DNA of 64,000 bases from an uncultured Dongia sp. (GTDB taxonomy: Bacteria; Pseudomonadota; Alphaproteobacteria; Dongiales; Dongiaceae): assembly GCF_936916975.1 (NCBI RefSeq), contig NZ_CAKZGO010000022.1, forward strand, positions 1 to 64,000, in the 5' to 3' direction. The translations under genes were made by a program, and so were the position numbers. This document shows positions 1-64,000 of this stretch, piece after piece. Under the pieces are notes generated by a model. That model was not told where the DNA came from and did not search any database. It saw only the letters and a list, made by a program, of their open reading frames with translations. Every line of letters begins with the position of its first letter. Position 1 is the first letter of the stretch.

Positions 1-127
1 GCCCGCGGGGGCGGGGGTTGGGTGGGGGGGGCTTGGTGTCCCGTCGCGCCTGTCCCCCCCCTCCCCCGCACCCGCCCCCGGGTGGGGAGAGGGGGCGAGA
101 TGGCAAGGAAAGATCGAGTTCTGGATC
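1..127. other. GC-tract intergenic DNA downstream of the BMC operon
   Basis: No gene is supported here. The stretch has long runs of G (about 7-30) and of C (about 53-80), then a G-rich stretch ending near 106. The C-rich/G-rich halves around 57-106 resemble an arm of the inverted-repeat element at 54749 and 57176, but the match is too degenerate to call a third copy. It lies 3' of the minus-strand operon and could act as a transcription end, but there is no clean stem with a T-tract. Confidence 0.4.
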
Positions 128-409
<282 letters not shown>

Positions 410-437
410 GGTTCTCTCCTTGCTTTGATGCGTGTTG

Positions 438-695
438 TTACTTGGATTTCGATTTCGTGGGCTCGTCCAGCGAGCCGATGATGAGGGCGTCGATGGGAAT
501 CTTGCCGCCGCCCAGCCAGGAGGCGGCGGTTGACCCGGTGACGATGAGCACATCCTCGCCCTCGCCGCAGCCCAGCACGTCGAAGGCGATCATGCGCCCA
601 CCGCCATGGCTCTCCACTTCCAGGAAGGCGCCAGATGGAATGTGTTCGATCTTCTTGGTGGCCCAATAACGGCCCACGACCCGACCTCGAATCAT
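438..695 (-). CDS. BMC-P pentameric vertex protein (EutN/CcmL family)
   Basis: The 85-residue protein has the EutN/CcmL beta-barrel pattern: [15 protein letters not shown] at the start, [31 protein letters not shown] in two short segments in the middle, and [12 protein letters not shown] at the end. These proteins cap the icosahedral vertices of microcompartments. The start codon overlaps the stop of the upstream PduM-like gene by four bases (692-695), which implies translational coupling. The C-terminal tail TKSKSK is basic and non-conserved. With BMC-H and BMC-T in the same operon, the minimal set for a closed shell is present. Confidence 0.93.
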
Positions 696-1117
696 TGTCC
701 GATCCTTTCGACGCTGATGTTGCGTGCCTTGGCCTTGTCGCGGGCCAAGGGAGTGATGCTGACGCCGGGCCCGAGCAGTAGGCGCGTTACGCTTTTGCCT
801 AGCTTGACGATGACGGCCTCGGTGACGACGCCCTTATCGATGCGATGGCTTTGCGACGGCGTCGTGGCTGCGGCCGCTTGGGTGGCGCCCGCAAGCTGGA
901 AAGGATGCCTTCCGGCGAGGATGGCTGACTTCACCTGTGGATCTTCCGCGAGGCGCACGACGTCACGGGCAAAATTGGCAAGATCGGCGTCATTGCTGAT
1001 GCGAATTGTCGTGGCGGCCGGCAAGGCAGCACCTTTGCCGGCCTTCAGCGCCGCGACTTCCTCGGCAATGACATCGCGGATCAGGGTGCGGATGAGATTC
1101 TTGTCCATGTCCATCAT
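692..1117 (-). CDS. PduM-like microcompartment accessory protein
   Basis: This 141-residue protein starts with an amphipathic helix (NLIRTLIRDVIAEEVAALK) of the kind that targets cargo to BMC shells. An Ala-rich linker follows. The C-terminus (LLLGPGVSITPLARDKAKARNI) has the G..VTP.ARD.A...I pattern found at the end of PduM and several other BMC-associated proteins. PduM is needed for proper Pdu shell assembly, but its biochemical role is not settled. Both ends overlap neighbours by four bases (BMC-T at 1114-1117, BMC-P at 692-695), so it is made in step with shell proteins. A luminal or shell-linking role is inferred. Overall similarity to PduM outside the C-terminal motif looks weak. Confidence 0.6.
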   Translation of the reverse strand: MMDMDKNLIRTLIRDVIAEEVAALKAGKGAALPAATTIRISNDADLANFARDVVRLAEDPQVKSAILAGRHPFQLAGATQAAAATTPSQSHRIDKGVVTEAVIVKLGKSVTRLLLGPGVSITPLARDKAKARNISVERIGQ

Positions 1118-1713
1118 CCCTGCAACGCGGCAAGTGCCGCTTCAGCGCCCATGCGGACATTGGATTCTTCGCCGGAGAGATAGACGCGGCCCGTGGCACC
1201 GAACATGCGGTAGTCGATCACCTTGATGTCCGCGGTCTTCTCCGCCTCATTGGTGGCGAGAATGGCGTAGGAAGCGGGCTGCATTTCAAGGACGAACAAG
1301 GATTCTCCAGGCAGGATCATCGATCCCGATTTGTTGCGGTTGATGAGAAAGGCATGGCCGTTATCGATCCGCGTCACGATCTTGGAGGCGAGGATCTGCG
1401 GCTTCATCGCCTGGTCCTGGCGGGCGCCCAGCTGCTCCAGCACGGCATCCGCCGCGGATTTGACCGAGGCGACCGAACGCGAATGGAATTCGAGATAGCC
1501 GAACTGACGTTCCACCACCAGCATGCCGCCGGAGACGCTGGCGTGTTTCAGCGCAACATCGGTCAGCGCCTCGATATCGAGGCCGGGTGCCACTTCGATG
1601 ATCTGGGCCGCCATCTGGGTACGCGGCAGCCGCCCGCGCATGCCACTCGCCATATAGCAGAGCGTCTGCGGCTGCAGCTGGTCGATGAAGATGAAGGAGC
1701 GCAGATCGGCCAT
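1114..1713 (-). CDS. BMC-T tandem-domain shell protein
   Basis: At 199 residues the protein is about twice the BMC-H length and reads as two BMC-like halves. Residues about 1-95 carry RTQMAAQIIEVAPGLDIEAL and GGMLVVERQFGYLEFHS; residues about 105-199 carry ESLFVLEMQPASYAILATNEAEK and end with GRVYLSGEESNVRMGAEAAL, the classic closing strand and helix of a BMC domain. Tandem BMC proteins form pseudohexameric trimers, often with larger pores. The gene lies 17 bp after the aldehyde dehydrogenase and overlaps the next gene by four bases. The ribosome site is weak (AGAGCTG), and whether the domains are circularly permuted was not determined. Confidence 0.88.
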   Translation of the reverse strand: MADLRSFIFIDQLQPQTLCYMASGMRGRLPRTQMAAQIIEVAPGLDIEALTDVALKHASVSGGMLVVERQFGYLEFHSRSVASVKSAADAVLEQLGARQDQAMKPQILASKIVTRIDNGHAFLINRNKSGSMILPGESLFVLEMQPASYAILATNEAEKTADIKVIDYRMFGATGRVYLSGEESNVRMGAEAALAALQG

Positions 1714-1730
1714 GAGTCAGCTCTGCTTTC

Positions 1731-3326
1731 TCATGACCGCAACGCGCCGCGGAGTTCTTCGAGGACCATGCGGCGGATTTCCTCCCGCAGGATGGCAACT
1801 TCATCGACCGTGCCATGTGATGCGTGGGGCAGGGGCAGCGGGTCCTGTGCTGCCTCGGCACCTTCCTGCAGACGACCCAGCGAGATCGGCGCTTCCAGGC
1901 CGAGCGCCAGTGCCGGACCACCGGCATTGGCATCCAGCCCGCTGAAATCCCCGAAAGCTTCCTTGGGGTCGTCGTTATAGGCGATCCGCGTCCAGTTGAT
2001 GAGATGCTGCGGCCCGACATTCTCGCCGATGGCGGACGATCCGAAGAAACCGGTGCCGATGGTGAAGGCGGGGGCGAGATGCGTGCCGTAGCCGGCAGCG
2101 CCCAGGCTGCAGGGCGCATTCACGACGACACGCAGCGCCTTCACAGCAGCGCCGTATTTCAGGATCGTAGGGGCATGCTTGCTGTGGATGGCGGCGGAAT
2201 GGCCGGCGCCGGACAGGCGGATGAGGGCGCGCGCCTGGGTGATGCCGGCCTGTGCGTGCGGCACGCGCAGGAAGCCCAGGACCGGGCAGAGCTTTTCCTT
2301 GGAGAGCGGCTCGTCGATGCCGATACGGTCGATCTCCGCGAGGATGATCTGGGTCTGTGCCGGCAGGCGCAGGCCGATCAGCGCGCCGATCTCGACCGCC
2401 GATTTGCCCAGCACCGCGATGTTGAAGCTGCCTTTGCCGAAGAGAAGGTCGCGCAAAGCCACGACTTCTTCCGGCTTCGCTACATAGGCACCGGCGGACT
2501 TCAGCGCCTGCAGCAGCCGATCGGCGATGCTCTCGACCGCCAGCACCACGCTCTCATTGGTGCACAGGATCGAGTTGTCGAACGCCTTCGACGTCACGAT
2601 GCGCTTGGCGGCCTCAATCACATCGGCGCTGTCGTCGACCAGCACCGGGGCATTGCCCGGACCCACGCCAATCGCCGGATTCCCGGAACTGTAGGCCGAG
2701 CGCACCATCGGTGTGCCGCCTGTCGCCAGAATGACGCTGACCCGCGGTGATTTCATCACATAGTCAATAAGCGGCAGATTGGGCTGCTCGATCACCTGGA
2801 TGATGCCGATTGGTGCGCCGGCTTCTTCGGCTGCCGCCGCCATCAATTTGGCGGCCCGGGTCGAGCACTCCTTGGCCATCGGATGGGGCGAGAGGATGAT
2901 CGCGTTGCGGGTGAAGAGTGCCATCAGCACCTTGTAATAGACGCTGCAGACTGGATTGGTGGAGGGTGTCAGGGCGAAGACGATGCCGGCCGGTCTTGGC
3001 AGCTCAACCATCTTCAACTCGGATTTGATCCGAGCCGAGCAATAGTCCTCTTTGGCATAAAGCTCAAAGAGGCCGCGCGAGGTCAGCTCGTTCTTGATCT
3101 TCTTGTGGGCGGTGACGCCAAAACCGGTTTCCTTGACGGCTGCTTCGGCAAGCGCACCAGCATGAGCGTACGCAACGTCAGCGGTCGCCCGCGCAATGGC
3201 TTCCACCCGCTTGCGGTCGAAGCGCGCAAAGGTCGCCGCAGCCCATTCCGCATTCTGCAGCATCATGTCTGCATTGCCGGTGGCGCGCTTGTCGCCGGCC
3301 AGGATCTCTTCGACGATCGCGGTCAT
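1731..3326 (-). CDS. CoA-acylating aldehyde dehydrogenase with C-terminal encapsulation helix
   Basis: The 531-residue protein is of the PduP/EutE/AdhE-N type, which converts an aldehyde, NAD+ and CoA to acyl-CoA. The catalytic Cys is in FDNSILCTNES (about residue 255), and VGPGNAPVLVDDSADV is the expected upstream segment. After the catalytic domain come a low-complexity Gly/Ala/Pro linker (about 455-505) and a predicted amphipathic helix, VDEVAILREEIRRMVLEEL, near residues 507-525. A linker plus terminal helix is the standard encapsulation signal of BMC cargo. Neighbours are the phospho-lyase upstream and BMC-T downstream. The likely substrate is propionaldehyde, inferred from context. The start has GAGGA upstream. 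Confidence 0.9.
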   Translation of the reverse strand: MTAIVEEILAGDKRATGNADMMLQNAEWAAATFARFDRKRVEAIARATADVAYAHAGALAEAAVKETGFGVTAHKKIKNELTSRGLFELYAKEDYCSARIKSELKMVELPRPAGIVFALTPSTNPVCSVYYKVLMALFTRNAIILSPHPMAKECSTRAAKLMAAAAEEAGAPIGIIQVIEQPNLPLIDYVMKSPRVSVILATGGTPMVRSAYSSGNPAIGVGPGNAPVLVDDSADVIEAAKRIVTSKAFDNSILCTNESVVLAVESIADRLLQALKSAGAYVAKPEEVVALRDLLFGKGSFNIAVLGKSAVEIGALIGLRLPAQTQIILAEIDRIGIDEPLSKEKLCPVLGFLRVPHAQAGITQARALIRLSGAGHSAAIHSKHAPTILKYGAAVKALRVVVNAPCSLGAAGYGTHLAPAFTIGTGFFGSSAIGENVGPQHLINWTRIAYNDDPKEAFGDFSGLDANAGGPALALGLEAPISLGRLQEGAEAAQDPLPLPHASHGTVDEVAILREEIRRMVLEELRGALRS

Positions 3327-3338
3327 GTCAGTATGTCC

Positions 3339-4628
3339 TCACGCGGCACGGTGCGATTTCTTAGCCGTGCCGAGGCAATCGGCCCGGGCCAGGCCGATGC
3401 TGCGTTCGACGCGCTCCAGAACCTCGGCGCAGAGATCGGCGGTCATCAGCACGCCGGGCTTGAACTGCAGCACGCGCGGGTCGAGGGTCGAGAAAATTGC
3501 CCAGACGCCGTTCTCATATAGATGCTTCATGACCGGCTTGGCGCCTTCGGGGTAATCGAATTCCAGCCCCATCACCAGGCCGCATTGCCGGATGCCGACG
3601 AAGAAATCCGGGTAGAGCCCCATGATTTCATGAAGACCGTTGCGAAAGGTCTCCGAGATATAGTTAACCATCGGCTTCATGGTCGGGCGTTCCAGGATCT
3701 CCAGCGTCTTCATGGCGACAAGGCAGCCGAGTTCGGCGCCACCCATGGTCGACATATGCGCAAAGCCGTCCTGGGTCAGCCAGCCGGCATAGGGTTCGCG
3801 CACGACCACACAGGCGATCGGATACATGCCACCGGAGATGCCCTTGCCGGTGACGACCATGTCCGGGTGGATGCCATAGCGCTGATAGCCCCACATCTCG
3901 CCGCAGCGCATGAGGCCGGTCTGCACCTCATCGGCGATATAGAGGGCGCCGTATTTCTCGCACAGCTTCTTCACATCCTTCAGATAGCCGGGCAGTGGCA
4001 TCGGAAAGCCATAGGTGGCCGGGATCGTCTCCATGATCAGGGCCGCGACGTCCTTGCCTTTGAGTGCGTCTTCCATGGCATTCAAGTCGTTGAACGGCAC
4101 ATGGATGAAGTCGTCGGGCTGTTCGGAGAGAAAGATCTTTTTGAATCGATCGGCACCCGCCGCGACCGCGAGGCCGGTATGCCCGTGATAGGCATTGATG
4201 ATCGAGACGATCTTGCGCCGCTGCGTCGCGTGACGCGCGGTCTTCAAGGCGATGTCGATCGCCTCGGCCCCGCCCGAAGCGTACATGGTGTAATGCATAT
4301 CGCCGCCGCAGATCCGGGCCAGGCGCTCGGCCAAGGCCGTGCGCCCCTGGTTCGGGAAATGATGATTTCCCATGTCGAAGCGCTGCATGCCGCGATTGAG
4401 CACTTCAATAAGTTCGGGATGACGATGGCCGATATTATAGGTGCCACCATTGAGATGGAGGTCGATCAGCCGGCGGCCATCCATGTCCCACAGAAGATAG
4501 CCTTCGCGCTTGTCGATCACCAGATCGACGCCCATGTCCTGCCAGGCCTGGGTCTTGCCCGGATTCCAGAACGTCTTCGATTTTGCGATGAATTCGCGTT
4601 TCTCGGGACTCTGATTTAGCTCCGTCAT
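3339..4628 (-). CDS. Class III aminotransferase-fold PLP enzyme, probable amino-alcohol-phosphate phospho-lyase
   Basis: The 429-residue protein has the class III fold: NIGHRHPELIEV near the N-terminus, YASGGAEAIDIALKTAR for phosphate binding, IADEVQTGLMR with the PLP-pyridine Asp, and VVTGKGISGGMYP with the Schiff-base Lys. Members partnered with an APH-type kinase usually act as phospho-lyases rather than transaminases. In RMM loci this enzyme is thought to convert aminopropanol phosphate to propionaldehyde, ammonia and phosphate. Here the kinase is 26 bp upstream and the acylating aldehyde dehydrogenase 12 bp downstream, which fits exactly. A plain transaminase role is the main alternative. 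AGGAG precedes the ATG at 4628. Confidence 0.85.
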   Translation of the reverse strand: MTELNQSPEKREFIAKSKTFWNPGKTQAWQDMGVDLVIDKREGYLLWDMDGRRLIDLHLNGGTYNIGHRHPELIEVLNRGMQRFDMGNHHFPNQGRTALAERLARICGGDMHYTMYASGGAEAIDIALKTARHATQRRKIVSIINAYHGHTGLAVAAGADRFKKIFLSEQPDDFIHVPFNDLNAMEDALKGKDVAALIMETIPATYGFPMPLPGYLKDVKKLCEKYGALYIADEVQTGLMRCGEMWGYQRYGIHPDMVVTGKGISGGMYPIACVVVREPYAGWLTQDGFAHMSTMGGAELGCLVAMKTLEILERPTMKPMVNYISETFRNGLHEIMGLYPDFFVGIRQCGLVMGLEFDYPEGAKPVMKHLYENGVWAIFSTLDPRVLQFKPGVLMTADLCAEVLERVERSIGLARADCLGTAKKSHRAA

Positions 4629-4654
4629 GACCTACTCCTGACCCCCTTGGGGGC

Positions 4655-5653
4655 TCAGCTCGTTTGGCTCAAATAGCGTTCGGCAAGTTCACAGGTGCCG
4701 GTGCTGTAGCCCGGCCCCTCCGTGCGCGCGAGATCGGTTTCCGCGTGGCTGCCCATCCAGGCGAACAGCGTCATGCGCCGCAGCAGGATGAAGGTCCACA
4801 TCTCGTCATCATCTTCCTGCGGCAATGCGCGGATTCGGCGATAGCCTTCCTTCCAGGCTTCCATGAGGTCGGGCACATCGGCACGGTCTTCGAAGAAGCT
4901 GACCGCGGTGGCGGCGTCGTACAGAAACCAGCCCAATCCGCAATCGTCGAAATCGATGACACGCACATCACCGTTATGGACCAGCAGATTGGCGAGGCGA
5001 AAATCGGCATGGATCAGGCCATAGCGGCTCTTTCCTTGGCCGAAACGCAGCAGGCGTTTCTCCATGAGATCGACAGCGCGCTGCAGCAGTTTGGCGCGAT
5101 CCGGCGTGCAATCCGGCCCGTCTTGCCAGGCCCCCCAATTTGCGGTCTTGCCGAGGGAATGTTCAAAATCCCAGGACAGACGTTCGAAATAGGGCGGTCG
5201 TTGCCAGCCTTCGCTGTGGTTGTGGCAGCGCGCTGTGACCTCGCCCAATTGACGAAAGGGGGCAAGGAGGTTGTGCTGCGGCGGCTCAATCCCGTCGATG
5301 AATTCGAACAGCACGCAATTGCGCGGGGTTGAAAGGGCCGGGTGCGAGATTGTCTGGATATCGGTGCCATCGAGGGCCGGGATGGCTTGCGGCGTCTTCA
5401 CACCGGCCTCCGCCTGCAGCGCGCGCATCCAGGCCAATTCGCTGCGGATGCCATCGACGCTATGATAGCCGTCCCGGTGCACGCGCAGAATAACCGGCCG
5501 AGCGGCACTTTTCGGCATCACGCGGTAGGTCCAGTTTTCCGAATGATTGATGAGCGTCATCTCAGCGCCGGCAAGGCCCCAGCGCGCCAATGACGCCGCC
5601 GCCAGCTCATCGATGCTGCGCAACAATCGTTCGGTTGTGAGCACGCCGCTCAT
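4655..5653 (-). CDS. APH-family kinase, probable amino-alcohol kinase
   Basis: A 332-residue aminoglycoside-phosphotransferase-fold kinase. The Brenner motif HADFRLAN (His215, Asp217, Asn222) and the metal-binding VIDFDDCGLGW (about 232-242) are intact, so catalysis is expected. In microcompartment loci of the RMM type the equivalent protein phosphorylates 1-amino-2-propanol before the PLP lyase acts. It is the first gene of the shell operon. I take ATG 5653 (MSGVLTTERL), preceded by AAGGGAT; an in-frame ATG at 5683 would add ten residues and cannot be excluded. Upstream, toward the divergent AraC gene, is the 21-bp-spaced repeat at 5799-5826. Homoserine or choline kinase are alternative readings of the fold. 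Confidence 0.83.
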   Translation of the reverse strand: MSGVLTTERLLRSIDELAAASLARWGLAGAEMTLINHSENWTYRVMPKSAARPVILRVHRDGYHSVDGIRSELAWMRALQAEAGVKTPQAIPALDGTDIQTISHPALSTPRNCVLFEFIDGIEPPQHNLLAPFRQLGEVTARCHNHSEGWQRPPYFERLSWDFEHSLGKTANWGAWQDGPDCTPDRAKLLQRAVDLMEKRLLRFGQGKSRYGLIHADFRLANLLVHNGDVRVIDFDDCGLGWFLYDAATAVSFFEDRADVPDLMEAWKEGYRRIRALPQEDDDEMWTFILLRRMTLFAWMGSHAETDLARTEGPGYSTGTCELAERYLSQTS

Positions 5654-5798
5654 CTCTATCCCTTGCTCCCAGATGTCCATCAACTCTCAACCCTTGGATT
5701 CGCTGGCTTTTGCCAAGCACGCATCAAGAGTTCGCCGCTTGTTCGCGGCCGGCCGTTTCCATCCATGGGCGACGTTAGGCTGGCGCGTCGCGCATGCG

Positions 5799-5826
5799 CT
5801 TGACCCCTGGTACGGTGATCTTGACA
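5799..5826 (+). promoter_or_regulatory. Direct-repeat operator A: CTTGAC-N15-CTTGACA
   Basis: Two copies of CTTGAC start exactly 21 bp apart (5799 and 5820), about two helical turns, as is typical of AraC-family half-sites. The site lies between the divergent kinase/BMC operon (start 5653) and araC-like gene 1 (start 5916). The same arrangement occurs at 12000 and 16707. The second half-site contains TTGACA and could double as a -35 for the araC gene, but no good -10 follows at 17 bp. Confidence 0.65.
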
Positions 5827-5915
5827 GCTGATCAGCTTTGCACTCTTGAAGGCCGTGCGCGGGCCATGCCATCATCGCCAGACCTATTACCGGGCCTTTT
5901 GCCGGAGACCTGCCG

Positions 5916-6983
5916 ATGGCTGCCGCCCTGCTGGATCCCAAGACCGAGACGCGTGAGACCGGGGCGCCGATCGTGCTCGCGGCCGCCGCTACGGGTCTGG
6001 TCGATTTCATCGAGCGCCAGCATGGTGACGTGGATTCTATCTTCGGCAATTCCGGCATCGCCCCGGATATGGCGGGCGCACCCACCTTAAAGCTGAAGCT
6101 TGCCTCTTATTGCCGGTTGTTCGAACAGGCGGCGAAGCAGATCGAGGGTGAAAAGTTCAGCCCCGGCAATTTCGGCCTGCATTTTGGCCAACAGTTTCAG
6201 CCGCGCGATCTCGGCATGTGGGGCTATGCCGCCATCTCATCGCCGACCTTGGGCGCTTCACTCGACAATCTGGTCCGGCTGTTTCATTACCATCAGGAAT
6301 CCTCCGGCATGCAATTGGCGCGCGGTGCCGATGGGCTGATGCGCCTTCAATACCAGATCTATTCCTCGGAGATCGTCGAGCGGCGCCAGGATGCAGAACT
6401 GTCGCTGGGCATGTTCGCCAATGTGATCCGCGATTGCTGCGGTCCGCGATGGGCGCCGGTCGAGGTGCATTTTGAACATCCGCGACCAGAGTTCTGGAAG
6501 GAACACGAGGCGGCCTTCGATGCGCCGGTCTATTTCAGCCAACCCACCAACGCCCTGCTGTTCCGTCCGGAACTCCTGGAACGCCCGATGCCGGGGCGCG
6601 ATCTGCAATTGCTCACCATGATGCAGACCTGTCTTGAATCGTTAGGCTCGCATCGCCAGGGCAGCGATGGGATGGTCGACCGCGTCAAGACAGCGATCCG
6701 GGTCAATCTGCCCGGCGGTTATCCCAGCCTCGATCACATCGCGCAGATGCTGCGTGTCCCCGTCGCGGTCATCCAAAGGGAACTTGCCGAACAGGGCCTG
6801 ACCTATAAGGACGCCGTCGAGACGACGCGGCAGAGCCTCGCCCAGATGTATCTCGATCAGCGGCAATTGCCCTTAACCGAGATTGCCCTGCTGCTGGGCT
6901 ATTCGGAGTTGTCGGCGTTCACCCGCGCCTTCACGCGCTGGACCGGCGTCAGCCCCCGCGCTTATCGCAAGCAGGGGCATTGA
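5916..6983 (+). CDS. AraC-family transcriptional regulator 1 (arabinose-bd/OruR type)
   Basis: The 355-residue protein has an N-terminal sensor domain (about 20-220; GLVDFIERQHGDVDSIFGNSG, RDLGMWGYAAISSPTLG) of the type seen in OruR/ArgR-like AraC proteins. A C-terminal AraC double helix-turn-helix follows, with LTEIALLLGYSELSAFTRAF and WTGVSPRAYR. GGAG lies eight bases before ATG 5916. The gene is divergent from the kinase/BMC operon and very similar to the regulator at 16822. The two share both protein and promoter features, so they arose by duplication. An amino alcohol, diol or aldehyde effector is an inference from position. Confidence 0.92.
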   Translation: MAAALLDPKTETRETGAPIVLAAAATGLVDFIERQHGDVDSIFGNSGIAPDMAGAPTLKLKLASYCRLFEQAAKQIEGEKFSPGNFGLHFGQQFQPRDLGMWGYAAISSPTLGASLDNLVRLFHYHQESSGMQLARGADGLMRLQYQIYSSEIVERRQDAELSLGMFANVIRDCCGPRWAPVEVHFEHPRPEFWKEHEAAFDAPVYFSQPTNALLFRPELLERPMPGRDLQLLTMMQTCLESLGSHRQGSDGMVDRVKTAIRVNLPGGYPSLDHIAQMLRVPVAVIQRELAEQGLTYKDAVETTRQSLAQMYLDQRQLPLTEIALLLGYSELSAFTRAFTRWTGVSPRAYRKQGH

Positions 6984-6987
6984 CGAC

Positions 6988-7770
6988 CTACATCTGCGCC
7001 ATGGCGTCCTGCGACTCCGGCAGGATCTGGCCGCCATCGACGATAATGGTCTGGCCGGTGATGTAGCCTGCCTCGCGCGATGCGAGGAACAGTGCTGCAT
7101 GACCGATATCATCGACTGTGCCGAGCTTACCCATCGGCACTGCTGCTGCCATGCCCTTCATATAGGCCTCGCCCAATTCAATGAGCCCCTCGGTCATGAC
7201 ATTGCCCGGCAGCACGGCATTGACGGTGATACCGTATTTGGCAAGCTCCATGCAGGCGGTGCGCATGAAACCCAACTGGCCGGCCTTAGTCGCACCGTAA
7301 TGGGTCCAGCCAGGGAAGCCGGTCACCGGCCCGGTGATCGAGGAGGTGATGACGATGCGGCCCTCGCCCGATTTTTTCAGATAAGGCACGCAGGCTTTCA
7401 CCGACAGGAAGGTGCCCTTGAGGTTGGTGGCCATGACGTCGTCCCAGGTCTCCGGCGACATTTCCTCGATCTTCACCTGCGGAAACATCCCGGCATTGGC
7501 ACAGAGCACGTCGACACCGCCATAGCGATCGACCGCCGCCTTGGCCATCTTCTCCATCTCGGGCAATTTGGTGACATCGGCCGAGAAGCCTGAGGCGGTG
7601 TGGCCCATATCGGTGAGTTCCTTGGCCGCGGCTTCCGCAGCCTTCAAATCGCGTCCCACCACCAGCACCTGGGCACCGTGCTTGGCGAAGACGCGGGCGA
7701 TGCCTTTGCCGACGCCTTTGCTGGCGCCGGTGACGATGACCGATTTTCCCTTGATCGATGCGGCCAGCAT
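6988..7770 (-). CDS. Short-chain dehydrogenase, likely 1-amino-2-propanol/aminoacetone oxidoreductase
   Basis: This 260-residue classical SDR has the Rossmann motif TGASKGVGKG (about 14-23), the NAG motif at 92-94, and the Ser144-Tyr158-Lys162 triad (ITSSITG and YGATKAG). It ends in an extra tail, PESQDAMAQM. An SDR of this sort in the Mycobacterium RMM cluster oxidises S-1-amino-2-propanol, so the same role is proposed here; generic 3-oxoacyl reductase annotation would be the default alternative. The ATG at 7770 follows AGGAG. It lies 23 bp after the last permease gene, so it is probably the distal gene of the transporter operon. Confidence 0.82.
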   Translation of the reverse strand: MLAASIKGKSVIVTGASKGVGKGIARVFAKHGAQVLVVGRDLKAAEAAAKELTDMGHTASGFSADVTKLPEMEKMAKAAVDRYGGVDVLCANAGMFPQVKIEEMSPETWDDVMATNLKGTFLSVKACVPYLKKSGEGRIVITSSITGPVTGFPGWTHYGATKAGQLGFMRTACMELAKYGITVNAVLPGNVMTEGLIELGEAYMKGMAAAVPMGKLGTVDDIGHAALFLASREAGYITGQTIIVDGGQILPESQDAMAQM

Positions 7771-7793
7771 GGCGCGTCTCCTCTGATGTCGTG

Positions 7794-8615
7794 TCAGGTT
7801 TCCGAATGTTCGCTGGCGGCGCGGCGGCGCCGCACCAGCAGGATGATGGCATAGCCGCAGAGCAGCAGCGTTGCGGCGCCGACGGTGGACACGGTGCCGA
7901 GCACCGGGACGCCTGGCGTGTAGCCGGCGACCATCTTGGCATAGAGAAATTCCGGGATCGTCGTATCGGCGCCCGTCGTATAGAGCGAGAGCGGGAAGTT
8001 GCCCCAGGACAGCAGGAAGGCAAACAGCGCGCCGGAGAAGATGCCCGGGAAAAGGACCGGCAGAGTGACTTCCTTGAACACCTGCCATTTGGTGGCGCCG
8101 AGGTCGAAGGCCGCTTCCTCCAGCGCCGGGTCGAAGGAATAGACCTGGATCGAGATTACCAGCGTGCAGACCGGTACGATCCACACCAGGTGGGCAAAGA
8201 CCGCTGTCTGCCAGGACATGGTGAGGCCAAGCGCGTTGAACCAGAGCAGCAGCGAGAGGCCGAGAACCGATTGCGGGAAGAAAATCGGCAGCAGCACGAT
8301 CTTCTGATAGATGCTGCGTCCCTTCCAGTCATAGCGCGCAAAGGCAAGTGCCCCGAAGAGGGCAATGGTCACGGCGATGACCGTAACGCAGAAGGCGATC
8401 AGCAACGAGGTCCGGAACAGCTGGTGAATCTCCAGCGAGGCGAAGGTCTTTTCCCACCAGGCGAAGCCCCATTTATTGATGGGGAAGATGAAGTAGCGGC
8501 TGGATGTCATCGAAGCCAGCAACAGGCAAAGTCCCGGCAGATACATGAAGACGACCATGGCTGCCGTCCAGGACCAGATCAGCGATGTCCGCCAGCGTGG
8601 GGTGAGACCGTCCAT
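7794..8615 (-). CDS. PotC-type ABC transporter permease
   Basis: A 273-residue inner-membrane permease with about six hydrophobic segments. The coupling-helix motif EEAAFDLGATKWQVFKEVTLP (about 150-170) contacts the ATPase. The order substrate-binding protein, ATPase, PotB-type, PotC-type and the sequence style match spermidine/putrescine importers (the 2.A polyamine/opine class). Amino alcohols such as 1-amino-2-propanol would be plausible substrates given the neighbouring pathway; this is inference. It starts 3 bp after the other permease. Confidence 0.87.
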   Translation of the reverse strand: MDGLTPRWRTSLIWSWTAAMVVFMYLPGLCLLLASMTSSRYFIFPINKWGFAWWEKTFASLEIHQLFRTSLLIAFCVTVIAVTIALFGALAFARYDWKGRSIYQKIVLLPIFFPQSVLGLSLLLWFNALGLTMSWQTAVFAHLVWIVPVCTLVISIQVYSFDPALEEAAFDLGATKWQVFKEVTLPVLFPGIFSGALFAFLLSWGNFPLSLYTTGADTTIPEFLYAKMVAGYTPGVPVLGTVSTVGAATLLLCGYAIILLVRRRRAASEHSET

Positions 8616-8618
8616 GGC

Positions 8619-9473
8619 CTATCTCCGCCCCAGGATGGCGTCGAGATCGAAGCGCCGCAGCACGAGCAGCACCAGCGTTCCCACCACCAGCATCAGCAGC
8701 ACCGAGAGGGCGGCGCCCAGCGGCCAGTTCTGCGCATAGGTGAAGGCGATCTCGATATCATGGCTGATCGGGATGATCTGCTGGCCGCCCAGCACCTTGG
8801 CCTCGGCGATGGCGCCGACCGCCAGCACGAAGGAGAGCAGGAAGCCGATCATGATACCGGGCATGGACAGCGGCAATTCCACTTCCTTGAACACCTGCCA
8901 GCGCGTCGCGCCGAGGTCGAAGGCGGCATCGCGGGTCTGGTCCGGCACCATCGAGACGCCGAGCGTCATCGGGAACAGCATGAAGGGCAGATACACATAG
9001 ACCATGCCCCAGACGATGATTCCGTTGGTGAACAGCCAACTCTCCGGCTCAATCCCGAACCAGGATTTGAGCGTGCCGAGCAGCACGCCGTTCTTGATGA
9101 AGAACAAGACCCAGCCATAGAGGCGGACGTTCTCGGAGACGAAAAGCGGGATGGTAAACAACAACGTCACCAGGGTCGAGTATTTGCCGAAGACCCGCGC
9201 CAGGCCATAAGCAATGGGGTAGCAGATGACGGCCAACACCAGCACCGTGATGGCGGCAAGACCCAATGACCACAGGAAGGAGAGATAGCTGGTTGAATTG
9301 AAGATCTCGATATAGTTGCCGAGGCCCCAGTTCTGCCACAGCGAGAAACTCCGCGCCGGCACAAAACTGAACCCGATCACAGCGAGCAGCGGTGCCGCGA
9401 ATCCCACCAGCAGGAACAGCACCAGCGGGATGGCGTGGCGCGTGCCAGGTGCGAGGAGCTTGGAGATCGTCAT
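8619..9473 (-). CDS. PotB-type ABC transporter permease
   Basis: The 284-residue membrane protein has six or so transmembrane stretches, starting with HAIPLVLFLLVGFAAPLLAV. It carries the EAA-type loop TRDAAFDLGATRWQVFKEVE that docks on the ATPase. It pairs with the PotC-type permease downstream to form the heterodimeric channel. The gene begins 13 bp after the ATPase stop. A run of small amino acids near the end (LSVLLMLVVGTLVLLVL) is the last membrane helix. Confidence 0.87.
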   Translation of the reverse strand: MTISKLLAPGTRHAIPLVLFLLVGFAAPLLAVIGFSFVPARSFSLWQNWGLGNYIEIFNSTSYLSFLWSLGLAAITVLVLAVICYPIAYGLARVFGKYSTLVTLLFTIPLFVSENVRLYGWVLFFIKNGVLLGTLKSWFGIEPESWLFTNGIIVWGMVYVYLPFMLFPMTLGVSMVPDQTRDAAFDLGATRWQVFKEVELPLSMPGIMIGFLLSFVLAVGAIAEAKVLGGQQIIPISHDIEIAFTYAQNWPLGAALSVLLMLVVGTLVLLVLRRFDLDAILGRR

Positions 9474-9486
9474 GTGCGGACCCCGC

Positions 9487-10554
9487 TCAATCCGTCACCA
9501 GGATGCTGTCCTTGGCATCCCAGCCGATGAGAACATTGTCGTCGAGCTTGCCGGTAAAGGCTTGCTGCCGCAGTTTCTCGACGATGAAGACATGATCATT
9601 CACGCGCACCTGGTATTGGATGCGTGATCCCAGCACGTATTCGTTATAAAGCCGGCCTTCGAGGCAGTTCTGCGCCTCGTTGTGCGCGCTGAGGAAGCGC
9701 AGCGATTCCGGGCGCACCACCAGATGTCCGGCGGCAAAGCCGGCCGGCACAGATGGGCTCACGAAATCGATATTGAATTCGGCGGCATGGACCGTCGCAG
9801 CGCCGCCGGCCCTGACAGCCATCACGTTCACATCGCCGACGAATTCCGAGACGAACTTTGTTTCCGGCGCGCCATAGATCTGCTGCGGTGAGCCCACCTG
9901 GACCAATTGCCCCGCGCGCATGACGCCGATGCGGTCGCTCATCACCATCGCCTCCTCCAGGCTGTGGGTGATATAGATGAAGGTCTTGCCGGTCTCGCGG
10001 TGGATGTCCTTCAACTCCTTTTCGAGCGTCTTCCGCAGCTTGTAATCGATCGCCGAGAGCGGTTCGTCGAAGAACAAAATGTCGGGGTCATAGGCCAGTG
10101 CCCGGGCCAGTGCTACACGCTGTCGCTCGCCGCCGGAGCATTTCGTGACGCTCTTGCCGTAATAGTCCTGCGGCAGCCGCAATTGGTCCATCAGCTGCAA
10201 CGCGCGTGCCTTGCGCACATCGGGTGCGATATTCTTGATCTTGAGCGAAAATTCGATGTTCTGGCCGACCGTCCGGTGCGGGAACAGGGCCAGGGACTGG
10301 AACACCATGCAGGTCGGGCGCTTGTTGGCCGGCAGATCGTTGATGCGGGTGCCGCGCAGCAGGATATCGCCACTGGTGGCGCTTTCCATTCCGGTCAGCA
10401 TGCGCAGCATCGTGGTCTTGCCGCTGCCTGACGGCCCGACGATCGTGAAGAACTCGCCTTCCGTGATATCGAGGTTGATGTCTTTGACGGCCGTAAAATT
10501 ACCGAACGTCTTGGTGAGATTGCGCAATTGCAATATGGGCGATCGGCCGTTCAT
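9487..10554 (-). CDS. PotA-type ABC transporter ATP-binding protein
   Basis: The ATPase of the Pot-like importer. It has Walker A GPSGSGKTT, the signature CSGGERQRVALARAL (Cys replaces the usual Leu at the first position), Walker B DILFFDEPLSAID, and the switch His in YITHSLEEA. A C-terminal TOBE-like domain (VRPESLRFL) follows. I choose ATG 10554 (MNGRSPILQL, 355 residues), preceded by GAGG; an in-frame start at 10584 lacks a ribosome site. It follows potD after a stem-loop at 10600-10631, a common way to make more binding protein than ATPase. Confidence 0.88.
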   Translation of the reverse strand: MNGRSPILQLRNLTKTFGNFTAVKDINLDITEGEFFTIVGPSGSGKTTMLRMLTGMESATSGDILLRGTRINDLPANKRPTCMVFQSLALFPHRTVGQNIEFSLKIKNIAPDVRKARALQLMDQLRLPQDYYGKSVTKCSGGERQRVALARALAYDPDILFFDEPLSAIDYKLRKTLEKELKDIHRETGKTFIYITHSLEEAMVMSDRIGVMRAGQLVQVGSPQQIYGAPETKFVSEFVGDVNVMAVRAGGAATVHAAEFNIDFVSPSVPAGFAAGHLVVRPESLRFLSAHNEAQNCLEGRLYNEYVLGSRIQYQVRVNDHVFIVEKLRQQAFTGKLDDNVLIGWDAKDSILVTD

Positions 10555-10592
10555 GGTCCTCGGAAATCCGGGTGATGGTGACATGAGAAGGG

Positions 10593-10631
10593 TAAAACAG
10601 GATCGCCCGGCAAGCCAGCGCCGGGCGATCC
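10593..10631 (-). terminator. Stem-loop between binding protein and ATPase genes
   Basis: A perfect 12-bp inverted repeat (GGATCGCCCGGC at 10600-10611, its complement at 10620-10631) with an 8-base loop. On the minus strand the stem is followed by TGTTTTA. This fits a leaky terminator or mRNA-stabilising stem after the substrate-binding-protein gene, giving higher binding-protein output than for the downstream membrane genes. Confidence 0.7.
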
Positions 10632-10655
10632 CCGTCCGTCAAACGTTGCGACGAA

Positions 10656-11819
10656 TCAGCCGCCCGAAGCTGCGCGCTTGGCGGCGGTCATGACGTCGAG
10701 CAGCTTGTCGTAATCCGGCACGATGTCGTATTCGACCGAGCGCGCCATCTCTTCCTCAAGGCTGTCATATTGGATGGCATCCAGCTCTTCCTTGGTGAAA
10801 AGGCTGAAGCATTCCGGATTGCCCATCTGGGCCACCGGATTAAACGTGCCCTCGGCGAAGGCCACCGTGTGCGCGACCTTGGGATCCTGGACATATTCCA
10901 GGAACTGCACGGCCAGCGGCGAGATGTCCGGATTGTTGACCACCGAGGTGATTTCGATCCAGGAAATGCCGCCCTTGCCGCCTTCCATCGGGCCCTTCTT
11001 CGGCGTGATGCCGCGGATGGCGGCCGTCCCGTCGGCACGGGCCGGCGAGGCGGAATAGGTGCCTCCGGTCATGTGGAAATTGATTTCGCCGGAGACGAGC
11101 GCCTGGTTCATGGTGGCGATATCGCCCACGACCTTGGCGCCCTTGAACACCTTGTTGGCGGTCTCGGTGAACTTGGCGACTTCTTCGTCGGTGTGCACCT
11201 TGAACGGATCAAAGCCAGCGATGCAGCAGATGTTGAAGACGTTCCAGTCGTCGGATTCGAGGATGCCGTATTTCTTGTCATTGGCGGAATCGTTCCACAG
11301 ATCCCAGCCCTGGTCCTCGGCGGCGTCGCGGCTCACCTTGTCGGTGTTGACGACAAAGCTGTAGGGGCCGTAACGCTGCGCCATGCCCAGTAATTGGGCG
11401 CCGGAATCATCCATCGCCCATTTGTAGGGCGCCTTGAAGGCCGGGGCCATCTTGTCGAAATAGGGCTCCATCTTGGCGCGGTCGAGCGGCGTGATCAGCT
11501 TCTCCGGGAACATCTTTTTGCGAGCCCAGGGATTGTTGACGTTGATCAAATCCCAGACATTGGTCTCGCCGGCGCGTAGGCGGTTGATCATGGTCGGATC
11601 GTTGGTGAGCGATTCCGCCTTGATCGTGGCGCCGGAAGATTCACGGAACGGGTCCAGCACCTGGGCTGAGTTATAGCCCTCCCAGCACAGGATATTGAGT
11701 TCCTTCGACCGGTCGGCAAAGGCCGGGCGCAGGCCGGCAACGCCGCCGGTGGCAAAGGCCGCCGCCATCAAGGCGGAATTCTGCATGAAATTACGACGTG
11801 ACTGCTTGAAACTGCTCAT
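10656..11819 (-). CDS. PotD-type periplasmic substrate-binding protein with Tat-like signal
   Basis: A 387-residue polyamine-type binding protein. The N-terminus has SRRNFMQ followed by a hydrophobic Ala-rich stretch and AFA before DRSKELNILCWEGYNS, so export is probably by the Tat route. ILCWEGYNSAQVLDPF and FVVNTDKVS are typical of the PotD/PotF class. ATG 11819 is chosen because GAGAGAG precedes it. It heads the operon potD-A-B-C-SDR. The 21-bp-spaced direct repeat at 12000-12027 sits about 180 bp upstream. Ligand is unknown; a short amino alcohol fits the context. Confidence 0.88.
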   Translation of the reverse strand: MSSFKQSRRNFMQNSALMAAAFATGGVAGLRPAFADRSKELNILCWEGYNSAQVLDPFRESSGATIKAESLTNDPTMINRLRAGETNVWDLINVNNPWARKKMFPEKLITPLDRAKMEPYFDKMAPAFKAPYKWAMDDSGAQLLGMAQRYGPYSFVVNTDKVSRDAAEDQGWDLWNDSANDKKYGILESDDWNVFNICCIAGFDPFKVHTDEEVAKFTETANKVFKGAKVVGDIATMNQALVSGEINFHMTGGTYSASPARADGTAAIRGITPKKGPMEGGKGGISWIEITSVVNNPDISPLAVQFLEYVQDPKVAHTVAFAEGTFNPVAQMGNPECFSLFTKEELDAIQYDSLEEEMARSVEYDIVPDYDKLLDVMTAAKRAASGG

Positions 11820-11999
11820 CTGTCTCTCTCCGTGCGCCCGGTCATTTTCTGCCGGTGCTGCTTCCCTGTTGACCAAGCTGATGCATCTGGCCGCGAATTC
11901 CGGACGGATGCGGTGTGTGCTGTTCTTGCGCTTGCTTGACGCAAGTCGTCTTGATGTCGGTCACACTATGGACGATAGGGATGCCCTACCACCCGGTCT

Positions 12000-12027
12000 T
12001 GACATTTAGGCCGTTAATCTTGACACG
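12000..12027 (+). promoter_or_regulatory. Direct-repeat operator C: CTTGAC-N15-CTTGACA
   Basis: CTTGAC at 12000 and CTTGACA at 12021, again 21 bp apart, upstream of the potD operon. It reads on the plus strand, away from potD, in the same relative orientation to the metabolic operon as the sites at 5799 and 16707. No plus-strand gene follows it, so a simple -35 explanation does not account for it. It is probably bound by one or both AraC paralogues. Confidence 0.65.
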
Positions 12028-12033
12028 CTGCCC

Positions 12034-12762
12034 TCAGGTCAACGCCAACCAATTTCGCGTGAGGGTCCGGCAAACCTGGACATAGTCACCGAAATGGGTC
12101 TCGAATTGCTGGTCCAGATCCGTCAGTAATCTTGGCTCATCCCGGCAGAAATCCTTTCCGAACATCCGGATCCAATCCCGGACAATGTCGATTGTCACCT
12201 CAATATGGAACTGCACGCCATAGGTCTTGGCACCGACCCGGAATGCCTGAACGGGGCAAGCGCCGCCCGTCACCAGGGCGATGGCGCCCGGCGTCGCGCG
12301 GGTCGCCTCGTAATGGTTCTCGAAGGTCGTCAGCGGTTCGGCGATATCCTTGAACAAGGGGTCAATTTTCCCCGCTTGCGTCAGGTCCAACTGCCGGAAA
12401 CCGGATTCAAGCCGGCTCATGCGGTAAATCTCGCCGCCGAAGGCATGGGCGATGATCTGGGCGCCGAGGCAGACACCCAGCACCGGCCGGTCCAACGCCG
12501 TGAAGGCGCGGATGAGGGCCATGGTCTCGGTCAGGAACGGATAGACATGTTCGTCCCGGGCGCTCATCGGCCCGCCCATGACGATCAGCCCGGCATAGCC
12601 GCCGGGCCCGTCCGGCAGGCCCGGATAATCCATCGGTGACTGGCTGGCAAAACGCCCGACCGGAAAGACCGCATCATACCGGACACCGTTTTCTATCAGT
12701 GCCTGCCCGAGCAGACCCGGCGGCGCCACCAGTTCCGGGACGATGATCAGGATGCGCTTCAT
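12034..12762 (-). CDS. Class I glutamine amidotransferase-like protein
   Basis: The 242-residue protein has the GATase class I core: GLIVMGGPMSARDE, the nucleophile elbow VLGVCLGAQIIAHAFGG with its Cys, and YGVQFHIEVT with the His-x-Glu pair, so the triad is intact. It resembles stand-alone GMP-synthase-like GATases, including gamma-glutamyl hydrolases of amine catabolism. The ATG at 12762 overlaps the stop of the cysteine-hydrolase gene by four bases, so the two are co-translated. Hydrolysis of a gamma-glutamyl or amide intermediate is possible but unproven. Confidence 0.85.
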   Translation of the reverse strand: MKRILIIVPELVAPPGLLGQALIENGVRYDAVFPVGRFASQSPMDYPGLPDGPGGYAGLIVMGGPMSARDEHVYPFLTETMALIRAFTALDRPVLGVCLGAQIIAHAFGGEIYRMSRLESGFRQLDLTQAGKIDPLFKDIAEPLTTFENHYEATRATPGAIALVTGGACPVQAFRVGAKTYGVQFHIEVTIDIVRDWIRMFGKDFCRDEPRLLTDLDQQFETHFGDYVQVCRTLTRNWLALT

Positions 12763-13466
12763 ACCAGTTTCATCATCTCTTTGAGCTCGGCTGCAGTCAT
12801 CACGTGGCAATAGATCATGTTGATGATGGCCAGTTCCTGTTCATGGAGGGCATGCGCGCCGGCCGCACAGCAATCCTCGGCGACCACCACCTGGAAACTC
12901 TCATCGGCAAGGCTCCGCACCGTCGATGAGACGCACTGGTCCGTGAAGATGCCGACACAGATCACGTTCTTGATGCCGAGATTGTGGAGGATCAGGCGCA
13001 GATTGGTGCCGGTCAAAGCACTGTCGGTGGTCTTGGTGACGGTGATCTCGTCACCCTGTGGTGCCAGTTGTGGCACGATCTGCGAGGCATGCTCGTCCTT
13101 GGGCAGGAGCAGATTGTTCCAGCCCGGCATTTTCTGGCTCAGCGACCGGTCGCGGCCGTCCTGCGTCTGGCAGGCAATGCGCGCAAACAGGCATTCGATC
13201 CCGTGCTTGCGGGCAAGCCGCAGCAGGTCGGCTGAACGTGGGATGACAATCTCGTTCATGCGCTGGTGAAACGGCGTCCAGGCATCGTAATGGGCCTGGC
13301 CCGCCGCATCCAGTGTTGCCCGGTCCGGCCGCGCCAGATAGGTGTTCTGCACATCGATCACCAGCAAAGCCGTTTCCGCTGGCTTGAAATCGAGATCATC
13401 CGGCTCGGGCGCTCCCTGGTAATAGAAGGAACGGTTACTTGTCTTCCAACTCATTTGCTCTGTCAT
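12759..13466 (-). CDS. Isochorismatase-family cysteine hydrolase
   Basis: A 235-residue protein of the isochorismatase/nicotinamidase superfamily. The catalytic Asp is in ALLVIDVQNTYLA, the Lys in TVTKTTDSALTGT, and the nucleophilic Cys in GIFTDQCVSSTVRSLAD with the cis-peptide context. Members cleave amides such as carbamoyl, biuret or N-carbamoyl compounds. It is translationally coupled to the GATase-like gene downstream, which suggests two-step handling of a nitrogen compound. Start MTEQMSWK is kept though the ribosome site (GAAAG) is weak; ATG 13454 is an alternative. Confidence 0.87.
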   Translation of the reverse strand: MTEQMSWKTSNRSFYYQGAPEPDDLDFKPAETALLVIDVQNTYLARPDRATLDAAGQAHYDAWTPFHQRMNEIVIPRSADLLRLARKHGIECLFARIACQTQDGRDRSLSQKMPGWNNLLLPKDEHASQIVPQLAPQGDEITVTKTTDSALTGTNLRLILHNLGIKNVICVGIFTDQCVSSTVRSLADESFQVVVAEDCCAAGAHALHEQELAIINMIYCHVMTAAELKEMMKLV

Positions 13467-13479
13467 CTTTCAGCGAAGG

Positions 13480-13524
13480 TCGGCATGGCGGTGTTAAGCG
13501 GTTTACTTTCGTATGCCATGCCGA
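13480..13524. promoter_or_regulatory. Inverted repeat upstream of the cysteine hydrolase
   Basis: TCGGCATGGC (13480-13489) and its exact complement GCCATGCCGA (13515-13524) are separated by 25 bases, just upstream of the start at 13466 and downstream of the 81-residue ORF. It may be a looped operator or a stem at the end of the upstream message; there is no T-tract. Confidence 0.45.
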
Positions 13525-13553
13525 ACCTGGGCTTCAAGAGTGAAAGGAAACCA

Positions 13554-13799
13554 CTAGACGTGAGTCAGCGAGAGGGTGGTGCGACAGATGTGATGGTGTG
13601 GTCCCTCCGGCCCATGAAGAATATCCTGACGGATAAAACTGATGCGATATTTGGGCGCGTTTGTGGGGTTGGCGACGTCGAAATAGTCGCCGGGATTTAG
13701 CGCCATGAACGGAGTGAGCTGGTGCTGAAGAGCGATAACAGTTTGAGCCGTCAGCCCCGGTGCGGCCGGAACAAAGGCAATCAGGTCATAGGTAAGCAT
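13554..13799 (-). CDS. Hypothetical 81-residue protein
   Basis: No family recognised. The protein begins MLTYDLIAFVPAAPGLTAQ and ends in GPHHHICRTTLSLTHV, a His-rich stretch that could bind metal. It has no membrane segment or signal. AGGGAG eight bases before ATG 13799, and a palindrome 27 bp upstream, support a real gene. It lies between the diol dehydratase genes and the hydrolase pair on the same strand. Confidence 0.6.
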   Translation of the reverse strand: MLTYDLIAFVPAAPGLTAQTVIALQHQLTPFMALNPGDYFDVANPTNAPKYRISFIRQDILHGPEGPHHHICRTTLSLTHV

Positions 13800-13825
13800 C
13801 GAACAACTCCCTATCTACATCGAAA

Positions 13826-13849
13826 CGTGTATGAATTTTCACATACACG
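13826..13849. promoter_or_regulatory. Perfect palindrome CGTGTATG-N8-CATACACG
   Basis: An exact 8-bp inverted repeat (13826-13833 and 13842-13849) around an A/T-rich 8-base centre, 27 bp upstream of the 81-residue ORF and 50 bp after the diol dehydratase small subunit. The form suits a dimeric regulator operator. As a minus-strand terminator it has only TTT after the stem. Confidence 0.5.
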
Positions 13850-13898
13850 CATTAAGATTATCACAGGGACATGCAGGGGATCTAGATATTGCCGATCA

Positions 13899-14324
13899 TC
13901 AAAACCTGAAAGTGAATAGTCCCCTACGTTCGTAAACTTCCGCCGCTTCTTCGACAAACGCCGCCATCTTTTCAGCGCGATAGGCTTCCCGCAATGTCTT
14001 GGCGGCGGCCAGCAACTCATCCTTGGTCTTGGCCCGCCCCGGCCGCAGCAATTCATAGACCTTCAACACAAAATCTTGGGGCACATCGACGATCTCCGCC
14101 GCGCGCTCGAAATTGCGCGCGAGGGTTGGGCGGCCGGCCAATTCAGATATGCGCGCCTGATCCTGCAGCGCCTGCGGGGTGATGCGCAGATCCTCCAGCG
14201 TCACCTTACCGGCCTCGACGGATTTGAGGGTGAGCTCGGTGAGCGGTGTGCCACGCGCGGTCTTAACCAGATCCGGACGGTTCTCGGCCAAAGGGTAGTC
14301 GGCAATGCCGTTGATGCGGGCCAT
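13899..14324 (-). CDS. pduE: Propanediol/glycerol dehydratase small (gamma) subunit
   Basis: The 141-residue protein matches PduE/DhaB3: DYPLAENRPDLVKTARGTPL, TLEDLRITPQALQDQARI and GRPTLARNFERAAEIV are hallmark segments. It completes the B12-dependent diol dehydratase with the fused large/medium subunit encoded upstream. The stop and start share a base (TGATG; ATG at 14324), so the two are translated in a coupled way. The N-terminal amphipathic targeting helix seen in Salmonella PduE is missing; the protein starts directly with the conserved core. Confidence 0.93.
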   Translation of the reverse strand: MARINGIADYPLAENRPDLVKTARGTPLTELTLKSVEAGKVTLEDLRITPQALQDQARISELAGRPTLARNFERAAEIVDVPQDFVLKVYELLRPGRAKTKDELLAAAKTLREAYRAEKMAAFVEEAAEVYERRGLFTFRF

Positions 14325-16630
14325 CAATGCGCCTCCAGGAACGCGATCTCGATATCCTCCGGCTTCGCCCCATCGGCGGTGAGCGAGGTCTCGATGGCGT
14401 AGATCAGCGCCACCTGGGCGTGGTAGCGGGCACCCATCGCCTTGCCCTCGGTCGGCACGACCACCGGCTCGGGCATCTCGCCCTTGGCATAGGTCGCGGC
14501 ATTTTCGCCAAGGCTGCGATAATGGGTGAGCGAGGTGATCGGCGCGTTGGAGAAAAGCTCCAGATTGTGATGCGGCAACCGGTCTGCTTGATGGATCACC
14601 GCTGTCCCCTTGGCCTGAATGCCGATACCGATGCCCGACCCGGCCAGGCGTGCGGCACTCAGCCCCAGGAAGGAGGTGTCGGCGGTGTGGCCCATGCGCA
14701 CGATCCGGGCGACACCACCCTTGGCTTCGACCCCCTCGCTCAGCGCCCGCAGGACGGCCGACAAGGCATGGCCGGCAAGCGTGCGAAAGAGCTTCACCCC
14801 GAAGGCAGGGCTCACCCCGATAACGATTTCGTTCTTGGGACCCGTCGTCCCGGCGTCACCCAATGTCTTGTAGCGGATGAGTTTCGCCTCCGGCCCCGCG
14901 AAGGTCGCCTCGGTGCGCAGCACTTCCTCACGCGTCAGGACGTCGCGAATGGCAGAGAGTTCCTGGCGTCGGGCCTCGCTCACCCGGTAACCGGTGCCGG
15001 GGCCGCTGTAATCGTTGGGGTTGTTGACGGCGCTCACCACATGGCCATTGCGCACCACCGCCGCCGTCTGCAGGTAATCGCCCGACACGCGCAGCCGCAC
15101 GACGTTGAGCAGGTTCTGTGCCTCATCGCGGAAGCCGCGCGCCGCCAGTGCCTTGATCACATCCAGCACATTGATGCCACGTTCCTTGATCTTCTCGCTG
15201 ATGAAGGCGACATCGCGCGGCAGATAGCTGTCGGTATCGTTGGAGCCCGACGCCACCGCGACACTGCGCTTCATGGCCTCGGTCGGCGTGCCCAGCTCCA
15301 GTTCGGCAAAGACCGCAGACAGTGCGTCGACGGCACGCTTGCGGACGTCGAGGGCGGTCGCTTCACCGACCGAGGTCAGTCCGCCATCCGCCTCGTAATC
15401 CCGCTGCAGCACCAGGAAATCCTCCATCTCCTCGCCATTGAAGGAGGAGGGGTTGAAGGAATTGTCGTATTTCAGGATCGATCCCATGCCAGAACAGATG
15501 AAATCCGAGCCGGCGATGAGATAGGGCAGGATCTTGGCGCCGACGCGGATCTCGGATTCCGAATGCCGCGCATCGTTGCCAGTCGCGCATTCGAGATCGA
15601 GCCACACGGCGATCAGATTCTCCGCCAGTAGTTCGCGCACACCGCCCGGCATGGTCGAGGCCAGGGGCGCCCCGTCGATGCCGCCATTCTGCGTCCCCTG
15701 GACACCCATCGCGCGCTGAAGACACAGGCACCGCGCTTCCAAATAAAGGAGCGACTTTGATTCATGGAACCCCATAAGGAGTTCCGACGCGGCACCCGAG
15801 GTGCAGCGCATCTTGATGCCGCGCGAGGCATAGGCGGCCGCGAGGAATGCCTTCGACCAAGGCGTGTCGTCGCCATCGGTAAATGCCCGCTCGGTGCCAT
15901 AGACCGAAACCGTCTCGGCATAGGAGGTAAAGCCCGCCATGCCGATCTGCAATTCCTCCGCTTCCTCGCTCGAACATTGGAAGAGGGTGCCCCAGCGCCC
16001 AACGGCAGCACCTACGGCGCAAGCGAGCGCATTCGACCAGGCGTTGCGCGCCACGCGCATGGTGGTCTCGACCTCGTCGAAGCCGAAGGCCACGGCCGTC
16101 GCCGCGTCCGCCGCCAATTGCAGCGGATCGTCCTTGGCATTGGTGACATGGCCCTGATTGCCGGGAATCTTCCGCGTGCGCATCTTGGAGAAGGCGAAAG
16201 CTAGTTCGATCGCGGACAATTGTGCCACCACCTCGGCGAGCTTCGCCGGCGTCAGCCCATGGGCCAGGCGCGCCAGTTCCTCGCGCGGCACGGAGATGTC
16301 CACCAGCCTGCGGGCGATTTCCGCCGATGGGATCGCCATCGCTGTCGGCGCCAAATCCAAATCCAGATGATGATGGGCGATGAAGTGATCGATCATGTCG
16401 AAATCGGCCAGGGGGATACCGTCCATGCTGGCAATCCGGCCGGCTTCCATCACGAGGCTGGGTTTCGGGTCCTTGGCGCCGTGGAAGGCTGCAAAACCGT
16501 TCGCCGGGTCTTCGACGGCGAAGCGATCCAGGCGCAGCGGCCGTTCGTCCCAGTCGGCGAAGCGCCGCCACCTGTTCGCGCCGGTAGTTTTATCCCCTGG
16601 GGCTTTGTCCGCTGGCGTTTGATCGCTCAT
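14324..16630 (-). CDS. pduCD: Fused large-medium subunit of B12-dependent diol dehydratase
   Basis: A 768-residue fusion. Residues about 20-565 are a PduC-type large subunit: DPKPSLVMEAG, DFDMIDHFIAHH, YGTERAFTDGDDTPWSK. Residues about 575-768 are PduD-like: GSGIGIGIQAKGTAVIHQ, NLELFSNAPI. The known active-site set of Klebsiella diol dehydratase (Q141, H143, E170, E221, Q296, D335, S362) maps here to Q159, H161, E188, E239, Q314, D353 and S380, a constant +18 offset. The enzyme makes propionaldehyde from 1,2-propanediol. The fusion buries the medium-subunit N-terminus, the usual BMC targeting peptide. No reactivase or cobalamin adenosyltransferase gene was seen in the window. I choose ATG 16630; GGGAG precedes it. 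Confidence 0.93.
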   Translation of the reverse strand: MSDQTPADKAPGDKTTGANRWRRFADWDERPLRLDRFAVEDPANGFAAFHGAKDPKPSLVMEAGRIASMDGIPLADFDMIDHFIAHHHLDLDLAPTAMAIPSAEIARRLVDISVPREELARLAHGLTPAKLAEVVAQLSAIELAFAFSKMRTRKIPGNQGHVTNAKDDPLQLAADAATAVAFGFDEVETTMRVARNAWSNALACAVGAAVGRWGTLFQCSSEEAEELQIGMAGFTSYAETVSVYGTERAFTDGDDTPWSKAFLAAAYASRGIKMRCTSGAASELLMGFHESKSLLYLEARCLCLQRAMGVQGTQNGGIDGAPLASTMPGGVRELLAENLIAVWLDLECATGNDARHSESEIRVGAKILPYLIAGSDFICSGMGSILKYDNSFNPSSFNGEEMEDFLVLQRDYEADGGLTSVGEATALDVRKRAVDALSAVFAELELGTPTEAMKRSVAVASGSNDTDSYLPRDVAFISEKIKERGINVLDVIKALAARGFRDEAQNLLNVVRLRVSGDYLQTAAVVRNGHVVSAVNNPNDYSGPGTGYRVSEARRQELSAIRDVLTREEVLRTEATFAGPEAKLIRYKTLGDAGTTGPKNEIVIGVSPAFGVKLFRTLAGHALSAVLRALSEGVEAKGGVARIVRMGHTADTSFLGLSAARLAGSGIGIGIQAKGTAVIHQADRLPHHNLELFSNAPITSLTHYRSLGENAATYAKGEMPEPVVVPTEGKAMGARYHAQVALIYAIETSLTADGAKPEDIEIAFLEAH

Positions 16631-16706
16631 CATCTTCTCCCGACGCAGCATTCTGCGCAGTCTTCTGCGAGTTTAGCGGGAGACTAGACCTTGGCGGCGC
16701 GGGCGG

Positions 16707-16734
16707 CTTGACTGGAAGCCATCCTGTTTTGACA
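16707..16734 (+). promoter_or_regulatory. Direct-repeat operator B: CTTGAC-N15-TTTGACA
   Basis: Half-sites begin at 16707 and 16728, 21 bp apart; the second has T for C at its first base. It lies in the divergent region between the diol dehydratase operon (start 16630) and AraC gene 2 (start 16822). Further matches to the AraC gene 1 upstream region, such as CCATGCCATCAT at 16768 versus 5864, show that the whole promoter was duplicated with the regulator. Confidence 0.65.
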
Positions 16735-16821
16735 GAATATCTATGCTGCCTTGCAGCATCGCCGTCACCATGCCATCATTCCTGACCCAATCCGGCCATG
16801 AAGTTTGCAGGGATGTCAGCC

Positions 16822-17880
16822 ATGATCCATCCAGGACGACAGGCATTTCCGGAAACCCCTAGCGCCCAAGGCGGGCCGGTGGTTCTGGCCGCGGCTGCGT
16901 CGGGATTGGTCGATTTCATCGAGACGCAAGGCGGCGACGTCGATTCCATCTTCGGTAATTGTGGCATCGCGCCGGAAATGACCACGGCGCCCACCCTGCA
17001 GCTGCGCCTCGCCGCCTATTGCGGCCTGTTCGAGGAAGCGGCGAAACAGACCGGCAGAGGCAATTTCGGCCTGTGGTTCGGCCAGCAATTCTCGCCGCGC
17101 GATCTCGGCATGTGGGGCTATGCCTCACTGTCCTCGCCCACGCTGGGGAGTGCGCTTGAAAACCTGGTTGGCCTCTTCCGCTACCAGCAAAGCTCGTCGA
17201 CGATGCATCTACGGCGCGATCCTGACGGTCGCATGCACCTCGAATACCAGATCCTGTCACCCGCCATCATTGCACGGCGCCAGGATGCCGAATTGTCCCT
17301 GGGCCAGTTCACCAATATCATCCGCGAGGCTTGCGGGCGTCACTGGTCGCCGCTGGAAATTCACTTCGAGCATCCCCGCCCGGCCGATTGGCGGCAGCAT
17401 GAAATGGCTTTCGGGGCGCCGGTGTTCTTCGGTTGCGCCACCAACGCCATCATCTTCGATGCCGCTTTGCTGGCACGGCCGATGCCTGGGCGCGACCTCA
17501 AGCTCCTCACCATGATGCAAACCTGCCTGGAATCGCTGGGCTCTCGCGACCAAGCCGAATCGCTGGTCGACCGGGTGCGCAGTGCGGTCCGCCTGCGCCT
17601 CACGGAGGGCGCGCCGACGCTGGAGCAGATCGCCCATGTGCTGCGCCTGTCGCCCACGGCCATCCAGCGCGCCTTGGCCGATGCCGGGCTGGGGTTCCGG
17701 GAAGCTGTGGATATGACGCGCTATGATCTTGCGCGCTATTATCTCCAGCAGAGCCAATTGCCGTTGAGCGAGATAGCACTGCTGCTGGGATATTCTGAAC
17801 TTTCAGCTTTCACGCGCGCCTTCACCCGCTGGGCGGGCCTCAGTCCGCGCGCCTATCGCAGCGGCATCCTGCAGCACTGA
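16822..17880 (+). CDS. AraC-family transcriptional regulator 2, paralogue of the one at 5916
   Basis: 352 residues, same architecture as the first AraC protein: sensor domain (GLVDFIETQGGDVDSIFGN, RDLGMWGYASLSSPTLG) and C-terminal helix-turn-helix (LSEIALLLGYSELSAFTRAF). PMPGRDLKLLTMMQTCLESL is nearly identical in both. ATG 16822 is preferred over 16798 because its spacing from AGGG and alignment with the first regulator's leader match. It is divergent from the diol dehydratase operon and likely controls it. Which paralogue binds which site cannot be read from the sequence. Confidence 0.92.
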   Translation: MIHPGRQAFPETPSAQGGPVVLAAAASGLVDFIETQGGDVDSIFGNCGIAPEMTTAPTLQLRLAAYCGLFEEAAKQTGRGNFGLWFGQQFSPRDLGMWGYASLSSPTLGSALENLVGLFRYQQSSSTMHLRRDPDGRMHLEYQILSPAIIARRQDAELSLGQFTNIIREACGRHWSPLEIHFEHPRPADWRQHEMAFGAPVFFGCATNAIIFDAALLARPMPGRDLKLLTMMQTCLESLGSRDQAESLVDRVRSAVRLRLTEGAPTLEQIAHVLRLSPTAIQRALADAGLGFREAVDMTRYDLARYYLQQSQLPLSEIALLLGYSELSAFTRAFTRWAGLSPRAYRSGILQH

Positions 17881-17884
17881 TTCA

Positions 17885-18580
17885 TCAGACGGCGATATGG
17901 CTGCGCACGATTTCGGGGTCGAGGCGTTCGGTCAGGTCATTGATGATGATCTCACCGCGATCCATCACGGCGATGCGGTTGGCAAGCTCCCGGGCGAAAT
18001 CAAAATACTGTTCCACCAGCACGATGGCCATGTCGCCGCGCGCTGCCAACAGCGCGATGACGCGGCCGATATCCTTGATGATCGACGGCTGAATGCCCTC
18101 GGTCGGTTCATCAAGCAGCAACAGGCGCGGTTTCATCACCAGGGCGCGGGCGATGGCCAATTGCTGCTGCTGCCCGCCGGAGAGATCGCCGCCGCGCCGT
18201 TTCAACATGCTGCGCAGGACCGGGAACAGATCGTAAATTTCATCCAGCACCTGCTTCTTGCCCCGTGGCAGGACGGCAAAGCCGGTTTCCAGATTCTCCT
18301 GCACCGTGAGGAGCGGAAAGATCTCGCGCCCCTGCGGCACATAGGCGATCCCCCGGCGCGCGCGTTCATAAGGGCGCAGGCTGGTGATGTCGGCGCCATC
18401 CCACTGGATCTTGCCGGATCTGATCGGATGATGGCCGATGATGGCGCGCAGCAGGCTGGTCTTGCCGACACCGTTGCGGCCCAGCAGGCACGTCACCTCG
18501 CCCAGCCCCGCCTGGAGCGACACGCCTTTCAAGGCAATGGCGGCACTGTAATAGAGATCGATATTGGCGACGGTCAGCAT
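17885..18580 (-). CDS. urtE: Urea ABC transporter ATP-binding protein UrtE
   Basis: The 231-residue ATPase is of the LivF/UrtE type. Walker A is GRNGVGKTS, the signature is LSGGQQQQLAIARAL, and Walker B is LLLLDEPTEGIQPS. The TEGIQPSII phrase is characteristic of UrtE. It is the last gene of urtABCDE, 3 bp after urtD, and converges with AraC gene 2, whose stop is 4 bp away. Confidence 0.93.
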   Translation of the reverse strand: MLTVANIDLYYSAAIALKGVSLQAGLGEVTCLLGRNGVGKTSLLRAIIGHHPIRSGKIQWDGADITSLRPYERARRGIAYVPQGREIFPLLTVQENLETGFAVLPRGKKQVLDEIYDLFPVLRSMLKRRGGDLSGGQQQQLAIARALVMKPRLLLLDEPTEGIQPSIIKDIGRVIALLAARGDMAIVLVEQYFDFARELANRIAVMDRGEIIINDLTERLDPEIVRSHIAV

Positions 18581-18583
18581 GGC

Positions 18584-19360
18584 TCAGCGTCCCAGATAGA
18601 CTTCAATGACACGCGTATCCGAACTCACATGGTCAAGTGACCCTTCGGCCAGCACCGACCCCTCATGGAGTACCGTGACCTTGACGTCGAGAGCGCGCAC
18701 GAAGGTCATGTCATGCTCGACCACGACAACAGTGCGGGTCTTGTTGATCTCCCGCAGCAACTCTGCCGTGGCATCGGTCTCCGCATCGGTCATGCCGGCC
18801 ACAGGTTCGTCGACCAGCAGCAATTGCGGTTCCTGCGCCAGCAGCATGCCGATCTCCAGCCATTGCTTCTGCCCATGGGACAATTCGCCGGCCAGGCGAT
18901 GACGCCGTGCGGTCAGCTTGACGATGCCCAGGATCTCCTCGATCCGGTCGCGCTCATTCTGACTTTCCCCCGCCATCAGGATTTTGGCAGGCCGCCGGTC
19001 GGTCTTCAGCGCCAGCAGGACATTGTCGTAGACGCTCTGGTTTTCGAACACGGTCGGCTTCTGGAATTTGCGCCCGATGCCGAGATTGGCGATCGCCGCC
19101 TCGTCCAACTGGGTAAGGTCGGTATTGCCACGAAAGAATACGCTGCCGGTATCGGGCCGGGTCTTGCCGGTAATGACATCCATCATGGTCGTCTTGCCTG
19201 CGCCATTGGGGCCGATGACGGCACGCATCTCCTGTGGTGCTATCATCAGCGACAAGGCGTTGAGGGCACGGAAGCCGTCGAAGCTGACAGTGACACCGTC
19301 GAGATAGAGCAGGGGCTGGGTATATTCCGGTGCCGCGCCGATCGGGTGGGACGTATTCAT
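18584..19360 (-). CDS. urtD: Urea ABC transporter ATP-binding protein UrtD
   Basis: A 258-residue LivG-type ATPase. Walker A GPNGAGKTT, signature LSHGQKQWLEIGMLL (His replaces Gly, usual in UrtD) and Walker B LLLVDEPVAGMTDAE are present. The ATG overlaps the urtC stop by four bases (19357-19360). Together with UrtE it powers the UrtB/UrtC channel. Confidence 0.93.
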   Translation of the reverse strand: MNTSHPIGAAPEYTQPLLYLDGVTVSFDGFRALNALSLMIAPQEMRAVIGPNGAGKTTMMDVITGKTRPDTGSVFFRGNTDLTQLDEAAIANLGIGRKFQKPTVFENQSVYDNVLLALKTDRRPAKILMAGESQNERDRIEEILGIVKLTARRHRLAGELSHGQKQWLEIGMLLAQEPQLLLVDEPVAGMTDAETDATAELLREINKTRTVVVVEHDMTFVRALDVKVTVLHEGSVLAEGSLDHVSSDTRVIEVYLGR

Positions 19361-20508
19361 TCCTCAGCCTCCGGCTGGTGTTGCGGTTGTTGATATCCCA
19401 ACCGTTCTCTCATCTGCGCAAGGCGCGCCATCAGGCTGGGCCACAGGCCGACCACACCTTTGGGCATGAACAGCGTCACGAAGACGAACAGGCCACCCAG
19501 TGCGAACAGCCAGAGTTCCGGCAGGACGCCGGTGAAGATGGTCTTGCCGAAATTGACCAGGATCGCGCCGATGATCGGGCCAACGAGTGTGCCGCGGCCA
19601 CCGACCGCGACCCAGACCACCGCCTCGATCGAGTTGGCCGGGTCGAACTCACCCGGATTGATGATGCCGACCTGCGGCACGTAGAGCGCACCGGCAAGCC
19701 CCGCCATCACGGCGGAGAAGGTGAAGACCACCAGTTTATAGCTTTCCACCCGGTAGCCGAGGAAGCGCGCGCGGCTTTCGGCATCGCGGACGGCCACCAG
19801 CACCTTGCCGAAGCGGGACCGGGTCATGCGCCGGCAAAACAGATAGAACCCGCTGAGGAGCGCAGCGCTGGCCAGCAGCAGGCACGCCTTGGTCCCGGCG
19901 AGTTGCAGATCGGCGCCGAGGATTTCCTTGAAATCGGTGAGGCCGTTATTGCCGCCAAAGCCCATATCGTTGCGGAAGAAGGCGAGCAGCAGGGCATAGG
20001 TCAGCGCCTGGGTGATGATCGAGAGATAGACGCCGGTCACCCGGCTGCGAAAGGCGAGGAAGCCGAACACGAAGGCGAGCAGCCCCGGCGCCAGCGCCAT
20101 CATCAGCAACGCCACGGCAAAATGATCGAAGCCATACCAGTACCAGGGCAGTTCCTGCCAATTAAGGAACACCATGAAATCCGGCAGGACCGGGTTGCCA
20201 TAGACGCCGCGCGTGCCGATCTGGCGCATCAGATACATGCCCATGGCATAACCACCCAGCGCAAAGAATGCGCCGTGGCCAAGACTGAGGATCCCCACAT
20301 AGCCCCAGACCAGATCGAGGCTGAGCGCCAGGAGCGCATAGCAGAGATATTTGCCGAGGAGGGCGATGACATAGCCCGGCACATGAAGGGCCGCATCCGG
20401 CGGCAACAGCAGATTGAGCGCCGCCACGAGCAGGGTGCCGCCCATGATGATGAGCGGAACGATCCAGCCCAGACGCGATCGGAACAGGCCCAGTTTTTCA
20501 GCAATCAT
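19357..20508 (-). CDS. urtC: Urea ABC transporter permease UrtC
   Basis: A 383-residue LivM-type permease with about eight to ten hydrophobic segments. LALSLDLVWGYVGILSLGHGAFFALGGYAMG (shown in two motifs, WGYVGILSLGHGAFF and ALGGYAMG) and RDAESRARFLGYRVESYK mark UrtC. I place the start at ATG 20508, overlapping the urtB stop by four bases; the frame is open further upstream but without family sequence. The tail is rich in Gln and Glu. Confidence 0.92.
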   Translation of the reverse strand: MIAEKLGLFRSRLGWIVPLIIMGGTLLVAALNLLLPPDAALHVPGYVIALLGKYLCYALLALSLDLVWGYVGILSLGHGAFFALGGYAMGMYLMRQIGTRGVYGNPVLPDFMVFLNWQELPWYWYGFDHFAVALLMMALAPGLLAFVFGFLAFRSRVTGVYLSIITQALTYALLLAFFRNDMGFGGNNGLTDFKEILGADLQLAGTKACLLLASAALLSGFYLFCRRMTRSRFGKVLVAVRDAESRARFLGYRVESYKLVVFTFSAVMAGLAGALYVPQVGIINPGEFDPANSIEAVVWVAVGGRGTLVGPIIGAILVNFGKTIFTGVLPELWLFALGGLFVFVTLFMPKGVVGLWPSLMARLAQMRERLGYQQPQHQPEAEE

Positions 20509-22112
20509 GATTCCACCGCCCGGCCCTTCTGCGGAAACAGGCCGCGGGGCTTGCGCTGGATGAACAGCACCAGGAGGACCAGCACGACGATCTTGCCGAG
20601 GACGGCACCGGCCACCGGTTCCAGCACCTTGTTGGCGACACCGAGGGCGAGTGCGCCCACCAGCGTCCCCCACAGATTGCCCACGCCACCGAACACCACC
20701 ACCATGAAACTGTCGATGATGTAGGACTGGCCGAGATTGGGGCTGACATTGTCGATCTGGCTCAACGCTACACCGGCGATGCCGGCAACGCCGGAGCCGA
20801 GGCCGAAGGTCAAGGTATCGACCCAGGCGGTTCGGATGCCCATTGCCGCCGCCATGCGCCGGTTCTGCGTCACCGCCCGCATCTGGAGGCCCAGCGACGT
20901 CCGCCGCAGCACCAGCATCAACACCGTGAACACGACGAAGGCAAAGACGATGATCCACATCCGGTTATAGGTGAGCGTCAACCCGCCGAGATCGAAGGCG
21001 CCACTCATCCAGGACGGATTGCCGACCTCGAGATTGGTCGGGCCGAAGATGCTGCGCACCGCCTGCTGCAGGAACAGCGACAGGCCGAAGGTGGCGAGCA
21101 ACGTCTCCAGCGGCCGCCCATAGAGATAGCGGATCACCGTGCGCTCGATCGCCATGCCGACACCGCCGGCGACCAGAAAGGCCAAAGGTGTTGCGATCAA
21201 AAGCGAATAATCGAACAGGAACGGCGCGTGGTTGCGGATCGCTTCCTGCACGACAAAGGTGGTGTAGGCGCCCAGCATGACCATCTCGCCATGGGCCATG
21301 TTGATGACGCCCATCACGCCGAAGGTGATGGCAAGCCCGATCGCCGCCAGCAGCAGCACCGACCCCAGGCTCAGGCCGTAATAGAAGCTCTGCGCCGCCG
21401 ACCACATGGCGAGCGTCCGGTCAATCTTGGCCAAGGCCGCGTTGGCAGCTTCCGCGACGCGCCCAGAACCTTGATTGGCGGCGGCGTTGAGGAAAGATTT
21501 GGCATCCTGGTCGCCGCGCGCAGCAAGGATGGCGATGGCCGCGACCTTGTCATTGTCCGAGGCGTCCGCCTTAGCGAGAATCATGGCGGCGCGCGCCTGT
21601 TCCAATTCTGTCTTGATGCGCGGATCGGTTTCCTTGGCGAGTGCCGCCTCGATCGGTGCCAATTGCGCAGGATCAGGCGCATGGAAAGCGGCTTCGGCCG
21701 ACGCCAGGCGCTGCGCAGGATCGGTCGAACTCAGCGTCAATTGCCCCATGGCAGCATCGACCGCGCGGCGCACCTTGTTGTTGACCTTGACCGGCTTCAG
21801 GCCGAATGGCGCTTCGCCGGCGAGGGGTTCGCCAGTGCGTGCGGTCAGCAGCGTGCCGTCTTCGTTCTTGATGAACACCGCCTTGTCGGCGGTATAGGCC
21901 AGCCGGCCATCGGCGAGCGCGGCGAGAATCGCCGTCGCAGCCGGGTCGCCGGTTGCTGCCAGGGCGGCAACGGCCTTCTCAATATCGGCGTAGGAGGTGC
22001 TGGCGAAGCCGGCCAGACTGTCATCGACGGCATCGGCCACGGCCGGCTGCGACAAGTGACCCTGGATCACCATGCAAACGAGCAGCGCGATCGCGCGAAC
22101 AAGACGCTTCAC
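20505..22112 (-). CDS. urtB: Urea ABC transporter permease UrtB with periplasmic N-terminal extension
   Basis: 535 residues. A signal peptide (about 1-26) and a soluble Ala-rich region of roughly 210 residues precede the LivH-like membrane domain; this long form is normal for proteobacterial UrtB. The membrane part begins near FYYGLSLGSVLLLAAIGLA and contains GVINMAHGEMVMLGAY, RPLETLLATFGLSL and VVFGGVGNLWGTLVGAL. It forms the translocation channel with UrtC. The gene follows urtA after a stem-loop. Confidence 0.92.
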   Translation of the reverse strand: MKRLVRAIALLVCMVIQGHLSQPAVADAVDDSLAGFASTSYADIEKAVAALAATGDPAATAILAALADGRLAYTADKAVFIKNEDGTLLTARTGEPLAGEAPFGLKPVKVNNKVRRAVDAAMGQLTLSSTDPAQRLASAEAAFHAPDPAQLAPIEAALAKETDPRIKTELEQARAAMILAKADASDNDKVAAIAILAARGDQDAKSFLNAAANQGSGRVAEAANAALAKIDRTLAMWSAAQSFYYGLSLGSVLLLAAIGLAITFGVMGVINMAHGEMVMLGAYTTFVVQEAIRNHAPFLFDYSLLIATPLAFLVAGGVGMAIERTVIRYLYGRPLETLLATFGLSLFLQQAVRSIFGPTNLEVGNPSWMSGAFDLGGLTLTYNRMWIIVFAFVVFTVLMLVLRRTSLGLQMRAVTQNRRMAAAMGIRTAWVDTLTFGLGSGVAGIAGVALSQIDNVSPNLGQSYIIDSFMVVVFGGVGNLWGTLVGALALGVANKVLEPVAGAVLGKIVVLVLLVLFIQRKPRGLFPQKGRAVES

Positions 22113-22146
22113 TGGCAGTGCTCCGGAGAATTCTGATCAAGCCACT

Positions 22147-22178
22147 GCCGGCGAGTGGACATGCATCCACCCGCCGGC
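22147..22178 (-). terminator. Stem-loop between urtA and urtB
   Basis: GCCGGCG (22147-22153) pairs with CGCCGGC (22172-22178) and GTGGA pairs with TCCAC, with one A/C mismatch and a 6-base loop. It lies just after urtA on the minus strand, with no T-tract. Its likely role is to stabilise the urtA message and reduce read-through, as with the stem after potD. Confidence 0.6.
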
Positions 22179-22196
22179 CAGCAAGCTTAGGACATG

Positions 22197-23501
22197 TTAT
22201 TGCGTGGCGACTTCACCACCGCATTTGCCGGTCTTGACGTTGAAGTTGCCGCAGGAGAGCGGCTTGCGCCAATCCGAGATCAGGTCCTTCGATTCCTCGA
22301 GATAATCCGACCATTCATCGCCCGGGACCAGGCCCGAGGTCTGCCACACGGTGTTGAGCTGGCCATCGGCCTGGATCTCGCCGATCAGCACCGGCTTGGT
22401 GATGTGATGGTTGGGCAGCATCGCCGAGTAACCGCCGGAGAGGTTCGGCACCGAGACGCCGATCATCGCGTCGGCCACGGCATCGGTGTCGGTGGTGCCG
22501 GCCATCTCGACCGCCTTCACCCACATGTTGAAGCCGATGTAATGCGCTTCCATCGGATCATTGGTGGTGCGCTTGTCGCTCTTGATGAAGGCATGCCACT
22601 TGTCGATGAAGGCCTTGTTCTCGGGCGTTTCACCGCTCATGAAGTAGTTCCAGGCGGCGAGATGCCCGACCAGCGGCTTAGTGTCGAGGCCGGCCAGTTC
22701 TTCTTCACCGACCGAGAAGGCGACGACCGGAATATCGGTGGCCTTCACGCCCTGATTGCCTAGTTCCTTGTAGAACGGCACGTTGGCATCGCCGTTCACG
22801 GTCGAGACGACCGCCGTCTTCTTGCCAGCGCCGCCGAATTCCTTGATCTTGGAGACTTCGGTCTGCCAATCGGAGAAGCCGAACGGCGTGTAGTTGACCA
22901 TGATGTCATCCGGCTTGACGCCCTTGGCCTTCAGATAGGCCTCTAGGATCTTGTTGGTGGTGCGGGGATAGACGTAGTCGGTGCCTTCGAGAACCCAGCG
23001 CTCGACGCCTTCTTCCTTCATCAGGTAGTCGACCGCCGGAATCGCCTGCTGGTTCGGGGCGGCACCCGTGTAGAACACGTTCTTCGAGCTTTCCTCGCCC
23101 TCATATTGCACGGGGTAGAATAGGATGCCGTTATCCTGCTCGAACACCGGCAGCACTGATTTGCGGCTGACCGAGGTCCAGCAGCCGAACACGGCAGCGA
23201 CCTTGTCCACTTCCAGCAATTGCTTGGCCTTCTCAGCAAAGAGCGGCCAATCGGAAGCGGGATCGACCACCACGGCTTCCAGTTTCTTGCCGAGCAGGCC
23301 GCCTTTCTTGTTCTGCTCGTCGATCAGCATCAGCATGACGTCCTTCAAGGTCGTCTCGCTGATCGCCATCGTGCCGGACAGCGAATGCAGGATGCCGACC
23401 TTGATCGTGTCTTCGGCCGATGCCGCGGGGGCCAGGGCCATCCCGGCTGCCGTCAGCATCAGGGCGCCGCTCAGCGCCTTGAATTTCGTTGAACTCACCA
23501 T
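22197..23501 (-). CDS. urtA: Urea ABC transporter substrate-binding protein UrtA
   Basis: 434 residues. A Sec signal (MVSSTKFKALSGALMLTAAG to about residue 29, ending ASA) is followed by EDTIKVGILHSLSGTMAISE, the standard UrtA start. GCWTSVSRKSVLPVFE and YEGEESSKNVFYTGAAPNQQ are UrtA signatures. ATG 23501 follows a strong AGGAGG. It captures urea in the periplasm. It heads urtABCDE and is divergent from a two-component system. Confidence 0.94.
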   Translation of the reverse strand: MVSSTKFKALSGALMLTAAGMALAPAASAEDTIKVGILHSLSGTMAISETTLKDVMLMLIDEQNKKGGLLGKKLEAVVVDPASDWPLFAEKAKQLLEVDKVAAVFGCWTSVSRKSVLPVFEQDNGILFYPVQYEGEESSKNVFYTGAAPNQQAIPAVDYLMKEEGVERWVLEGTDYVYPRTTNKILEAYLKAKGVKPDDIMVNYTPFGFSDWQTEVSKIKEFGGAGKKTAVVSTVNGDANVPFYKELGNQGVKATDIPVVAFSVGEEELAGLDTKPLVGHLAAWNYFMSGETPENKAFIDKWHAFIKSDKRTTNDPMEAHYIGFNMWVKAVEMAGTTDTDAVADAMIGVSVPNLSGGYSAMLPNHHITKPVLIGEIQADGQLNTVWQTSGLVPGDEWSDYLEESKDLISDWRKPLSCGNFNVKTGKCGGEVATQ

Positions 23502-23797
23502 CTCAAGCCTCCTCTGTTTATAGGGCGTACGATGTTGCATCGCACATTTTGGGCAATGAAAAGACATGCCGCGGAACCGGCGACTTCCGGCGGGGTGCTG
23601 GAAAAGTCTTAATTTTTCCGTTCCTTACCAAGGATACGGCGGCGCATCATCGGGCTGTATGGGGTGTTTGACGTATGTTGCCGCAATGCAGCAGAATGCA
23701 CTCTGGTTGAGCGCAGCAGGTGGGGCATGCAGAACCAGGGGGATGGGCCTGTGGGGAGACGGCCGATCGGCCGTCACACCTCGACGGGTCAAGCGGG

Positions 23798-26700
23798 ATG
23801 ACGGGACGGCAACGGATCGCCCGTGTCCGGCGACAATATAATCAATGGGTCGGCGATCAGACCCTGGAAGACTATGCGCTGCGCTTCACCGCGCATTCGG
23901 CGCGCCGCTGGTCGCGCTTTCGCGTCGCCAACACGGCGCTGGGTGCTGCCTCCTTCCTCGCCTGCGAAGCGATCGGCGGCTCGCTGACGCTGGATTACGG
24001 TTTCGGCAACACCTTCATGGCCATCATGGCGGTGGGTGTGCTGATTTTCCTGACCGGCCTGCCGATCGGCTATTACGCGGCCAAGCACGGCGTCGATATC
24101 GATCTCCTGACCCGCGGTGCCGGCTTCGGCTATCTCGGTTCCACCATCACGTCGCTGATCTACGCCTCCTTCACCTTCCTGCTGTTCTCGGTCGAGGCCG
24201 TCATCATGGCACTGGCGCTGGAGATGTGCTTCGGCATCCCCCTGCCCGTGGGCTATGTCATTTGTGCTTTGGTGGTTATTCCCATCGTTACCTATGGCAT
24301 TCGTTTCATCAGCGGCATGCAGCTCTGGACGCAGCCGATCTGGCTGGTGCTGCAGATCGTGCCGTTGGCCTATATCGCCTTCAACGATCGCACGGCGATC
24401 GACCATTGGATCGCCTTTCCCGGCCGCGACGGCACGGCCGATGGCGGGTTCGATCTCTTCCTGTTCGGCGCCGCCGCCTCGATCCTGATGTCCTTCGTGC
24501 CGCAGATCGGCGAACAGGTCGACTATCTGCGGTTCCTGCCCGAGCGCCAGCAGGGCAAGGCCGGCTGGCGGGGTCGCCTGGCCTGGTGGGCGGCAATGCT
24601 GCCGGCTGGTCCGGGCTGGGTGTTCATCGGTGTTGCGAAGCTGCTGGCCGGCTCATTCCTTGCCGTCGTGGCCCTCGATCACGGCGTACCTGCCGACCGC
24701 GCTGCCGAACCCACGCAGATCTTCCGTATCGCCTTCGAATCCATGTCGTTCTCGCCCAGCATGGCGATCATCTTGACCGGCATCCTGGTCATCACCTGCC
24801 AGATGAAGATCAACGTCACCAACATGTATGCCGGCTCGATCGCTTGGTCGAATTTCTTCTCGCGCCTCACCCACAGCCATCCTGGCCGCGTCGTCTGGCT
24901 GGTGTTCAATGCGGCGCTCGCCTTGCTGCTGATGGAACTGGGTGTGTTCGAGGCGATCGAAAAGATCCTCGGCCTCTATTCAAATTTCGCCGTGGGCTGG
25001 ATCGGTGCGCTGGTGGCGGACCTCGTCATCAACAAGCCGCTGGGCCTCAGCCCCAACTACATCGAATTCCGCCGCGCCCATCTCTATGACGTCAACCCGG
25101 TCGGCGTCGGTGCCATGCTGATTTCGATCATCGCCTCGACCGCGGCCTTCTTCGGCCTGTTGGGCGATGCGATGCAATCCCTGGCGCCGTTCTTAGGGTT
25201 GTTCGTGGCGATTGCGGCGGCACCGATCATCGCCTATCTCACCAAGGGGCGCTATTACATCGCCCGCGCACCTGAGAAGGATCTGGGTGTGCAGGCGGAG
25301 ATTGCCTGCTGCATCTGTGAACATGTGTTCGAACGCGAAGACATGTCGTTCTGCCCGGCCTATGCGGGGCCGATCTGTTCACTGTGCTGCACGCTGGATG
25401 CGCGCTGCCACGACATGTGCAAGACCAACAGCCGCTTCAGCGAGCAATTGCAGCTGGTGTTGGCCAAGCTGCTGCCCTCGCGCATCGCCATCGGCATGAA
25501 CACACGGCTGGGGCATTTCGCAGGCATCTTCATCATGTTCAATTTGATCATTGGTGTCGCATTACTGCTGATCGCGGTGCTGGAAGGCGGCGTGGGGCAA
25601 GACGCCGAGGCCGCTGCCCTGCGCGGAACGCTGCTGTCGGTCTATTTTGCGCTCTTCGTGATCATGGGTGTTGCCGCCTGGCTGATGGTGCTGGCGCAGG
25701 AAAGCCGGCGTGTGGCGGAGGAGGAGAAGGAACGTCAGACGCAGATGCTGACGCATGAGATCGAGGCTCATGAACGCACCTACGAACAGCTGCAGAAGGC
25801 CAAGGTTGCGGCTGAATCCGCCAATCTCGCCAAAAGCCGCTATGTCGTGGGCATGAGCCACGAGATTCGCTCGCCGCTCAATGCCATCTTCGGCTATGCC
25901 CAGTTGCTGGAACGCGACAGCGGCGTCCCGCCGCAGCGCCAGGACGCCGTCCGGGTCATCCGCCGCAGCGCAGAGCATCTCTCCACGCTGGTGGACGGGC
26001 TGCTGGATATCGCCAAGATCGAGGCCGGGCGCCTCCATCTCAACCGCGACCGCATCGCCACCAACGATTTCCTGAAGCAGATCGTCGACATGTTCCGCAT
26101 TCAGGCCAAGGCCAAGGGCATCGACTTCACCTATGAGCGCTCCTCGCATCTGCCGCCCTTCGTCTTCGCCGACGAAAAGCGGTTGCGCCAGATTCTCATC
26201 AACCTGCTGTCCAATGCCGTCAAATACACCGACCGCGGGCAGGTGACGCTGCACCATCGCTATCGCGGCCAGGTGAGCGAGTTCGAGATCACCGATACCG
26301 GCATCGGCATTCCGCCACAGGATCTGGCGCGGATATTCGAACCCTTCGAGCGCGGCACCATGACAACCTCACGTGCTGTTGCCGGCACCGGCCTTGGCCT
26401 CACCATCACCAAGCTGCTCACCGAAATCATGGGCGGCGATATCTCGGTCGACAGCGTCCCCGGGCAGGGCAGCACCTTCCGCGTGCGCCTGCTGCTCTCC
26501 GAAGCACCGGCACCTTTGCCCTCGCTTTCTGAAAAGCGTCAGATCAAGAGCTATCAGGGGCGGCATATCACGATCCTGGCCGCCGATGACGACATGGCGC
26601 ATCTCGATCTGCTGCGCGATATCCTGACGCCGCTCGATTTCACGCTGTTCTGCGTGTCGGATGGCCTTGCGGCGGTGAAACTCGCCGGCCAGGTGAAGCC

Positions 26701-27214
26701 TGACCTGCTGCTGCTCGATATCAGCATGCCCGGCCTGACCGGCTGGGAAGTCGCCCGGCAATTGCGCGTCGCCGGTCACGAGGACGCTGTCATCATCATG
26801 CTCTCAGCCAATGTCGATGAAACACGTCCGGGTGGCGGCGTCGAGGACGATCATGACGCCTTCATCGCCAAGCCGACCGACGTCCGCCTGTTGCTGGAAA
26901 AGATGCAGGAACTGCTCGGACTGGAATGGACCTATGACAATGGCGAGGCGGCTGGTGGCGAGATGGCACGGTCCGAGATCGAGGTGTCATCGGCAGCGCC
27001 CGTTGCCCAGATACCGCCGCAGCGCCATCTCGATGAGCTGCATCAGCTGGGGCTCATCGGCTATATCCGCGGCATCGAGGCGAAACTCGCCGAATTGGAG
27101 GAGGTCGATCCAACCCACATTCCGTTTGTGACGGATATGCGCGCTTTGGTGAAGAATTTCGAGCTCAAGCAATACATGTCCGTGCTGGAGGCCTTGCGTG
27201 ATCGGCAAGTCTAG
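23798..27214 (+). CDS. NCS1-type permease fused to hybrid histidine kinase/receiver
   Basis: About 1138 residues. The N-terminal ~490 residues are an NCS1 (purine/cytosine/allantoin permease) domain with some 12 membrane segments. At about 503-541 sits a Cys-rich stretch with eight Cys (CCICEHVFERED, CPAYAGPICSLCC, CHDMC) that looks like a metal or Fe-S site. Two more membrane helices and a coiled coil follow. The kinase has an H-box GMSHEIRSPLNAIFG (His about 688), LINLLSNAVKY, ITDTGIGIP and GTGLGLTITK. A receiver follows with LLLLDISMPGLTGWE, then a C-terminal helical region. Divergent from urtA, it probably senses urea or a ureide. ATG 23798 is chosen; a GTG at 23720 would add 26 residues. 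Confidence 0.88.
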   Translation: MTGRQRIARVRRQYNQWVGDQTLEDYALRFTAHSARRWSRFRVANTALGAASFLACEAIGGSLTLDYGFGNTFMAIMAVGVLIFLTGLPIGYYAAKHGVDIDLLTRGAGFGYLGSTITSLIYASFTFLLFSVEAVIMALALEMCFGIPLPVGYVICALVVIPIVTYGIRFISGMQLWTQPIWLVLQIVPLAYIAFNDRTAIDHWIAFPGRDGTADGGFDLFLFGAAASILMSFVPQIGEQVDYLRFLPERQQGKAGWRGRLAWWAAMLPAGPGWVFIGVAKLLAGSFLAVVALDHGVPADRAAEPTQIFRIAFESMSFSPSMAIILTGILVITCQMKINVTNMYAGSIAWSNFFSRLTHSHPGRVVWLVFNAALALLLMELGVFEAIEKILGLYSNFAVGWIGALVADLVINKPLGLSPNYIEFRRAHLYDVNPVGVGAMLISIIASTAAFFGLLGDAMQSLAPFLGLFVAIAAAPIIAYLTKGRYYIARAPEKDLGVQAEIACCICEHVFEREDMSFCPAYAGPICSLCCTLDARCHDMCKTNSRFSEQLQLVLAKLLPSRIAIGMNTRLGHFAGIFIMFNLIIGVALLLIAVLEGGVGQDAEAAALRGTLLSVYFALFVIMGVAAWLMVLAQESRRVAEEEKERQTQMLTHEIEAHERTYEQLQKAKVAAESANLAKSRYVVGMSHEIRSPLNAIFGYAQLLERDSGVPPQRQDAVRVIRRSAEHLSTLVDGLLDIAKIEAGRLHLNRDRIATNDFLKQIVDMFRIQAKAKGIDFTYERSSHLPPFVFADEKRLRQILINLLSNAVKYTDRGQVTLHHRYRGQVSEFEITDTGIGIPPQDLARIFEPFERGTMTTSRAVAGTGLGLTITKLLTEIMGGDISVDSVPGQGSTFRVRLLLSEAPAPLPSLSEKRQIKSYQGRHITILAADDDMAHLDLLRDILTPLDFTLFCVSDGLAAVKLAGQVKPDLLLLDISMPGLTGWEVARQLRVAGHEDAVIIMLSANVDETRPGGGVEDDHDAFIAKPTDVRLLLEKMQELLGLEWTYDNGEAAGGEMARSEIEVSSAAPVAQIPPQRHLDELHQLGLIGYIRGIEAKLAELEEVDPTHIPFVTDMRALVKNFELKQYMSVLEALRDRQV

Positions 27215-28157
27215 CGAGGATATGTCTCCGCCAGCGCTGGGCGAGCGGGTTCATCCGCGCGACATCGTGCTGGTGGTAGATGATTCGCCGGAGACGCTGA
27301 GCTTTCTCACCCATGCGCTCGAGGAATCTGGCGTCACCGTGCTGGTGGCGGTGGACGGCACCGCGGCGCTGCACCTCATGGAACAGATCACACCGGATCT
27401 CATCCTGCTTGATGCCGTGATGCCGGGCTTGAGCGGTTTCGAGACCTGCCGGCGCCTGAAGCAGAATGACGATCTCGCCCACGTCCCGGTGATCTTCATG
27501 ACCGGCCTGACCGAAACCGAGCATATCGTGAAAGGGCTGGAAGCGGGCGGCGTCGATTATGTGGCCAAGCCCATCGTCGTCGATGAACTGATGGCGCGTA
27601 TGCGCGTCCACCTCACCAATGCACGGCGCACGCAGGATGCGCGCATTGCCCTGGATACCGCCGGGCGCTTCCTGCTCGCGGTCTCTGGCGATGGCCGCAT
27701 CCTGTGGAACACGCCCCAGGCTGCCAAGCTGCTGAAGCAGTTCTATCCCGCCTTGGAAGAACAGGATTTCCGTCTGCCGCCCGATCTTGCCGCCTGGATC
27801 ACGCGCGCGGCGGCGAGCGGTCGAAACGCCACCGGCTGGACGGTCGGCGATGCGACGGCGCGGCTGGAGCTTTCCTATCTCGGCCAGGTGCGGGCGGATG
27901 AGCATGTCCTGCGCCTGTCTGGCGCGCAGCCCGGCGGGGAGGTGGCGCTGCTGCGCCAGCGCCTGTCCCTCACCGCCCGCGAGGCAGAGGTGCTGATCTG
28001 GCTGGCGCGGGGGAAATCCAACCGCGATATCAGCGACATACTCACCATCAGCCCCCGCACGGTGAACAAGCATCTGGAGCAGATCTACGAGAAGCTCGGC
28101 GTCGAGAACCGCGCCTCGGCCACGGCGCTTGCCGTCAGGGCGCTCAGCGATCAGTGA
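27198..28157 (+). CDS. LuxR-type response regulator
   Basis: 319 residues: receiver (about 22-140; VVDDSPETL, phospho-acceptor Asp in LILLDAVMPGLSG, and Lys in VAKPIVVDEL), a middle region of about 100 residues resembling a degenerate PAS domain, and a C-terminal LuxR helix-turn-helix (LTAREAEVLIWLARGKSNRD, SPRTVNKHLEQIYEKL). The GTG at 27198 overlaps the kinase gene by 17 bp and has GGAGG six bases upstream, so it is favoured over the later ATG. It is the likely output of the NCS1-kinase and may regulate urtABCDE. Confidence 0.9.
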   Translation: MIGKSSEDMSPPALGERVHPRDIVLVVDDSPETLSFLTHALEESGVTVLVAVDGTAALHLMEQITPDLILLDAVMPGLSGFETCRRLKQNDDLAHVPVIFMTGLTETEHIVKGLEAGGVDYVAKPIVVDELMARMRVHLTNARRTQDARIALDTAGRFLLAVSGDGRILWNTPQAAKLLKQFYPALEEQDFRLPPDLAAWITRAAASGRNATGWTVGDATARLELSYLGQVRADEHVLRLSGAQPGGEVALLRQRLSLTAREAEVLIWLARGKSNRDISDILTISPRTVNKHLEQIYEKLGVENRASATALAVRALSDQ

Positions 28158-28286
28158 TTTCTCACCAGCCGGTCAATTCCTTTACATCGGCTGTTGCTGA
28201 AGTGAGTTTTGGCCGTTAGCTATTGTAACCTCCTTCGCAGCTGCGAAACTGCCTGTGATGAACTTCATCCAACAGAGGGGGCGACA

Positions 28287-29087
28287 ATGAAAAACGTAAT
28301 ATCCCGCCGGTCGATTCTGGCCTGCAGTGCCGTGCTGGCGCTTGGCCTGCTGACCTTCGGCCCGCAAACCGCATCCGCCGATGCGCTTGAGGACATCGCC
28401 AAGGCCGGCTCGATCAAGGTCGGCATCTTTGAAGACTTCCCGCCTTTCGCGTCCTTGGGCTCCGACATGACTGTCCAGGGTTATGACGTGGAGATGGCGG
28501 AAATCATCGCCAAAAGCCTCGGCGTGAAAGCAGATCTCGTCGGCATCACCGGCCAGAACCGCATTCCGTATTTGAGCGAAGGCAAGGTCGACCTGCTGCT
28601 CAGCATCGGTTTCAGCGATGAACGCGCCCAGGTGGTTGATTTCACCGATCCCTACGCGCCCTATTACATCGCCGTCATGGGGCCGGAAGAGATCGTGGTG
28701 AAGGATGCGGCCGACCTCGCCGGCAAGACCATCGCCGTCAACCGCGGCACGCTGGAAGATACCGAAGTGACCAAGGTCGCGCCCGCCGGCGCCGATATCC
28801 AGCGCTACAGCGACTATAACGGCGTCATCTCGGCCTTCCTCTCCGGCCAGGCGCAGCTGATGGTCGTCGGCAACGATGTCGGTGCCACGATCCTCGCCAA
28901 GGACCCGGCGATCAAACCGGTAGAGAAGTTCCAGCTCCTCACCTCGCCCTCGAACATGGCGGTGAAGAAGGGTGAAGCGGGCCTGCAGAAGAAGCTCAAC
29001 GAGTTGCTTGCTTCGATGCGCGCCGATGGCAGCCTCAACGATCTGGCGGTGAAGTGGCTGAAGGCTCCCTTGCCGAAGGATTTCTAA
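28287..29087 (+). CDS. Polar amino-acid ABC transporter substrate-binding protein
   Basis: 266 residues with a signal peptide (MKNVISRRSILACSAVLALG, cleavage near ASA-DAL) and a SBP_bac_3 fold: IKVGIFEDFPPFASLG, GYDVEMAEIIAKSLG, GKVDLLLSIGFSDERAQ. ATG 28287 follows GAGGGGG. The family binds His, Arg, Lys, Gln or related ligands. It heads a four-gene cassette near an AruI-like decarboxylase, so arginine or 2-ketoarginine is a reasonable guess. Confidence 0.9.
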   Translation: MKNVISRRSILACSAVLALGLLTFGPQTASADALEDIAKAGSIKVGIFEDFPPFASLGSDMTVQGYDVEMAEIIAKSLGVKADLVGITGQNRIPYLSEGKVDLLLSIGFSDERAQVVDFTDPYAPYYIAVMGPEEIVVKDAADLAGKTIAVNRGTLEDTEVTKVAPAGADIQRYSDYNGVISAFLSGQAQLMVVGNDVGATILAKDPAIKPVEKFQLLTSPSNMAVKKGEAGLQKKLNELLASMRADGSLNDLAVKWLKAPLPKDF

Positions 29088-29111
29088 CCATCCCGGGCTG
29101 CTGATACAGCC

Positions 29112-29780
29112 ATGGACGACAATTTCGACTTGGGCGCAATCGCGGGCTATTCCGGCTTGTTCCTGCAGGGTGCAGGAACAACGCTGGGATTGATCGCGAT
29201 TGCCGCCAGCTTGAGCTTCCTCATCAGCATCGGCGGGGCGGCGACGGTGCGGTGGGGTGCCAAATGGGCGCGTAGGCTCGTGATGGCCTATGTCGAACTC
29301 ATCCGCAACACGCCCTTCATCGTGCAGATGTTCTTCATCTTCTTCGGTCTGCCCAGCCTGGGGCTGAAGCTCACTGCGATAACGGCCGCCATCATCGCGG
29401 TCACCGTCAACCTCACCGCCTATTGCATCGAGATCTTGCGCGCCGGCATCGAAGCTGTGCCACCGGGCCAGCGCGAGGCGGGCCTCGCGCTCGGCCTCCC
29501 TCCAATCTGGGTGTTTTTCAGCGTGATCCTCCCGCAAGCCATCGCCAACGTCTATCCGGCCCTCGTCAGCCAGATCATCCTCACCATGCTGGAATCCGCC
29601 GTCGTGTCGAAGATCGCGGTCATGGACTTGACCCACGTCGCCGACCTCATCCAGTCGCGCAATTACCGCACGTTTGAGGCCTATTTTGTGGTCGCGATGA
29701 TCTATCTCGTCATGGCGATCTGCTTGCGCCGCCTGATGGCCCGGGTCGGGCAGCGCTTGTTTGCCGGACGGGTCCGATGA
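29112..29780 (+). CDS. Amino-acid ABC transporter permease
   Basis: 222 residues of the HisM/HisQ type with about five membrane helices; the family motif VELIRNTPFIVQMFFIFFG and the EAA loop PGQREAGLALGLPPIWVF are clear. It forms the channel with the next gene, whose start overlaps its stop by four bases. Confidence 0.91.
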   Translation: MDDNFDLGAIAGYSGLFLQGAGTTLGLIAIAASLSFLISIGGAATVRWGAKWARRLVMAYVELIRNTPFIVQMFFIFFGLPSLGLKLTAITAAIIAVTVNLTAYCIEILRAGIEAVPPGQREAGLALGLPPIWVFFSVILPQAIANVYPALVSQIILTMLESAVVSKIAVMDLTHVADLIQSRNYRTFEAYFVVAMIYLVMAICLRRLMARVGQRLFAGRVR

Positions 29781-30433
29781 TCGAACTGTCCCTCACCGAT
29801 ATCCTGTCTTTCCTGCTTCTGGCAGCCAGGTGGACGGTTTTCTTGTCCGCCATCGCTTTTGTCGGCGGCGGTGTCGGCGCCTTGCTGCTGCTGCTGCTGC
29901 GCTATGCGCGGCCGCGCTTCGGCGGCAGGTTCATGCCCGTCTATGTGGAATTCTTTCAGGACACCCCGTTCCTGTTGCAGCTCTTCCTCATCTTCTTTGG
30001 GTTGCCTAAGCTGGGGATCGACGTCTCACCCCTGATGGCGGCCACGATCGGCCTCACTCTCTATGCCACGGCGTACCTGGCCGAGGTCTGGCGTGGCTGT
30101 GTGGATGCGATACCGCGCGGCCAATGGGATGCTAGCGCCAGCTTGGGGATGAATTTCGTCCAGCAGATGCGCGACGTGATTCTGCCGCAGGCCCTCAAGA
30201 TCTCCATCCCACCCACCGTGGGGTTCCTGGTGCAGTTGATCAAGAACACGGCCGTCACCTCGATCATCGGCTTCCATGAACTGACCAAGGCCGGAGAGAT
30301 CATTAACAACGCGACCTTCCAGCCCTTCATCACCTACAGCATCGTGTCGCTGATCTATTTCGCCATCTGCTATCCGCTGACCCATTGGTCGCGGCGCCTG
30401 GAACGGCGTCTCACACCCACCGGCCATCGCTGA
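29777..30433 (+). CDS. Amino-acid ABC transporter permease
   Basis: 218 residues, second HisM/HisQ-type permease: [19 protein letters not shown] and [19 protein letters not shown]. It starts within the stop of the preceding permease (ATGA). [19 protein letters not shown] is typical of the C-terminal half of the family. Confidence 0.91.
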
Positions 30434-30443
30434 GGATTTGTCC

Positions 30444-31202
30444 ATGGACCCGCAGATCAACAAATCGGCACCGATGATCGAGCTGCGCAATGTCAGCAAA
30501 TGGTACGACTCGTTCCAGGCGCTGACGGACGTCTCGCTCATCGTCAACAAGGGCGAGCGCGTGGTGATCTGCGGCCCGTCAGGCTCCGGCAAATCGACCG
30601 CGATCCGCTGCATCAACCGGCTGGAGCAACATCAATCCGGCCAGATCCTGGTCGAGGGCGTCGAACTCACCCAGGACTTCAAGAACATCGAGCTCATCCG
30701 GCGCGAGGTCGGCATGGTGTTCCAGCAGTTCAATCTGTTTCCGCACCTCACCATCCTGCAGAACCTGACCCTCGCGCCGCGCCGCGTGCGCAAGATGCCG
30801 CGCGGCCAGGCCGAGGAACTGGCGATGCGCTATCTCACCCGCGTGCGCATCGCCGAGCAGGCGCATAAATATCCCAGCCAACTCTCCGGCGGCCAGCAGC
30901 AGCGCGTCGCCATCGCGCGCGCTTTATGCATGGAACCGCAGGTCATGTTGTTCGACGAGCCGACCTCGGCCCTGGACCCCGAGATGATCAAGGAAGTGCT
31001 CGATGTCATGATTGAGCTCGCGGAAGAACACATGACCATGATCTGCGTCACCCATGAAATGGGCTTCGCCCGCACGGTCGCCGACCGGGTGGTCTTCATG
31101 GATAAGGGCCAGGTGGTCGAAGTGGCCCCGCCCGCGGAATTCTTCGCCAACCCGAAAAACGAGCGGACCAAGCTGTTCCTCGGGCAGTTGCTGAAGCACT
31201 GA
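30444..31202 (+). CDS. Amino-acid ABC transporter ATP-binding protein
   Basis: 252 residues, GlnQ/HisP type. Walker [11 protein letters not shown]-loop [15 protein letters not shown], signature [15 protein letters not shown], Walker [16 protein letters not shown] and switch VTHEMGFA are all intact. ATG 30444 has GAGG eight bases upstream; the TTG at 30438 is not needed. It ends 12 bp before the convergent LysR gene. Confidence 0.93.
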
Positions 31203-31214
31203 GCAGGCCTTAGC

Positions 31215-32153
31215 TCAAGCCCGTGCCAGCTTCTTCGGCTTCACGGTCTCTGGTGCGGCCCTGTGCACCGCATAGACCTCATCCAGGAAAGCACCCAGCA
31301 GCGGTTTCTTCTGCTCCGTCTTGCGCATCGCAAGATAGATCGGGTTCTGATAACCCAGCCGCTTTTCGAGGAGCGGCCGCATCAGATCCCGGACCACCCA
31401 TTGTTGGGCGAAATGCGCCGGCAGGAATCCTATATAACGCCCGGACAGGATGAAGACCGCGACGCTTTCCATGAGGTCGGCGGTCGCTGTCGAGGTCAGG
31501 CTGACACCATTGGGAAACTGGTTGGGCGCGGTATAGGCGCGCCGCGCGAATTGCTGGTCCTTGAGATCGTCGAGCGTCACCGTCTCGCTCTCCTCGAACA
31601 GCCCATGCCCTTGCCCGCAATAGAGCACCTGCCGCTCCTCGAACAGATCCTCGTAGCAGAGATAGGGGGAATGCCGGCCGCAGGCACCGAAGCCCAGATC
31701 GTGACGGCCTTCCAGCACCGCCTGCTCGATCTCGGTGGGCGAGGTGACCTGGACCGATATCTGCACTTCCGGCGCTTTCTGATTGAAGCGGCTGATTGCC
31801 TGATGCAGCCGGCAGGCGGGATTGGTGATGAGATTGTCGACGATGCCGATGGAAAGTGTCCCCACGAGGCTGCTGCGCGCTGCACCCGCGGCCGAGCGGA
31901 ATTCATCGACGGCCGAGAACAGCCGCTGGCTCGCCTGGTAAATGAGCTTGCCCTTTTCGGTGAGGCTGAAACCGGCGCGGCCCCGCTCGCACAGGCGCAC
32001 ACCCAGGCGCTGCTCCAGCGCCGTCATATGCGTGCTGATGGTCGACTGGCTGACATTGAGTTCGATCTGTGCCGCGGAAAATCCGCCGGCCTCGACCACC
32101 TTGGCAAAGACGCGCAGCAGCCGAAGATCGCCCTCGCTCAGATTGGCCAACAT
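31215..32153 (-). CDS. LysR-family transcriptional regulator
   Basis: 312 residues. The N-terminal helix-turn-helix (about 1-65; LRVFAKVVEAGGFSAAQIEL, NVSQSTISTHMTALEQRLG) precedes the periplasmic-binding-like effector domain (GTLSIGIVDNLI onwards). ATG 32153 is used because the wing-HTH begins there; upstream in-frame residues are not LysR-like. It is divergent from the AruI-like gene and convergent with the ABC transporter, so it likely controls one or both. Confidence 0.9.
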   Translation of the reverse strand: MLANLSEGDLRLLRVFAKVVEAGGFSAAQIELNVSQSTISTHMTALEQRLGVRLCERGRAGFSLTEKGKLIYQASQRLFSAVDEFRSAAGAARSSLVGTLSIGIVDNLITNPACRLHQAISRFNQKAPEVQISVQVTSPTEIEQAVLEGRHDLGFGACGRHSPYLCYEDLFEERQVLYCGQGHGLFEESETVTLDDLKDQQFARRAYTAPNQFPNGVSLTSTATADLMESVAVFILSGRYIGFLPAHFAQQWVVRDLMRPLLEKRLGYQNPIYLAMRKTEQKKPLLGAFLDEVYAVHRAAPETVKPKKLARA

Positions 32154-32273
32154 TGGAATGCCTTCATATCGTGCGGTGTCGAAGTGAACGTGGGTTATTC
32201 TGTATTGTAACAACCCCTCCGGCAAGGCTCTATCCTGACTGGAATTCCTTGATTTAGCTGGAGAAAGACCATC

Positions 32274-33899
32274 ATGGCGACCTGTGGCGAACTGCTGGTG
32301 CAGCTCCTTGAGGCCTATGGCGTCGAGCTGGTGTTCGGCATTCCCGGCGTGCATACGGTCGAGCTCTACCGTGGCCTTCCCTCAACCGGCATTCGCCATG
32401 TGACACCGCGCCACGAACAGGGCGCCGGCTTCATGGCCGATGGCTATGCGCGGGTGAGCGGCAAGCCGGGCGTGTGCTTCATCGTCACCGGCCCCGGCAT
32501 GACCAATATCCTGACCGCGATGGGTCAGGCTTATGCGGATTCCATCCCCATGCTGGTGATCTCCGCCGTCAACCGCACCGAGCAGCTCGGCATGGGCGAC
32601 GGGCGGCTCCATGAACTCCCCTCGCAGCGCAATGTCGTTGCCGGCGTTTCCGCTTTCAGCCACACGCTGCTCCACGCCGATCAATTGCCGCAGGTCCTCG
32701 CGCGGGCCTTCGCGCTCTTTGCCAGCGCGCGGCCGCGGCCGGTCCATATTGAGATTCCCATCGACGTCATCGCGGCGCAAGCCGATCCCGCAATCGTCTC
32801 CTTGCGTGCTTTGCCGAAGCGCCCCGCACCGCAGGCGGCCGATATCGCTTTGGCAGCGCAATGGCTGAAGGCGGCGAAAACGCCCCTTATCATCCTGGGC
32901 GGTGGTGCGGCAGATGCCGCGACGGCGATCCGCTCATTGGCCGAGCATCTCGATGCCCCGGTGATCAACACGGTGAATGCCAAGGGCATCCTGCCGCCCG
33001 CCCATCCCTTGCGCATCGGCGAGAATATGGCATTCCCACCGGTGCATGAAGCGATCGCCAAGGCAGATGTCGTGCTGGCCATCGGCACCGAATTCGGCGA
33101 GACCGAAATGTATCCGGAACCGAAGCCCCTGCAGTTCGGCGGCAAGCTCATCCGCATCGATATCGACTCGGAACAATTGGTCCGCGCCGTCTCGGCCGAT
33201 CTGCCGATTCTCTCGGATGCGGGGCAGGCCGTCGCCGCCATCAACCAGGCGCTCGGCGTACAAGGCGGCAGGAGCAATGCCGATACGCCCGGTGCCAAAC
33301 GCGCGGCCATTGTCCGGGCGGAGACGAGCAAACATTGGTGGCCGGCCGTCAGCCTCCATCAGCGCATCGCCAAGATCGTGCTGGACACGTTGCCCGATGC
33401 CATCATTGCTGGCGATTCGACCGAACCGGTCTATGCCCTCAACCAATGCTATGAATCGCCCAGCCCGCGTTCCTATTTCAACTCCAGCACCGGCTACGGC
33501 ACCTTGGGCTACGGCCTACCGGCCGGCATTGGCGCCAAGCTTGCGGCGCCTGGTCGTCCCGTGGTCGTGCCGATCGGCGACGGCGGGCTACAGTTCACCA
33601 TTGCGGAACTCGCCTCGGCGGTCGAAGCGGAAATCCCGCTCATCGTCCTGTTGTGGAACAATGACGGCTATGGCGAGATCAAGACCTACATGGTCGACCG
33701 CCAGATCGAGCCGATCGGCGTCGACATCTTCACGCCGGACTTCCTCACGATCGCCAAGGGTTTCGGCTGCGGCGCGACCCGACCGGGCAGTGTCGACGAG
33801 TTGGTCGCGGCACTCCGGCAGGCAGCGACCGGCAAAGCCCCGACGGTCATCGAAATCCGCGCCGACGCCCCCTATGTTGCCAAGCTGGCCGGCGCCTAA
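32274..33899 (+). CDS. aruI: ThDP-dependent 2-keto acid decarboxylase, AruI-like (5-guanidino-2-oxopentanoate decarboxylase)
   Basis: 541 residues with the three-domain ThDP fold of acetolactate synthase relatives. The catalytic Glu lies in TPRHEQGAGFMADGYARV (about residue 48), and the ThDP-Mg motif runs from GDGGLQF to LLWNNDGYGEI (about 435-465). The opening CGELLVQLLEAYGVELVFG and the phrase FGIPGVHTVELYRGL match AruI of the arginine transaminase pathway. AruI makes 4-guanidinobutyraldehyde from 2-ketoarginine in the cytoplasm. The ABC cassette and LysR gene next door support amino-acid catabolism. A general acetolactate synthase is less likely given these matches. Confidence 0.83.
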   Translation: MATCGELLVQLLEAYGVELVFGIPGVHTVELYRGLPSTGIRHVTPRHEQGAGFMADGYARVSGKPGVCFIVTGPGMTNILTAMGQAYADSIPMLVISAVNRTEQLGMGDGRLHELPSQRNVVAGVSAFSHTLLHADQLPQVLARAFALFASARPRPVHIEIPIDVIAAQADPAIVSLRALPKRPAPQAADIALAAQWLKAAKTPLIILGGGAADAATAIRSLAEHLDAPVINTVNAKGILPPAHPLRIGENMAFPPVHEAIAKADVVLAIGTEFGETEMYPEPKPLQFGGKLIRIDIDSEQLVRAVSADLPILSDAGQAVAAINQALGVQGGRSNADTPGAKRAAIVRAETSKHWWPAVSLHQRIAKIVLDTLPDAIIAGDSTEPVYALNQCYESPSPRSYFNSSTGYGTLGYGLPAGIGAKLAAPGRPVVVPIGDGGLQFTIAELASAVEAEIPLIVLLWNNDGYGEIKTYMVDRQIEPIGVDIFTPDFLTIAKGFGCGATRPGSVDELVAALRQAATGKAPTVIEIRADAPYVAKLAGA

Positions 33900-35077
33900 C
33901 GCATCGCCACATGCAGCGATGTCGGCGCCCGGAACTCCCAGCCGCGGAATTTGGGCAGTTTGTCCGGCACCAACGCAATCTCAGCCGCCCGCTCCAACAA
34001 TACACGCAAGGCCACGATCACCTGTTCGCGGGCGAACCAGCGGCCGGAACAGAAATGCTGGCCGAAGCCGAAGGCCGCATGCGACCCCTCGTTGCGATGG
34101 ATATTGAACCGGTCCGGATCGGTAAAACGCGCCTCGTCGCGGCTGGCGGATGACACCAGCGCTCCCACGGCAGCCCCGGCTGGAATCCTCACGCCGCCCA
34201 GTTCGACCGCATGTGTTGTCTCGCGTGTCTGTGTCCCGATGGGCGCCACCCAGCGCAAGCCTTCATCGACGGATTTGGGCAACAGCGCATCGAGACTCTG
34301 CCGGACGGCAGCGAGTTGATCGGGATTGGTCAGCAACCCCACCAGCACCGACCCGGCACCATGCCCCGGTTCCTGCATGCCGCCCAGCAGGGTGACCTTC
34401 ACCGTCGGCAGCAGCAACGCACGTGGCCGCGTCTCTCCTGCCGGCATCCCGTCATGCAGCATGTGCGACAGCGCCGAATGATCCGGCGCCCGCTCCAGCC
34501 GGTCGAAGATGCGGTCGGCGGCGGCGGAAATCTCGGCACTCACCGCGTCGCCGATCTTCTGGCGTTCCGGATCGTTCTCGAAATTGATCGCCCCCTGTGC
34601 CAGGCCATAAAACCAGTGCCGCAGGGTCGACATGTCGATGTCGTGAAAGCCGAATGATCGCGCAAGACTGAGGGTCGAGATCGGCTCGAAATATTCCGCC
34701 ATCAGATCGCCGCCGCCTTTGGCGAGAACCGCATCCAGATAGTCGTTGGCAATCGGCCGGACCAAGTCATCAATATAGGAGGCGACCGCCTTCGGCTTGT
34801 ATTTGGGATCGATCCCAGCGCGCAATTCCTTATGCACCGGCCCATCGGTGGTGAGGATGGTCGGCTTGCCGAAGGTGCGTTCGACCGGCGACGTCTTGAC
34901 CGCAGCCGTGAAGATTTCCGGCGTCTTCGCCACATATTCGACATCCGCCCAGCGCGTTACCAGCCAGATATTGACCGCGGGAACGAAGCAGACCGGCGCC
35001 TCGCGGCGCATGCGGGCGTAAAGCGGGTAGGGGTTGTCTTCCAGATCCTGGACGGTGATGTGATCGGCAAACGGCAT
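33896..35077 (-). CDS. Cytochrome P450 with non-canonical I-helix
   Basis: 393 residues. The heme-Cys motif is FGFGQHFCSGRWFAR near 345-360, and EGLRW is the ExxR pair. The I-helix reads LLGGMQEPGHGAG: an acidic residue is present but Pro-Gly replaces the usual Asp/Glu-Thr, so the proton-delivery Thr is missing. It has no adjacent ferredoxin of its own and may use the one at 44296. Its 3' end overlaps aruI by four bases in convergent orientation. A strong terminator separates it from the upstream permease, so it has its own promoter. Substrate unknown. Confidence 0.88.
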   Translation of the reverse strand: MPFADHITVQDLEDNPYPLYARMRREAPVCFVPAVNIWLVTRWADVEYVAKTPEIFTAAVKTSPVERTFGKPTILTTDGPVHKELRAGIDPKYKPKAVASYIDDLVRPIANDYLDAVLAKGGGDLMAEYFEPISTLSLARSFGFHDIDMSTLRHWFYGLAQGAINFENDPERQKIGDAVSAEISAAADRIFDRLERAPDHSALSHMLHDGMPAGETRPRALLLPTVKVTLLGGMQEPGHGAGSVLVGLLTNPDQLAAVRQSLDALLPKSVDEGLRWVAPIGTQTRETTHAVELGGVRIPAGAAVGALVSSASRDEARFTDPDRFNIHRNEGSHAAFGFGQHFCSGRWFAREQVIVALRVLLERAAEIALVPDKLPKFRGWEFRAPTSLHVAMR

Positions 35078-35090
35078 CGTGACCTCCGCA

Positions 35091-35128
35091 CAAAGAAAAA
35101 GGGCGGAACGGCCTGTGCCGTTCCGCCC
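35091..35128 (-). terminator. Rho-independent terminator after the APC permease
   Basis: A perfect 12-bp stem (GGGCGGAACGGC at 35101-35112, complement at 35117-35128) with a 4-base loop. On the minus strand it is followed by TTTTTCTTTG. It lies between the permease stop (35144) and the P450 start (35077). Confidence 0.92.
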
Positions 35129-35143
35129 ACGAGACGAAAACCG

Positions 35144-36583
35144 TCAGTTCTTCTGGTGCGCGCCCAGTTCGGCAAAGCGCTTGCCGCCGGCCTGCTTCAG
35201 CTGGTTGGCGACGACGGCACCGACGATGGCGGCCGCGGGCACCAGCAATGGCAGTGCGATGGCCAGCGCCTCCGAGGCCCCGGTCAACAGACCGAAATGT
35301 GTCACCACCGCATAAGCGATGATGGCGAGCACGACCCCAGCCACCAGCGGCGCCAGCATCGTGCTGAAGGCTGACGATTCCAGACCGGCATTGCGGCGGA
35401 AGAACACAATCACGGCGAAGGACACGACGGCCATCAGCGCGATCACGCACAGCGTGGCGAGGTTGGTGAGCCACACGAACAAAGCCAGCACCGGATCCTG
35501 ATTGGTGATGACGAAGATCGCCAGCACCACGATGCCGAGGATGGTCTGGAGGACCGAGCCGGTATGCGGGCTCTGATGTGCGTCATGGGTCCGGCCGAGC
35601 TGCGCCGGCAGCAGGCCCTCGCGGCCCATCACGTAGAAATAGCGTGCCGCCGCATTGTGGAAGGCGAGGAGCGCCGCGAACACGCTGGAAACCAGCAGCA
35701 GGCTCATCAGCGTGGTGACAGTGCTACCGACATACTGGTCGGACAGCACGAAGATGAAGGCGGTGGGATCGGGCAGCCCGCCCAGCGTCTCCATCAGCTT
35801 GTCGGGACCGGTACCCAGCACCATGCACCAGGTGGTGAAGGCATAGAAGATACCGATGACGAGCACCGAGAGATAGGTGGCACGCGGCACCGTGCGGTGC
35901 GGATCGCGCGCTTCCTCGCTATAGATCGTGGTGGCTTCGAAGCCCATGAAACCGGCAAAGCAGAGCAGCATGCCGATGATGGGCGAGCCCGACATGAAGG
36001 CGTCCGGCGTGAAGCTCACGGCACTGATGCCGGCAGCCCCGCCCGTGCCGACGATGGCCAGATCCATGATGAGGACGACGATGTATTCCGCCGCCACCAG
36101 CACGGCCAGCACCTTGGCCGAGAGATCGATCTGCCGGTAGCCGAAGATGGCGACCAGCACCAAGGCGATGCCGGACCAGACCCACCAGGGCAGTTCCAGC
36201 CCGAAGCCGGCGAAGGTGCCGGCCGCGACCGCGCCGAACAGGCCGTAAAGCCCGATCTGCATGGCGTTATAGGCCAGCACCGCGACATAGGCCGCGGCAC
36301 CGCCGGCGACACCGCCGAGGCCCCGCGCCGTAAAGGCATAGAAGGACCCGGCATTGGAGATATGCCGCGCCATGGTCGTGTAGCCGACCGAGAAGATGAG
36401 CAGGATCGCCGTCACCACCAGCACCGCCAGCGGCACGCCAACACCGTTGCCGAGCAGCATGGCGATCGGAAAGCCACCGGCCACCGCGGTCAAAGGCGCA
36501 GCGGCGGAAACGACGAAGAACGTGACCGCGGCAACGCCCAAGGCATTGCGCCGCAATCTGTCGGTAGAATTTGCTTGATCCAT
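35144..36583 (-). CDS. APC-superfamily amino-acid/amine permease
   Basis: 479 residues with about 12 membrane helices. The conserved first segment (FFVVSAAAPLTAVAGGFPIA) and the region FMGFEATTIYSEEARDPHRT in the middle identify the APC family, near putrescine and aromatic-amine porters. GGGAGGGG precedes ATG 36583. It is divergent from the MarR gene and shares the intergenic region holding the palindrome at 36718. It probably imports the substrate of the amine/aromatic cluster. Confidence 0.88.
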   Translation of the reverse strand: MDQANSTDRLRRNALGVAAVTFFVVSAAAPLTAVAGGFPIAMLLGNGVGVPLAVLVVTAILLIFSVGYTTMARHISNAGSFYAFTARGLGGVAGGAAAYVAVLAYNAMQIGLYGLFGAVAAGTFAGFGLELPWWVWSGIALVLVAIFGYRQIDLSAKVLAVLVAAEYIVVLIMDLAIVGTGGAAGISAVSFTPDAFMSGSPIIGMLLCFAGFMGFEATTIYSEEARDPHRTVPRATYLSVLVIGIFYAFTTWCMVLGTGPDKLMETLGGLPDPTAFIFVLSDQYVGSTVTTLMSLLLVSSVFAALLAFHNAAARYFYVMGREGLLPAQLGRTHDAHQSPHTGSVLQTILGIVVLAIFVITNQDPVLALFVWLTNLATLCVIALMAVVSFAVIVFFRRNAGLESSAFSTMLAPLVAGVVLAIIAYAVVTHFGLLTGASEALAIALPLLVPAAAIVGAVVANQLKQAGGKRFAELGAHQKN

Positions 36584-36717
36584 TGTCCCCTCCCTGAAAC
36601 GCCGGCGGTCAAATGATCTCGACCGCCAAAACCCCCTTGGCAACGGCGCGCAAGCATTCTTGCGGCCAAGTCTCATCGCTTCAGCAAGGCAGGGCCTTGC
36701 TGGCGATTTTTTTATTC

Positions 36718-36734
36718 ATTCGATGTCGAACGAT
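36718..36734. promoter_or_regulatory. Candidate MarR operator, copy 1
   Basis: The palindrome TTCGATGTCGAA (36719-36730, one central mismatch) sits inside the 17-mer ATTCGAYGTCGAACGAT. It is in the divergent region between the permease (36583) and marR (36874). The same 17-mer occurs before hpaE at 37552-37568. Confidence 0.7.
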
Positions 36735-36873
36735 AACGCGAATCAAAATCCTCGGCAAGAGACAGTTGCGACTTGAGGGCGCGCGGCGATTGGTCCCTTA
36801 TCTGCTGGCAGGTCCGATGCTATAAAGCGCGCGCCCCGATTCCATCGGAGTCTTGCCCCATCGGAGTTTTGCT

Positions 36874-37491
36874 TTGGACAAAGACCGCCGCGCCCCCGCC
36901 CGTCCCGCTGCACCCGCGAAGAGCGAGGGCGCCCGATCTCGCGGCAAGGAGGCGGCCTCCGCAAAGCCAGCGACCGGAAAACGCTCGGCGAAACCCCTGG
37001 CCGAGGTGCTGGGCGAGAAGCGTGTCGCGGGCCTGCGCATCAATCTCGATTCCATGGCGCTGGTCTCCAACATCCACCGCGCCTCCGGATTCATCCGCGA
37101 TCATTTCGAGCGCACCGTGCTGGAAGAGGCCGGTCTGCATTGGTCAGCCTTCGTGACCCTGTGGTGCCTGTGGATCTATGGCGAGTTGGAAACGCGCCGT
37201 CTGGCGGCCGAAGCCGGCGTCGCCAAGAGCACGCTCTCCAGCATTCTCAACATGCTCGAAGGCCGCAAACTGGTGCGTCGGCGGACCAATGAACTGGAGC
37301 GCCGGCTGGTGATCGTCAACCTCACCGCGCCGGGCGCCGAACTCATCAGCAGCATCTTCCCAAAGTTCAACGCCGAGGAAACGCGCATCGTGTCGCGCCT
37401 CAGCGCCAGGCAGATGCAGGCAGCGACCGACGCGATTCGCCTCATCCTCGCGACCATCAACGAACTCGACGGGCCGCTCGAGGGCGACTGA
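36874..37491 (+). CDS. MarR-family transcriptional regulator (HpaR/HpcR-like)
   Basis: 205 residues. A basic, Ala/Pro-rich N-terminal tail of about 45 residues precedes the MarR winged helix: LHWSAFVTLWCLWIYGELET, RLAAEAGVAKSTLSSILNML and KLVRRRTNELERRLVIVNLT. The TTG at 36874 is preferred, as GGAG is seven bases upstream; the TTG at 36853 has GGAG only two bases away. A short direct repeat of CCATCGGAGT covers the leader. It likely represses the permease and hpa genes through the shared palindromes. Confidence 0.85.
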   Translation: MDKDRRAPARPAAPAKSEGARSRGKEAASAKPATGKRSAKPLAEVLGEKRVAGLRINLDSMALVSNIHRASGFIRDHFERTVLEEAGLHWSAFVTLWCLWIYGELETRRLAAEAGVAKSTLSSILNMLEGRKLVRRRTNELERRLVIVNLTAPGAELISSIFPKFNAEETRIVSRLSARQMQAATDAIRLILATINELDGPLEGD

Positions 37492-37551
37492 GCCACCCCC
37501 TGCGACCCGCTGCCACTGCGACGCTTGACTCGCTTGACGCTTTCAATAATT

Positions 37552-37568
37552 ATTCGACGTCGAACGAT
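37552..37568. promoter_or_regulatory. Candidate MarR operator, copy 2
   Basis: A perfect palindrome TTCGACGTCGAA (37553-37564) within ATTCGACGTCGAACGAT, 17 bp before the hpaE start codon at 37586. Binding here would block ribosome access or promoter use for the hpaE-D-G operon. Confidence 0.72.
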
Positions 37569-37585
37569 TTTTGCGGAGTGGACGG

Positions 37586-39043
37586 ATGCGGTCGCGGGTC
37601 GAGGGTGTCGAAATTGATGGCAGGCATTGGATAGGTGGCCAGCGGGTCGACAGCGCCAGATCCTTCGATAGCGTCTCGCCCATCGACGAGCAGCCGATTG
37701 CCAAGGTCGCCGCCGGTGGTGAGGCGGAAGTTGACCAGGCGGTCGACGCGGCCATGAAGGCGTTCCAATCCTGGAAGCGCATCAGCCGCGAAGAACGTGC
37801 GGCCTACCTCCATCGCATCGCCGACATCATCGAAGCCCGCGTCGAACAACTCTCCGTCGTCGAGACACGCGACAACGGCTCGCTCCTGCGCTCGCACCGG
37901 CGCGGTGTCATGCCCCGCGTCGCCATGAATTTCCGCTTCTTTGCCGATTGGCTGCTGCAGCTTACCCACGCCGATTTCGACGTGCGCGGCCATCGCAATC
38001 ATGTGAGCTATGACCCCAGCGGCGTTGCCGCCATCATCACACCCTGGAACGCGCCTTTGATGCTGGGCACTTGGCGCATCGCGCCTGCCTTGGCGGCGGG
38101 CTGCACCGTCGTCTACAAACCGCCTGAATGGGCACCGCTCACGGCCTCTCTGCTGGCTGACATCACCGCCGAAGCTGGCTTGCCCGACGGCGTCTTCAAT
38201 GTCGTCCAGGGTCTGGGGCGCGAGGCGGGTGCTGCCCTCTCGCGCCATCCGAAGATCCGGCGCCTGAGCTTTACCGGCTCGGTGCCGACCGCCAAGACCA
38301 TCGCCGCGGCGGCGGCGCCCAATCTGGTACCGCTCTCCTTCGAACTCGGCGGCAAATCGCCCTTCATCGTTTTTGCCGATTGCGATCTCGACCTCGCGGT
38401 CAATACGGCCATCGGCCAGTATGACAATGCTGGCCAGGTCTGCCTCTCCGGTACGCGCATCCTGGTGGAAGAGGGGATCCGCGACCGCTTTGTCGATGCG
38501 TTCCTGGCCAAGGCCCGGACCATCAAACAAGGCGATCCGCGCGACGAGGCGAGCGATATCGGTCCGCAGATCAGCCGCCCGCATTTCGAGCGGGTGAAGG
38601 GATTTGTCGAACGTGCCATCGGCGCCGGCCTGAAGCCGGTGATCGGCGGCGGACCGAATACCGATCTGGGCGGTCTCTATTTCAAACCGACTCTGTTCCT
38701 CGATCCGCCGGCTAACGCCGAGATCCTGCGCGAGGAGATTTTCGGCCCCGTGCTCTGCCTGCAATCCTTCAAGAGCGAGGAACAGGCAATTGATATGGCC
38801 AACGATACCGATTACGGCCTGGCCGGTGTCATCATGACGGGTGACAAGGCGCGCGCCGAACGCGTGACGGCGCAGATCTCCGCCGGCCTCGTTTGGAACA
38901 ACTGCTTCTTCGTCCGCGATCTCCGGCAGGCTTTCGGCGGCAACGGCAAGTCCGGCATCGGCCGCGAAGGTGGCAATTGGTCGTTCGATTTTTATTGCGA
39001 CGTCAAGAACAGCGTCTATGCGCCGAACGGATGGAGAGCATAA
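37586..39043 (+). CDS. hpaE: HpaE-like 5-carboxymethyl-2-hydroxymuconate semialdehyde dehydrogenase
   Basis: 485 residues, aldehyde dehydrogenase superfamily. The general-base Glu is in SFELGGKSPFIVFADCD, the nucleophile in NAGQVCLSGTR, and IITPWNAPLMLGTWRIAPAL is the cofactor region. The following genes are a homoprotocatechuate-type dioxygenase and a FAH-type enzyme, which fixes the HpaE assignment. ATG 37586 has GGAG seven bases upstream; the TTG at 37571 is discounted. The stop shares a base with the next start. Confidence 0.88.
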   Translation: MRSRVEGVEIDGRHWIGGQRVDSARSFDSVSPIDEQPIAKVAAGGEAEVDQAVDAAMKAFQSWKRISREERAAYLHRIADIIEARVEQLSVVETRDNGSLLRSHRRGVMPRVAMNFRFFADWLLQLTHADFDVRGHRNHVSYDPSGVAAIITPWNAPLMLGTWRIAPALAAGCTVVYKPPEWAPLTASLLADITAEAGLPDGVFNVVQGLGREAGAALSRHPKIRRLSFTGSVPTAKTIAAAAAPNLVPLSFELGGKSPFIVFADCDLDLAVNTAIGQYDNAGQVCLSGTRILVEEGIRDRFVDAFLAKARTIKQGDPRDEASDIGPQISRPHFERVKGFVERAIGAGLKPVIGGGPNTDLGGLYFKPTLFLDPPANAEILREEIFGPVLCLQSFKSEEQAIDMANDTDYGLAGVIMTGDKARAERVTAQISAGLVWNNCFFVRDLRQAFGGNGKSGIGREGGNWSFDFYCDVKNSVYAPNGWRA

Positions 39044-39939
39044 TGGGCGAAGTTGTTGGCTGCGGGCTCATTGCCCATGTTCCCACCATCATGCTGCCGC
39101 TGGAAATCCGGCATGAGCTCAACAAGGGCGAGGATTTCAGCGTGGTTGCCGGCCTGCAGCGGCTGAAGAACGAAGTGCTCGCGAAGCTCGACTACGACAT
39201 CGTCGTGGTGCTGGATTCGCACTGGTTCACGACGGTCGAATTCGTCATCACCAGCCATGCCCGCCGCACCGGCAAATACACCTCGGATGAACTGCCGCGC
39301 GGCATGAGCCAGGTACCCTACGATCTGCCCGGCGATCCTGCGTTCGCGGAACGGGTGGCGAGCAAGGCTGCCAAGCATGGCACCTGGATCACGGCGAATG
39401 CCGATCCCTATCTGCCCATCCAATATGCCACCGTGAACGTCGCCCACTATCTGCAGAAGGGCCCTGAGGCCTGGATCTCGGTGAGCTGCGCCCAGACCGG
39501 TGAGACCGAGGATTTCCTGCGTGTCGGCCGCGCGCTCCGCGAGGCGATCGCCGAGTCCGGCAAGAAGGTATTGCTGCTGGCATCGGGCGCGATGAGCCAT
39601 AAATTCTGGCCGTTGCAGAAGCTGCGCGCCCATGAAGCGGCCGGCGTCGAACATATTTTCAGCCCGGCCCATGCAGCGGCCGATCTGGAGCGGATCGAGT
39701 GGTTCAAGGCCGGCGATCATGCCCGCGTGCTCCGCACCATGCCGGAATTCCTCAAATTCAAACCGGAAGCCAATTTCGGCCATTATCTGATGATGGCGGC
39801 GGCCCTGGGCGAAGAAGCTCTTGCGGCACCCGGCAAACTCTATAGCGAGTATGAGAACTCGATCGGCACCGGCCAGGTGCATATCTGGTTCGACCGGCCG
39901 CAGAGTGGCTGGACCTCACACAAAAAAGCGGCCGAATAA
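39043..39939 (+). CDS. hpaD: HpaD-like homoprotocatechuate 2,3-dioxygenase
   Basis: 298 residues of the class III (LigB-fold) extradiol dioxygenases. The segments GLIAHVPTIMLP, VVVLDSHWFTTVEF, YTSDELPRGM and LLLASGAMSHKFW parallel E. coli HpaD in order. The conserved His in AHVP and DSHW are expected Fe(II) ligands. The enzyme opens the ring of 3,4-dihydroxyphenylacetate to 5-carboxymethyl-2-hydroxymuconate semialdehyde, which HpaE then oxidises. The start overlaps the hpaE stop (TAATG), with GGAG six bases before it. Confidence 0.88.
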   Translation: MGEVVGCGLIAHVPTIMLPLEIRHELNKGEDFSVVAGLQRLKNEVLAKLDYDIVVVLDSHWFTTVEFVITSHARRTGKYTSDELPRGMSQVPYDLPGDPAFAERVASKAAKHGTWITANADPYLPIQYATVNVAHYLQKGPEAWISVSCAQTGETEDFLRVGRALREAIAESGKKVLLLASGAMSHKFWPLQKLRAHEAAGVEHIFSPAHAAADLERIEWFKAGDHARVLRTMPEFLKFKPEANFGHYLMMAAALGEEALAAPGKLYSEYENSIGTGQVHIWFDRPQSGWTSHKKAAE

Positions 39940-39962
39940 GGCTCAAGTTCTGGGAGAGTGGG

Positions 39963-40817
39963 ATGACCGAATATCGTCGGATTCTATTAGGCGGCGCTGT
40001 CGTCGAGACCGAGCGCAAGGGCGAGGAATTGGTGGCCCGCGATGGCCGCCGTGTACTGATCAAGGAGGCCATCCATCTATCGCCCGTGACGCCTGGCAAG
40101 ATCATCGCGGTTCATCTCAACCATGTCAGCCGCGTCCATGAATTCCAGATCAAGCTCTCGGCCACGCCGACCTATTTTCAGAAACCGACCTCGGCCTTGA
40201 ATGCCCACAATGGCGATGTCGTGCGGCCCAAAGGGTGCAAATGGCTGAACTATGAGGGCGAGGTCGCCATCGTCATCGGCAAGCGCGCCCGCAACATTTC
40301 CCAAGCTGAGGCCGGCCAATACATCGCCGGCTATACAATCGCCAACGATTTCGGCCTCCACGATTTCCGCGACACCGACGCCGGCTCCATGCTGCGCGTG
40401 AAGGGCAGTGACACGCTCTGCCCATTGGGGCCGGGCTTCGTCACCGGCTGGGACTTCCGCAACAAATTCCTCCGCACCTATGTCAACGGCAAGGTGGTGC
40501 AGGACGGCAACACGGCCGAGATGACCTGGGACATGAACTATCTGGTGGCCGACATCGCCCGCAACATCACCCTGGAACCCGGCGACGTCTTGCTCTCCGG
40601 CACGCCTGCCAATTCGCGCCCTGTCCAACCCGGCGATCTGGTCGAGGTCGAGGTCGAAGGTCTCGGCCGCCTGTCGAACCGCATCGTCGAAGGACCGGAG
40701 CCGATCCGCAGCGATGTGGGCGCACAGCCTACGGAATCAGAAGAAGTTCTTTCGACCGCCCTGGGTGGCGATTGGGAATTCCGCGGCATCCGCGCGCCCA
40801 AGAAACCCGGCGCTTGA
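39963..40817 (+). CDS. hpaG: HpaG-like FAH-family isomerase/decarboxylase
   Basis: 284 residues, fumarylacetoacetate-hydrolase fold. The metal ligands lie in NYEGEVAIVIGKRARN (Glu pair) and TIANDFGLHDFRDTD (Asp). It matches one half of the bifunctional HpaG (OPET decarboxylase / HHDD isomerase). In E. coli HpaG is a double-length two-domain protein; here only one domain is found, so it does one or both jobs as a homodimer. GGGAG precedes the ATG. Confidence 0.85.
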   Translation: MTEYRRILLGGAVVETERKGEELVARDGRRVLIKEAIHLSPVTPGKIIAVHLNHVSRVHEFQIKLSATPTYFQKPTSALNAHNGDVVRPKGCKWLNYEGEVAIVIGKRARNISQAEAGQYIAGYTIANDFGLHDFRDTDAGSMLRVKGSDTLCPLGPGFVTGWDFRNKFLRTYVNGKVVQDGNTAEMTWDMNYLVADIARNITLEPGDVLLSGTPANSRPVQPGDLVEVEVEGLGRLSNRIVEGPEPIRSDVGAQPTESEEVLSTALGGDWEFRGIRAPKKPGA

Positions 40818-40828
40818 GGGGGGCAGAG

Positions 40829-41629
40829 ATGACCACGCAACAAGGCTTCTTCTATCCGCGCAGCGTCACCGGCCAGGCAGCGCTTCTGCCGCCGCCGCCC
40901 TGGCACTATGCGGGTGATCTCCTCACCATCGAATACCGCACCGACCCCAAGCTGATCGCCGACCTGTTGCCGGCGCCGCTGACCCTGGCCGCGGAAGATC
41001 CCGGCGCCGTCGCCCTCATCTGGGCCGATTGGCAATCCTGCGGTGCCAGCAAGGCGGAAATGCTCGATCCCATCCGCGCGCAATACAAGGAAGCCTTCGC
41101 CGTCGTGCGCTGCACCTTCGAAGGCCGCATTTATTCGCGCTGCATTTATATCTGGGTCGACAAGGATTTTGCGATGCTGCGCGGCATCCATCAGGGCTAC
41201 CCGAAGAAATTCGGCTCGGTCCATATGACCCGGCCGCATCCCTTTGCCCCGGCACCCCAGGTGGCGGTCGGCGGCAGGTTCGGCGCGACGCTCGCGGCAA
41301 ACGACCGGCGCCTCGCTGAAGCTGTCATCACGCTGACCGGTCCCACTGACCGCAACGGCTTCGTCAACGGCCATCCCATGGCGCATCATCGCTGGCTGCC
41401 CGCCATCGACGGCAAGGGCGACGCCCATGCCGAACTCATCGAATCGACCGGCGCCAAATTCGAAGGGGCGCAGACCTATGCCGCCTCGGTCGATCATTTT
41501 GCTTTGTTCGAGTCGCCAACCGAGGAACTGGCCCATCTCAAGCCCCGCGAGATCATCGGCGCCTATTACCGGCAGATCGGGGTCGTCTGGAATGGCGGCA
41601 AGTCGCTGGTGCCGAAGATCGGCGCCTGA
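40829..41629 (+). CDS. Acetoacetate decarboxylase-family protein
   Basis: 266 residues of the ADC family. GDLLTIEYRTDPKLIADLLP and EAFAVVRCTFEGRIYSRC match the N-terminal half, and GYPKKFGSVHMTRP contains the Lys-Lys (usually Glu-Lys) where the catalytic Schiff-base Lys falls in the family. Several ADC-fold proteins are not decarboxylases but aldolases or dehydratases. Its place inside the hpa/P450 operon suggests action on a keto acid of ring cleavage. GGGGG and AGAG precede ATG 40829. Confidence 0.8.
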   Translation: MTTQQGFFYPRSVTGQAALLPPPPWHYAGDLLTIEYRTDPKLIADLLPAPLTLAAEDPGAVALIWADWQSCGASKAEMLDPIRAQYKEAFAVVRCTFEGRIYSRCIYIWVDKDFAMLRGIHQGYPKKFGSVHMTRPHPFAPAPQVAVGGRFGATLAANDRRLAEAVITLTGPTDRNGFVNGHPMAHHRWLPAIDGKGDAHAELIESTGAKFEGAQTYAASVDHFALFESPTEELAHLKPREIIGAYYRQIGVVWNGGKSLVPKIGA

Positions 41630-41671
41630 TCACTAGCCTCACGCAGCTCAAAGCAACGCAAGGGTTTCGCC

Positions 41672-42934
41672 ATGACGAGTTTTGCTCCCACCGATGACGG
41701 CTATGCCGATCTCTCCAGCCACGATGCGTTCCTCCGCGGCGCGCCGCACAACACGTTCGCGCGCCTGCGCCGTGACGATCCCATGTCCTGGAGCGAGATG
41801 AAGGGTGGCCTCGGCTTCTGGTCGCTCACCCGGCACGCCGACATTCTCGAATTCAACAAGAATTTCGAGTTGCTGAGTTCGGCCCGCGGCATCCGCATGG
41901 AAGACCAGACCTATGAGGAATATCTGGCGCGCCGCACTTTCCAGGAAACCGATCCGCCGGAACATTCCCGCACCCGCGTGCTGGTGGCAAAGGCCTTCTC
42001 GAAACCGGTCGTGGCCCTGTTCGATCAGCAGATCCGCCACATCTGCGATTCCATCCTCGACGATGTCCTGGCGCGGGGCAGCTTCGACGCGGTGAAGGAT
42101 GTGTCGCGGCAATTGCCGATGCGCATGCTGGGCCAGATCCTTGGCACGCCCGACGAGGATCTCGACTGGCTGGTGGAAAAGGGCGATCAGTTGATCGCCA
42201 ACACCGATCCGGAATTCACCAATCTGGTGCTCGACCAGGCCGATACCGAGGCCTATCGCCTGATGCCGTTCCGCTCCCCGGCTGGTGCCGATCTCTACGA
42301 GTATGCCAAGAAGCTGATGCGCGACAAGCAGGCCAAGGGCGACACCAGCGGCGTATTGCACCTCATCCTGCAACCGGATGCCCACGGCAACGTCATCACC
42401 GAGGCCGAGTTCCGCAATTTCTTCTGCCTGCTGGTGGCGGCCGGCAACGACACCACCCGCTACTCGCTGGCGGCCTCGCTCTTCGCGCTTGCCAATCGCC
42501 CGCAGCTGATGGACCAGCTCCGCGCCGGCGACAACAATATCTGGGAAACCGCGCCCGACGAATTCATCCGCTGGGCATCACCCACCATGCATTTCCGCCG
42601 CACGGCGACCCGCGACTTCGAGCTGCACGGCAAGAATGTGCGCGAAGGCGACAAGGTGATCTTCTGGTTCGTCTCGGCCAACCGCGACGACACCGTGTTC
42701 CAGGACCCGTTCGAACTCGACCTGTTGCGCACCCCGAACCGCCATGTATCCTTCGGGCAAGGCGGACCCCATGTCTGCCTTGGCATGTGGCTGGCGCGGC
42801 TTGAAGTTCGCATCCTGCTGCAGGAACTGGTCAAGCGCGTGAAGAAGATCGAACAGACTGGCACCCACGAATTCCTGCGCTCCAACTTCATCGGCGGCAT
42901 CAAACGACTGCCGGTGCGCATACAAACGAACTGA
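41672..42934 (+). CDS. Cytochrome P450 (class I, ferredoxin-dependent)
   Basis: 420 residues. The I-helix has the canonical acid-alcohol motif LLVAAGNDTTRYSL (about 255-268), and the heme loop is FGQGGPHVCLGMWLAR near 370. The K-helix pair is in DEFIRWASP. It is followed by a GS-like gene, a [2Fe-2S] ferredoxin and a ferredoxin reductase in the same direction, so the full electron chain is present. A similar gene combination is known for morpholine/piperidine P450s. Substrate is probably an amine or its gamma-glutamyl derivative; this is inference. Confidence 0.92.
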   Translation: MTSFAPTDDGYADLSSHDAFLRGAPHNTFARLRRDDPMSWSEMKGGLGFWSLTRHADILEFNKNFELLSSARGIRMEDQTYEEYLARRTFQETDPPEHSRTRVLVAKAFSKPVVALFDQQIRHICDSILDDVLARGSFDAVKDVSRQLPMRMLGQILGTPDEDLDWLVEKGDQLIANTDPEFTNLVLDQADTEAYRLMPFRSPAGADLYEYAKKLMRDKQAKGDTSGVLHLILQPDAHGNVITEAEFRNFFCLLVAAGNDTTRYSLAASLFALANRPQLMDQLRAGDNNIWETAPDEFIRWASPTMHFRRTATRDFELHGKNVREGDKVIFWFVSANRDDTVFQDPFELDLLRTPNRHVSFGQGGPHVCLGMWLARLEVRILLQELVKRVKKIEQTGTHEFLRSNFIGGIKRLPVRIQTN

Positions 42935-42956
42935 ATTTCTGTCTGGGAGAAGAATA

Positions 42957-44246
42957 ATGGCGACCGGCGAGAGGCTGCGGCTTCTGTTTTGTGACCATCT
43001 CAATCTGGCCCGCAGCAAATATCTGCCGGCGGCGAAAATGGGCGATGGCTCATCGCGCTTCTGCCTCGGCGTCTATGCGGTGAGCTATGCCAAGGATCTC
43101 ATCCCCGCACCGGGATCGAAGATGCTGGAAGGTTTGCCGGATTACGACGCGGTCTACAAGGCGGCGGATATCCGCGATGGCTGGCAGAAGGGCACCAAGA
43201 TCGTGGTCGCCGACCAGTACGACAACGACGGCACGCCTTTGCCACTCTGCGGCCGCGGGGCCTTGAAGCGTGCCATCGCCGAATGGCAGGCGCTGGGCTT
43301 CTCGCCGAAGGTCGGCCTCGAACTGGAAGCCTATGCCTTCTGTCGCGACGAGAACGGCAAATGGGTACCCTATGAAACGCCCGGTGCCTTCGTCTACAGC
43401 ACCGGTCCCTTTACCGATCCGCGCGGCTTCACCGATGCGATCTGGGAGAAGGCGACCGAAGCCGGCTTCCGCATCGATTGCTTCACCTCGGAATATGATT
43501 CCCCGCAATTCGAATTCACGCTGACCTATGACGACGCCCTGAAGGCGGTCGACGACATCTTCCTCTTCCGCCTGCTGGCGCGGGAAGTGGCGTTGGAACA
43601 TGGCATCCTGCTCACCTTCATGCCAAAGCCGATCCTGAATCTCGCCGGCAGCGGCCTCCACGTCAATTTCAGTTTCGCGGGTAAGGACGGCAAGAACGCG
43701 ATCGGCGATGCGACAGACCCGGCCCAAATGCCGGCATTGACGCGGGGCTGTATCGCGGGCCTCATGCATCACCATGCCGGCATGGCGGGGCTCGTGGCAC
43801 CCACCGTCAACTCGTATCAGCGGCTGAAGCCAGCGAGCCTCTCCGGCTTCTGGCGCAATTGGGGTGTCGATCATCGCGGCGTCACCACGCGGCTCTCGGC
43901 AGAGGGTGGCGCCAAATCGCGCATCGAGCATCGCATGGGCGATGGCGCGGCCAATCCCTATACGATGGTGGCCACCATCCTGCAGGCGGCCAAACTCGGC
44001 TTCGTCAACAACTATGCGCTCGCACCGGCCGAGACCGCCGATTGCCTGGAGAACCAGGATGCGCGCGAAGGTGTCGCCGAAACGCTGACCGGCGCCCTCG
44101 ATGCGCTGGAAGCCGACAAGGCGCTGGTCCAGGCCGTGGGTCCGGGGCTGATCGACAACCATGTCTTCATCAAGCGCCATGAAGTCGAGCGGGTGGCCGG
44201 CCTTGAGGGTGATGCGCAACGCGACTATTACATCAACTATATCTGA
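42957..44246 (+). CDS. Glutamine-synthetase-like ligase
   Basis: 429 residues with GS catalytic motifs: LELEAYAF (Glu pair), SGLHVNFSF (His for glutamate binding), APTVNSYQRL, and IEHRMGDGAANPY near the C-terminus. It is not housekeeping GlnA: the N-terminal beta-grasp region is divergent, and it sits between P450 and ferredoxin genes. Relatives gamma-glutamylate amines (PuuA, IpuC, TdnQ). GGGAGAAG precedes the ATG. Proposed role: activate an amine for P450 attack, or recycle ammonia released by the pathway. Confidence 0.88.
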   Translation: MATGERLRLLFCDHLNLARSKYLPAAKMGDGSSRFCLGVYAVSYAKDLIPAPGSKMLEGLPDYDAVYKAADIRDGWQKGTKIVVADQYDNDGTPLPLCGRGALKRAIAEWQALGFSPKVGLELEAYAFCRDENGKWVPYETPGAFVYSTGPFTDPRGFTDAIWEKATEAGFRIDCFTSEYDSPQFEFTLTYDDALKAVDDIFLFRLLAREVALEHGILLTFMPKPILNLAGSGLHVNFSFAGKDGKNAIGDATDPAQMPALTRGCIAGLMHHHAGMAGLVAPTVNSYQRLKPASLSGFWRNWGVDHRGVTTRLSAEGGAKSRIEHRMGDGAANPYTMVATILQAAKLGFVNNYALAPAETADCLENQDAREGVAETLTGALDALEADKALVQAVGPGLIDNHVFIKRHEVERVAGLEGDAQRDYYINYI

Positions 44247-44295
44247 GACACGCTTGGCCGATATTCTGGCTTGGCTTGAAGTAGGGGAAGTGACG

Positions 44296-44613
44296 ATGCC
44301 GAAGGTCACCTGGGTCCTGGGCGATGGCCGCGAGATCAGCGCCAATGTCGCCGTCGGGCACAATCTGATGGAAGCTGCGGTCGCCAACAACGTGCCCGAT
44401 GTGATCGGCGAATGCGGCGGCTGCCTCTCTTGCGCCACCTGCCATGTCTATGTCGATCCCGCCTGGGCGGCCAAAACCGGTAAGCCTGCTGAGATGGAAA
44501 ACGACATGCTGGAGATCACGACTGCCGAGCGGCGCGAGCTGAGCCGGCTTTCCTGCCAGATACTGGCGACCGAGGAGTTGGACGGGTTGATCCTGCACGT
44601 CCCGCATAATTGA
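44296..44613 (+). CDS. [2Fe-2S] ferredoxin (adrenodoxin/putidaredoxin type)
   Basis: 105 residues. The four cluster Cys are in GECGGCLSCATCHVYV and LSCQIL. The acidic stretch EMENDMLEI and the C-terminal hydrophobic tail are typical of P450 redox partners. ATG 44296 has GGGGAAG upstream. It is the electron carrier between the reductase at 44621 and the P450 at 41672, and perhaps the P450 at 33896 too. Confidence 0.94.
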   Translation: MPKVTWVLGDGREISANVAVGHNLMEAAVANNVPDVIGECGGCLSCATCHVYVDPAWAAKTGKPAEMENDMLEITTAERRELSRLSCQILATEELDGLILHVPHN

Positions 44614-44620
44614 CGGGTCC

Positions 44621-45844
44621 ATGACGATGACGGCACCGATCATTCTGGTGGGCGCCGGGCAGGCCAGTGCCTCCTGCGCGGCAAAGCTGCGGGCGCTGGG
44701 TTATGACGGGGCCCTCACGATTATCGGCGATGAGCCAGCAGCTCCTTACCAGCGCCCGCCGCTCTCCAAGAAATATGTCTCCGGCGAGCTGGCACGGGAG
44801 CGCTTGTTCATCCGCCCGCTCAGCTGGTATGCCGAGCAGAGGATCGAGCTGCGCCTGGGCACGCGCGTAGTAAAGCTCGATGCTGCTGGGCACCGCGTGA
44901 CGCTGGCCGATGGCACCAACTTGTCTTTCAGTAGATTGCTGCTGGCCACGGGCTCCACGCCACGGCGCCTGCCGGCCGAGATCGGCGGCAATCTCGCCAA
45001 TGTCTTCACCATTCGCAATCTCGCCGATGCCGACACGATCGCTCCGGCGTTGATCCCAGGTGCGAATTTGCTAGTCATCGGCGGTGGATATATCGGCCTC
45101 GAAGCCGCTGCTGTCGCCGCCCAGAAGGGGCTTGATGTCACCGTCATCGAAATGGCCGATCGCATCCTGCAGCGCGTGGCGGCGGCACCAACTGCCGACT
45201 TCTTTCGCACGCTCCATCAGAGCCACGGCGTCACCATCCGTGAAGCGACCGGTCTGGCCGAACTTGTTGGCAAGGACGGTCGCCTGAGCAGCGCTAGGCT
45301 CAAGGACGGCACCATCCTCCCGGCGGATCTCGCCATCGTCGGCATCGGCATCCTGCCCAATGACGATCTCGCACAAGCGGCCGGCATTGCCGTGGAGAGC
45401 GGGATCCTGGTCGACGGCAAATGCCGCACCAGCGTCCCCGATATCTTTGCCGCCGGCGATTGCGCGAACTTCACCTGGCGCGGCCAGCGCACGCGCCTTG
45501 AATCCGTGCAGAACGCGATCGACCAGGGCGAACATGCCGCTGCCTGTCTGCTGGGCGAGGCGCCGGATTATGACCCGGTGCCCTGGTTCTGGTCCGACCA
45601 GTATGAGGTGAAGCTGCAGATCGCCGGCCTCAACCGCGGCTACGACAGCACCGTCCTGCGGCCAGGCAAGCGACCCTTGAGCCAGTCGATCTGGTACTTC
45701 CGGGGCGATACGCTCATCGCCATCGATGCGATGAATGACGCGCTGGCCTATGCGCTCGGCAAGAAGATGCTGGAATCCGGCAAGCCCGTCGCCAAGGCCG
45801 CCATTGCCGACCCCGCCAGCGACCTCAAGGCATTGGCGAGCTGA
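44621..45844 (+). CDS. FAD-dependent ferredoxin reductase
   Basis: 407 residues of the putidaredoxin/rhodocoxin reductase type. Two dinucleotide-binding folds are visible: FAD at the N-terminus (VGAGQASASCAAKLR) and NAD(H) near 145-160 (LVIGGGYIGLEAAA). DIFAAGDCANFTW is the second FAD motif. It passes electrons from NADH to the ferredoxin 7 bp upstream. ATG 44621 and ATG 44627 are both possible starts; the ribosome site is weak. Confidence 0.93.
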   Translation: MTMTAPIILVGAGQASASCAAKLRALGYDGALTIIGDEPAAPYQRPPLSKKYVSGELARERLFIRPLSWYAEQRIELRLGTRVVKLDAAGHRVTLADGTNLSFSRLLLATGSTPRRLPAEIGGNLANVFTIRNLADADTIAPALIPGANLLVIGGGYIGLEAAAVAAQKGLDVTVIEMADRILQRVAAAPTADFFRTLHQSHGVTIREATGLAELVGKDGRLSSARLKDGTILPADLAIVGIGILPNDDLAQAAGIAVESGILVDGKCRTSVPDIFAAGDCANFTWRGQRTRLESVQNAIDQGEHAAACLLGEAPDYDPVPWFWSDQYEVKLQIAGLNRGYDSTVLRPGKRPLSQSIWYFRGDTLIAIDAMNDALAYALGKKMLESGKPVAKAAIADPASDLKALAS

Positions 45845-45932
45845 GTCGTCATCGCAAGGCGCTTGACCGAGAGCTCAATCCCCGAATAACTACCTTGAGT
45901 GGCATCCTCACAACGGACATTCGAGGCGGAAT

Positions 45933-46466
45933 ATGAGCAAGTCGGCGACCAAAACCAGCACGAAATCGGGCATCCAGGCGACGGCAGGGGCGCCGCTGGA
46001 ACGCGCCACCCTCTCCGTGCCGGCCAATGCCGTGAGCTTTCCAGTCCCGCCGCACCATGTGGTCAAGCTGACCGACCTCTGGGTCAATCCCGGCTCCGTC
46101 CATGCGCAGATGCTGGACGTCTCGCGCTACATCCAGGCGCCCCTGGGCGACTACCGCGAGGCGCTGCTGCCTGCCCGCGCGATCAAGGGACGCGGCCAGA
46201 TTCCGACCGGCGAGTGGCTGGCTGAGCCCGTCGCCCATCCGTCGATCTTCATCGTGCGCAGCAGCCATGTGCGCAAGATCGATGGCCAGGACGTGACCTT
46301 CGGCTCCTTTGCGGTGAGCTTCGCGCGCAGCGGCGACCTGTTCAAAATGGAATTCGAAGATGTCGGCGCGCCACCGACCGATTTGCGCCTCGCCTTCCAA
46401 TTGGTGCCGCCCGCGCAGAAGAACGCCGGGTCGAAGAAACCGGCCGCCAAGAAGAAGGCCAAATAG
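45933..46466 (+). CDS. Hypothetical protein with Lys-rich tail
   Basis: 177 residues, family not recognised. It starts with a Ser/Lys/Thr-rich tail (SKSATKTSTKSG), has a beta-rich core (PPHHVVKLTDLWVNPGSVHA, HPSIFIVRSSHVRKIDG) and ends PAAKKKAK. GAGGCGG lies just before the ATG. The basic ends suggest nucleic-acid or membrane contact, but no function is assigned. Confidence 0.65.
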   Translation: MSKSATKTSTKSGIQATAGAPLERATLSVPANAVSFPVPPHHVVKLTDLWVNPGSVHAQMLDVSRYIQAPLGDYREALLPARAIKGRGQIPTGEWLAEPVAHPSIFIVRSSHVRKIDGQDVTFGSFAVSFARSGDLFKMEFEDVGAPPTDLRLAFQLVPPAQKNAGSKKPAAKKKAK

Positions 46467-46601
46467 CGGGGCCGACCCAGCCGACCAAACCACCCAGTCA
46501 GCTAAACCAACCGTGCCAACCGCGTCCTGGCAGAGCCGCCCTTTACGAAGCCGCGCGATTTTCGCATTGTCATCGACCGTGACGACAGCTTGGCGACTCG
46601 C

Positions 46602-47807
46602 ATGAACAATGTATCTCAACACGATACCGGCACCGGCCTGCTGCGGCAGTTCTCGGTCCAAGCCTCGGCTGCGGGACTCCTTGCCGCCTTTGTCGGTTCC
46701 GCCAGCTCCTTTGCCGTCATCATCCAGGGATTGACCGCAGTCGGCGCCAGCCAAATACAGGCGGCGTCTGGCCTGATGGCGCTCTGCATCAGCATGGGTC
46801 TCTGCGCGATTGTCGTCAGCCTGAAGATGAGACAGCCGATCAGCATTGCCTGGTCGACGCCGGGGGCTGCACTCCTCGCCGCCACGGCTCTTCCTGAAGG
46901 CGGCTTTGCGACCGCTGTTGGTGCCTTCCTGGTGAGCGGCCTCCTCATTGTCATTGCCGGTCTGTGGAAACCTTTGGGCCGTGCAGTTGCCGCCATTCCG
47001 GCACCTCTCGCCAACGCCATGCTGGCCGGCGTGCTGCTGGGCCTCTGTCTGGCACCGGTCAAGGCTGTGGCAGAGGCGCCGGTCTATGGCCTTGCCATTA
47101 TCCTCACCTGGGCGCTGGTGGCGCGGTTCCGACGTCTCTATGCGGTGCCGGCCGCCGTGCTGGTGACGGTCATCATCATCGCCATGACCGCCGACGTCTC
47201 ACAACTTCATGCCGATGCGCTCTGGCCGCAGCCGGTCCTCGTCATGCCGCAATTCTCCCTGGCGGGTCTCGTCGGCATCGCCCTGCCGCTCTTCATCGTC
47301 ACCATGGCGTCGCAGAATATTCCCGGCATCGCGGTTCTTAATGTCAACGGCTACCGCCCGGACCCAGGCCCACTGTTCAGCATCACCGGCATCTTCAGCT
47401 TAGCTGCGGCACCCTTCGGCGGCCATGCCGTGAACCTTGCCGCCATCACGGCAGCTCTGTGTGCCGGCACCGACGCGCACCCCGATCCGACGCGCCGCTA
47501 TTGGGCGGCTGCCATGTCCGGCGTTTTTTATATCCTGTTCGGCCTGGGGGCAGGGGCTGCCACCGCCTTCGTCAGCGCAGCCCCACCGATCCTCATCCAG
47601 GCGGTGGCCGGGCTCGCCTTGTTCGGTGCCTTCGGCAGTGCGCTGTTGGGCGCGGTCACCGATCCAACGAACCGTGAAGCTGCCATCATCACCTTCGTGG
47701 TCACAGCCTCTGGCCTCAGCTTCTTCGGGATCAGCGGCGCGTTCTGGGGGCTGTTGGCGGGCGGTGCCATCTACGCGCTCACCCATTGGCGGCGCAAAAA
47801 CGCCTAA
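46602..47807 (+). CDS. benE: BenE-family benzoate/proton symporter
   Basis: 401 residues with about 12 membrane helices. ISIAWSTPGAALLAAT, MASQNIPGIAVLNVNGYRPD and AAPFGGHAVNLAAITAALCAG are signature BenE segments. It is likely an importer of an aromatic acid, in keeping with the hpa genes upstream, though it is 135 bp from the previous gene and may be separately expressed. ATG 46602 is used; the TTG at 46590 lacks a ribosome site, and the site for 46602 is also weak. Confidence 0.88.
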   Translation: MNNVSQHDTGTGLLRQFSVQASAAGLLAAFVGSASSFAVIIQGLTAVGASQIQAASGLMALCISMGLCAIVVSLKMRQPISIAWSTPGAALLAATALPEGGFATAVGAFLVSGLLIVIAGLWKPLGRAVAAIPAPLANAMLAGVLLGLCLAPVKAVAEAPVYGLAIILTWALVARFRRLYAVPAAVLVTVIIIAMTADVSQLHADALWPQPVLVMPQFSLAGLVGIALPLFIVTMASQNIPGIAVLNVNGYRPDPGPLFSITGIFSLAAAPFGGHAVNLAAITAALCAGTDAHPDPTRRYWAAAMSGVFYILFGLGAGAATAFVSAAPPILIQAVAGLALFGAFGSALLGAVTDPTNREAAIITFVVTASGLSFFGISGAFWGLLAGGAIYALTHWRRKNA

Positions 47808-47817
47808 TGCTTGAGGC

Positions 47818-48063
47818 CTAGTGCTTCCTGGCCTGCACCAGATTGGCGATGACCGTGGCCTCGCCCAGGGCCTTGCAGGCTTCGATCCGGTGGAGCCCGC
47901 CGACCAGCACATAGCGTTCCTTGTCGGGGCGGACGAGGATCGGCACTTGCTGCCCGTTCTCGGCAATGCTGAGCGCCAGTTCCTCCACCTTGGCTGTGTC
48001 GATTGGCGCGCGGAGTGCCGCCGGGACATAGATGTCGGCGATCTTGACCTTGATGGGCTTCAT
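47818..48063 (-). CDS. Small ParB-N/sulfiredoxin-like protein
   Basis: 81 residues. It holds only the ParB N-terminal nuclease-like fold: VKIADIYVPAALRAPIDTAK, LALSIAENGQQVPILVRPD and VLVGGLHRIEACKALG, where GGLHRIEA is the conserved loop of the ParB/Srx superfamily. There is no helix-turn-helix, so it is not a partition protein. AGGAG lies about nine bases before ATG 48063. ATP-dependent small-molecule or nuclease chemistry is possible. Confidence 0.75.
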   Translation of the reverse strand: MKPIKVKIADIYVPAALRAPIDTAKVEELALSIAENGQQVPILVRPDKERYVLVGGLHRIEACKALGEATVIANLVQARKH

Positions 48064-48412
48064 GCGGTGACGGCTCCTGGGTCTCATGCGGCCGCCTGGG
48101 GCGGGCGTTCTGTTGCTGAATATATCTCTCATCGCCACCGGAAACAAAACGTCACACTGCGAGGCCTTGCCAGGATGCCGGGGCAGCAGCCATGCTGGCA
48201 GCAACATCATAATCTCTCAGCCAATACAATAGATTGCGGCCAGTTGTTTCAGTATATGTCCAGTATTGGAAATATACGCCCGGCATATCGCAAATAATCG
48301 ATGGCATGTTTTCTGCGAAATCGCGGTCGGATACTGGGGGAAATGACATGCGATGGACGCATCCTACGCCATGACTCTCAGGGTCCATAACCCGAATGGA
48401 GGAGTATCTCCG
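48064..48412. other. Intergenic region upstream of the EF-hand gene
   Basis: About 350 bases without a supported gene. The section 48205-48320 is more AT-rich than its surroundings and contains short A/T runs such as AATAATCGATGGCATG; promoters for the EF-hand gene and the ParB-like gene likely lie here. No sigma-factor motif is clear enough to mark. Confidence 0.5.
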
Positions 48413-49174
48413 ATGATCTCAAGTACCTATGGTACGGCGGGGCCAAGTTCGGCCGCGCTGAGCCAGATGCGACAACAATTGTTCACCAAGCTCGATGCCG
48501 ATGAAGACGGCGGCATCAGTGAGACGGAGTTCGTGACAGGTGCTACGTCCGGCAGCGCGACCGCCGGCAGCGGCACCGAAGCTCTCGCCAAGGAACTGTT
48601 CAGCAGTTTCGACAACGACAGCGACGGCAAGCTGACACAGGACGAACTCGAATCCGGCTTCCAGAAGCTGAGCGATCAGATGCGCGCGACGCTGATCGAG
48701 CAGCAGCAGGCGGCGCGGCCACAGCAGCCGTCACCGGAGGATATGCTGGCCAAGCTGGACAGCAATGCCGATGGTGGCGTCGATGAGGCCGAATTCATCG
48801 CCGCCGCGCCCCAGGACGGGCGAGGCCCCAGCGAAACCGAGCTCAAGGAATTGTTCGCATCCTTCGATGCGGATGAGGACGGGTCCTTGACCGCGGATGA
48901 ACTGCAGGCCGGCTTCGAGAGCAACCGGCCGCAAGGTGGCCCGGCCAGTGGTCCAGGTGGCGCTGGCGGCCCGCCGCCGGGTCCGCCACCATCCTCGGCA
49001 TCGTCGACCGAGGAGGATGACGAGGAGGATACGTTGTTGGAGATGTTGCAAAAGAGCATCACCGACAGATCCACCTCGGCCAGCGTCAACCTGAAGGACC
49101 TTCAGAGCGTGCTGGCGAGCTTCGTCAAACTGCAACAAAGCGAGGTCAGCCAGTCCTATTCAGCAACTGCCTGA
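48413..49174 (+). CDS. Four-EF-hand calcium-binding protein
   Basis: 253 residues. Four canonical EF-loops with all calcium-coordinating positions are visible: DADEDGGISETE, DNDSDGKLTQDE, DSNADGGVDEAE and DADEDGSLTADE, arranged in two pairs. A Gly/Pro-rich linker (GGPPPGPPP), an acidic run (TEEDDEEDTL) and a helical C-terminus follow. No signal peptide is seen, so cytoplasmic or non-classically exported. ATG 48413 is supported by GGAGGAG eight bases upstream. It resembles XopAW/EF-hand proteins of alphaproteobacteria. Confidence 0.88.
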   Translation: MISSTYGTAGPSSAALSQMRQQLFTKLDADEDGGISETEFVTGATSGSATAGSGTEALAKELFSSFDNDSDGKLTQDELESGFQKLSDQMRATLIEQQQAARPQQPSPEDMLAKLDSNADGGVDEAEFIAAAPQDGRGPSETELKELFASFDADEDGSLTADELQAGFESNRPQGGPASGPGGAGGPPPGPPPSSASSTEEDDEEDTLLEMLQKSITDRSTSASVNLKDLQSVLASFVKLQQSEVSQSYSATA

Positions 49175-49208
49175 CGATAAGGCTGACCGGCAGAAAATGC
49201 CGGCAGCC

Positions 49209-49237
49209 GGCTCCGCCGCGGAATTGGCGGCGGAGCC
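49209..49237 (+). terminator. Stem-loop after the EF-hand gene
   Basis: A perfect 11-bp stem, GGCTCCGCCGC at 49209-49219 and GCGGCGGAGCC at 49227-49237, with a 7-base loop, 34 bp after the stop codon. The following bases (ATTCGTCC) are not a T-tract, so termination may be weak or bidirectional. Confidence 0.65.
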
Positions 49238-49390
49238 ATTCGTCCTCGCCAGGTTGGTCCCGGCTAGGCCCGCCATGCGGTACTGTTGCCGTATGCGGCA
49301 GCATTTCCTTGCGATCAAGCCCGCGTCGCGCCATGAAAGATCATTCACGGGCGGCAAACCGTCCTCCCTCACCCGACAGGTTCCAAAGAT

Positions 49391-50158
49391 ATGCTCGCCA
49401 TGCCGGTAAAGACCACCGAGACACCCAATCAACTCCCGCATCTGCTGATCGTCGATGACGACCAGGAACACCGCCTGATGCTGGGCCGCTTGTTCGGCGA
49501 GCATGGCTTTCGCGTCTCGTTGGCACCAGATGGTGCGACCATGCTCAAATTGCTGAACGCAGCACCACCCGATCTCGTCATTCTCGATCTGATGCTGCCG
49601 GATGAAGACGGCTTGTCGCTGTGCCGGCGCATCCGCGCCAACTCCGACCTGCCGATCATCATGCTGAGCGCCCTTGGGCGTGGTCCGCATAAGCTTGCCG
49701 GGTTCGATATGGGCGCCGACGATTATGTGGCCAAGCCATTTGACTCAGCGGAATTGGTGGCGCGGACCCGGGCGGTCCTGCGTCGCGCCCGCCACGGCCG
49801 CGAAGACGGTCCGCTCACCCCGGGTCGCAAAGGCGCCAAGCGGGTCTATCATTTTGACGGCTGGCGCGTCGATGCCGCCAAGCGCGAGGTCCTGTCTCCG
49901 GCACAAGTCCTGATCACGCTTACCTCGGGCGAAACCGATTTGCTGCTGGCCCTGGTCGAACACCCGCAGACCACCCTCACGCGCGATCACCTGGTGGAGC
50001 TCACCCGCAACCGGGGCGGCGATGCCAACGACCGCAGCATCGATATCCTGATCAGCCGCATCCGGCGCAAGATCGAGCAGAACCCGCGGGCACCCCGCTT
50101 CATCAAGACGGTGCGCAGTGGCGGCTATCTGTTCGCACCGACCGTGACGCTGGAGTAG
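49391..50158 (+). CDS. OmpR-type response regulator
   Basis: 255 residues. The receiver (about 17-130) has the acidic pocket LLIVDDDQEH, the phospho-Asp in LVILDLMLPDEDG and the Lys in YVAKPFDSAELV. The winged-helix output domain ends with SIDILISRIRRKIEQ and FIKTVRSGGYLF. It is co-transcribed with the kinase 13 bp downstream. Starts at 49391 and 49400 are both possible. Confidence 0.93.
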   Translation: MLAMPVKTTETPNQLPHLLIVDDDQEHRLMLGRLFGEHGFRVSLAPDGATMLKLLNAAPPDLVILDLMLPDEDGLSLCRRIRANSDLPIIMLSALGRGPHKLAGFDMGADDYVAKPFDSAELVARTRAVLRRARHGREDGPLTPGRKGAKRVYHFDGWRVDAAKREVLSPAQVLITLTSGETDLLLALVEHPQTTLTRDHLVELTRNRGGDANDRSIDILISRIRRKIEQNPRAPRFIKTVRSGGYLFAPTVTLE

Positions 50159-50171
50159 GCAAGACAGCGCC

Positions 50172-51587
50172 ATGTCCCAGCGCTCAACCAATTGGTCGCG
50201 CGCGATCATCAATCTGTGGCCCGATCGCATCGCCACCCGCATTGCCGTGATCATGATCGCGGCAATGCTGGTAACGCAGGCCTTTGCCTATCTGCTGTTC
50301 CTCAGCGACCGCTATGGCTTCTGGCCGCAGACCAACCCTGATGACTTCATGACGCAGATCAGGCGCCCCGTGACGGCGATGCTCGCCGCGCCGGTCGATC
50401 AGCGCCAGCTGGCCTTGCAGCCGTTCAATGCCGAGGGCTTCGTCCTTGCCGCCATGCCGGCGTTTGATCCCGCCAACCCCGTCGTCAGCTTCCCGCCCTT
50501 CGATCGGTTGCGCGATCATCTCATCCGTGACATGCCGGACCTCATCGACCAGATGATCGTCGAAGGGGACGTCCCGCGCTATCCCGGTATCCCGGCCTTC
50601 ATGACCCCACCTGATCCTGCGCAGCCGGTTGTGCTGTGGCTGCGCCTGGCAGACCATAGCTGGCTGGCAATCACGGTGCGGCTGCGCGAACTGCTGCCGC
50701 CATCCCCGTTTTTCCCCTGGCTGCCTTGGATGTTGGCCTTGGGCACGATCCTGGTGATCTCGCTGCTGGCCGCCCGCGGCATCTCCGGATCACTGCGCCG
50801 CTTCGCCGAGGCTGCCGAGCGCCTCGGCGCTAATATCGCAGCTGTGCCGATGACGGAAGCTGGCCCGCGTGAAATGCGCTCGGTCACGCGCTCCTTCAAC
50901 CAGATGCAGGCCAGATTGAAACGGTTCGTCGATGACCGTACGCAGATGCTGGCCGCGATCTCCCATGATCTGCGGACACCCTTGTCGCGCTTGCGCATGC
51001 GGGCGGATGCGCAAACCCCGGGCTATGAGCGGCAGAAGAACCTCGCCGATCTGGATCTCATGGACCGGATGATCGCGGCGACACTCGTCTTCGCCCGCGA
51101 TGATGTCGCCGCCGAGAAGCGGGTCAAGGTCGATCTCGCCTCGCTCACACAGACCGTATGCGATGAAATCAACGACGCGGGCGCTGAGGCCAGCTATCAC
51201 GGACCACTTTATCTTGAGATCGACGGCGCGCCGCTCTCCCTGATGCGTGCCATCACCAATGTGGTGGAGAACGCCGTCAAATATGGCGGCAGGGCTGACG
51301 TCAGGCTGACGGCGTCGGTGTCGACGATCGATATCACCGTCACCGATCAGGGGCCGGGCATTCCGCTGGCCGAACAGGAGCGCGTCTTCGAACCCTTCTA
51401 TCGCCTCGATCCGGCGCGCTCGCCGGCGCGTGAGGGGGCTGTCCTCGGCGAAATGGGCGGCACGGGTCTGGGGCTCGCCATCGCGCGTCACGCCTTCCGC
51501 GCCCATGGCGGCGATATCAGTCTGCGCAACGGCGACGGGGCGATCGGCCTCGTCGTGCATCTCAGCTTGCCGCGCGTCGCCGCCTGA
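50172..51587 (+). CDS. Sensor histidine kinase (EnvZ type)
   Basis: 471 residues. Two membrane helices (about 19-42 and 183-205) enclose a periplasmic sensor loop of about 140 residues. HAMP follows, then the H-box AISHDLRTPLSRLRMR, N-box NVVENAVKYG, G1 VTDQGPGIP and G2 GTGLGLAIARH. The pair with the OmpR-type regulator is like EnvZ/OmpR or a close kin; the signal is unknown. Confidence 0.93.
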   Translation: MSQRSTNWSRAIINLWPDRIATRIAVIMIAAMLVTQAFAYLLFLSDRYGFWPQTNPDDFMTQIRRPVTAMLAAPVDQRQLALQPFNAEGFVLAAMPAFDPANPVVSFPPFDRLRDHLIRDMPDLIDQMIVEGDVPRYPGIPAFMTPPDPAQPVVLWLRLADHSWLAITVRLRELLPPSPFFPWLPWMLALGTILVISLLAARGISGSLRRFAEAAERLGANIAAVPMTEAGPREMRSVTRSFNQMQARLKRFVDDRTQMLAAISHDLRTPLSRLRMRADAQTPGYERQKNLADLDLMDRMIAATLVFARDDVAAEKRVKVDLASLTQTVCDEINDAGAEASYHGPLYLEIDGAPLSLMRAITNVVENAVKYGGRADVRLTASVSTIDITVTDQGPGIPLAEQERVFEPFYRLDPARSPAREGAVLGEMGGTGLGLAIARHAFRAHGGDISLRNGDGAIGLVVHLSLPRVAA

Positions 51588-51653
51588 ATTCTGCTGCATT
51601 GCAGCGCGGCTCAGTGGTTTCATGCCGCTGAAATTCGTGCTTTGCTGCCTCGC

Positions 51654-52451
51654 ATGAGCATCGATTTTCGCCCAGGCATCACAGCTGCGCTGCCGTCCTA
51701 TCTGGCCAGAAGCGGCACGGCGTTGGGCTGGATCCTTTTCTATCTTCTGCTGGCGTTGTCCTGGACGGGTCTCATCTGGTTGACCGCAGCCCCGGAACAG
51801 ATGTCGACCTGGCGCGCTTTGCTTGACCGCTGCCTCGCCCCGGCGGAGACACTGGCCTTTGCACCACGCCTTGGCATGTGGGCGCTGATGTCGCTCGGCA
51901 TGATGCTCCCCACCACACTTCCAGCCCTCCAACGCTTCGCCGATCTGGTGCAGAATAGGCGCGACGGCCAGGCCTTCTATCGCTTCCTCTCTTTCCTGTC
52001 TGCCTATGTTTTGATCTGGCTCGGCTTCTCAGTTCTGGCGGCAGGCACGCAAACCGTGCTCGCGCGCGTCGAATGGGCGGGCGCTGACAATTTCCTGCCC
52101 ACTGCCTTGTTCGGCTTTGCGGGCCTCTATCAGTTCAGCAGGCTGAAGCATGCGTGCCTCACGCGTTGCCGCCACCCGATGACGTTCTTCATGGCGCATT
52201 GGCAGGACGGCAAGGGCGGCGCTTTTCACATGGGCCTCAGGCATGGCCGCGATTGCCTGGGTTGCTGCTGGGCCCTGATGGCGCTGGGCTTTGTCGGCGG
52301 CGCCATGAGCCTTGGCTGGATGGGCCTCGGCATGGTGCTGATGGTGCTAGAAAAACTCGCTGGCCCGGGCCGCTACGTCACCCTACCGTTGGGATTGGTC
52401 CTGATCTCCGCGGCAGGTTTTGCACTCGGGACGGCATGGCAGGGGATCTGA
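51654..52451 (+). CDS. DUF2182 integral membrane protein
   Basis: 265 residues with about six to seven hydrophobic segments. Met-rich MLGMWALMSLGMMLPTT-like sequence (MWALMSLGMMLPTTLPAL) and the cluster LKHACLTRCRHPMTFF, RHGRDCLGCCWALM are the DUF2182 hallmarks; the Cys/His/Met content suggests metal handling. It is followed after 4 bp by its usual partner, DUF1326. ATG 51654 is used. Confidence 0.85.
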   Translation: MSIDFRPGITAALPSYLARSGTALGWILFYLLLALSWTGLIWLTAAPEQMSTWRALLDRCLAPAETLAFAPRLGMWALMSLGMMLPTTLPALQRFADLVQNRRDGQAFYRFLSFLSAYVLIWLGFSVLAAGTQTVLARVEWAGADNFLPTALFGFAGLYQFSRLKHACLTRCRHPMTFFMAHWQDGKGGAFHMGLRHGRDCLGCCWALMALGFVGGAMSLGWMGLGMVLMVLEKLAGPGRYVTLPLGLVLISAAGFALGTAWQGI

Positions 52452-52455
52452 TCTG

Positions 52456-53082
52456 ATGGCAAGCAAACAGGTGATCGAGACATGGGCGATCAAGGGGGAG
52501 TTGATCCTCAATTGCAGCTGCACGGTGTTCTGCCCCTGCGTCGTCTCGCTCGGCAAGCATCCGCCGACCGAAGGGCAGTGCCAGGGCTGGGCCGGCATCC
52601 GCATCGATGCGGGGCATAGCGGTGACACGGATCTCTCCGGCTTCAACGTCGCCCTCCTGCTCGACATCCCCGGCAACATGGCGCGCGGCAATTGGACGGC
52701 GGCGGCCTATATCGACGAGCGCACGTCCGACGCGGCGTTTGAAAAGCTCACCAACATCTTCAGCGGCAAGGCGCGCGGCACCACGGGCCTGTTCTCGGTC
52801 CTGGTCAGCACCTTTCTCGGCGCCGAGCGCGCGCCCGTCAGTTTCGAACGCGACGGCGACAAGCGCCGCCTCGTCGTCCCGAAGAAGATCACCGGCGAAA
52901 TCGAGCCGATCGGCGGCAAGGATCCCGGCAGCCATGTCGTCATTACCAACACCGAATATTGGATGGGTCCCGACATCACGGTTGCCAAGGCCAATCAGGG
53001 CCGCGTGCGCGCCTTCGGCCGGGTTTGGGATTTCGAGGGCCGCAGCGCCGAGATCTGCGCCATCGATTGGCGTGGCCCCTGA
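52456..53082 (+). CDS. DUF1326 domain protein
   Basis: 208 residues. The N-terminal stretch LILNCSCTVFCPCVVSLG, with four Cys in CSC..FCPC form, is the family signature and a candidate metal or redox site. The rest is beta-rich without membrane helices. Gene adjacency to DUF2182 is recurrent across bacteria, suggesting a joint role, but none is assigned here. Confidence 0.87.
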   Translation: MASKQVIETWAIKGELILNCSCTVFCPCVVSLGKHPPTEGQCQGWAGIRIDAGHSGDTDLSGFNVALLLDIPGNMARGNWTAAAYIDERTSDAAFEKLTNIFSGKARGTTGLFSVLVSTFLGAERAPVSFERDGDKRRLVVPKKITGEIEPIGGKDPGSHVVITNTEYWMGPDITVAKANQGRVRAFGRVWDFEGRSAEICAIDWRGP

Positions 53083-53112
53083 GCGATAAGTGACCCAGTG
53101 CGGATAGGCGAC

Positions 53113-54744
53113 ATGACGGACGATATCGACCTGCCCAAGAATGCGGCGAATTTTGTGCCTCTCTCGCCGCTCTCCTTTCTCAGCCGCGCGGCCGGGGTCT
53201 TCCCCGGTCGCGTCGCCGTCATCTATGGCAAGCGGCGCTATAGCTGGCTGGCGGTGCGCAACCGCGCGGCAGCCCTTGCCTCGGCGCTGCAGCGGGTGGG
53301 TGTGGGCACAGGCGATGTCGTGGCGATGGTCGCGGCCAACACGCCGGAGATCTTCGAGGCGCATTTCGGCGTGCCGCTGTCGGGCGGCATCCTCAACACC
53401 ATCAACACCCGCCTCGATCCCGATACCATCGCCTATATCCTGGACCATGGCGGCGCCAAGGTTCTCATCACCGACACCGAATTTGCCGGCACGGTGCGCC
53501 TGGCGCTGGAACGCATGAGCGGCCCGCGACCCATTGTCATCGACATCGTCGACCCGGCTGCAAAGGGTGGGCAGGCGCCGCAAGATCGTCTCGGCGCGCA
53601 GACCTATGAAGCCTTTCTCGAAACCGGCGATATCGATCGGCCCTGGACGTTGCCGGCGGATGAATGGCAGTCGCTCTCGCTCAACTACACCTCGGGCACG
53701 TCCGGCCGGCCCAAGGGCGTCGTCTATCATCACCGCGGCGCCTATCTCATGAGCCTCGGCACGGTGGTGGGCTGGGGCCTGCCGCCGCATCCGCGCTATC
53801 TCTACACCGTGCCGATGTTCCACTGTAACGGCTGGGGCCATGCCTGGACCATGGCGCTGGTCGCCGGCACCGCCGTGCTGTGCCGCTATGTCAGCGCGAA
53901 GGCGATCTTCGATGCGGTGGCCGATCACGGCATCACGCATCTGGGTGGCGCACCCGTTGTGCTGGGGCTCCTGGTCAACGCGCCGCCCGAGGATCGCCGC
54001 GCGGTGGATCACCCGGTCAAGGTGATGACCGCCGGCGCGCCGCCACCCAGCGCAGTCCTGGCGAAGATGGCGGAGCTCGGCTTCGAGGTGCTGCAGGTCT
54101 ACGGCCTTACCGAGACCTTCGGCCATGTCGTGCACTGCGCCTGGCAATCCGATTGGGACGAACTACCCTTTGCCGAACAGGCGGAGATCAAGGCGCGCCA
54201 GGGTGTCCGCATGCCCGTCACGGAAGAAATCCAGCTGCGCGATCCGGAAACGGGGGCGACCCCACCGGCCGACGGCAAGACGATGGGCGAAATCCTCATT
54301 CGCGGCAACACCGTGATGAAGGGCTATCACAAGGACGCGGCCGCCAGCACGAAGGCGTTTCGCGATGGCTACTTCCATTCCGGCGACCTCGCGGTCCAGC
54401 ATCCCAACGGCTATGTCGAGATCAAGGACCGCCTGAAAGACGTGATCATCTCCGGCGGCGAGAACGTGTCGTCGATCGAGATCGAAAGCCGCCTGTTCAA
54501 GCATCCCGCCGTGGCCCTGGCCGCCGTGGTCGCCATGCCGGATGCCAAATGGGGCGAAGTCCCCTGCGCCTTCATCGAATTAAAGATCGGCGCTGCGACG
54601 ACTGAATCCGACCTCATCAGCTTCTGCCGAGAGTCATTGGCCGGCTTCAAAACCCCCAAGCGCGTGATCTTCGGCGAACTGCCCAAGACCTCGACCGGCA
54701 AGATCCAGAAATTCCTGCTGAGAGAACAGGCGAAGGGACTGTGA
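53113..54744 (+). CDS. AMP-dependent acyl-CoA synthetase (fatty or aryl acid-CoA ligase)
   Basis: 543 residues. The P-loop YTSGTSGRPKGVVYHH, YGLTETFGH, YFHSGDLAV, IISGGENVSSIEIE and the C-terminal acyl-adenylation Lys in PKTSTGKIQKF are all present. It resembles medium-chain/3-methylmercaptopropionyl-CoA ligases (DmdB-like). That link is of interest beside the DddP-like gene. ATG 53113 is preferred over the GTG at 53098. It ends 4 bp before the inverted-repeat element. Confidence 0.9.
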   Translation: MTDDIDLPKNAANFVPLSPLSFLSRAAGVFPGRVAVIYGKRRYSWLAVRNRAAALASALQRVGVGTGDVVAMVAANTPEIFEAHFGVPLSGGILNTINTRLDPDTIAYILDHGGAKVLITDTEFAGTVRLALERMSGPRPIVIDIVDPAAKGGQAPQDRLGAQTYEAFLETGDIDRPWTLPADEWQSLSLNYTSGTSGRPKGVVYHHRGAYLMSLGTVVGWGLPPHPRYLYTVPMFHCNGWGHAWTMALVAGTAVLCRYVSAKAIFDAVADHGITHLGGAPVVLGLLVNAPPEDRRAVDHPVKVMTAGAPPPSAVLAKMAELGFEVLQVYGLTETFGHVVHCAWQSDWDELPFAEQAEIKARQGVRMPVTEEIQLRDPETGATPPADGKTMGEILIRGNTVMKGYHKDAAASTKAFRDGYFHSGDLAVQHPNGYVEIKDRLKDVIISGGENVSSIEIESRLFKHPAVALAAVVAMPDAKWGEVPCAFIELKIGAATTESDLISFCRESLAGFKTPKRVIFGELPKTSTGKIQKFLLREQAKGL

Positions 54745-54748
54745 AGGC

Positions 54749-54872
54749 GCCCCCTCTCCCCGACCCTCCCCCACGTTGGGGGGAGGGAGCTCACCGAATT
54801 TGGTGCAACGTCTGGGACAAACTGGCTCGGATTCCCTCCCCCCAACGTGGGGGAGGGTTAGGGAGAGGGGGC
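54749..54872. repeat. Dispersed inverted-repeat element, copy 1
   Basis: Two ~40-bp complementary arms (about 54749-54788 and 54831-54872) flank a ~42-bp unique centre. Each arm itself carries a CCCCCAACGTGGGGG-like palindrome. The element at 57176 has near-identical arms but a different centre, so it is a mobile or REP/MITE-like repeat rather than a single terminator. Confidence 0.85.
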
Positions 54873-54897
54873 TAAGCGATAATTCTCGCCTGATAAC

Positions 54898-55680
54898 TTA
54901 CTCCGCGTAATCCGGCTGCTTCACATCCAGAATGGCGCGGATCTCGGCCAAATGGGCGCTCATCATGTCGGAGGGATACTCCTCCCATTGCCGCGCCGTC
55001 TTCTCGGCCACCTCGGCACTGGCGACATTGAGTTCGCGGCCGGTCATATAGGCCGTGATCAGGGTCTCCGCCGAGCGTTCGAAGTAATAGAGCGTGTCGA
55101 AGGCCTCGGCCACATTCTCGGCTGCGACCAGCACGCCATGCTGGCCCATGATCATGACCTTGTTGCTGCCGAGATTTTTCGACAGGCGCTCGGCCTCGTC
55201 GCCCAGCCCCATGCCGTCAAAGCCCATGTCATAGGAGATGCGGTTAAAGAAGCGCATCGTGTTCTGGTCGATCGGCGGCATGCTGGGATCTTTCAGCGTC
55301 GCCAAAGTCAGCGCGTATTTCGAATGCACGTGCAGCACGCAACGCGCATGCGGTGCGTTGCGGTGGATGGCGCCGTGGATCGCCCAGGCGGTGGGGTCCG
55401 GCGCATTGGGCTGGTCCATCGTGGTGGGGTCGTTGGCGTCCAGCAGGATGAGGTCGCTGGCCTTGATGCGCGAGAAATGCTTGCCGCAGGGATTGACCAG
55501 GAACTGGCTGCCATCGTCGGAGACCGCCAGGCTGAAATGGTTGGCCACACCCTCATGCATGTTGAGTTCGGCCGTCCAGCGGAAGGCGGCCGCCAACTGG
55601 CAGCGCTCTTCGTAATGCGAATTGTCGAGCCGGGCTTTAGCGGGGATGCGGGCAACCGACGACGTCATCATCTGCTCCAT
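54898..55680 (-). CDS. Class II aldolase/adducin-family protein
   Basis: 260 residues. The conserved NHFSLAVSDDG and NPCGKHFSRIKASDLILLD segments mark the fold. The metal ligands are the His pair in CVLHVHSKYAL and the distal His in IMGQHGVLVA; the acidic catalytic residue region is DPTAWAIHG. Family members cleave or epimerise phospho-sugars or hydroxy acids. It is divergent from the DddP-like gene with 174 bp between. Confidence 0.88.
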   Translation of the reverse strand: MEQMMTSSVARIPAKARLDNSHYEERCQLAAAFRWTAELNMHEGVANHFSLAVSDDGSQFLVNPCGKHFSRIKASDLILLDANDPTTMDQPNAPDPTAWAIHGAIHRNAPHARCVLHVHSKYALTLATLKDPSMPPIDQNTMRFFNRISYDMGFDGMGLGDEAERLSKNLGSNKVMIMGQHGVLVAAENVAEAFDTLYYFERSAETLITAYMTGRELNVASAEVAEKTARQWEEYPSDMMSAHLAEIRAILDVKQPDYAE

Positions 55681-55854
55681 GAATGGCCAAAAGGCGAATT
55701 GTGCACTGCGGAAGCTAGTATGAGGCTATTCCGGCTCCTTGGTCAAATTCGGACATATTCATGTCCGATATCTGCCTATGCAAATTAGGCATCGCTGCCG
55801 CCGGGTGCGCGGGATTAGATTCGATGGCGGCGAAACAGTCTCATCGGGGCGGAC

Positions 55855-57138
55855 ATGTCGGCGGATACAGGGGTGGCGGCGGCGGAATCGGTGTCGGTTT
55901 TCAAGGACGCCCGCAAACAGGCCTATCTCAACCCTGCGGGCGCCGACCGGCCGCTGAAAAGCGCCATCCCCAAGACAACACTCGTCAAGGCGCGCGGCTA
56001 TCGCAAAGCGCGATTGGTCCAGCAGGTCGTGCAATCAGACTGTGCCGCCATCCTGCTCTACGACCCGATCAACATCCGCTACGCCCTCGACCTCTCCAAT
56101 ATGCAGCTCTGGGCCACCCACAACCCGTTCCATTACGCGCTGGTCTTCGCCGACGGCCATGCCATCGAATTCGCCTATCGCGGCGCCGAGCATCTGGCCG
56201 ATGGCTATGAGACGGTGAATGAGGTTCGGCCCGGCAATGCCTGGTTCTACATGTACACCGCCGACCGGCTGCAGGAACGCGTCGATGCCTGGGCCGATGA
56301 GATCGTCTCGATCCTGCGCGAGCGCAATGGCGGCAATATGCGCCTCGCTATTGATAAGCTCGATGCTCCCGGTATCGACGCGTTGCGCAAGCGCGGCGTC
56401 ACCGTCGTCGAAGGCCAGGCGCTCACGGAAATCGCCCGCTCGATCAAGAGTGCGGAAGAACTGGAATTGATGCGCTGGACCATCCGCGTCTGCGAGGCCG
56501 GCATGGCGCGCATGTACAACTACTCATTGCCCGAGCGGACCGAGCAGGAAATCTGGGCGGAACTCCACTACGAAAACATCCGCTCCGGCGGAGAATGGCT
56601 GGAGACGCGACTCCTTACCGTGGGCGAACGCACCAATCCCTGGTTCAAGGAATGCTCCGACCATGTGGCGAAGGCGGGCGATATGCTGGGCTTCGACACC
56701 GACATGATCGGCCCCTATGGTTATTGCGCCGACCTCTCCCGCTCCTGGACCATCGGCCACACCAAGATGAACCCGCACCAGGGCGACCTCTACAAGGCAG
56801 CCCTCGAGCAGATCGAACACAACCTCGCTTTGCTGAAAAGTGGCCTGACCTTCGACGAGTTCAACGCCAAATCCTGGGCGATCCCGGAGAAGTATGTGAG
56901 CTGCCGCTACTCCGTGGCCCTGCACGGCGTGGGCCTCGCCGATGAGTACCCCTCGATCCCGCTGCACCCGGATTGGAAGGCTTCGTACAAAGGCGTCTTC
57001 CAGGACAACATGACCGTCTGCGTCGAAAGCCTCATCGGCGAAGAGGGCAAAGGCGAATGCGTGAAACTGGAAACCCAGGTGGTGATCACACCAACGGGCG
57101 CTGTGCGGCTGGATAGCTTTCCATGGGAAGAGGCGTGA
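55855..57138 (+). CDS. M24-family metalloenzyme, DddP-like
   Basis: 427 residues of the pita-bread fold. Candidate metal ligands are the two Asp in GFDTDMIGPYGYCADLSRSW (also the later Asp), the His in LHGVGLADEYP, and Glu in CVESLIGEEG and KLETQVVIT; this D-D-D-H-E-E set is that of DddP, a DMSP lyase, and of related creatinase/proline peptidases. The phrase GPYGYCADLSR points to DddP relatives. DMSP cleavage is plausible but not proven; an aminopeptidase or other lyase is the alternative. Confidence 0.82.
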   Translation: MSADTGVAAAESVSVFKDARKQAYLNPAGADRPLKSAIPKTTLVKARGYRKARLVQQVVQSDCAAILLYDPINIRYALDLSNMQLWATHNPFHYALVFADGHAIEFAYRGAEHLADGYETVNEVRPGNAWFYMYTADRLQERVDAWADEIVSILRERNGGNMRLAIDKLDAPGIDALRKRGVTVVEGQALTEIARSIKSAEELELMRWTIRVCEAGMARMYNYSLPERTEQEIWAELHYENIRSGGEWLETRLLTVGERTNPWFKECSDHVAKAGDMLGFDTDMIGPYGYCADLSRSWTIGHTKMNPHQGDLYKAALEQIEHNLALLKSGLTFDEFNAKSWAIPEKYVSCRYSVALHGVGLADEYPSIPLHPDWKASYKGVFQDNMTVCVESLIGEEGKGECVKLETQVVITPTGAVRLDSFPWEEA

Positions 57139-57175
57139 GGGCATTTCAGTTTGGTTGATCGTGCGGCGGTTAGAT

Positions 57176-57298
57176 CCCCTCTCCCTAACCCTCCCCCACG
57201 TTGGGGGGAGGGAATACCAGCGAGCTTGAGCGCGATCGTCGAAACAACCTCGATAGAGTCCCCTCCCCCCAACGTGGGGGAGGGTCAGGGAGAGGGGG
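57176..57298. repeat. Dispersed inverted-repeat element, copy 2
   Basis: Arms of about 38-41 bp (57176-57213 and 57259-57298) match those of the 54749 element, including the inner palindrome around ACGTTGGGGGGAGGG. Only the ~45-bp centre differs. Together the two copies bracket the class II aldolase and DddP-like genes. Confidence 0.85.
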
Positions 57299-57585
57299 CG
57301 GTACGATCCAGCCTCGCTCCAGCAGTCGTCCATTCGGACAAAGTTCCTATTTTGTTCTTGACAACACATATAGGAATATGTTACCAATGAGCCTGTGCAC
57401 AAGGTGATGAACGGCGGGACGCCACCGGTCATCTGAGATCATTCGCCATCTGCAATCATTCGGTTGTCCCCGGCGCAATGCCGCTTCGGCCCCAGCAGGG
57501 CCATCGGCGCAGGCCGGTTTCCGGTGCCCCGCGACTTGCGCTGCGGGGTGCCAAGGGTCCTGGTCGGCACCTAGCCCGACCCCCC
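57299..57585. other. Intergenic DNA between repeat copy 2 and the hairpin array
   Basis: No supported gene. The section includes an AT-rich patch (57345-57385, TTGTTCTTGACAACACATAT, with TTGACA) that may hold a plus-strand promoter without an obvious target, and a stem CCCCGC/GCGGGG near 57526-57546. Confidence 0.4.
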
Positions 57586-57800
57586 GGATCGATGGGACAG
57601 CGATCCCCGCAGGACCGACGCGGAGGACGGGTCCCCCTCCTGGACGGCAGGGTAGAGCCAGTTCCCCCCGGCTGCAGGGACACGCGGCCCCCGCGGGTGG
57701 CAGGGTTGGTCACCCCCCTTGGATCGGCTGGGTAGCCGGTCTCCCCAGGAGTCGCGGGGCAAGCGGTCCCCTGGATCGGCAGGCATCCCGATCACCCCCG
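57586..57800. repeat. Array of degenerate GC-rich hairpin units
   Basis: About eight units of 24-30 bp, each with a G-run, a 4-10-base loop and a C-run, such as GGGACAGCGATCCC, GGACGGGTCC, GGGTTGGTCACCC and GGGGCAAGCGGTCCCC, spaced by GGATCGGC-like linkers. The last ends near 57800. It lies between the M24 gene and the convergent CNNM gene (stop 57935). Units differ at many sites, so the array is old or under structural rather than sequence constraint. Confidence 0.65.
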
Positions 57801-57934
57801 GCGGCCGCATGCCACGGCCGTAACGCTGCCCGAATGATTGCAGATGCGCGGATGAACCGCTGAAAAACACCAACCGACCTGATACAGACCGACCTGACAC
57901 AAACCGACCGCAACGACAGACCGGCAGCGCCGCC

Positions 57935-59275
57935 CTACGACGCCTTGTCGATCGGCGCTTTCTTGTCCTCACCGACCCGGTCGACCATGACCTTGTCGAT
58001 GCGGCGGCCGTCGAGGTCGACGACTTCGAGGCGGAAGCCGTTATAGGTGACGCTTTCGCCGACCCGCGGTACACGCCCCAATCGGTGGAGCACCAGGCCG
58101 GCCAGCGTGCTGTAATCGGAATGGACAAAGCCGTTGGCGCCGATCTTGCGCTCGACGTCGATGAGGCGCGTGCGCCCGTCGATCAGCCAGGAGCCCGCAC
58201 CGCGCGCGGCGATGGCGTCATCGGCATCCTCTTCTTCCGACATTTCGCCGGCGATGACCGTGAAGATATCGGCCTGCGTCACGATACCTTCAACGCTGCC
58301 ATATTCGTCGAGCACGATCGCCATGCGGGTGGGCGCGTGGCGGAAAAGTTCCAGGAGGCGCAGGATCGTGGTTGTCTCATGCAGGGTCAACGGCGTCTTC
58401 ACGCAGAGTTGCGGGTCCATCGTCTGGCCGGTAGCAAGTTGCTGCAGCAGGTCCTTGGCATGCACCACGCCGACGACTTCGTCGACATTGCCCTGGCAGA
58501 GCAGCAGCCGCGAATGGCCGCTGGCGATGACATGCTGGATCGACACGTCGATCGGGTCATTGAGATCGATCCAGTCGATATCCGGCCGCGGTGTCATGAT
58601 GCTGCGGATCGAATAATCGGCCAAATGCAGCACGCGGTCGATCATGTGCCGCTCTTCCTCGTCGAAGACGCCGCTTTCGGCGCCTTCGGCCACCATGGTC
58701 TTCACTTCTTCCTCGGTCACCTGCGTGTCGCGGTCCCCGCTGAGGCCCATGAGGGTGAGGATCGCGTTGGTCGAGACGCGCAGGATCAGCACCAGCGGCG
58801 CACCGATCTTGGCGATGAGCGCCATCGGCAGGCTGACACGGATGGCGATCGCCTCGGCATGGTTCATGGCGATGCGCTTTGGCACCAATTCGCCGACGAT
58901 GAGCGACAGATAGGTGATGCAGGCAACGACCAGGGTCACCGCAATGGGATAGGCATAGGGGGCGAGCAGCGGCCAGTCATTGAGTTCGTCGGCCAGCGGC
59001 GCCGACAGGGTGGCCCCTGAATAGGCACCGGCCACGACACCCACCAGCGTGATGCCGATCTGCACCGTGGAGAGGAACATGGTGGGGTCTTCCGCCAACT
59101 CCAGCGCCTTCTGGGCGCCGCGATGGCCGGCATCGGCAATCGGCTTCAGCCGCGCGCGGCGTGCCGAGACGATGGCGAGCTCCGACATGGCGAAGAAGCC
59201 ATTGAGCAGCACCAGCAGAAGGACAATGAGAATCTCAAACCACAGCGACGTGTCTTCGACGGGAATCTCGGTCAT
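57935..59275 (-). CDS. CNNM/CorC-family membrane protein with CBS pair (hemolysin-like)
   Basis: 446 residues. Three to four membrane helices form a DUF21/CNNM domain (LIVLLLVLLNGFFAMSELAI, SLIVGELVPKRIAMNHAEA), then two CBS domains (IMTPRPDIDWIDL, RMAIVLDEYGSVEGIVTQAD), and a C-terminal CorC/HlyC domain. Such proteins take part in magnesium or cobalt efflux and adaptation. It is 6 bp after the Crp/Fnr gene, likely co-transcribed. Confidence 0.9.
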   Translation of the reverse strand: MTEIPVEDTSLWFEILIVLLLVLLNGFFAMSELAIVSARRARLKPIADAGHRGAQKALELAEDPTMFLSTVQIGITLVGVVAGAYSGATLSAPLADELNDWPLLAPYAYPIAVTLVVACITYLSLIVGELVPKRIAMNHAEAIAIRVSLPMALIAKIGAPLVLILRVSTNAILTLMGLSGDRDTQVTEEEVKTMVAEGAESGVFDEEERHMIDRVLHLADYSIRSIMTPRPDIDWIDLNDPIDVSIQHVIASGHSRLLLCQGNVDEVVGVVHAKDLLQQLATGQTMDPQLCVKTPLTLHETTTILRLLELFRHAPTRMAIVLDEYGSVEGIVTQADIFTVIAGEMSEEEDADDAIAARGAGSWLIDGRTRLIDVERKIGANGFVHSDYSTLAGLVLHRLGRVPRVGESVTYNGFRLEVVDLDGRRIDKVMVDRVGEDKKAPIDKAS

Positions 59276-59281
59276 CGGAAC

Positions 59282-60076
59282 TTAGGCGCTCTCTTCCTTT
59301 ATCTTGCCGCGCGCCGACAGGGCGGTGGCGTCGAGCACCAGAATGCGGCTGCCCTTGGTGCTGATCAGGCCTTCCTGGGCGAACTGTTTCAACTGCTTGT
59401 TGACCGCCTCCCGGGTGACGCCCAGCAGCTGCGCCAATTCGCTCTGGTTGAGCTTGGCGGTGATCAGGATCCCCTCGGGCCCTTCCTCGCCATGGCCCAG
59501 CGCCAGTGCTTCCAGCGTCTTCGCCAGGCGCGCACCGAGGTCGAGGAAGGCCGCGTCCCGGATGCGGTCGGTGTTATAGCGCAACCGCTCGCACAGCAAT
59601 TCGATGATGTGGAGGGCAAGCTTCGGTTCCTTGACCATCAGCTCCAGGAACGCCGCGCGTGGCACGCTCAGCATCTCGGTATCTGCAAGAGCACTGGCGC
59701 TGGCGGTGCGCGGCAAACCGTCGAGAAGGGCGATCTCGCCGAAGAAGTCGCCGCTCTCCATCAGATTGAGCGTGAGCTCGCGGCCATCGGGGCCGTGCAC
59801 CCAGATGCGGATGAGCCCCTTGGCGACGCCGAACAAGGCGTCGGCCGGCTCGTCTTCCCAGAACAGCGTCTCGCCGACCCCGAGCTTCCGCGGCAGGCAC
59901 AGGCGGGCGACGCTTTCCAGCAAGCCCGGTTCGAGGCCGCGGAACAGGAAGCTCTTCGCCAGCAACTGCGCGCGCATCGGCAAGGCGGCGAGGCCAGGCG
60001 TGGTCGCAGCGGCGTTCGTGGTCGGGGTGGGGTTATCGGCGCTTGAGATGGCTGACCTCCTTGTGAAGCGGTTCAC
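59282..60076 (-). CDS. Crp/Fnr-family transcriptional regulator with unusual start
   Basis: 264 residues if started at the GTG 60076. A cyclic-nucleotide-binding fold (about 30-150; GVGETLFWEDEPADALFG, GDFFGEIALLDGLPRTASA) is followed by a Crp helix-turn-helix (SELAQLLGVTREAVNKQLKQ). There is no Cys set for an Fe-S cluster, so it is Crp- rather than Fnr-like. A near-perfect AAGGAGGT lies inside the ORF, six bases before an in-frame ATC at 60049; this suggests either an AUC start (255 residues) or a chance site. The GTG has only AGG four bases upstream. Confidence 0.88.
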   Translation of the reverse strand: MNRFTRRSAISSADNPTPTTNAAATTPGLAALPMRAQLLAKSFLFRGLEPGLLESVARLCLPRKLGVGETLFWEDEPADALFGVAKGLIRIWVHGPDGRELTLNLMESGDFFGEIALLDGLPRTASASALADTEMLSVPRAAFLELMVKEPKLALHIIELLCERLRYNTDRIRDAAFLDLGARLAKTLEALALGHGEEGPEGILITAKLNQSELAQLLGVTREAVNKQLKQFAQEGLISTKGSRILVLDATALSARGKIKEESA

Positions 60077-60181
60077 AACCTAGCGGAAACGACACCCCAG
60101 GTTAAGGGCAGAGCCAAACGGGGTGTGTGCTTCGCCAAGACCGGCAAAGACCCCGCCAAACCTGAACCCAGGAGATGTGTG

Positions 60182-60346
60182 ATGAATATTTTTCGCAACT
60201 ATGTGAAGACGTTAGCTGTGTTGGCCCTGCTCGGCGGCGGCCTGAGCGGCTGCACCGTCACCCGCGCCTACGACCTTGCTGCTGACGGCCAGATCAATCA
60301 ATTGCAGCAGGTGGCCTGCAACGATCGCATCGGTGGCAACAATTAA
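60182..60346 (+). CDS. Small lipoprotein
   Basis: 54 residues. A signal helix (NYVKTLAVLALLGGG) leads to a lipobox LSGC, with the lipidated Cys at about residue 22, followed by a short tail. AGGAG lies eight bases before ATG 60182. It converges with the CitE-like gene, sharing 4 bp. Its role is unknown; entericidin-like size suggests an envelope-associated peptide. Confidence 0.72.
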   Translation: MNIFRNYVKTLAVLALLGGGLSGCTVTRAYDLAADGQINQLQQVACNDRIGGNN

Positions 60347-61233
60347 GCCGCTGCCGACGACCCAGGCACGCTCCGTTCCAGGATCGCCGCGTTGAGCTCC
60401 AACAGGCGTTCGGCGCCCTCGACATGCAGCTTTTCAATGAGCTTGCCGTTGAGGACGCAGATGCCCTTGCCTTGCGCCCGCGCCTCGCCCCAGGCCGTCA
60501 CGATCTCCTTGGCCTGCTCGATCTCGGCGGGTGTCGGGGCGAAGGCGGCGTTGGCGGCGTCGATCTGCTTGGGGTGGATCAGGGTCTTGCCGTCGAAGCC
60601 GAGATCGCGACCCTGTTCGCAGGCGGCGACATAGCCTTCCTCGTCATTCAAATCGAGATGCACCCCATCCAGCGCATCGAGGCCATAGGCCCGGGCACCG
60701 ATGACGATGATGGAGAGCGCTGAAATGACGCCGATCCGCCCCGGTGCCGGCCGGGCGCGCAGATCGCGGCTGAGATCCGAGGTGCCGGCGACCAGGCAAG
60801 CCAGGCGTGGGCTGGCGCTGGCAATCGAATCCATCGCCATGATGCAGCGCGGCGTTTCCGCCATGATCCAGATCGGCAGGGAGTCCGGGGCACCTGCATC
60901 TTCGAGCGCCGCCACGGCGGCATGCACGTCATCGGGCGACTGGATCTTCGGAAACAGGATGGCGTCGGCACCGAGCGTCGCCACGGCCGCGACATCGTCA
61001 TAGCCCCAGGGCGTTTCCAGCCCGTTGACGCGCACGATCACCTCGCGCTTGCCGAAGCCGCCGACCTTTAGCGCCTCAACCAGCTGCGCACGGGCACTTT
61101 CCTTGGCCTCCGGTGCCACCGCGTCCTCAAGATCCAGGATGACGGCATCGACGGCCAGGCTGCGCGCCTTTTCCAAGGCGCGGGCGTTGCTGGCGGGCAG
61201 ATAGAGAACCGAGCGGCGCGGGGTAATAAGCAT
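60343..61233 (-). CDS. HpcH/HpaI-CitE-like lyase
   Basis: 296 residues of the citrate-lyase beta/malyl-CoA lyase family. RRSVLYLPASNARALEKAR is the characteristic opening, VDAVILDLEDAVAPEAKE has the metal-binding Glu-Asp, and GKTLIHPKQIDAAN is the family's closing motif. Possible substrates are citramalyl-CoA, malyl-CoA or a thioester of those. ATG 61233 is chosen by family length. Confidence 0.88.
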   Translation of the reverse strand: MLITPRRSVLYLPASNARALEKARSLAVDAVILDLEDAVAPEAKESARAQLVEALKVGGFGKREVIVRVNGLETPWGYDDVAAVATLGADAILFPKIQSPDDVHAAVAALEDAGAPDSLPIWIMAETPRCIMAMDSIASASPRLACLVAGTSDLSRDLRARPAPGRIGVISALSIIVIGARAYGLDALDGVHLDLNDEEGYVAACEQGRDLGFDGKTLIHPKQIDAANAAFAPTPAEIEQAKEIVTAWGEARAQGKGICVLNGKLIEKLHVEGAERLLELNAAILERSVPGSSAAA

Positions 61234-61540
61234 GGATGACGATACGTTCCTTGGCCCGTTTCCAGGCGGCACAGAGTCCAATGGCCCAGGAAGTGGCATC
61301 CTGGGCCTGATATTGCAAATGCTAACAAGCTTTGAAATTTTCGATCAAGCGGGAAAACCGCAATGGAGATACGACGTTAGTCGTGCTCCCATTATAGCAA
61401 ATATCTTGTTAACCAATTCATTAAGAAATAATCTCCGAAAACCGAGTCGGGGGGCAAAAGAAACCAAATTTTAACAAGCCTGGGTTAGTCTCGCGCCAAG
61501 CGAAATAACGGGCTGCAGCGTCGCAGTCAGGGAGGTAGCT
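61234..61540. other. Intergenic region upstream of the rod-like gene
   Basis: About 307 bases without a supported gene, markedly AT-rich at 61315-61480 relative to the rest of the window. It probably holds divergent promoters for the CitE-like gene and for the small flagellar-like operon. No fliA- or sigma-54-type site is clear. Confidence 0.5.
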
Positions 61541-61759
61541 ATGGAAATCACTTCGAACAGCACCATCAGCACCGCCGTCGAGGGTCTCAAGAAGGCCACG
61601 GCGCAGCTTGAGGGCGCGGCGCAGAACATCGCCGAAGGGTCGACGAACCCTGAAGATATCGTCTCGTTGAGCTTGGCCGCCACCAGCTTCAAGGCCAATG
61701 CCGCGGTCATCCGGACCGAGAACGAGAACACCGAAGCGCTGCTCAACATCACCGCTTAA
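61541..61759 (+). CDS. Minimal flagellar rod/hook-like protein
   Basis: 72 residues. The N-terminal half (VEGLKKATAQLEGAAQNIAE) resembles the N-terminal D0 helix of FlgB/C/F/G (repeating A..L..AANNIAN), and the C-terminal half (SFKANAAVIRTENENTEALL) matches their C-terminal helix. The whole central domain is missing. GGGAGGT lies just before the ATG. It may cap or model the rod, or be a secretion substrate. Confidence 0.7.
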   Translation: MEITSNSTISTAVEGLKKATAQLEGAAQNIAEGSTNPEDIVSLSLAATSFKANAAVIRTENENTEALLNITA

Positions 61760-61768
61760 GGAAATAAG

Positions 61769-62038
61769 ATGGACGTTGCAGCCGCCGGTTTTGCCGCTTC
61801 CCAGATTGCCAGCGCCCAGCGTGGCCAGCAGGCCGCGATCTCGGGCCTGCGCGGCCAGCAGAACCAGGACCGCAATATCGCCAATCTCCTGAGCCAGGCC
61901 GTGAGTGCGGCTAAGCAGGTTTCAGGTGCGGCCCCCTCTGCGCCGCAATCGGCCCCGTCCTTGGACAGCGGCCAGAGCGCCCCGACCAGCAACGGCCTGC
62001 CGGCCGGACGTGGGTCGCTGGTCGACATCCTGGCCTAG
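61769..62038 (+). CDS. Putative motility protein (YjfB-like)
   Basis: 89 residues. The start MDVAAAGFAASQIASAQRGQ echoes the MDIA...S..Q pattern of the YjfB motility family; the C-terminal part is Ser/Pro/Gly-rich and low complexity. It follows the rod-like gene by 9 bp with AAGG upstream, so the two form one operon. Confidence in the family is modest. Confidence 0.6.
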   Translation: MDVAAAGFAASQIASAQRGQQAAISGLRGQQNQDRNIANLLSQAVSAAKQVSGAAPSAPQSAPSLDSGQSAPTSNGLPAGRGSLVDILA

Positions 62039-62191
62039 TTCGGCCCTCCTTCTTCGCCGTTACCTGCGCCGAAACTGGCGTTTTCCCAATATTGCGCGAT
62101 AGACTGCCGCCAACAGCCGGCACCCATCTGGGTGTGGGCCGAGTCGCTGACTATGTGAGCGGCATTGTTTGGGAACGGCATTGAGGGCGAT

Positions 62192-63850
62192 GTGACGGAA
62201 GACAGCTCGAAGAAGCCAGGTGACGAGGCATTGAAATCGATCGAGCCGGCGATGGTGGCCATCGAAGAAGGCCGCATTGAAGATGCCAGCCGGATCTGTG
62301 CTGAATTGGTCGCTGCCGACCCCACGGATTCCGATGCGTTGCATCTCCTCGGTGTCATCGGCTTCCAGAACGGTGCGGCGCCGGACCAGGCGCTTGATCT
62401 CATCGATCGGGCCGCCGCCCTCGACCCGGAACGGGCGCAGTATCAGAACAGCCGCGGCGCATTGCTCTATGCGCTGGGACGCAACGACGATGCGGAGGTC
62501 AGCTTCCGCCGTGCCACCGTCCTCAAGCCCGAAGACGGCATGGCCTGGAACAATCTTGGCAATGCGCTACTGCGGCTCGACCGTGTCGAAGAGGCCGAGA
62601 CCGCCTTCCGACGGGCCCTGGTCAAGCCGCCAATCCTGGTTGCTGCCATCAACAATCTCGGCATCGCGATCAAGCGCCGCGGCCAGTTCGACAAGGCGCT
62701 GATCTGCTTCCGCGAAGCCGTTCTCCATGACCCGACCTTCGTCGATGCCCACTTCAACCTCGGCGAAATTCTCTATCAGCTGGACCAGATGCCGGAAGCG
62801 GAAGCCTGCTTCCGCGAAGCGCTCAAGCTCGACCCGAAATGCGCCCCGGCCTATGCCTCACTGGCGCAAGCACTCCACGACCAGTCGCGGCCCGACGATG
62901 CGATGACGGTCATCCGCGAAGGCCTCGCCGAATTGCCGGATGACGAAGATCTGGCCTTTGCGCTGCGTCTGCAATTGTCGAGCATGGTGCCGGCCTGGCA
63001 TATTCCGATGATCAACGATGACGAGCGCAACGTCGCCTATCATCAGGCGCTGGAACGCGCCGTGCGGCCGGGTGATACGGTGTTTGAGATCGGCACCGGT
63101 TCCGGCATCGTCGCCATGATGGCGGCTCGCGCCGGCGCCGGCAAAGTCGTCACCTGCGAGGTGCTGCCGATCATGGCGGATACCGCCCGCGATATCATCG
63201 CGCAGAACGGCTATGGCGACCGCATCACGGTCATCAACAAGAAATCGACCCAGCTGCGCCTCGGCGAAGACCTGCCGGAACCCGCCGATCTCTTTGTCTC
63301 CGAACTGATCAATGTCGGCATGCTGGCGCCCAACATGCTCTCCATCATCCGCCATGCGCGCGAGAATCTGGTTAAGCCGGAAGGCCGCATCATTCCGGAA
63401 TCCGCGACAGTCTACGGCGCGCTGCTGCAATGCGACCATCTGGCGCGCATCAATCCGGTGCGCAACGTCGCCGGTTTCGACATGTCGGGCATGGACCAGT
63501 TCCGCTCGCCCGGCTACGCCCAGATCGACCTGGCGGCCGACCCGCATCAACGCCTCTCCGACCGGTTTGCAGCGCTTGCCTTCGACTTTCGCACTGACAT
63601 GAAGGAAATGGACAGCCATCGCCAGGTGGTGACGGTGACTGAGGCGGGCGTCTGTCACGGCGTCGCGTTCTGGTTCGATCTCCATATGTTCGAGGACATC
63701 GTCTATCGCTCCGACAGCCCGGCCAGAGTCAACCATTGGAAACAGGCGATGCATTTCTTTGCCAAGCCCGTTGCGGTGCAGCCCGGTGACCAACTGACGC
63801 TCGCCGTCGGCTACGACAACACGCGGATATTCTTCAACCTGGTGGACTGA
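62192..63850 (+). CDS. TPR protein with PRMT-like methyltransferase domain
   Basis: About 552 residues. Residues about 15-265 hold six to seven TPR units (GNALLRLDRVEEAETAFRRA, NLGEILYQLDQMPEAEACF). The C-terminal domain begins HIPMINDDERNVAYHQALER and has motif I VFEIGTGSGIVAMMAARAGA, CEVLPIMADTA and the acidic double-E-like loop FVSELINVGML, then a beta-barrel half (ESATVYGALLQ). These are features of protein arginine methyltransferases near PRMT7/PRMT9. Such proteins are rare in bacteria. The GTG at 62192 has GAGGG upstream; a TTG at 62165 is the alternative. It sits after flagellar-like genes. Confidence 0.82.
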   Translation: MTEDSSKKPGDEALKSIEPAMVAIEEGRIEDASRICAELVAADPTDSDALHLLGVIGFQNGAAPDQALDLIDRAAALDPERAQYQNSRGALLYALGRNDDAEVSFRRATVLKPEDGMAWNNLGNALLRLDRVEEAETAFRRALVKPPILVAAINNLGIAIKRRGQFDKALICFREAVLHDPTFVDAHFNLGEILYQLDQMPEAEACFREALKLDPKCAPAYASLAQALHDQSRPDDAMTVIREGLAELPDDEDLAFALRLQLSSMVPAWHIPMINDDERNVAYHQALERAVRPGDTVFEIGTGSGIVAMMAARAGAGKVVTCEVLPIMADTARDIIAQNGYGDRITVINKKSTQLRLGEDLPEPADLFVSELINVGMLAPNMLSIIRHARENLVKPEGRIIPESATVYGALLQCDHLARINPVRNVAGFDMSGMDQFRSPGYAQIDLAADPHQRLSDRFAALAFDFRTDMKEMDSHRQVVTVTEAGVCHGVAFWFDLHMFEDIVYRSDSPARVNHWKQAMHFFAKPVAVQPGDQLTLAVGYDNTRIFFNLVD

Positions 63851-64000
63851 CACCACCCGTTAGCGCGTATTGGATTTGTATCCAGACATTGTCTCCTCCC
63901 ATGCGCATGACCGTCATGCGGCGGCGCCGATTGTGCGCTATGCCGGCGCGGACTAGCTTCGGGCGCATCGCAGCGGGGAGAGATGCAGGATGCCCATCTG
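63851..64000. other. Window end; possible 5' end of a truncated gene
   Basis: No complete gene. Near the edge GGGGAG (63975-63980) precedes ATG 63990 and ATG 63983, so a plus-strand gene may start just here and run off the window. It cannot be identified. Confidence 0.3.

Follow-up and report, generated by a model that had tools for sequence, protein, structure and literature searches.

A naturally fused alpha-beta B12-dependent dehydratase with an altered, acidic substrate pocket in an RMM2/AAUM-like microcompartment locus of an uncultured Dongia sp.

The closest described enzymes are the diol and glycerol dehydratases PduCDE and DhaB of Klebsiella (1dio, 1iwp). According to PMC7674605, residue Ser301 of the Klebsiella enzyme faces the C3 hydroxyl of glycerol, mutants at Ser301 and Gln336 show changed kinetics and slower inactivation by glycerol, and the engineered variant Q336A is still active on 1,2-propanediol. 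Reactivation by subunit swapping requires the beta subunit of the dehydratase to leave (PMC7674605). Natural fusions of the alpha and beta subunits were described for Mesorhizobium, Mycobacterium and Hyphomicrobium in PMC4777399, which calls the active site of the fused enzymes slightly different (citing Liu 2010) and notes the reactivation factor as absent in these genera. The natural fusion is also cited in PMC7674605 (from Liu 2010), with Mesorhizobium loti among the hosts, and both reports treat the enzyme as a glycerol enzyme. Furthermore, alpha-beta fusions were engineered (Wang 2009, Gibson 2013 and Maddock 2017, as cited in PMC7674605), and structures of such fusions have been solved (9vi2 and kin).

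A dehydratase is also part of the RMM2 locus type described by Axen 2014 (PMC4207490), together with a shell, an SDR, a kinase, a class III PLP enzyme and an acylating aldehyde dehydrogenase. In that study, the dehydratase was set aside as not belonging to the function of the RMM2 shell, partly since its gene lies on the opposite strand, and a bifunctional RMM2 shell was allowed for. RMM microcompartments also go by the name AAUM. Induction by 1-amino-2-propanol was reported for a Rhodococcus cluster.

Within the analysed window, comprising 64,000 nucleotides of contig NZ_CAKZGO010000022.1 of an uncultured Dongia sp., the minus strand carries a reading frame open from 16651 to 14324 (775 amino acids). 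Based on Pfam and NCBIfam matches, fold match and relatives, it encodes the fused large and medium (alpha-beta) subunits of a B12-dependent dehydratase. Its start is more likely located at 16630 (768 amino acids), because relatives start at approximately the same position. Residues 27-574 were assigned to Dehydratase_LU (E 7e-209) and residues 614-727 to Dehydratase_MU (E 3e-25), and NCBIfam named the protein as large subunit of the propanediol/glycerol family, above cut-off. The linker between the alpha and beta domains, at about residues 574-600 (14852..14932, minus strand) as deduced from the domain bounds, is open in all intact relatives. The small (gamma) subunit is encoded at 13899..14327 on the minus strand (Dehydratase_SU, E 5e-47), and the LU, MU and SU domains of the diol/glycerol dehydratase family all exceed their Pfam cut-offs. 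The likely ATG of the small subunit is located at 14324, where the motif TGATG (14326-14322) shares one base with the stop codon of the fusion; due to this overlap, both genes appear to be translationally coupled. A fused dehydratase with a coupled small subunit had been claimed from the sequence alone, and the two domains in one frame as well as the overlap bear this out.

A structure predicted for the fusion (pTM 0.81) likewise matched the Klebsiella alpha and beta folds, with TM(target) values of 0.88 and 0.92, respectively. The next fold neighbour after the Klebsiella chains was ethanolamine ammonia-lyase. Since pLDDT fell below 50 at residues 361-380 and 398-404, the model was left out of considerations on pocket geometry (D301-E340 distance). 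Moreover, the genome encodes a member of the cob(I)alamin adenosyltransferase family PF02572; no cobalamin riboswitch or other RNA element was detected above threshold within the window.

The dehydratase genes are adjoined by a divergent AraC-type regulator gene (16798..17880, plus strand; QhpR model above cut-off) and, on the other side, by an 81-aa reading frame without Pfam or NCBIfam match (13554-13799), which lies between the small subunit gene and that of an isochorismatase-fold amidohydrolase (12759..13466, minus strand) linked in most relatives. These are followed on the minus strand by genes encoding a class I glutamine-amidotransferase-like protein (12034..12810) and a complete polyamine-type ABC transporter, consisting of a PotD-like solute-binding protein (10656..11876), a PotA-like ATPase (9487..10584), a PotB-like permease (8619..9473; recognised from its place in the Pot block and conserved in relatives) and a PotC-like permease (7794..8615). 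The SDR encoded at 6988..7800 (minus strand) has among its closest solved chains 6ci8 and 6ci9, which we take to be the Mycobacterium RMM 1-amino-2-propanol dehydrogenase. A second AraC-type regulator gene (5916..6983, plus strand; QhpR model above cut-off) separates it from the gene for an APH-family kinase (4655..5683, minus strand), whose closest solved chain 6ef6 presumably represents the Mycobacterium RMM/AAUM (S)-1-amino-2-propanol kinase. The remaining minus-strand genes encode a class III PLP enzyme (aminotransferase or ammonio-phospholyase; 3339..4628), an aldehyde dehydrogenase of the acylating EutE/AdhE kind with an amphipathic C-terminal helix (1731..3326), a BMC-T shell protein closest to the RMM shell protein MSM0275 (1114..1713; 5l39, E 1e-86), a 141-aa RMM-locus protein with an amphipathic N-terminal helix (692..1117), a BMC-P vertex protein (438..695) and a BMC-H shell protein (128..487). 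The contig ends at window base 1 inside the microcompartment locus, and the genome has a second BMC-T-like shell gene on contig 33 (G000:C33:24530-25096). Elsewhere in the window, positions 23720-27214 encode a 1164-aa protein whose long, apparently membrane-spanning N-terminal part precedes histidine kinase and receiver domains; its gene adjoins those of a LuxR-type response regulator and a Urt-like transporter.

Judged by gene content, the locus is of the RMM2/AAUM-like (amino-alcohol) rather than the Pdu type, because RMM proteins are among the closest matches of its shell protein, kinase and SDR, and the complete gene set (RMM-type shell, SDR, APH kinase, class III PLP enzyme, aldehyde dehydrogenase, dehydratase) is present. 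The Pdu context implied by the sequence-only reading is weakened accordingly, as the microcompartment is of the RMM/AAUM type and the substrate pocket differs. In comparison to the RMM2 loci of Axen 2014 (PMC4207490), the window locus is alphaproteobacterial, features a Pot-type ABC transporter, an isochorismatase-type hydrolase and AraC regulators, and lacks a reactivase; furthermore, its dehydratase and shell genes share one strand, in contrast to the arrangement on which the strand argument was built.

The locus partners are kept with the fused enzyme across Alphaproteobacteria and in Actinomycetia; in the actinobacterial loci L127 and L130, amino-alcohol genes were not seen beside it. Plasmids of Shinella and Agrobacterium carry the fused enzyme with SDR, APH kinase and class III enzyme and no shell gene within 34 kb, and RMM shell proteins were not found in three genomes encoding the fused enzyme, namely G340, G387 (Azospirillum halopraeferens) and G785 (Ruegeria lacuscaerulensis). 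Since shell-free loci still contain SDR, kinase and class III enzyme, the amino-alcohol module represents the stable partner and the shell is optional. Three further alphaproteobacterial genomes (G176, G185, G279) encode RMM-type shell proteins and are not among the dehydratase-positive genomes, which suggests RMM1-like loci.

Regarding the active site, residues Q141, H143, E170, E221, Q296, D335 and S362 of the Klebsiella diol dehydratase (KoDD) are all present in the fusion. Numbering was transferred by an alignment chain from the window protein via a relative (L075) to 1dio_A, free of gaps over the residues named, and gave an offset of +25 in the 775-aa numbering, corresponding to the +18 given earlier for the 768-aa form. 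This set was kept in 94/94 dehydratases scored and thus marks the whole family and nothing special to the window protein. The earlier statement that all active-site residues are conserved holds for these seven but overlooks the substrate side of the pocket, where the enzyme differs from KoDD by S301D, C302G, Q336A, T337R, H340E and M373S. The codon of Asp326 (KoDD Ser301), a fixed Asp in the clade, is located at 15674..15676, and those of Ala361, Arg362 and Glu365 (KoDD Gln336, Thr337 and His340) lie within 15557..15571, all on the minus strand and placed by alignment.

Among non-redundant sequences, Asp301 together with Glu340 was found in 66/66 fused RMM-type enzymes (43 alphaproteobacterial, 23 actinobacterial), whereas the 29 others, 26 separate PduC and three fused proteins of another branch, all possess Ser301 and His340. 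The classical pocket of Ser301, Gln336, His340 and Met373 is kept by every one of the 26 separate PduC, as opposed to Asp, Ala, Glu and Ser in the window enzyme. On the tree, the two states are divided by a single split, and the acidic pair therefore goes back to a single ancient change, retained in every member compared, and does not amount to repeated independent proof. Engineered Klebsiella fusions (9vi2 and kin) likewise consist of one chain, but are man-made or selected and retain native pocket residues. Neither the D301/E340 rule nor its tie to an amino-alcohol locus was found in the accessible portions of PMC4777399 and PMC7674605. A separate branch of fused dehydratases (L004, L005, L071) keeps Ser301 and His340, but has Ala336; no reactivase was detected near these loci or in the two alphaproteobacterial genomes of this branch that were searched.

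Compared with PduCDE and DhaB, with which it shares the alpha and beta folds, the catalytic and Ca2+ residues and the small subunit, the window enzyme is a single alpha-beta chain that also lacks a reactivase. No match to the DdrA/PduG family PF08841 was obtained in the window genome, and none of the 15 alphaproteobacterial genomes with a fused enzyme that were tested contains a reactivase above the family cut-off; one marginal 19-bit match in G785 remained below it. A wider profile, built to include divergent actinobacterial reactivases, yielded only matches of approximately 20 bits to one short stretch in 9/16 genomes, including the window genome, and nothing in the other seven. These matches probably reflect a general actin-like ATPase, and a reactivase missed through divergence was rejected on this basis. 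In 18/18 actinobacterial fused loci examined, a reactivase alpha gene is located nearby, and the beta subunit was recognised in none. The absence of the factor noted in PMC4777399 thus differs from the actinobacterial loci sampled here, which hold a divergent reactivase alpha gene. As the fusion prevents departure of the beta subunit, loss of the reactivase fits the swapping mechanism.

Based on these results, a function as reactivase-independent amino-diol dehydratase feeding the amino-alcohol pathway is tentatively proposed for the fusion, at slightly less than an even chance. The protein is a natural alpha-beta fusion of the AdoCbl-dependent diol/glycerol dehydratase family, of RMM2/AAUM type, and would act together with a separate small subunit. 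Chelation of Ca2+ and diol and radical chemistry would proceed as in the Klebsiella enzyme, the catalytic set being kept by sequence. The pocket end meeting the C3 substituent would be opened by Q336A and M373S and made acidic by S301D and H340E, which could hold a cationic group. E340 is a second fixed acid located five residues past the catalytic Asp335, and acids at both 301 and 340 lead us to expect an amino group on the substrate at this place. Enzyme class and gene context follow from the domain matches and neighbouring genes described above, and they suggest as most likely substrate an amino-1,2-diol such as 3-amino-1,2-propanediol. The aldehyde product may then enter the amino-alcohol pathway of kinase, class III PLP enzyme, acylating aldehyde dehydrogenase and shell. 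The permanently attached beta subunit would block the subunit swap, and the enzyme probably runs without reactivation. RMM1 loci, which encode the amino-alcohol pathway without a dehydratase, count against the amino-diol function, as do the argument of Axen 2014 (PMC4207490) on the RMM2 shell and the actinobacterial loci L127 and L130 described above.

With more reserve, the D301/E340 fused enzymes as a whole may constitute a separate B12 activity, amino-diol dehydratase, that is naturally reactivase-free in Alphaproteobacteria. If so, the RMM2 dehydratase would be no bystander but a genuine signature enzyme of the metabolosome for amino-alcohols, its role in RMM2 loci, left open in 2014, would be settled, and a textbook B12 enzyme would gain a substrate class. 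Moreover, a natural reactivase-free enzyme would be a useful template for engineering glycerol dehydratase, for which inactivation is the main obstacle.

The main rival is an ordinary diol/glycerol dehydratase converting 1,2-propanediol or glycerol, with the aldehyde passed to the same acylating dehydrogenase in a locus serving both diols and amino-alcohols. Such a function agrees with the seven retained catalytic residues, the NCBIfam assignment, the bifunctional shell allowed by Axen 2014 (PMC4207490) and the use of 1,2-propanediol by engineered Q336A (PMC7674605). It is rather unlikely, as S301D and H340E are fixed in all 66 fused RMM-type enzymes, the neighbouring genes are amine-related with no Pdu-type partner, and a reactivase is missing although glycerol is a known inactivator. 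A lyase that acts like ethanolamine ammonia-lyase and deaminates 1-amino-2-propanol to propionaldehyde in one step, with no need for the kinase and the PLP enzyme, appears improbable: the locus encodes 1-amino-2-propanol-type enzymes, the fold of ethanolamine ammonia-lyase comes next after the Klebsiella chains and the two added acids could hold ammonium, but every Ca2+ ligand for diol chelation is retained and position 301, extrapolating from glycerol, would face C3 and not the amine-bearing C1.

The dehydratase itself would probably be located outside the shell or enter it without a tag of its own. The sequence-only reading had assumed that the fusion hides the targeting N-terminus of the medium subunit. 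In the beta part, however, alignment to KoDD beta starts only at residue 50, and the PduD targeting extension is therefore absent, not hidden. The further claim that the small subunit has no targeting helix proved correct, as its N-terminal ~38 residues are missing and PduE models match from position 39. No encapsulation-peptide-like sequence was detected at any terminus of the dehydratase and some genomes with the fused enzyme contain no detectable RMM shell protein, so the suggested loss of encapsulation is reasonable. Instead, the amphipathic helices at the C-terminus of the aldehyde dehydrogenase and the N-terminus of the 141-aa protein are candidates for encapsulation peptides directed to the RMM shell.

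The fusion was found to be widespread when other genomes were searched. The clade alignment, run against 84,980 species genomes, revealed approximately 40 alphaproteobacterial relatives with 65-95% identity, nearly all full-length in a single frame; the exceptions are truncated or broken copies. In a sample of 395 Actinomycetia, the large-subunit family occurred in 30 genomes, most matches were fused, and the same continuous frame was present in about 20 genomes. That pduC and pduD were joined by an error of sequencing or assembly, for which a frame break near 14850-14930 had been considered, is excluded; nothing was found in its favour, and this frame is shared by the ~40 alphaproteobacterial loci and ~20 actinobacterial genomes and codon changes between the window and near relatives are mostly synonymous in both the alpha and the beta domain. 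That separate PduC and PduD are the norm and a fusion surprising does not stand, since the fused form is commoner among the Actinomycetia sampled and natural fusions are published. The fusions of Mesorhizobium loti, Mycobacterium and Hyphomicrobium are of the same kind, and both the changed active site and the lack of a reactivation factor were noted for them; novelty of the fusion itself was dismissed on the basis of PMC4777399 and PMC7674605. What is of use here is the combination of an altered, acidic pocket with an amino-alcohol locus.

One dehydratase copy in genome G163 (L010/L088) matches in frame only over residues ~17-276 and thus appears to be broken or mis-assembled; RMM-type shell genes are located on a different contig of this genome. 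Furthermore, on the haloarchaeal Halomarina plasmid NZ_CP100455.1, large and medium dehydratase subunits are encoded by separate genes with approximately 48% identity to the window enzyme.
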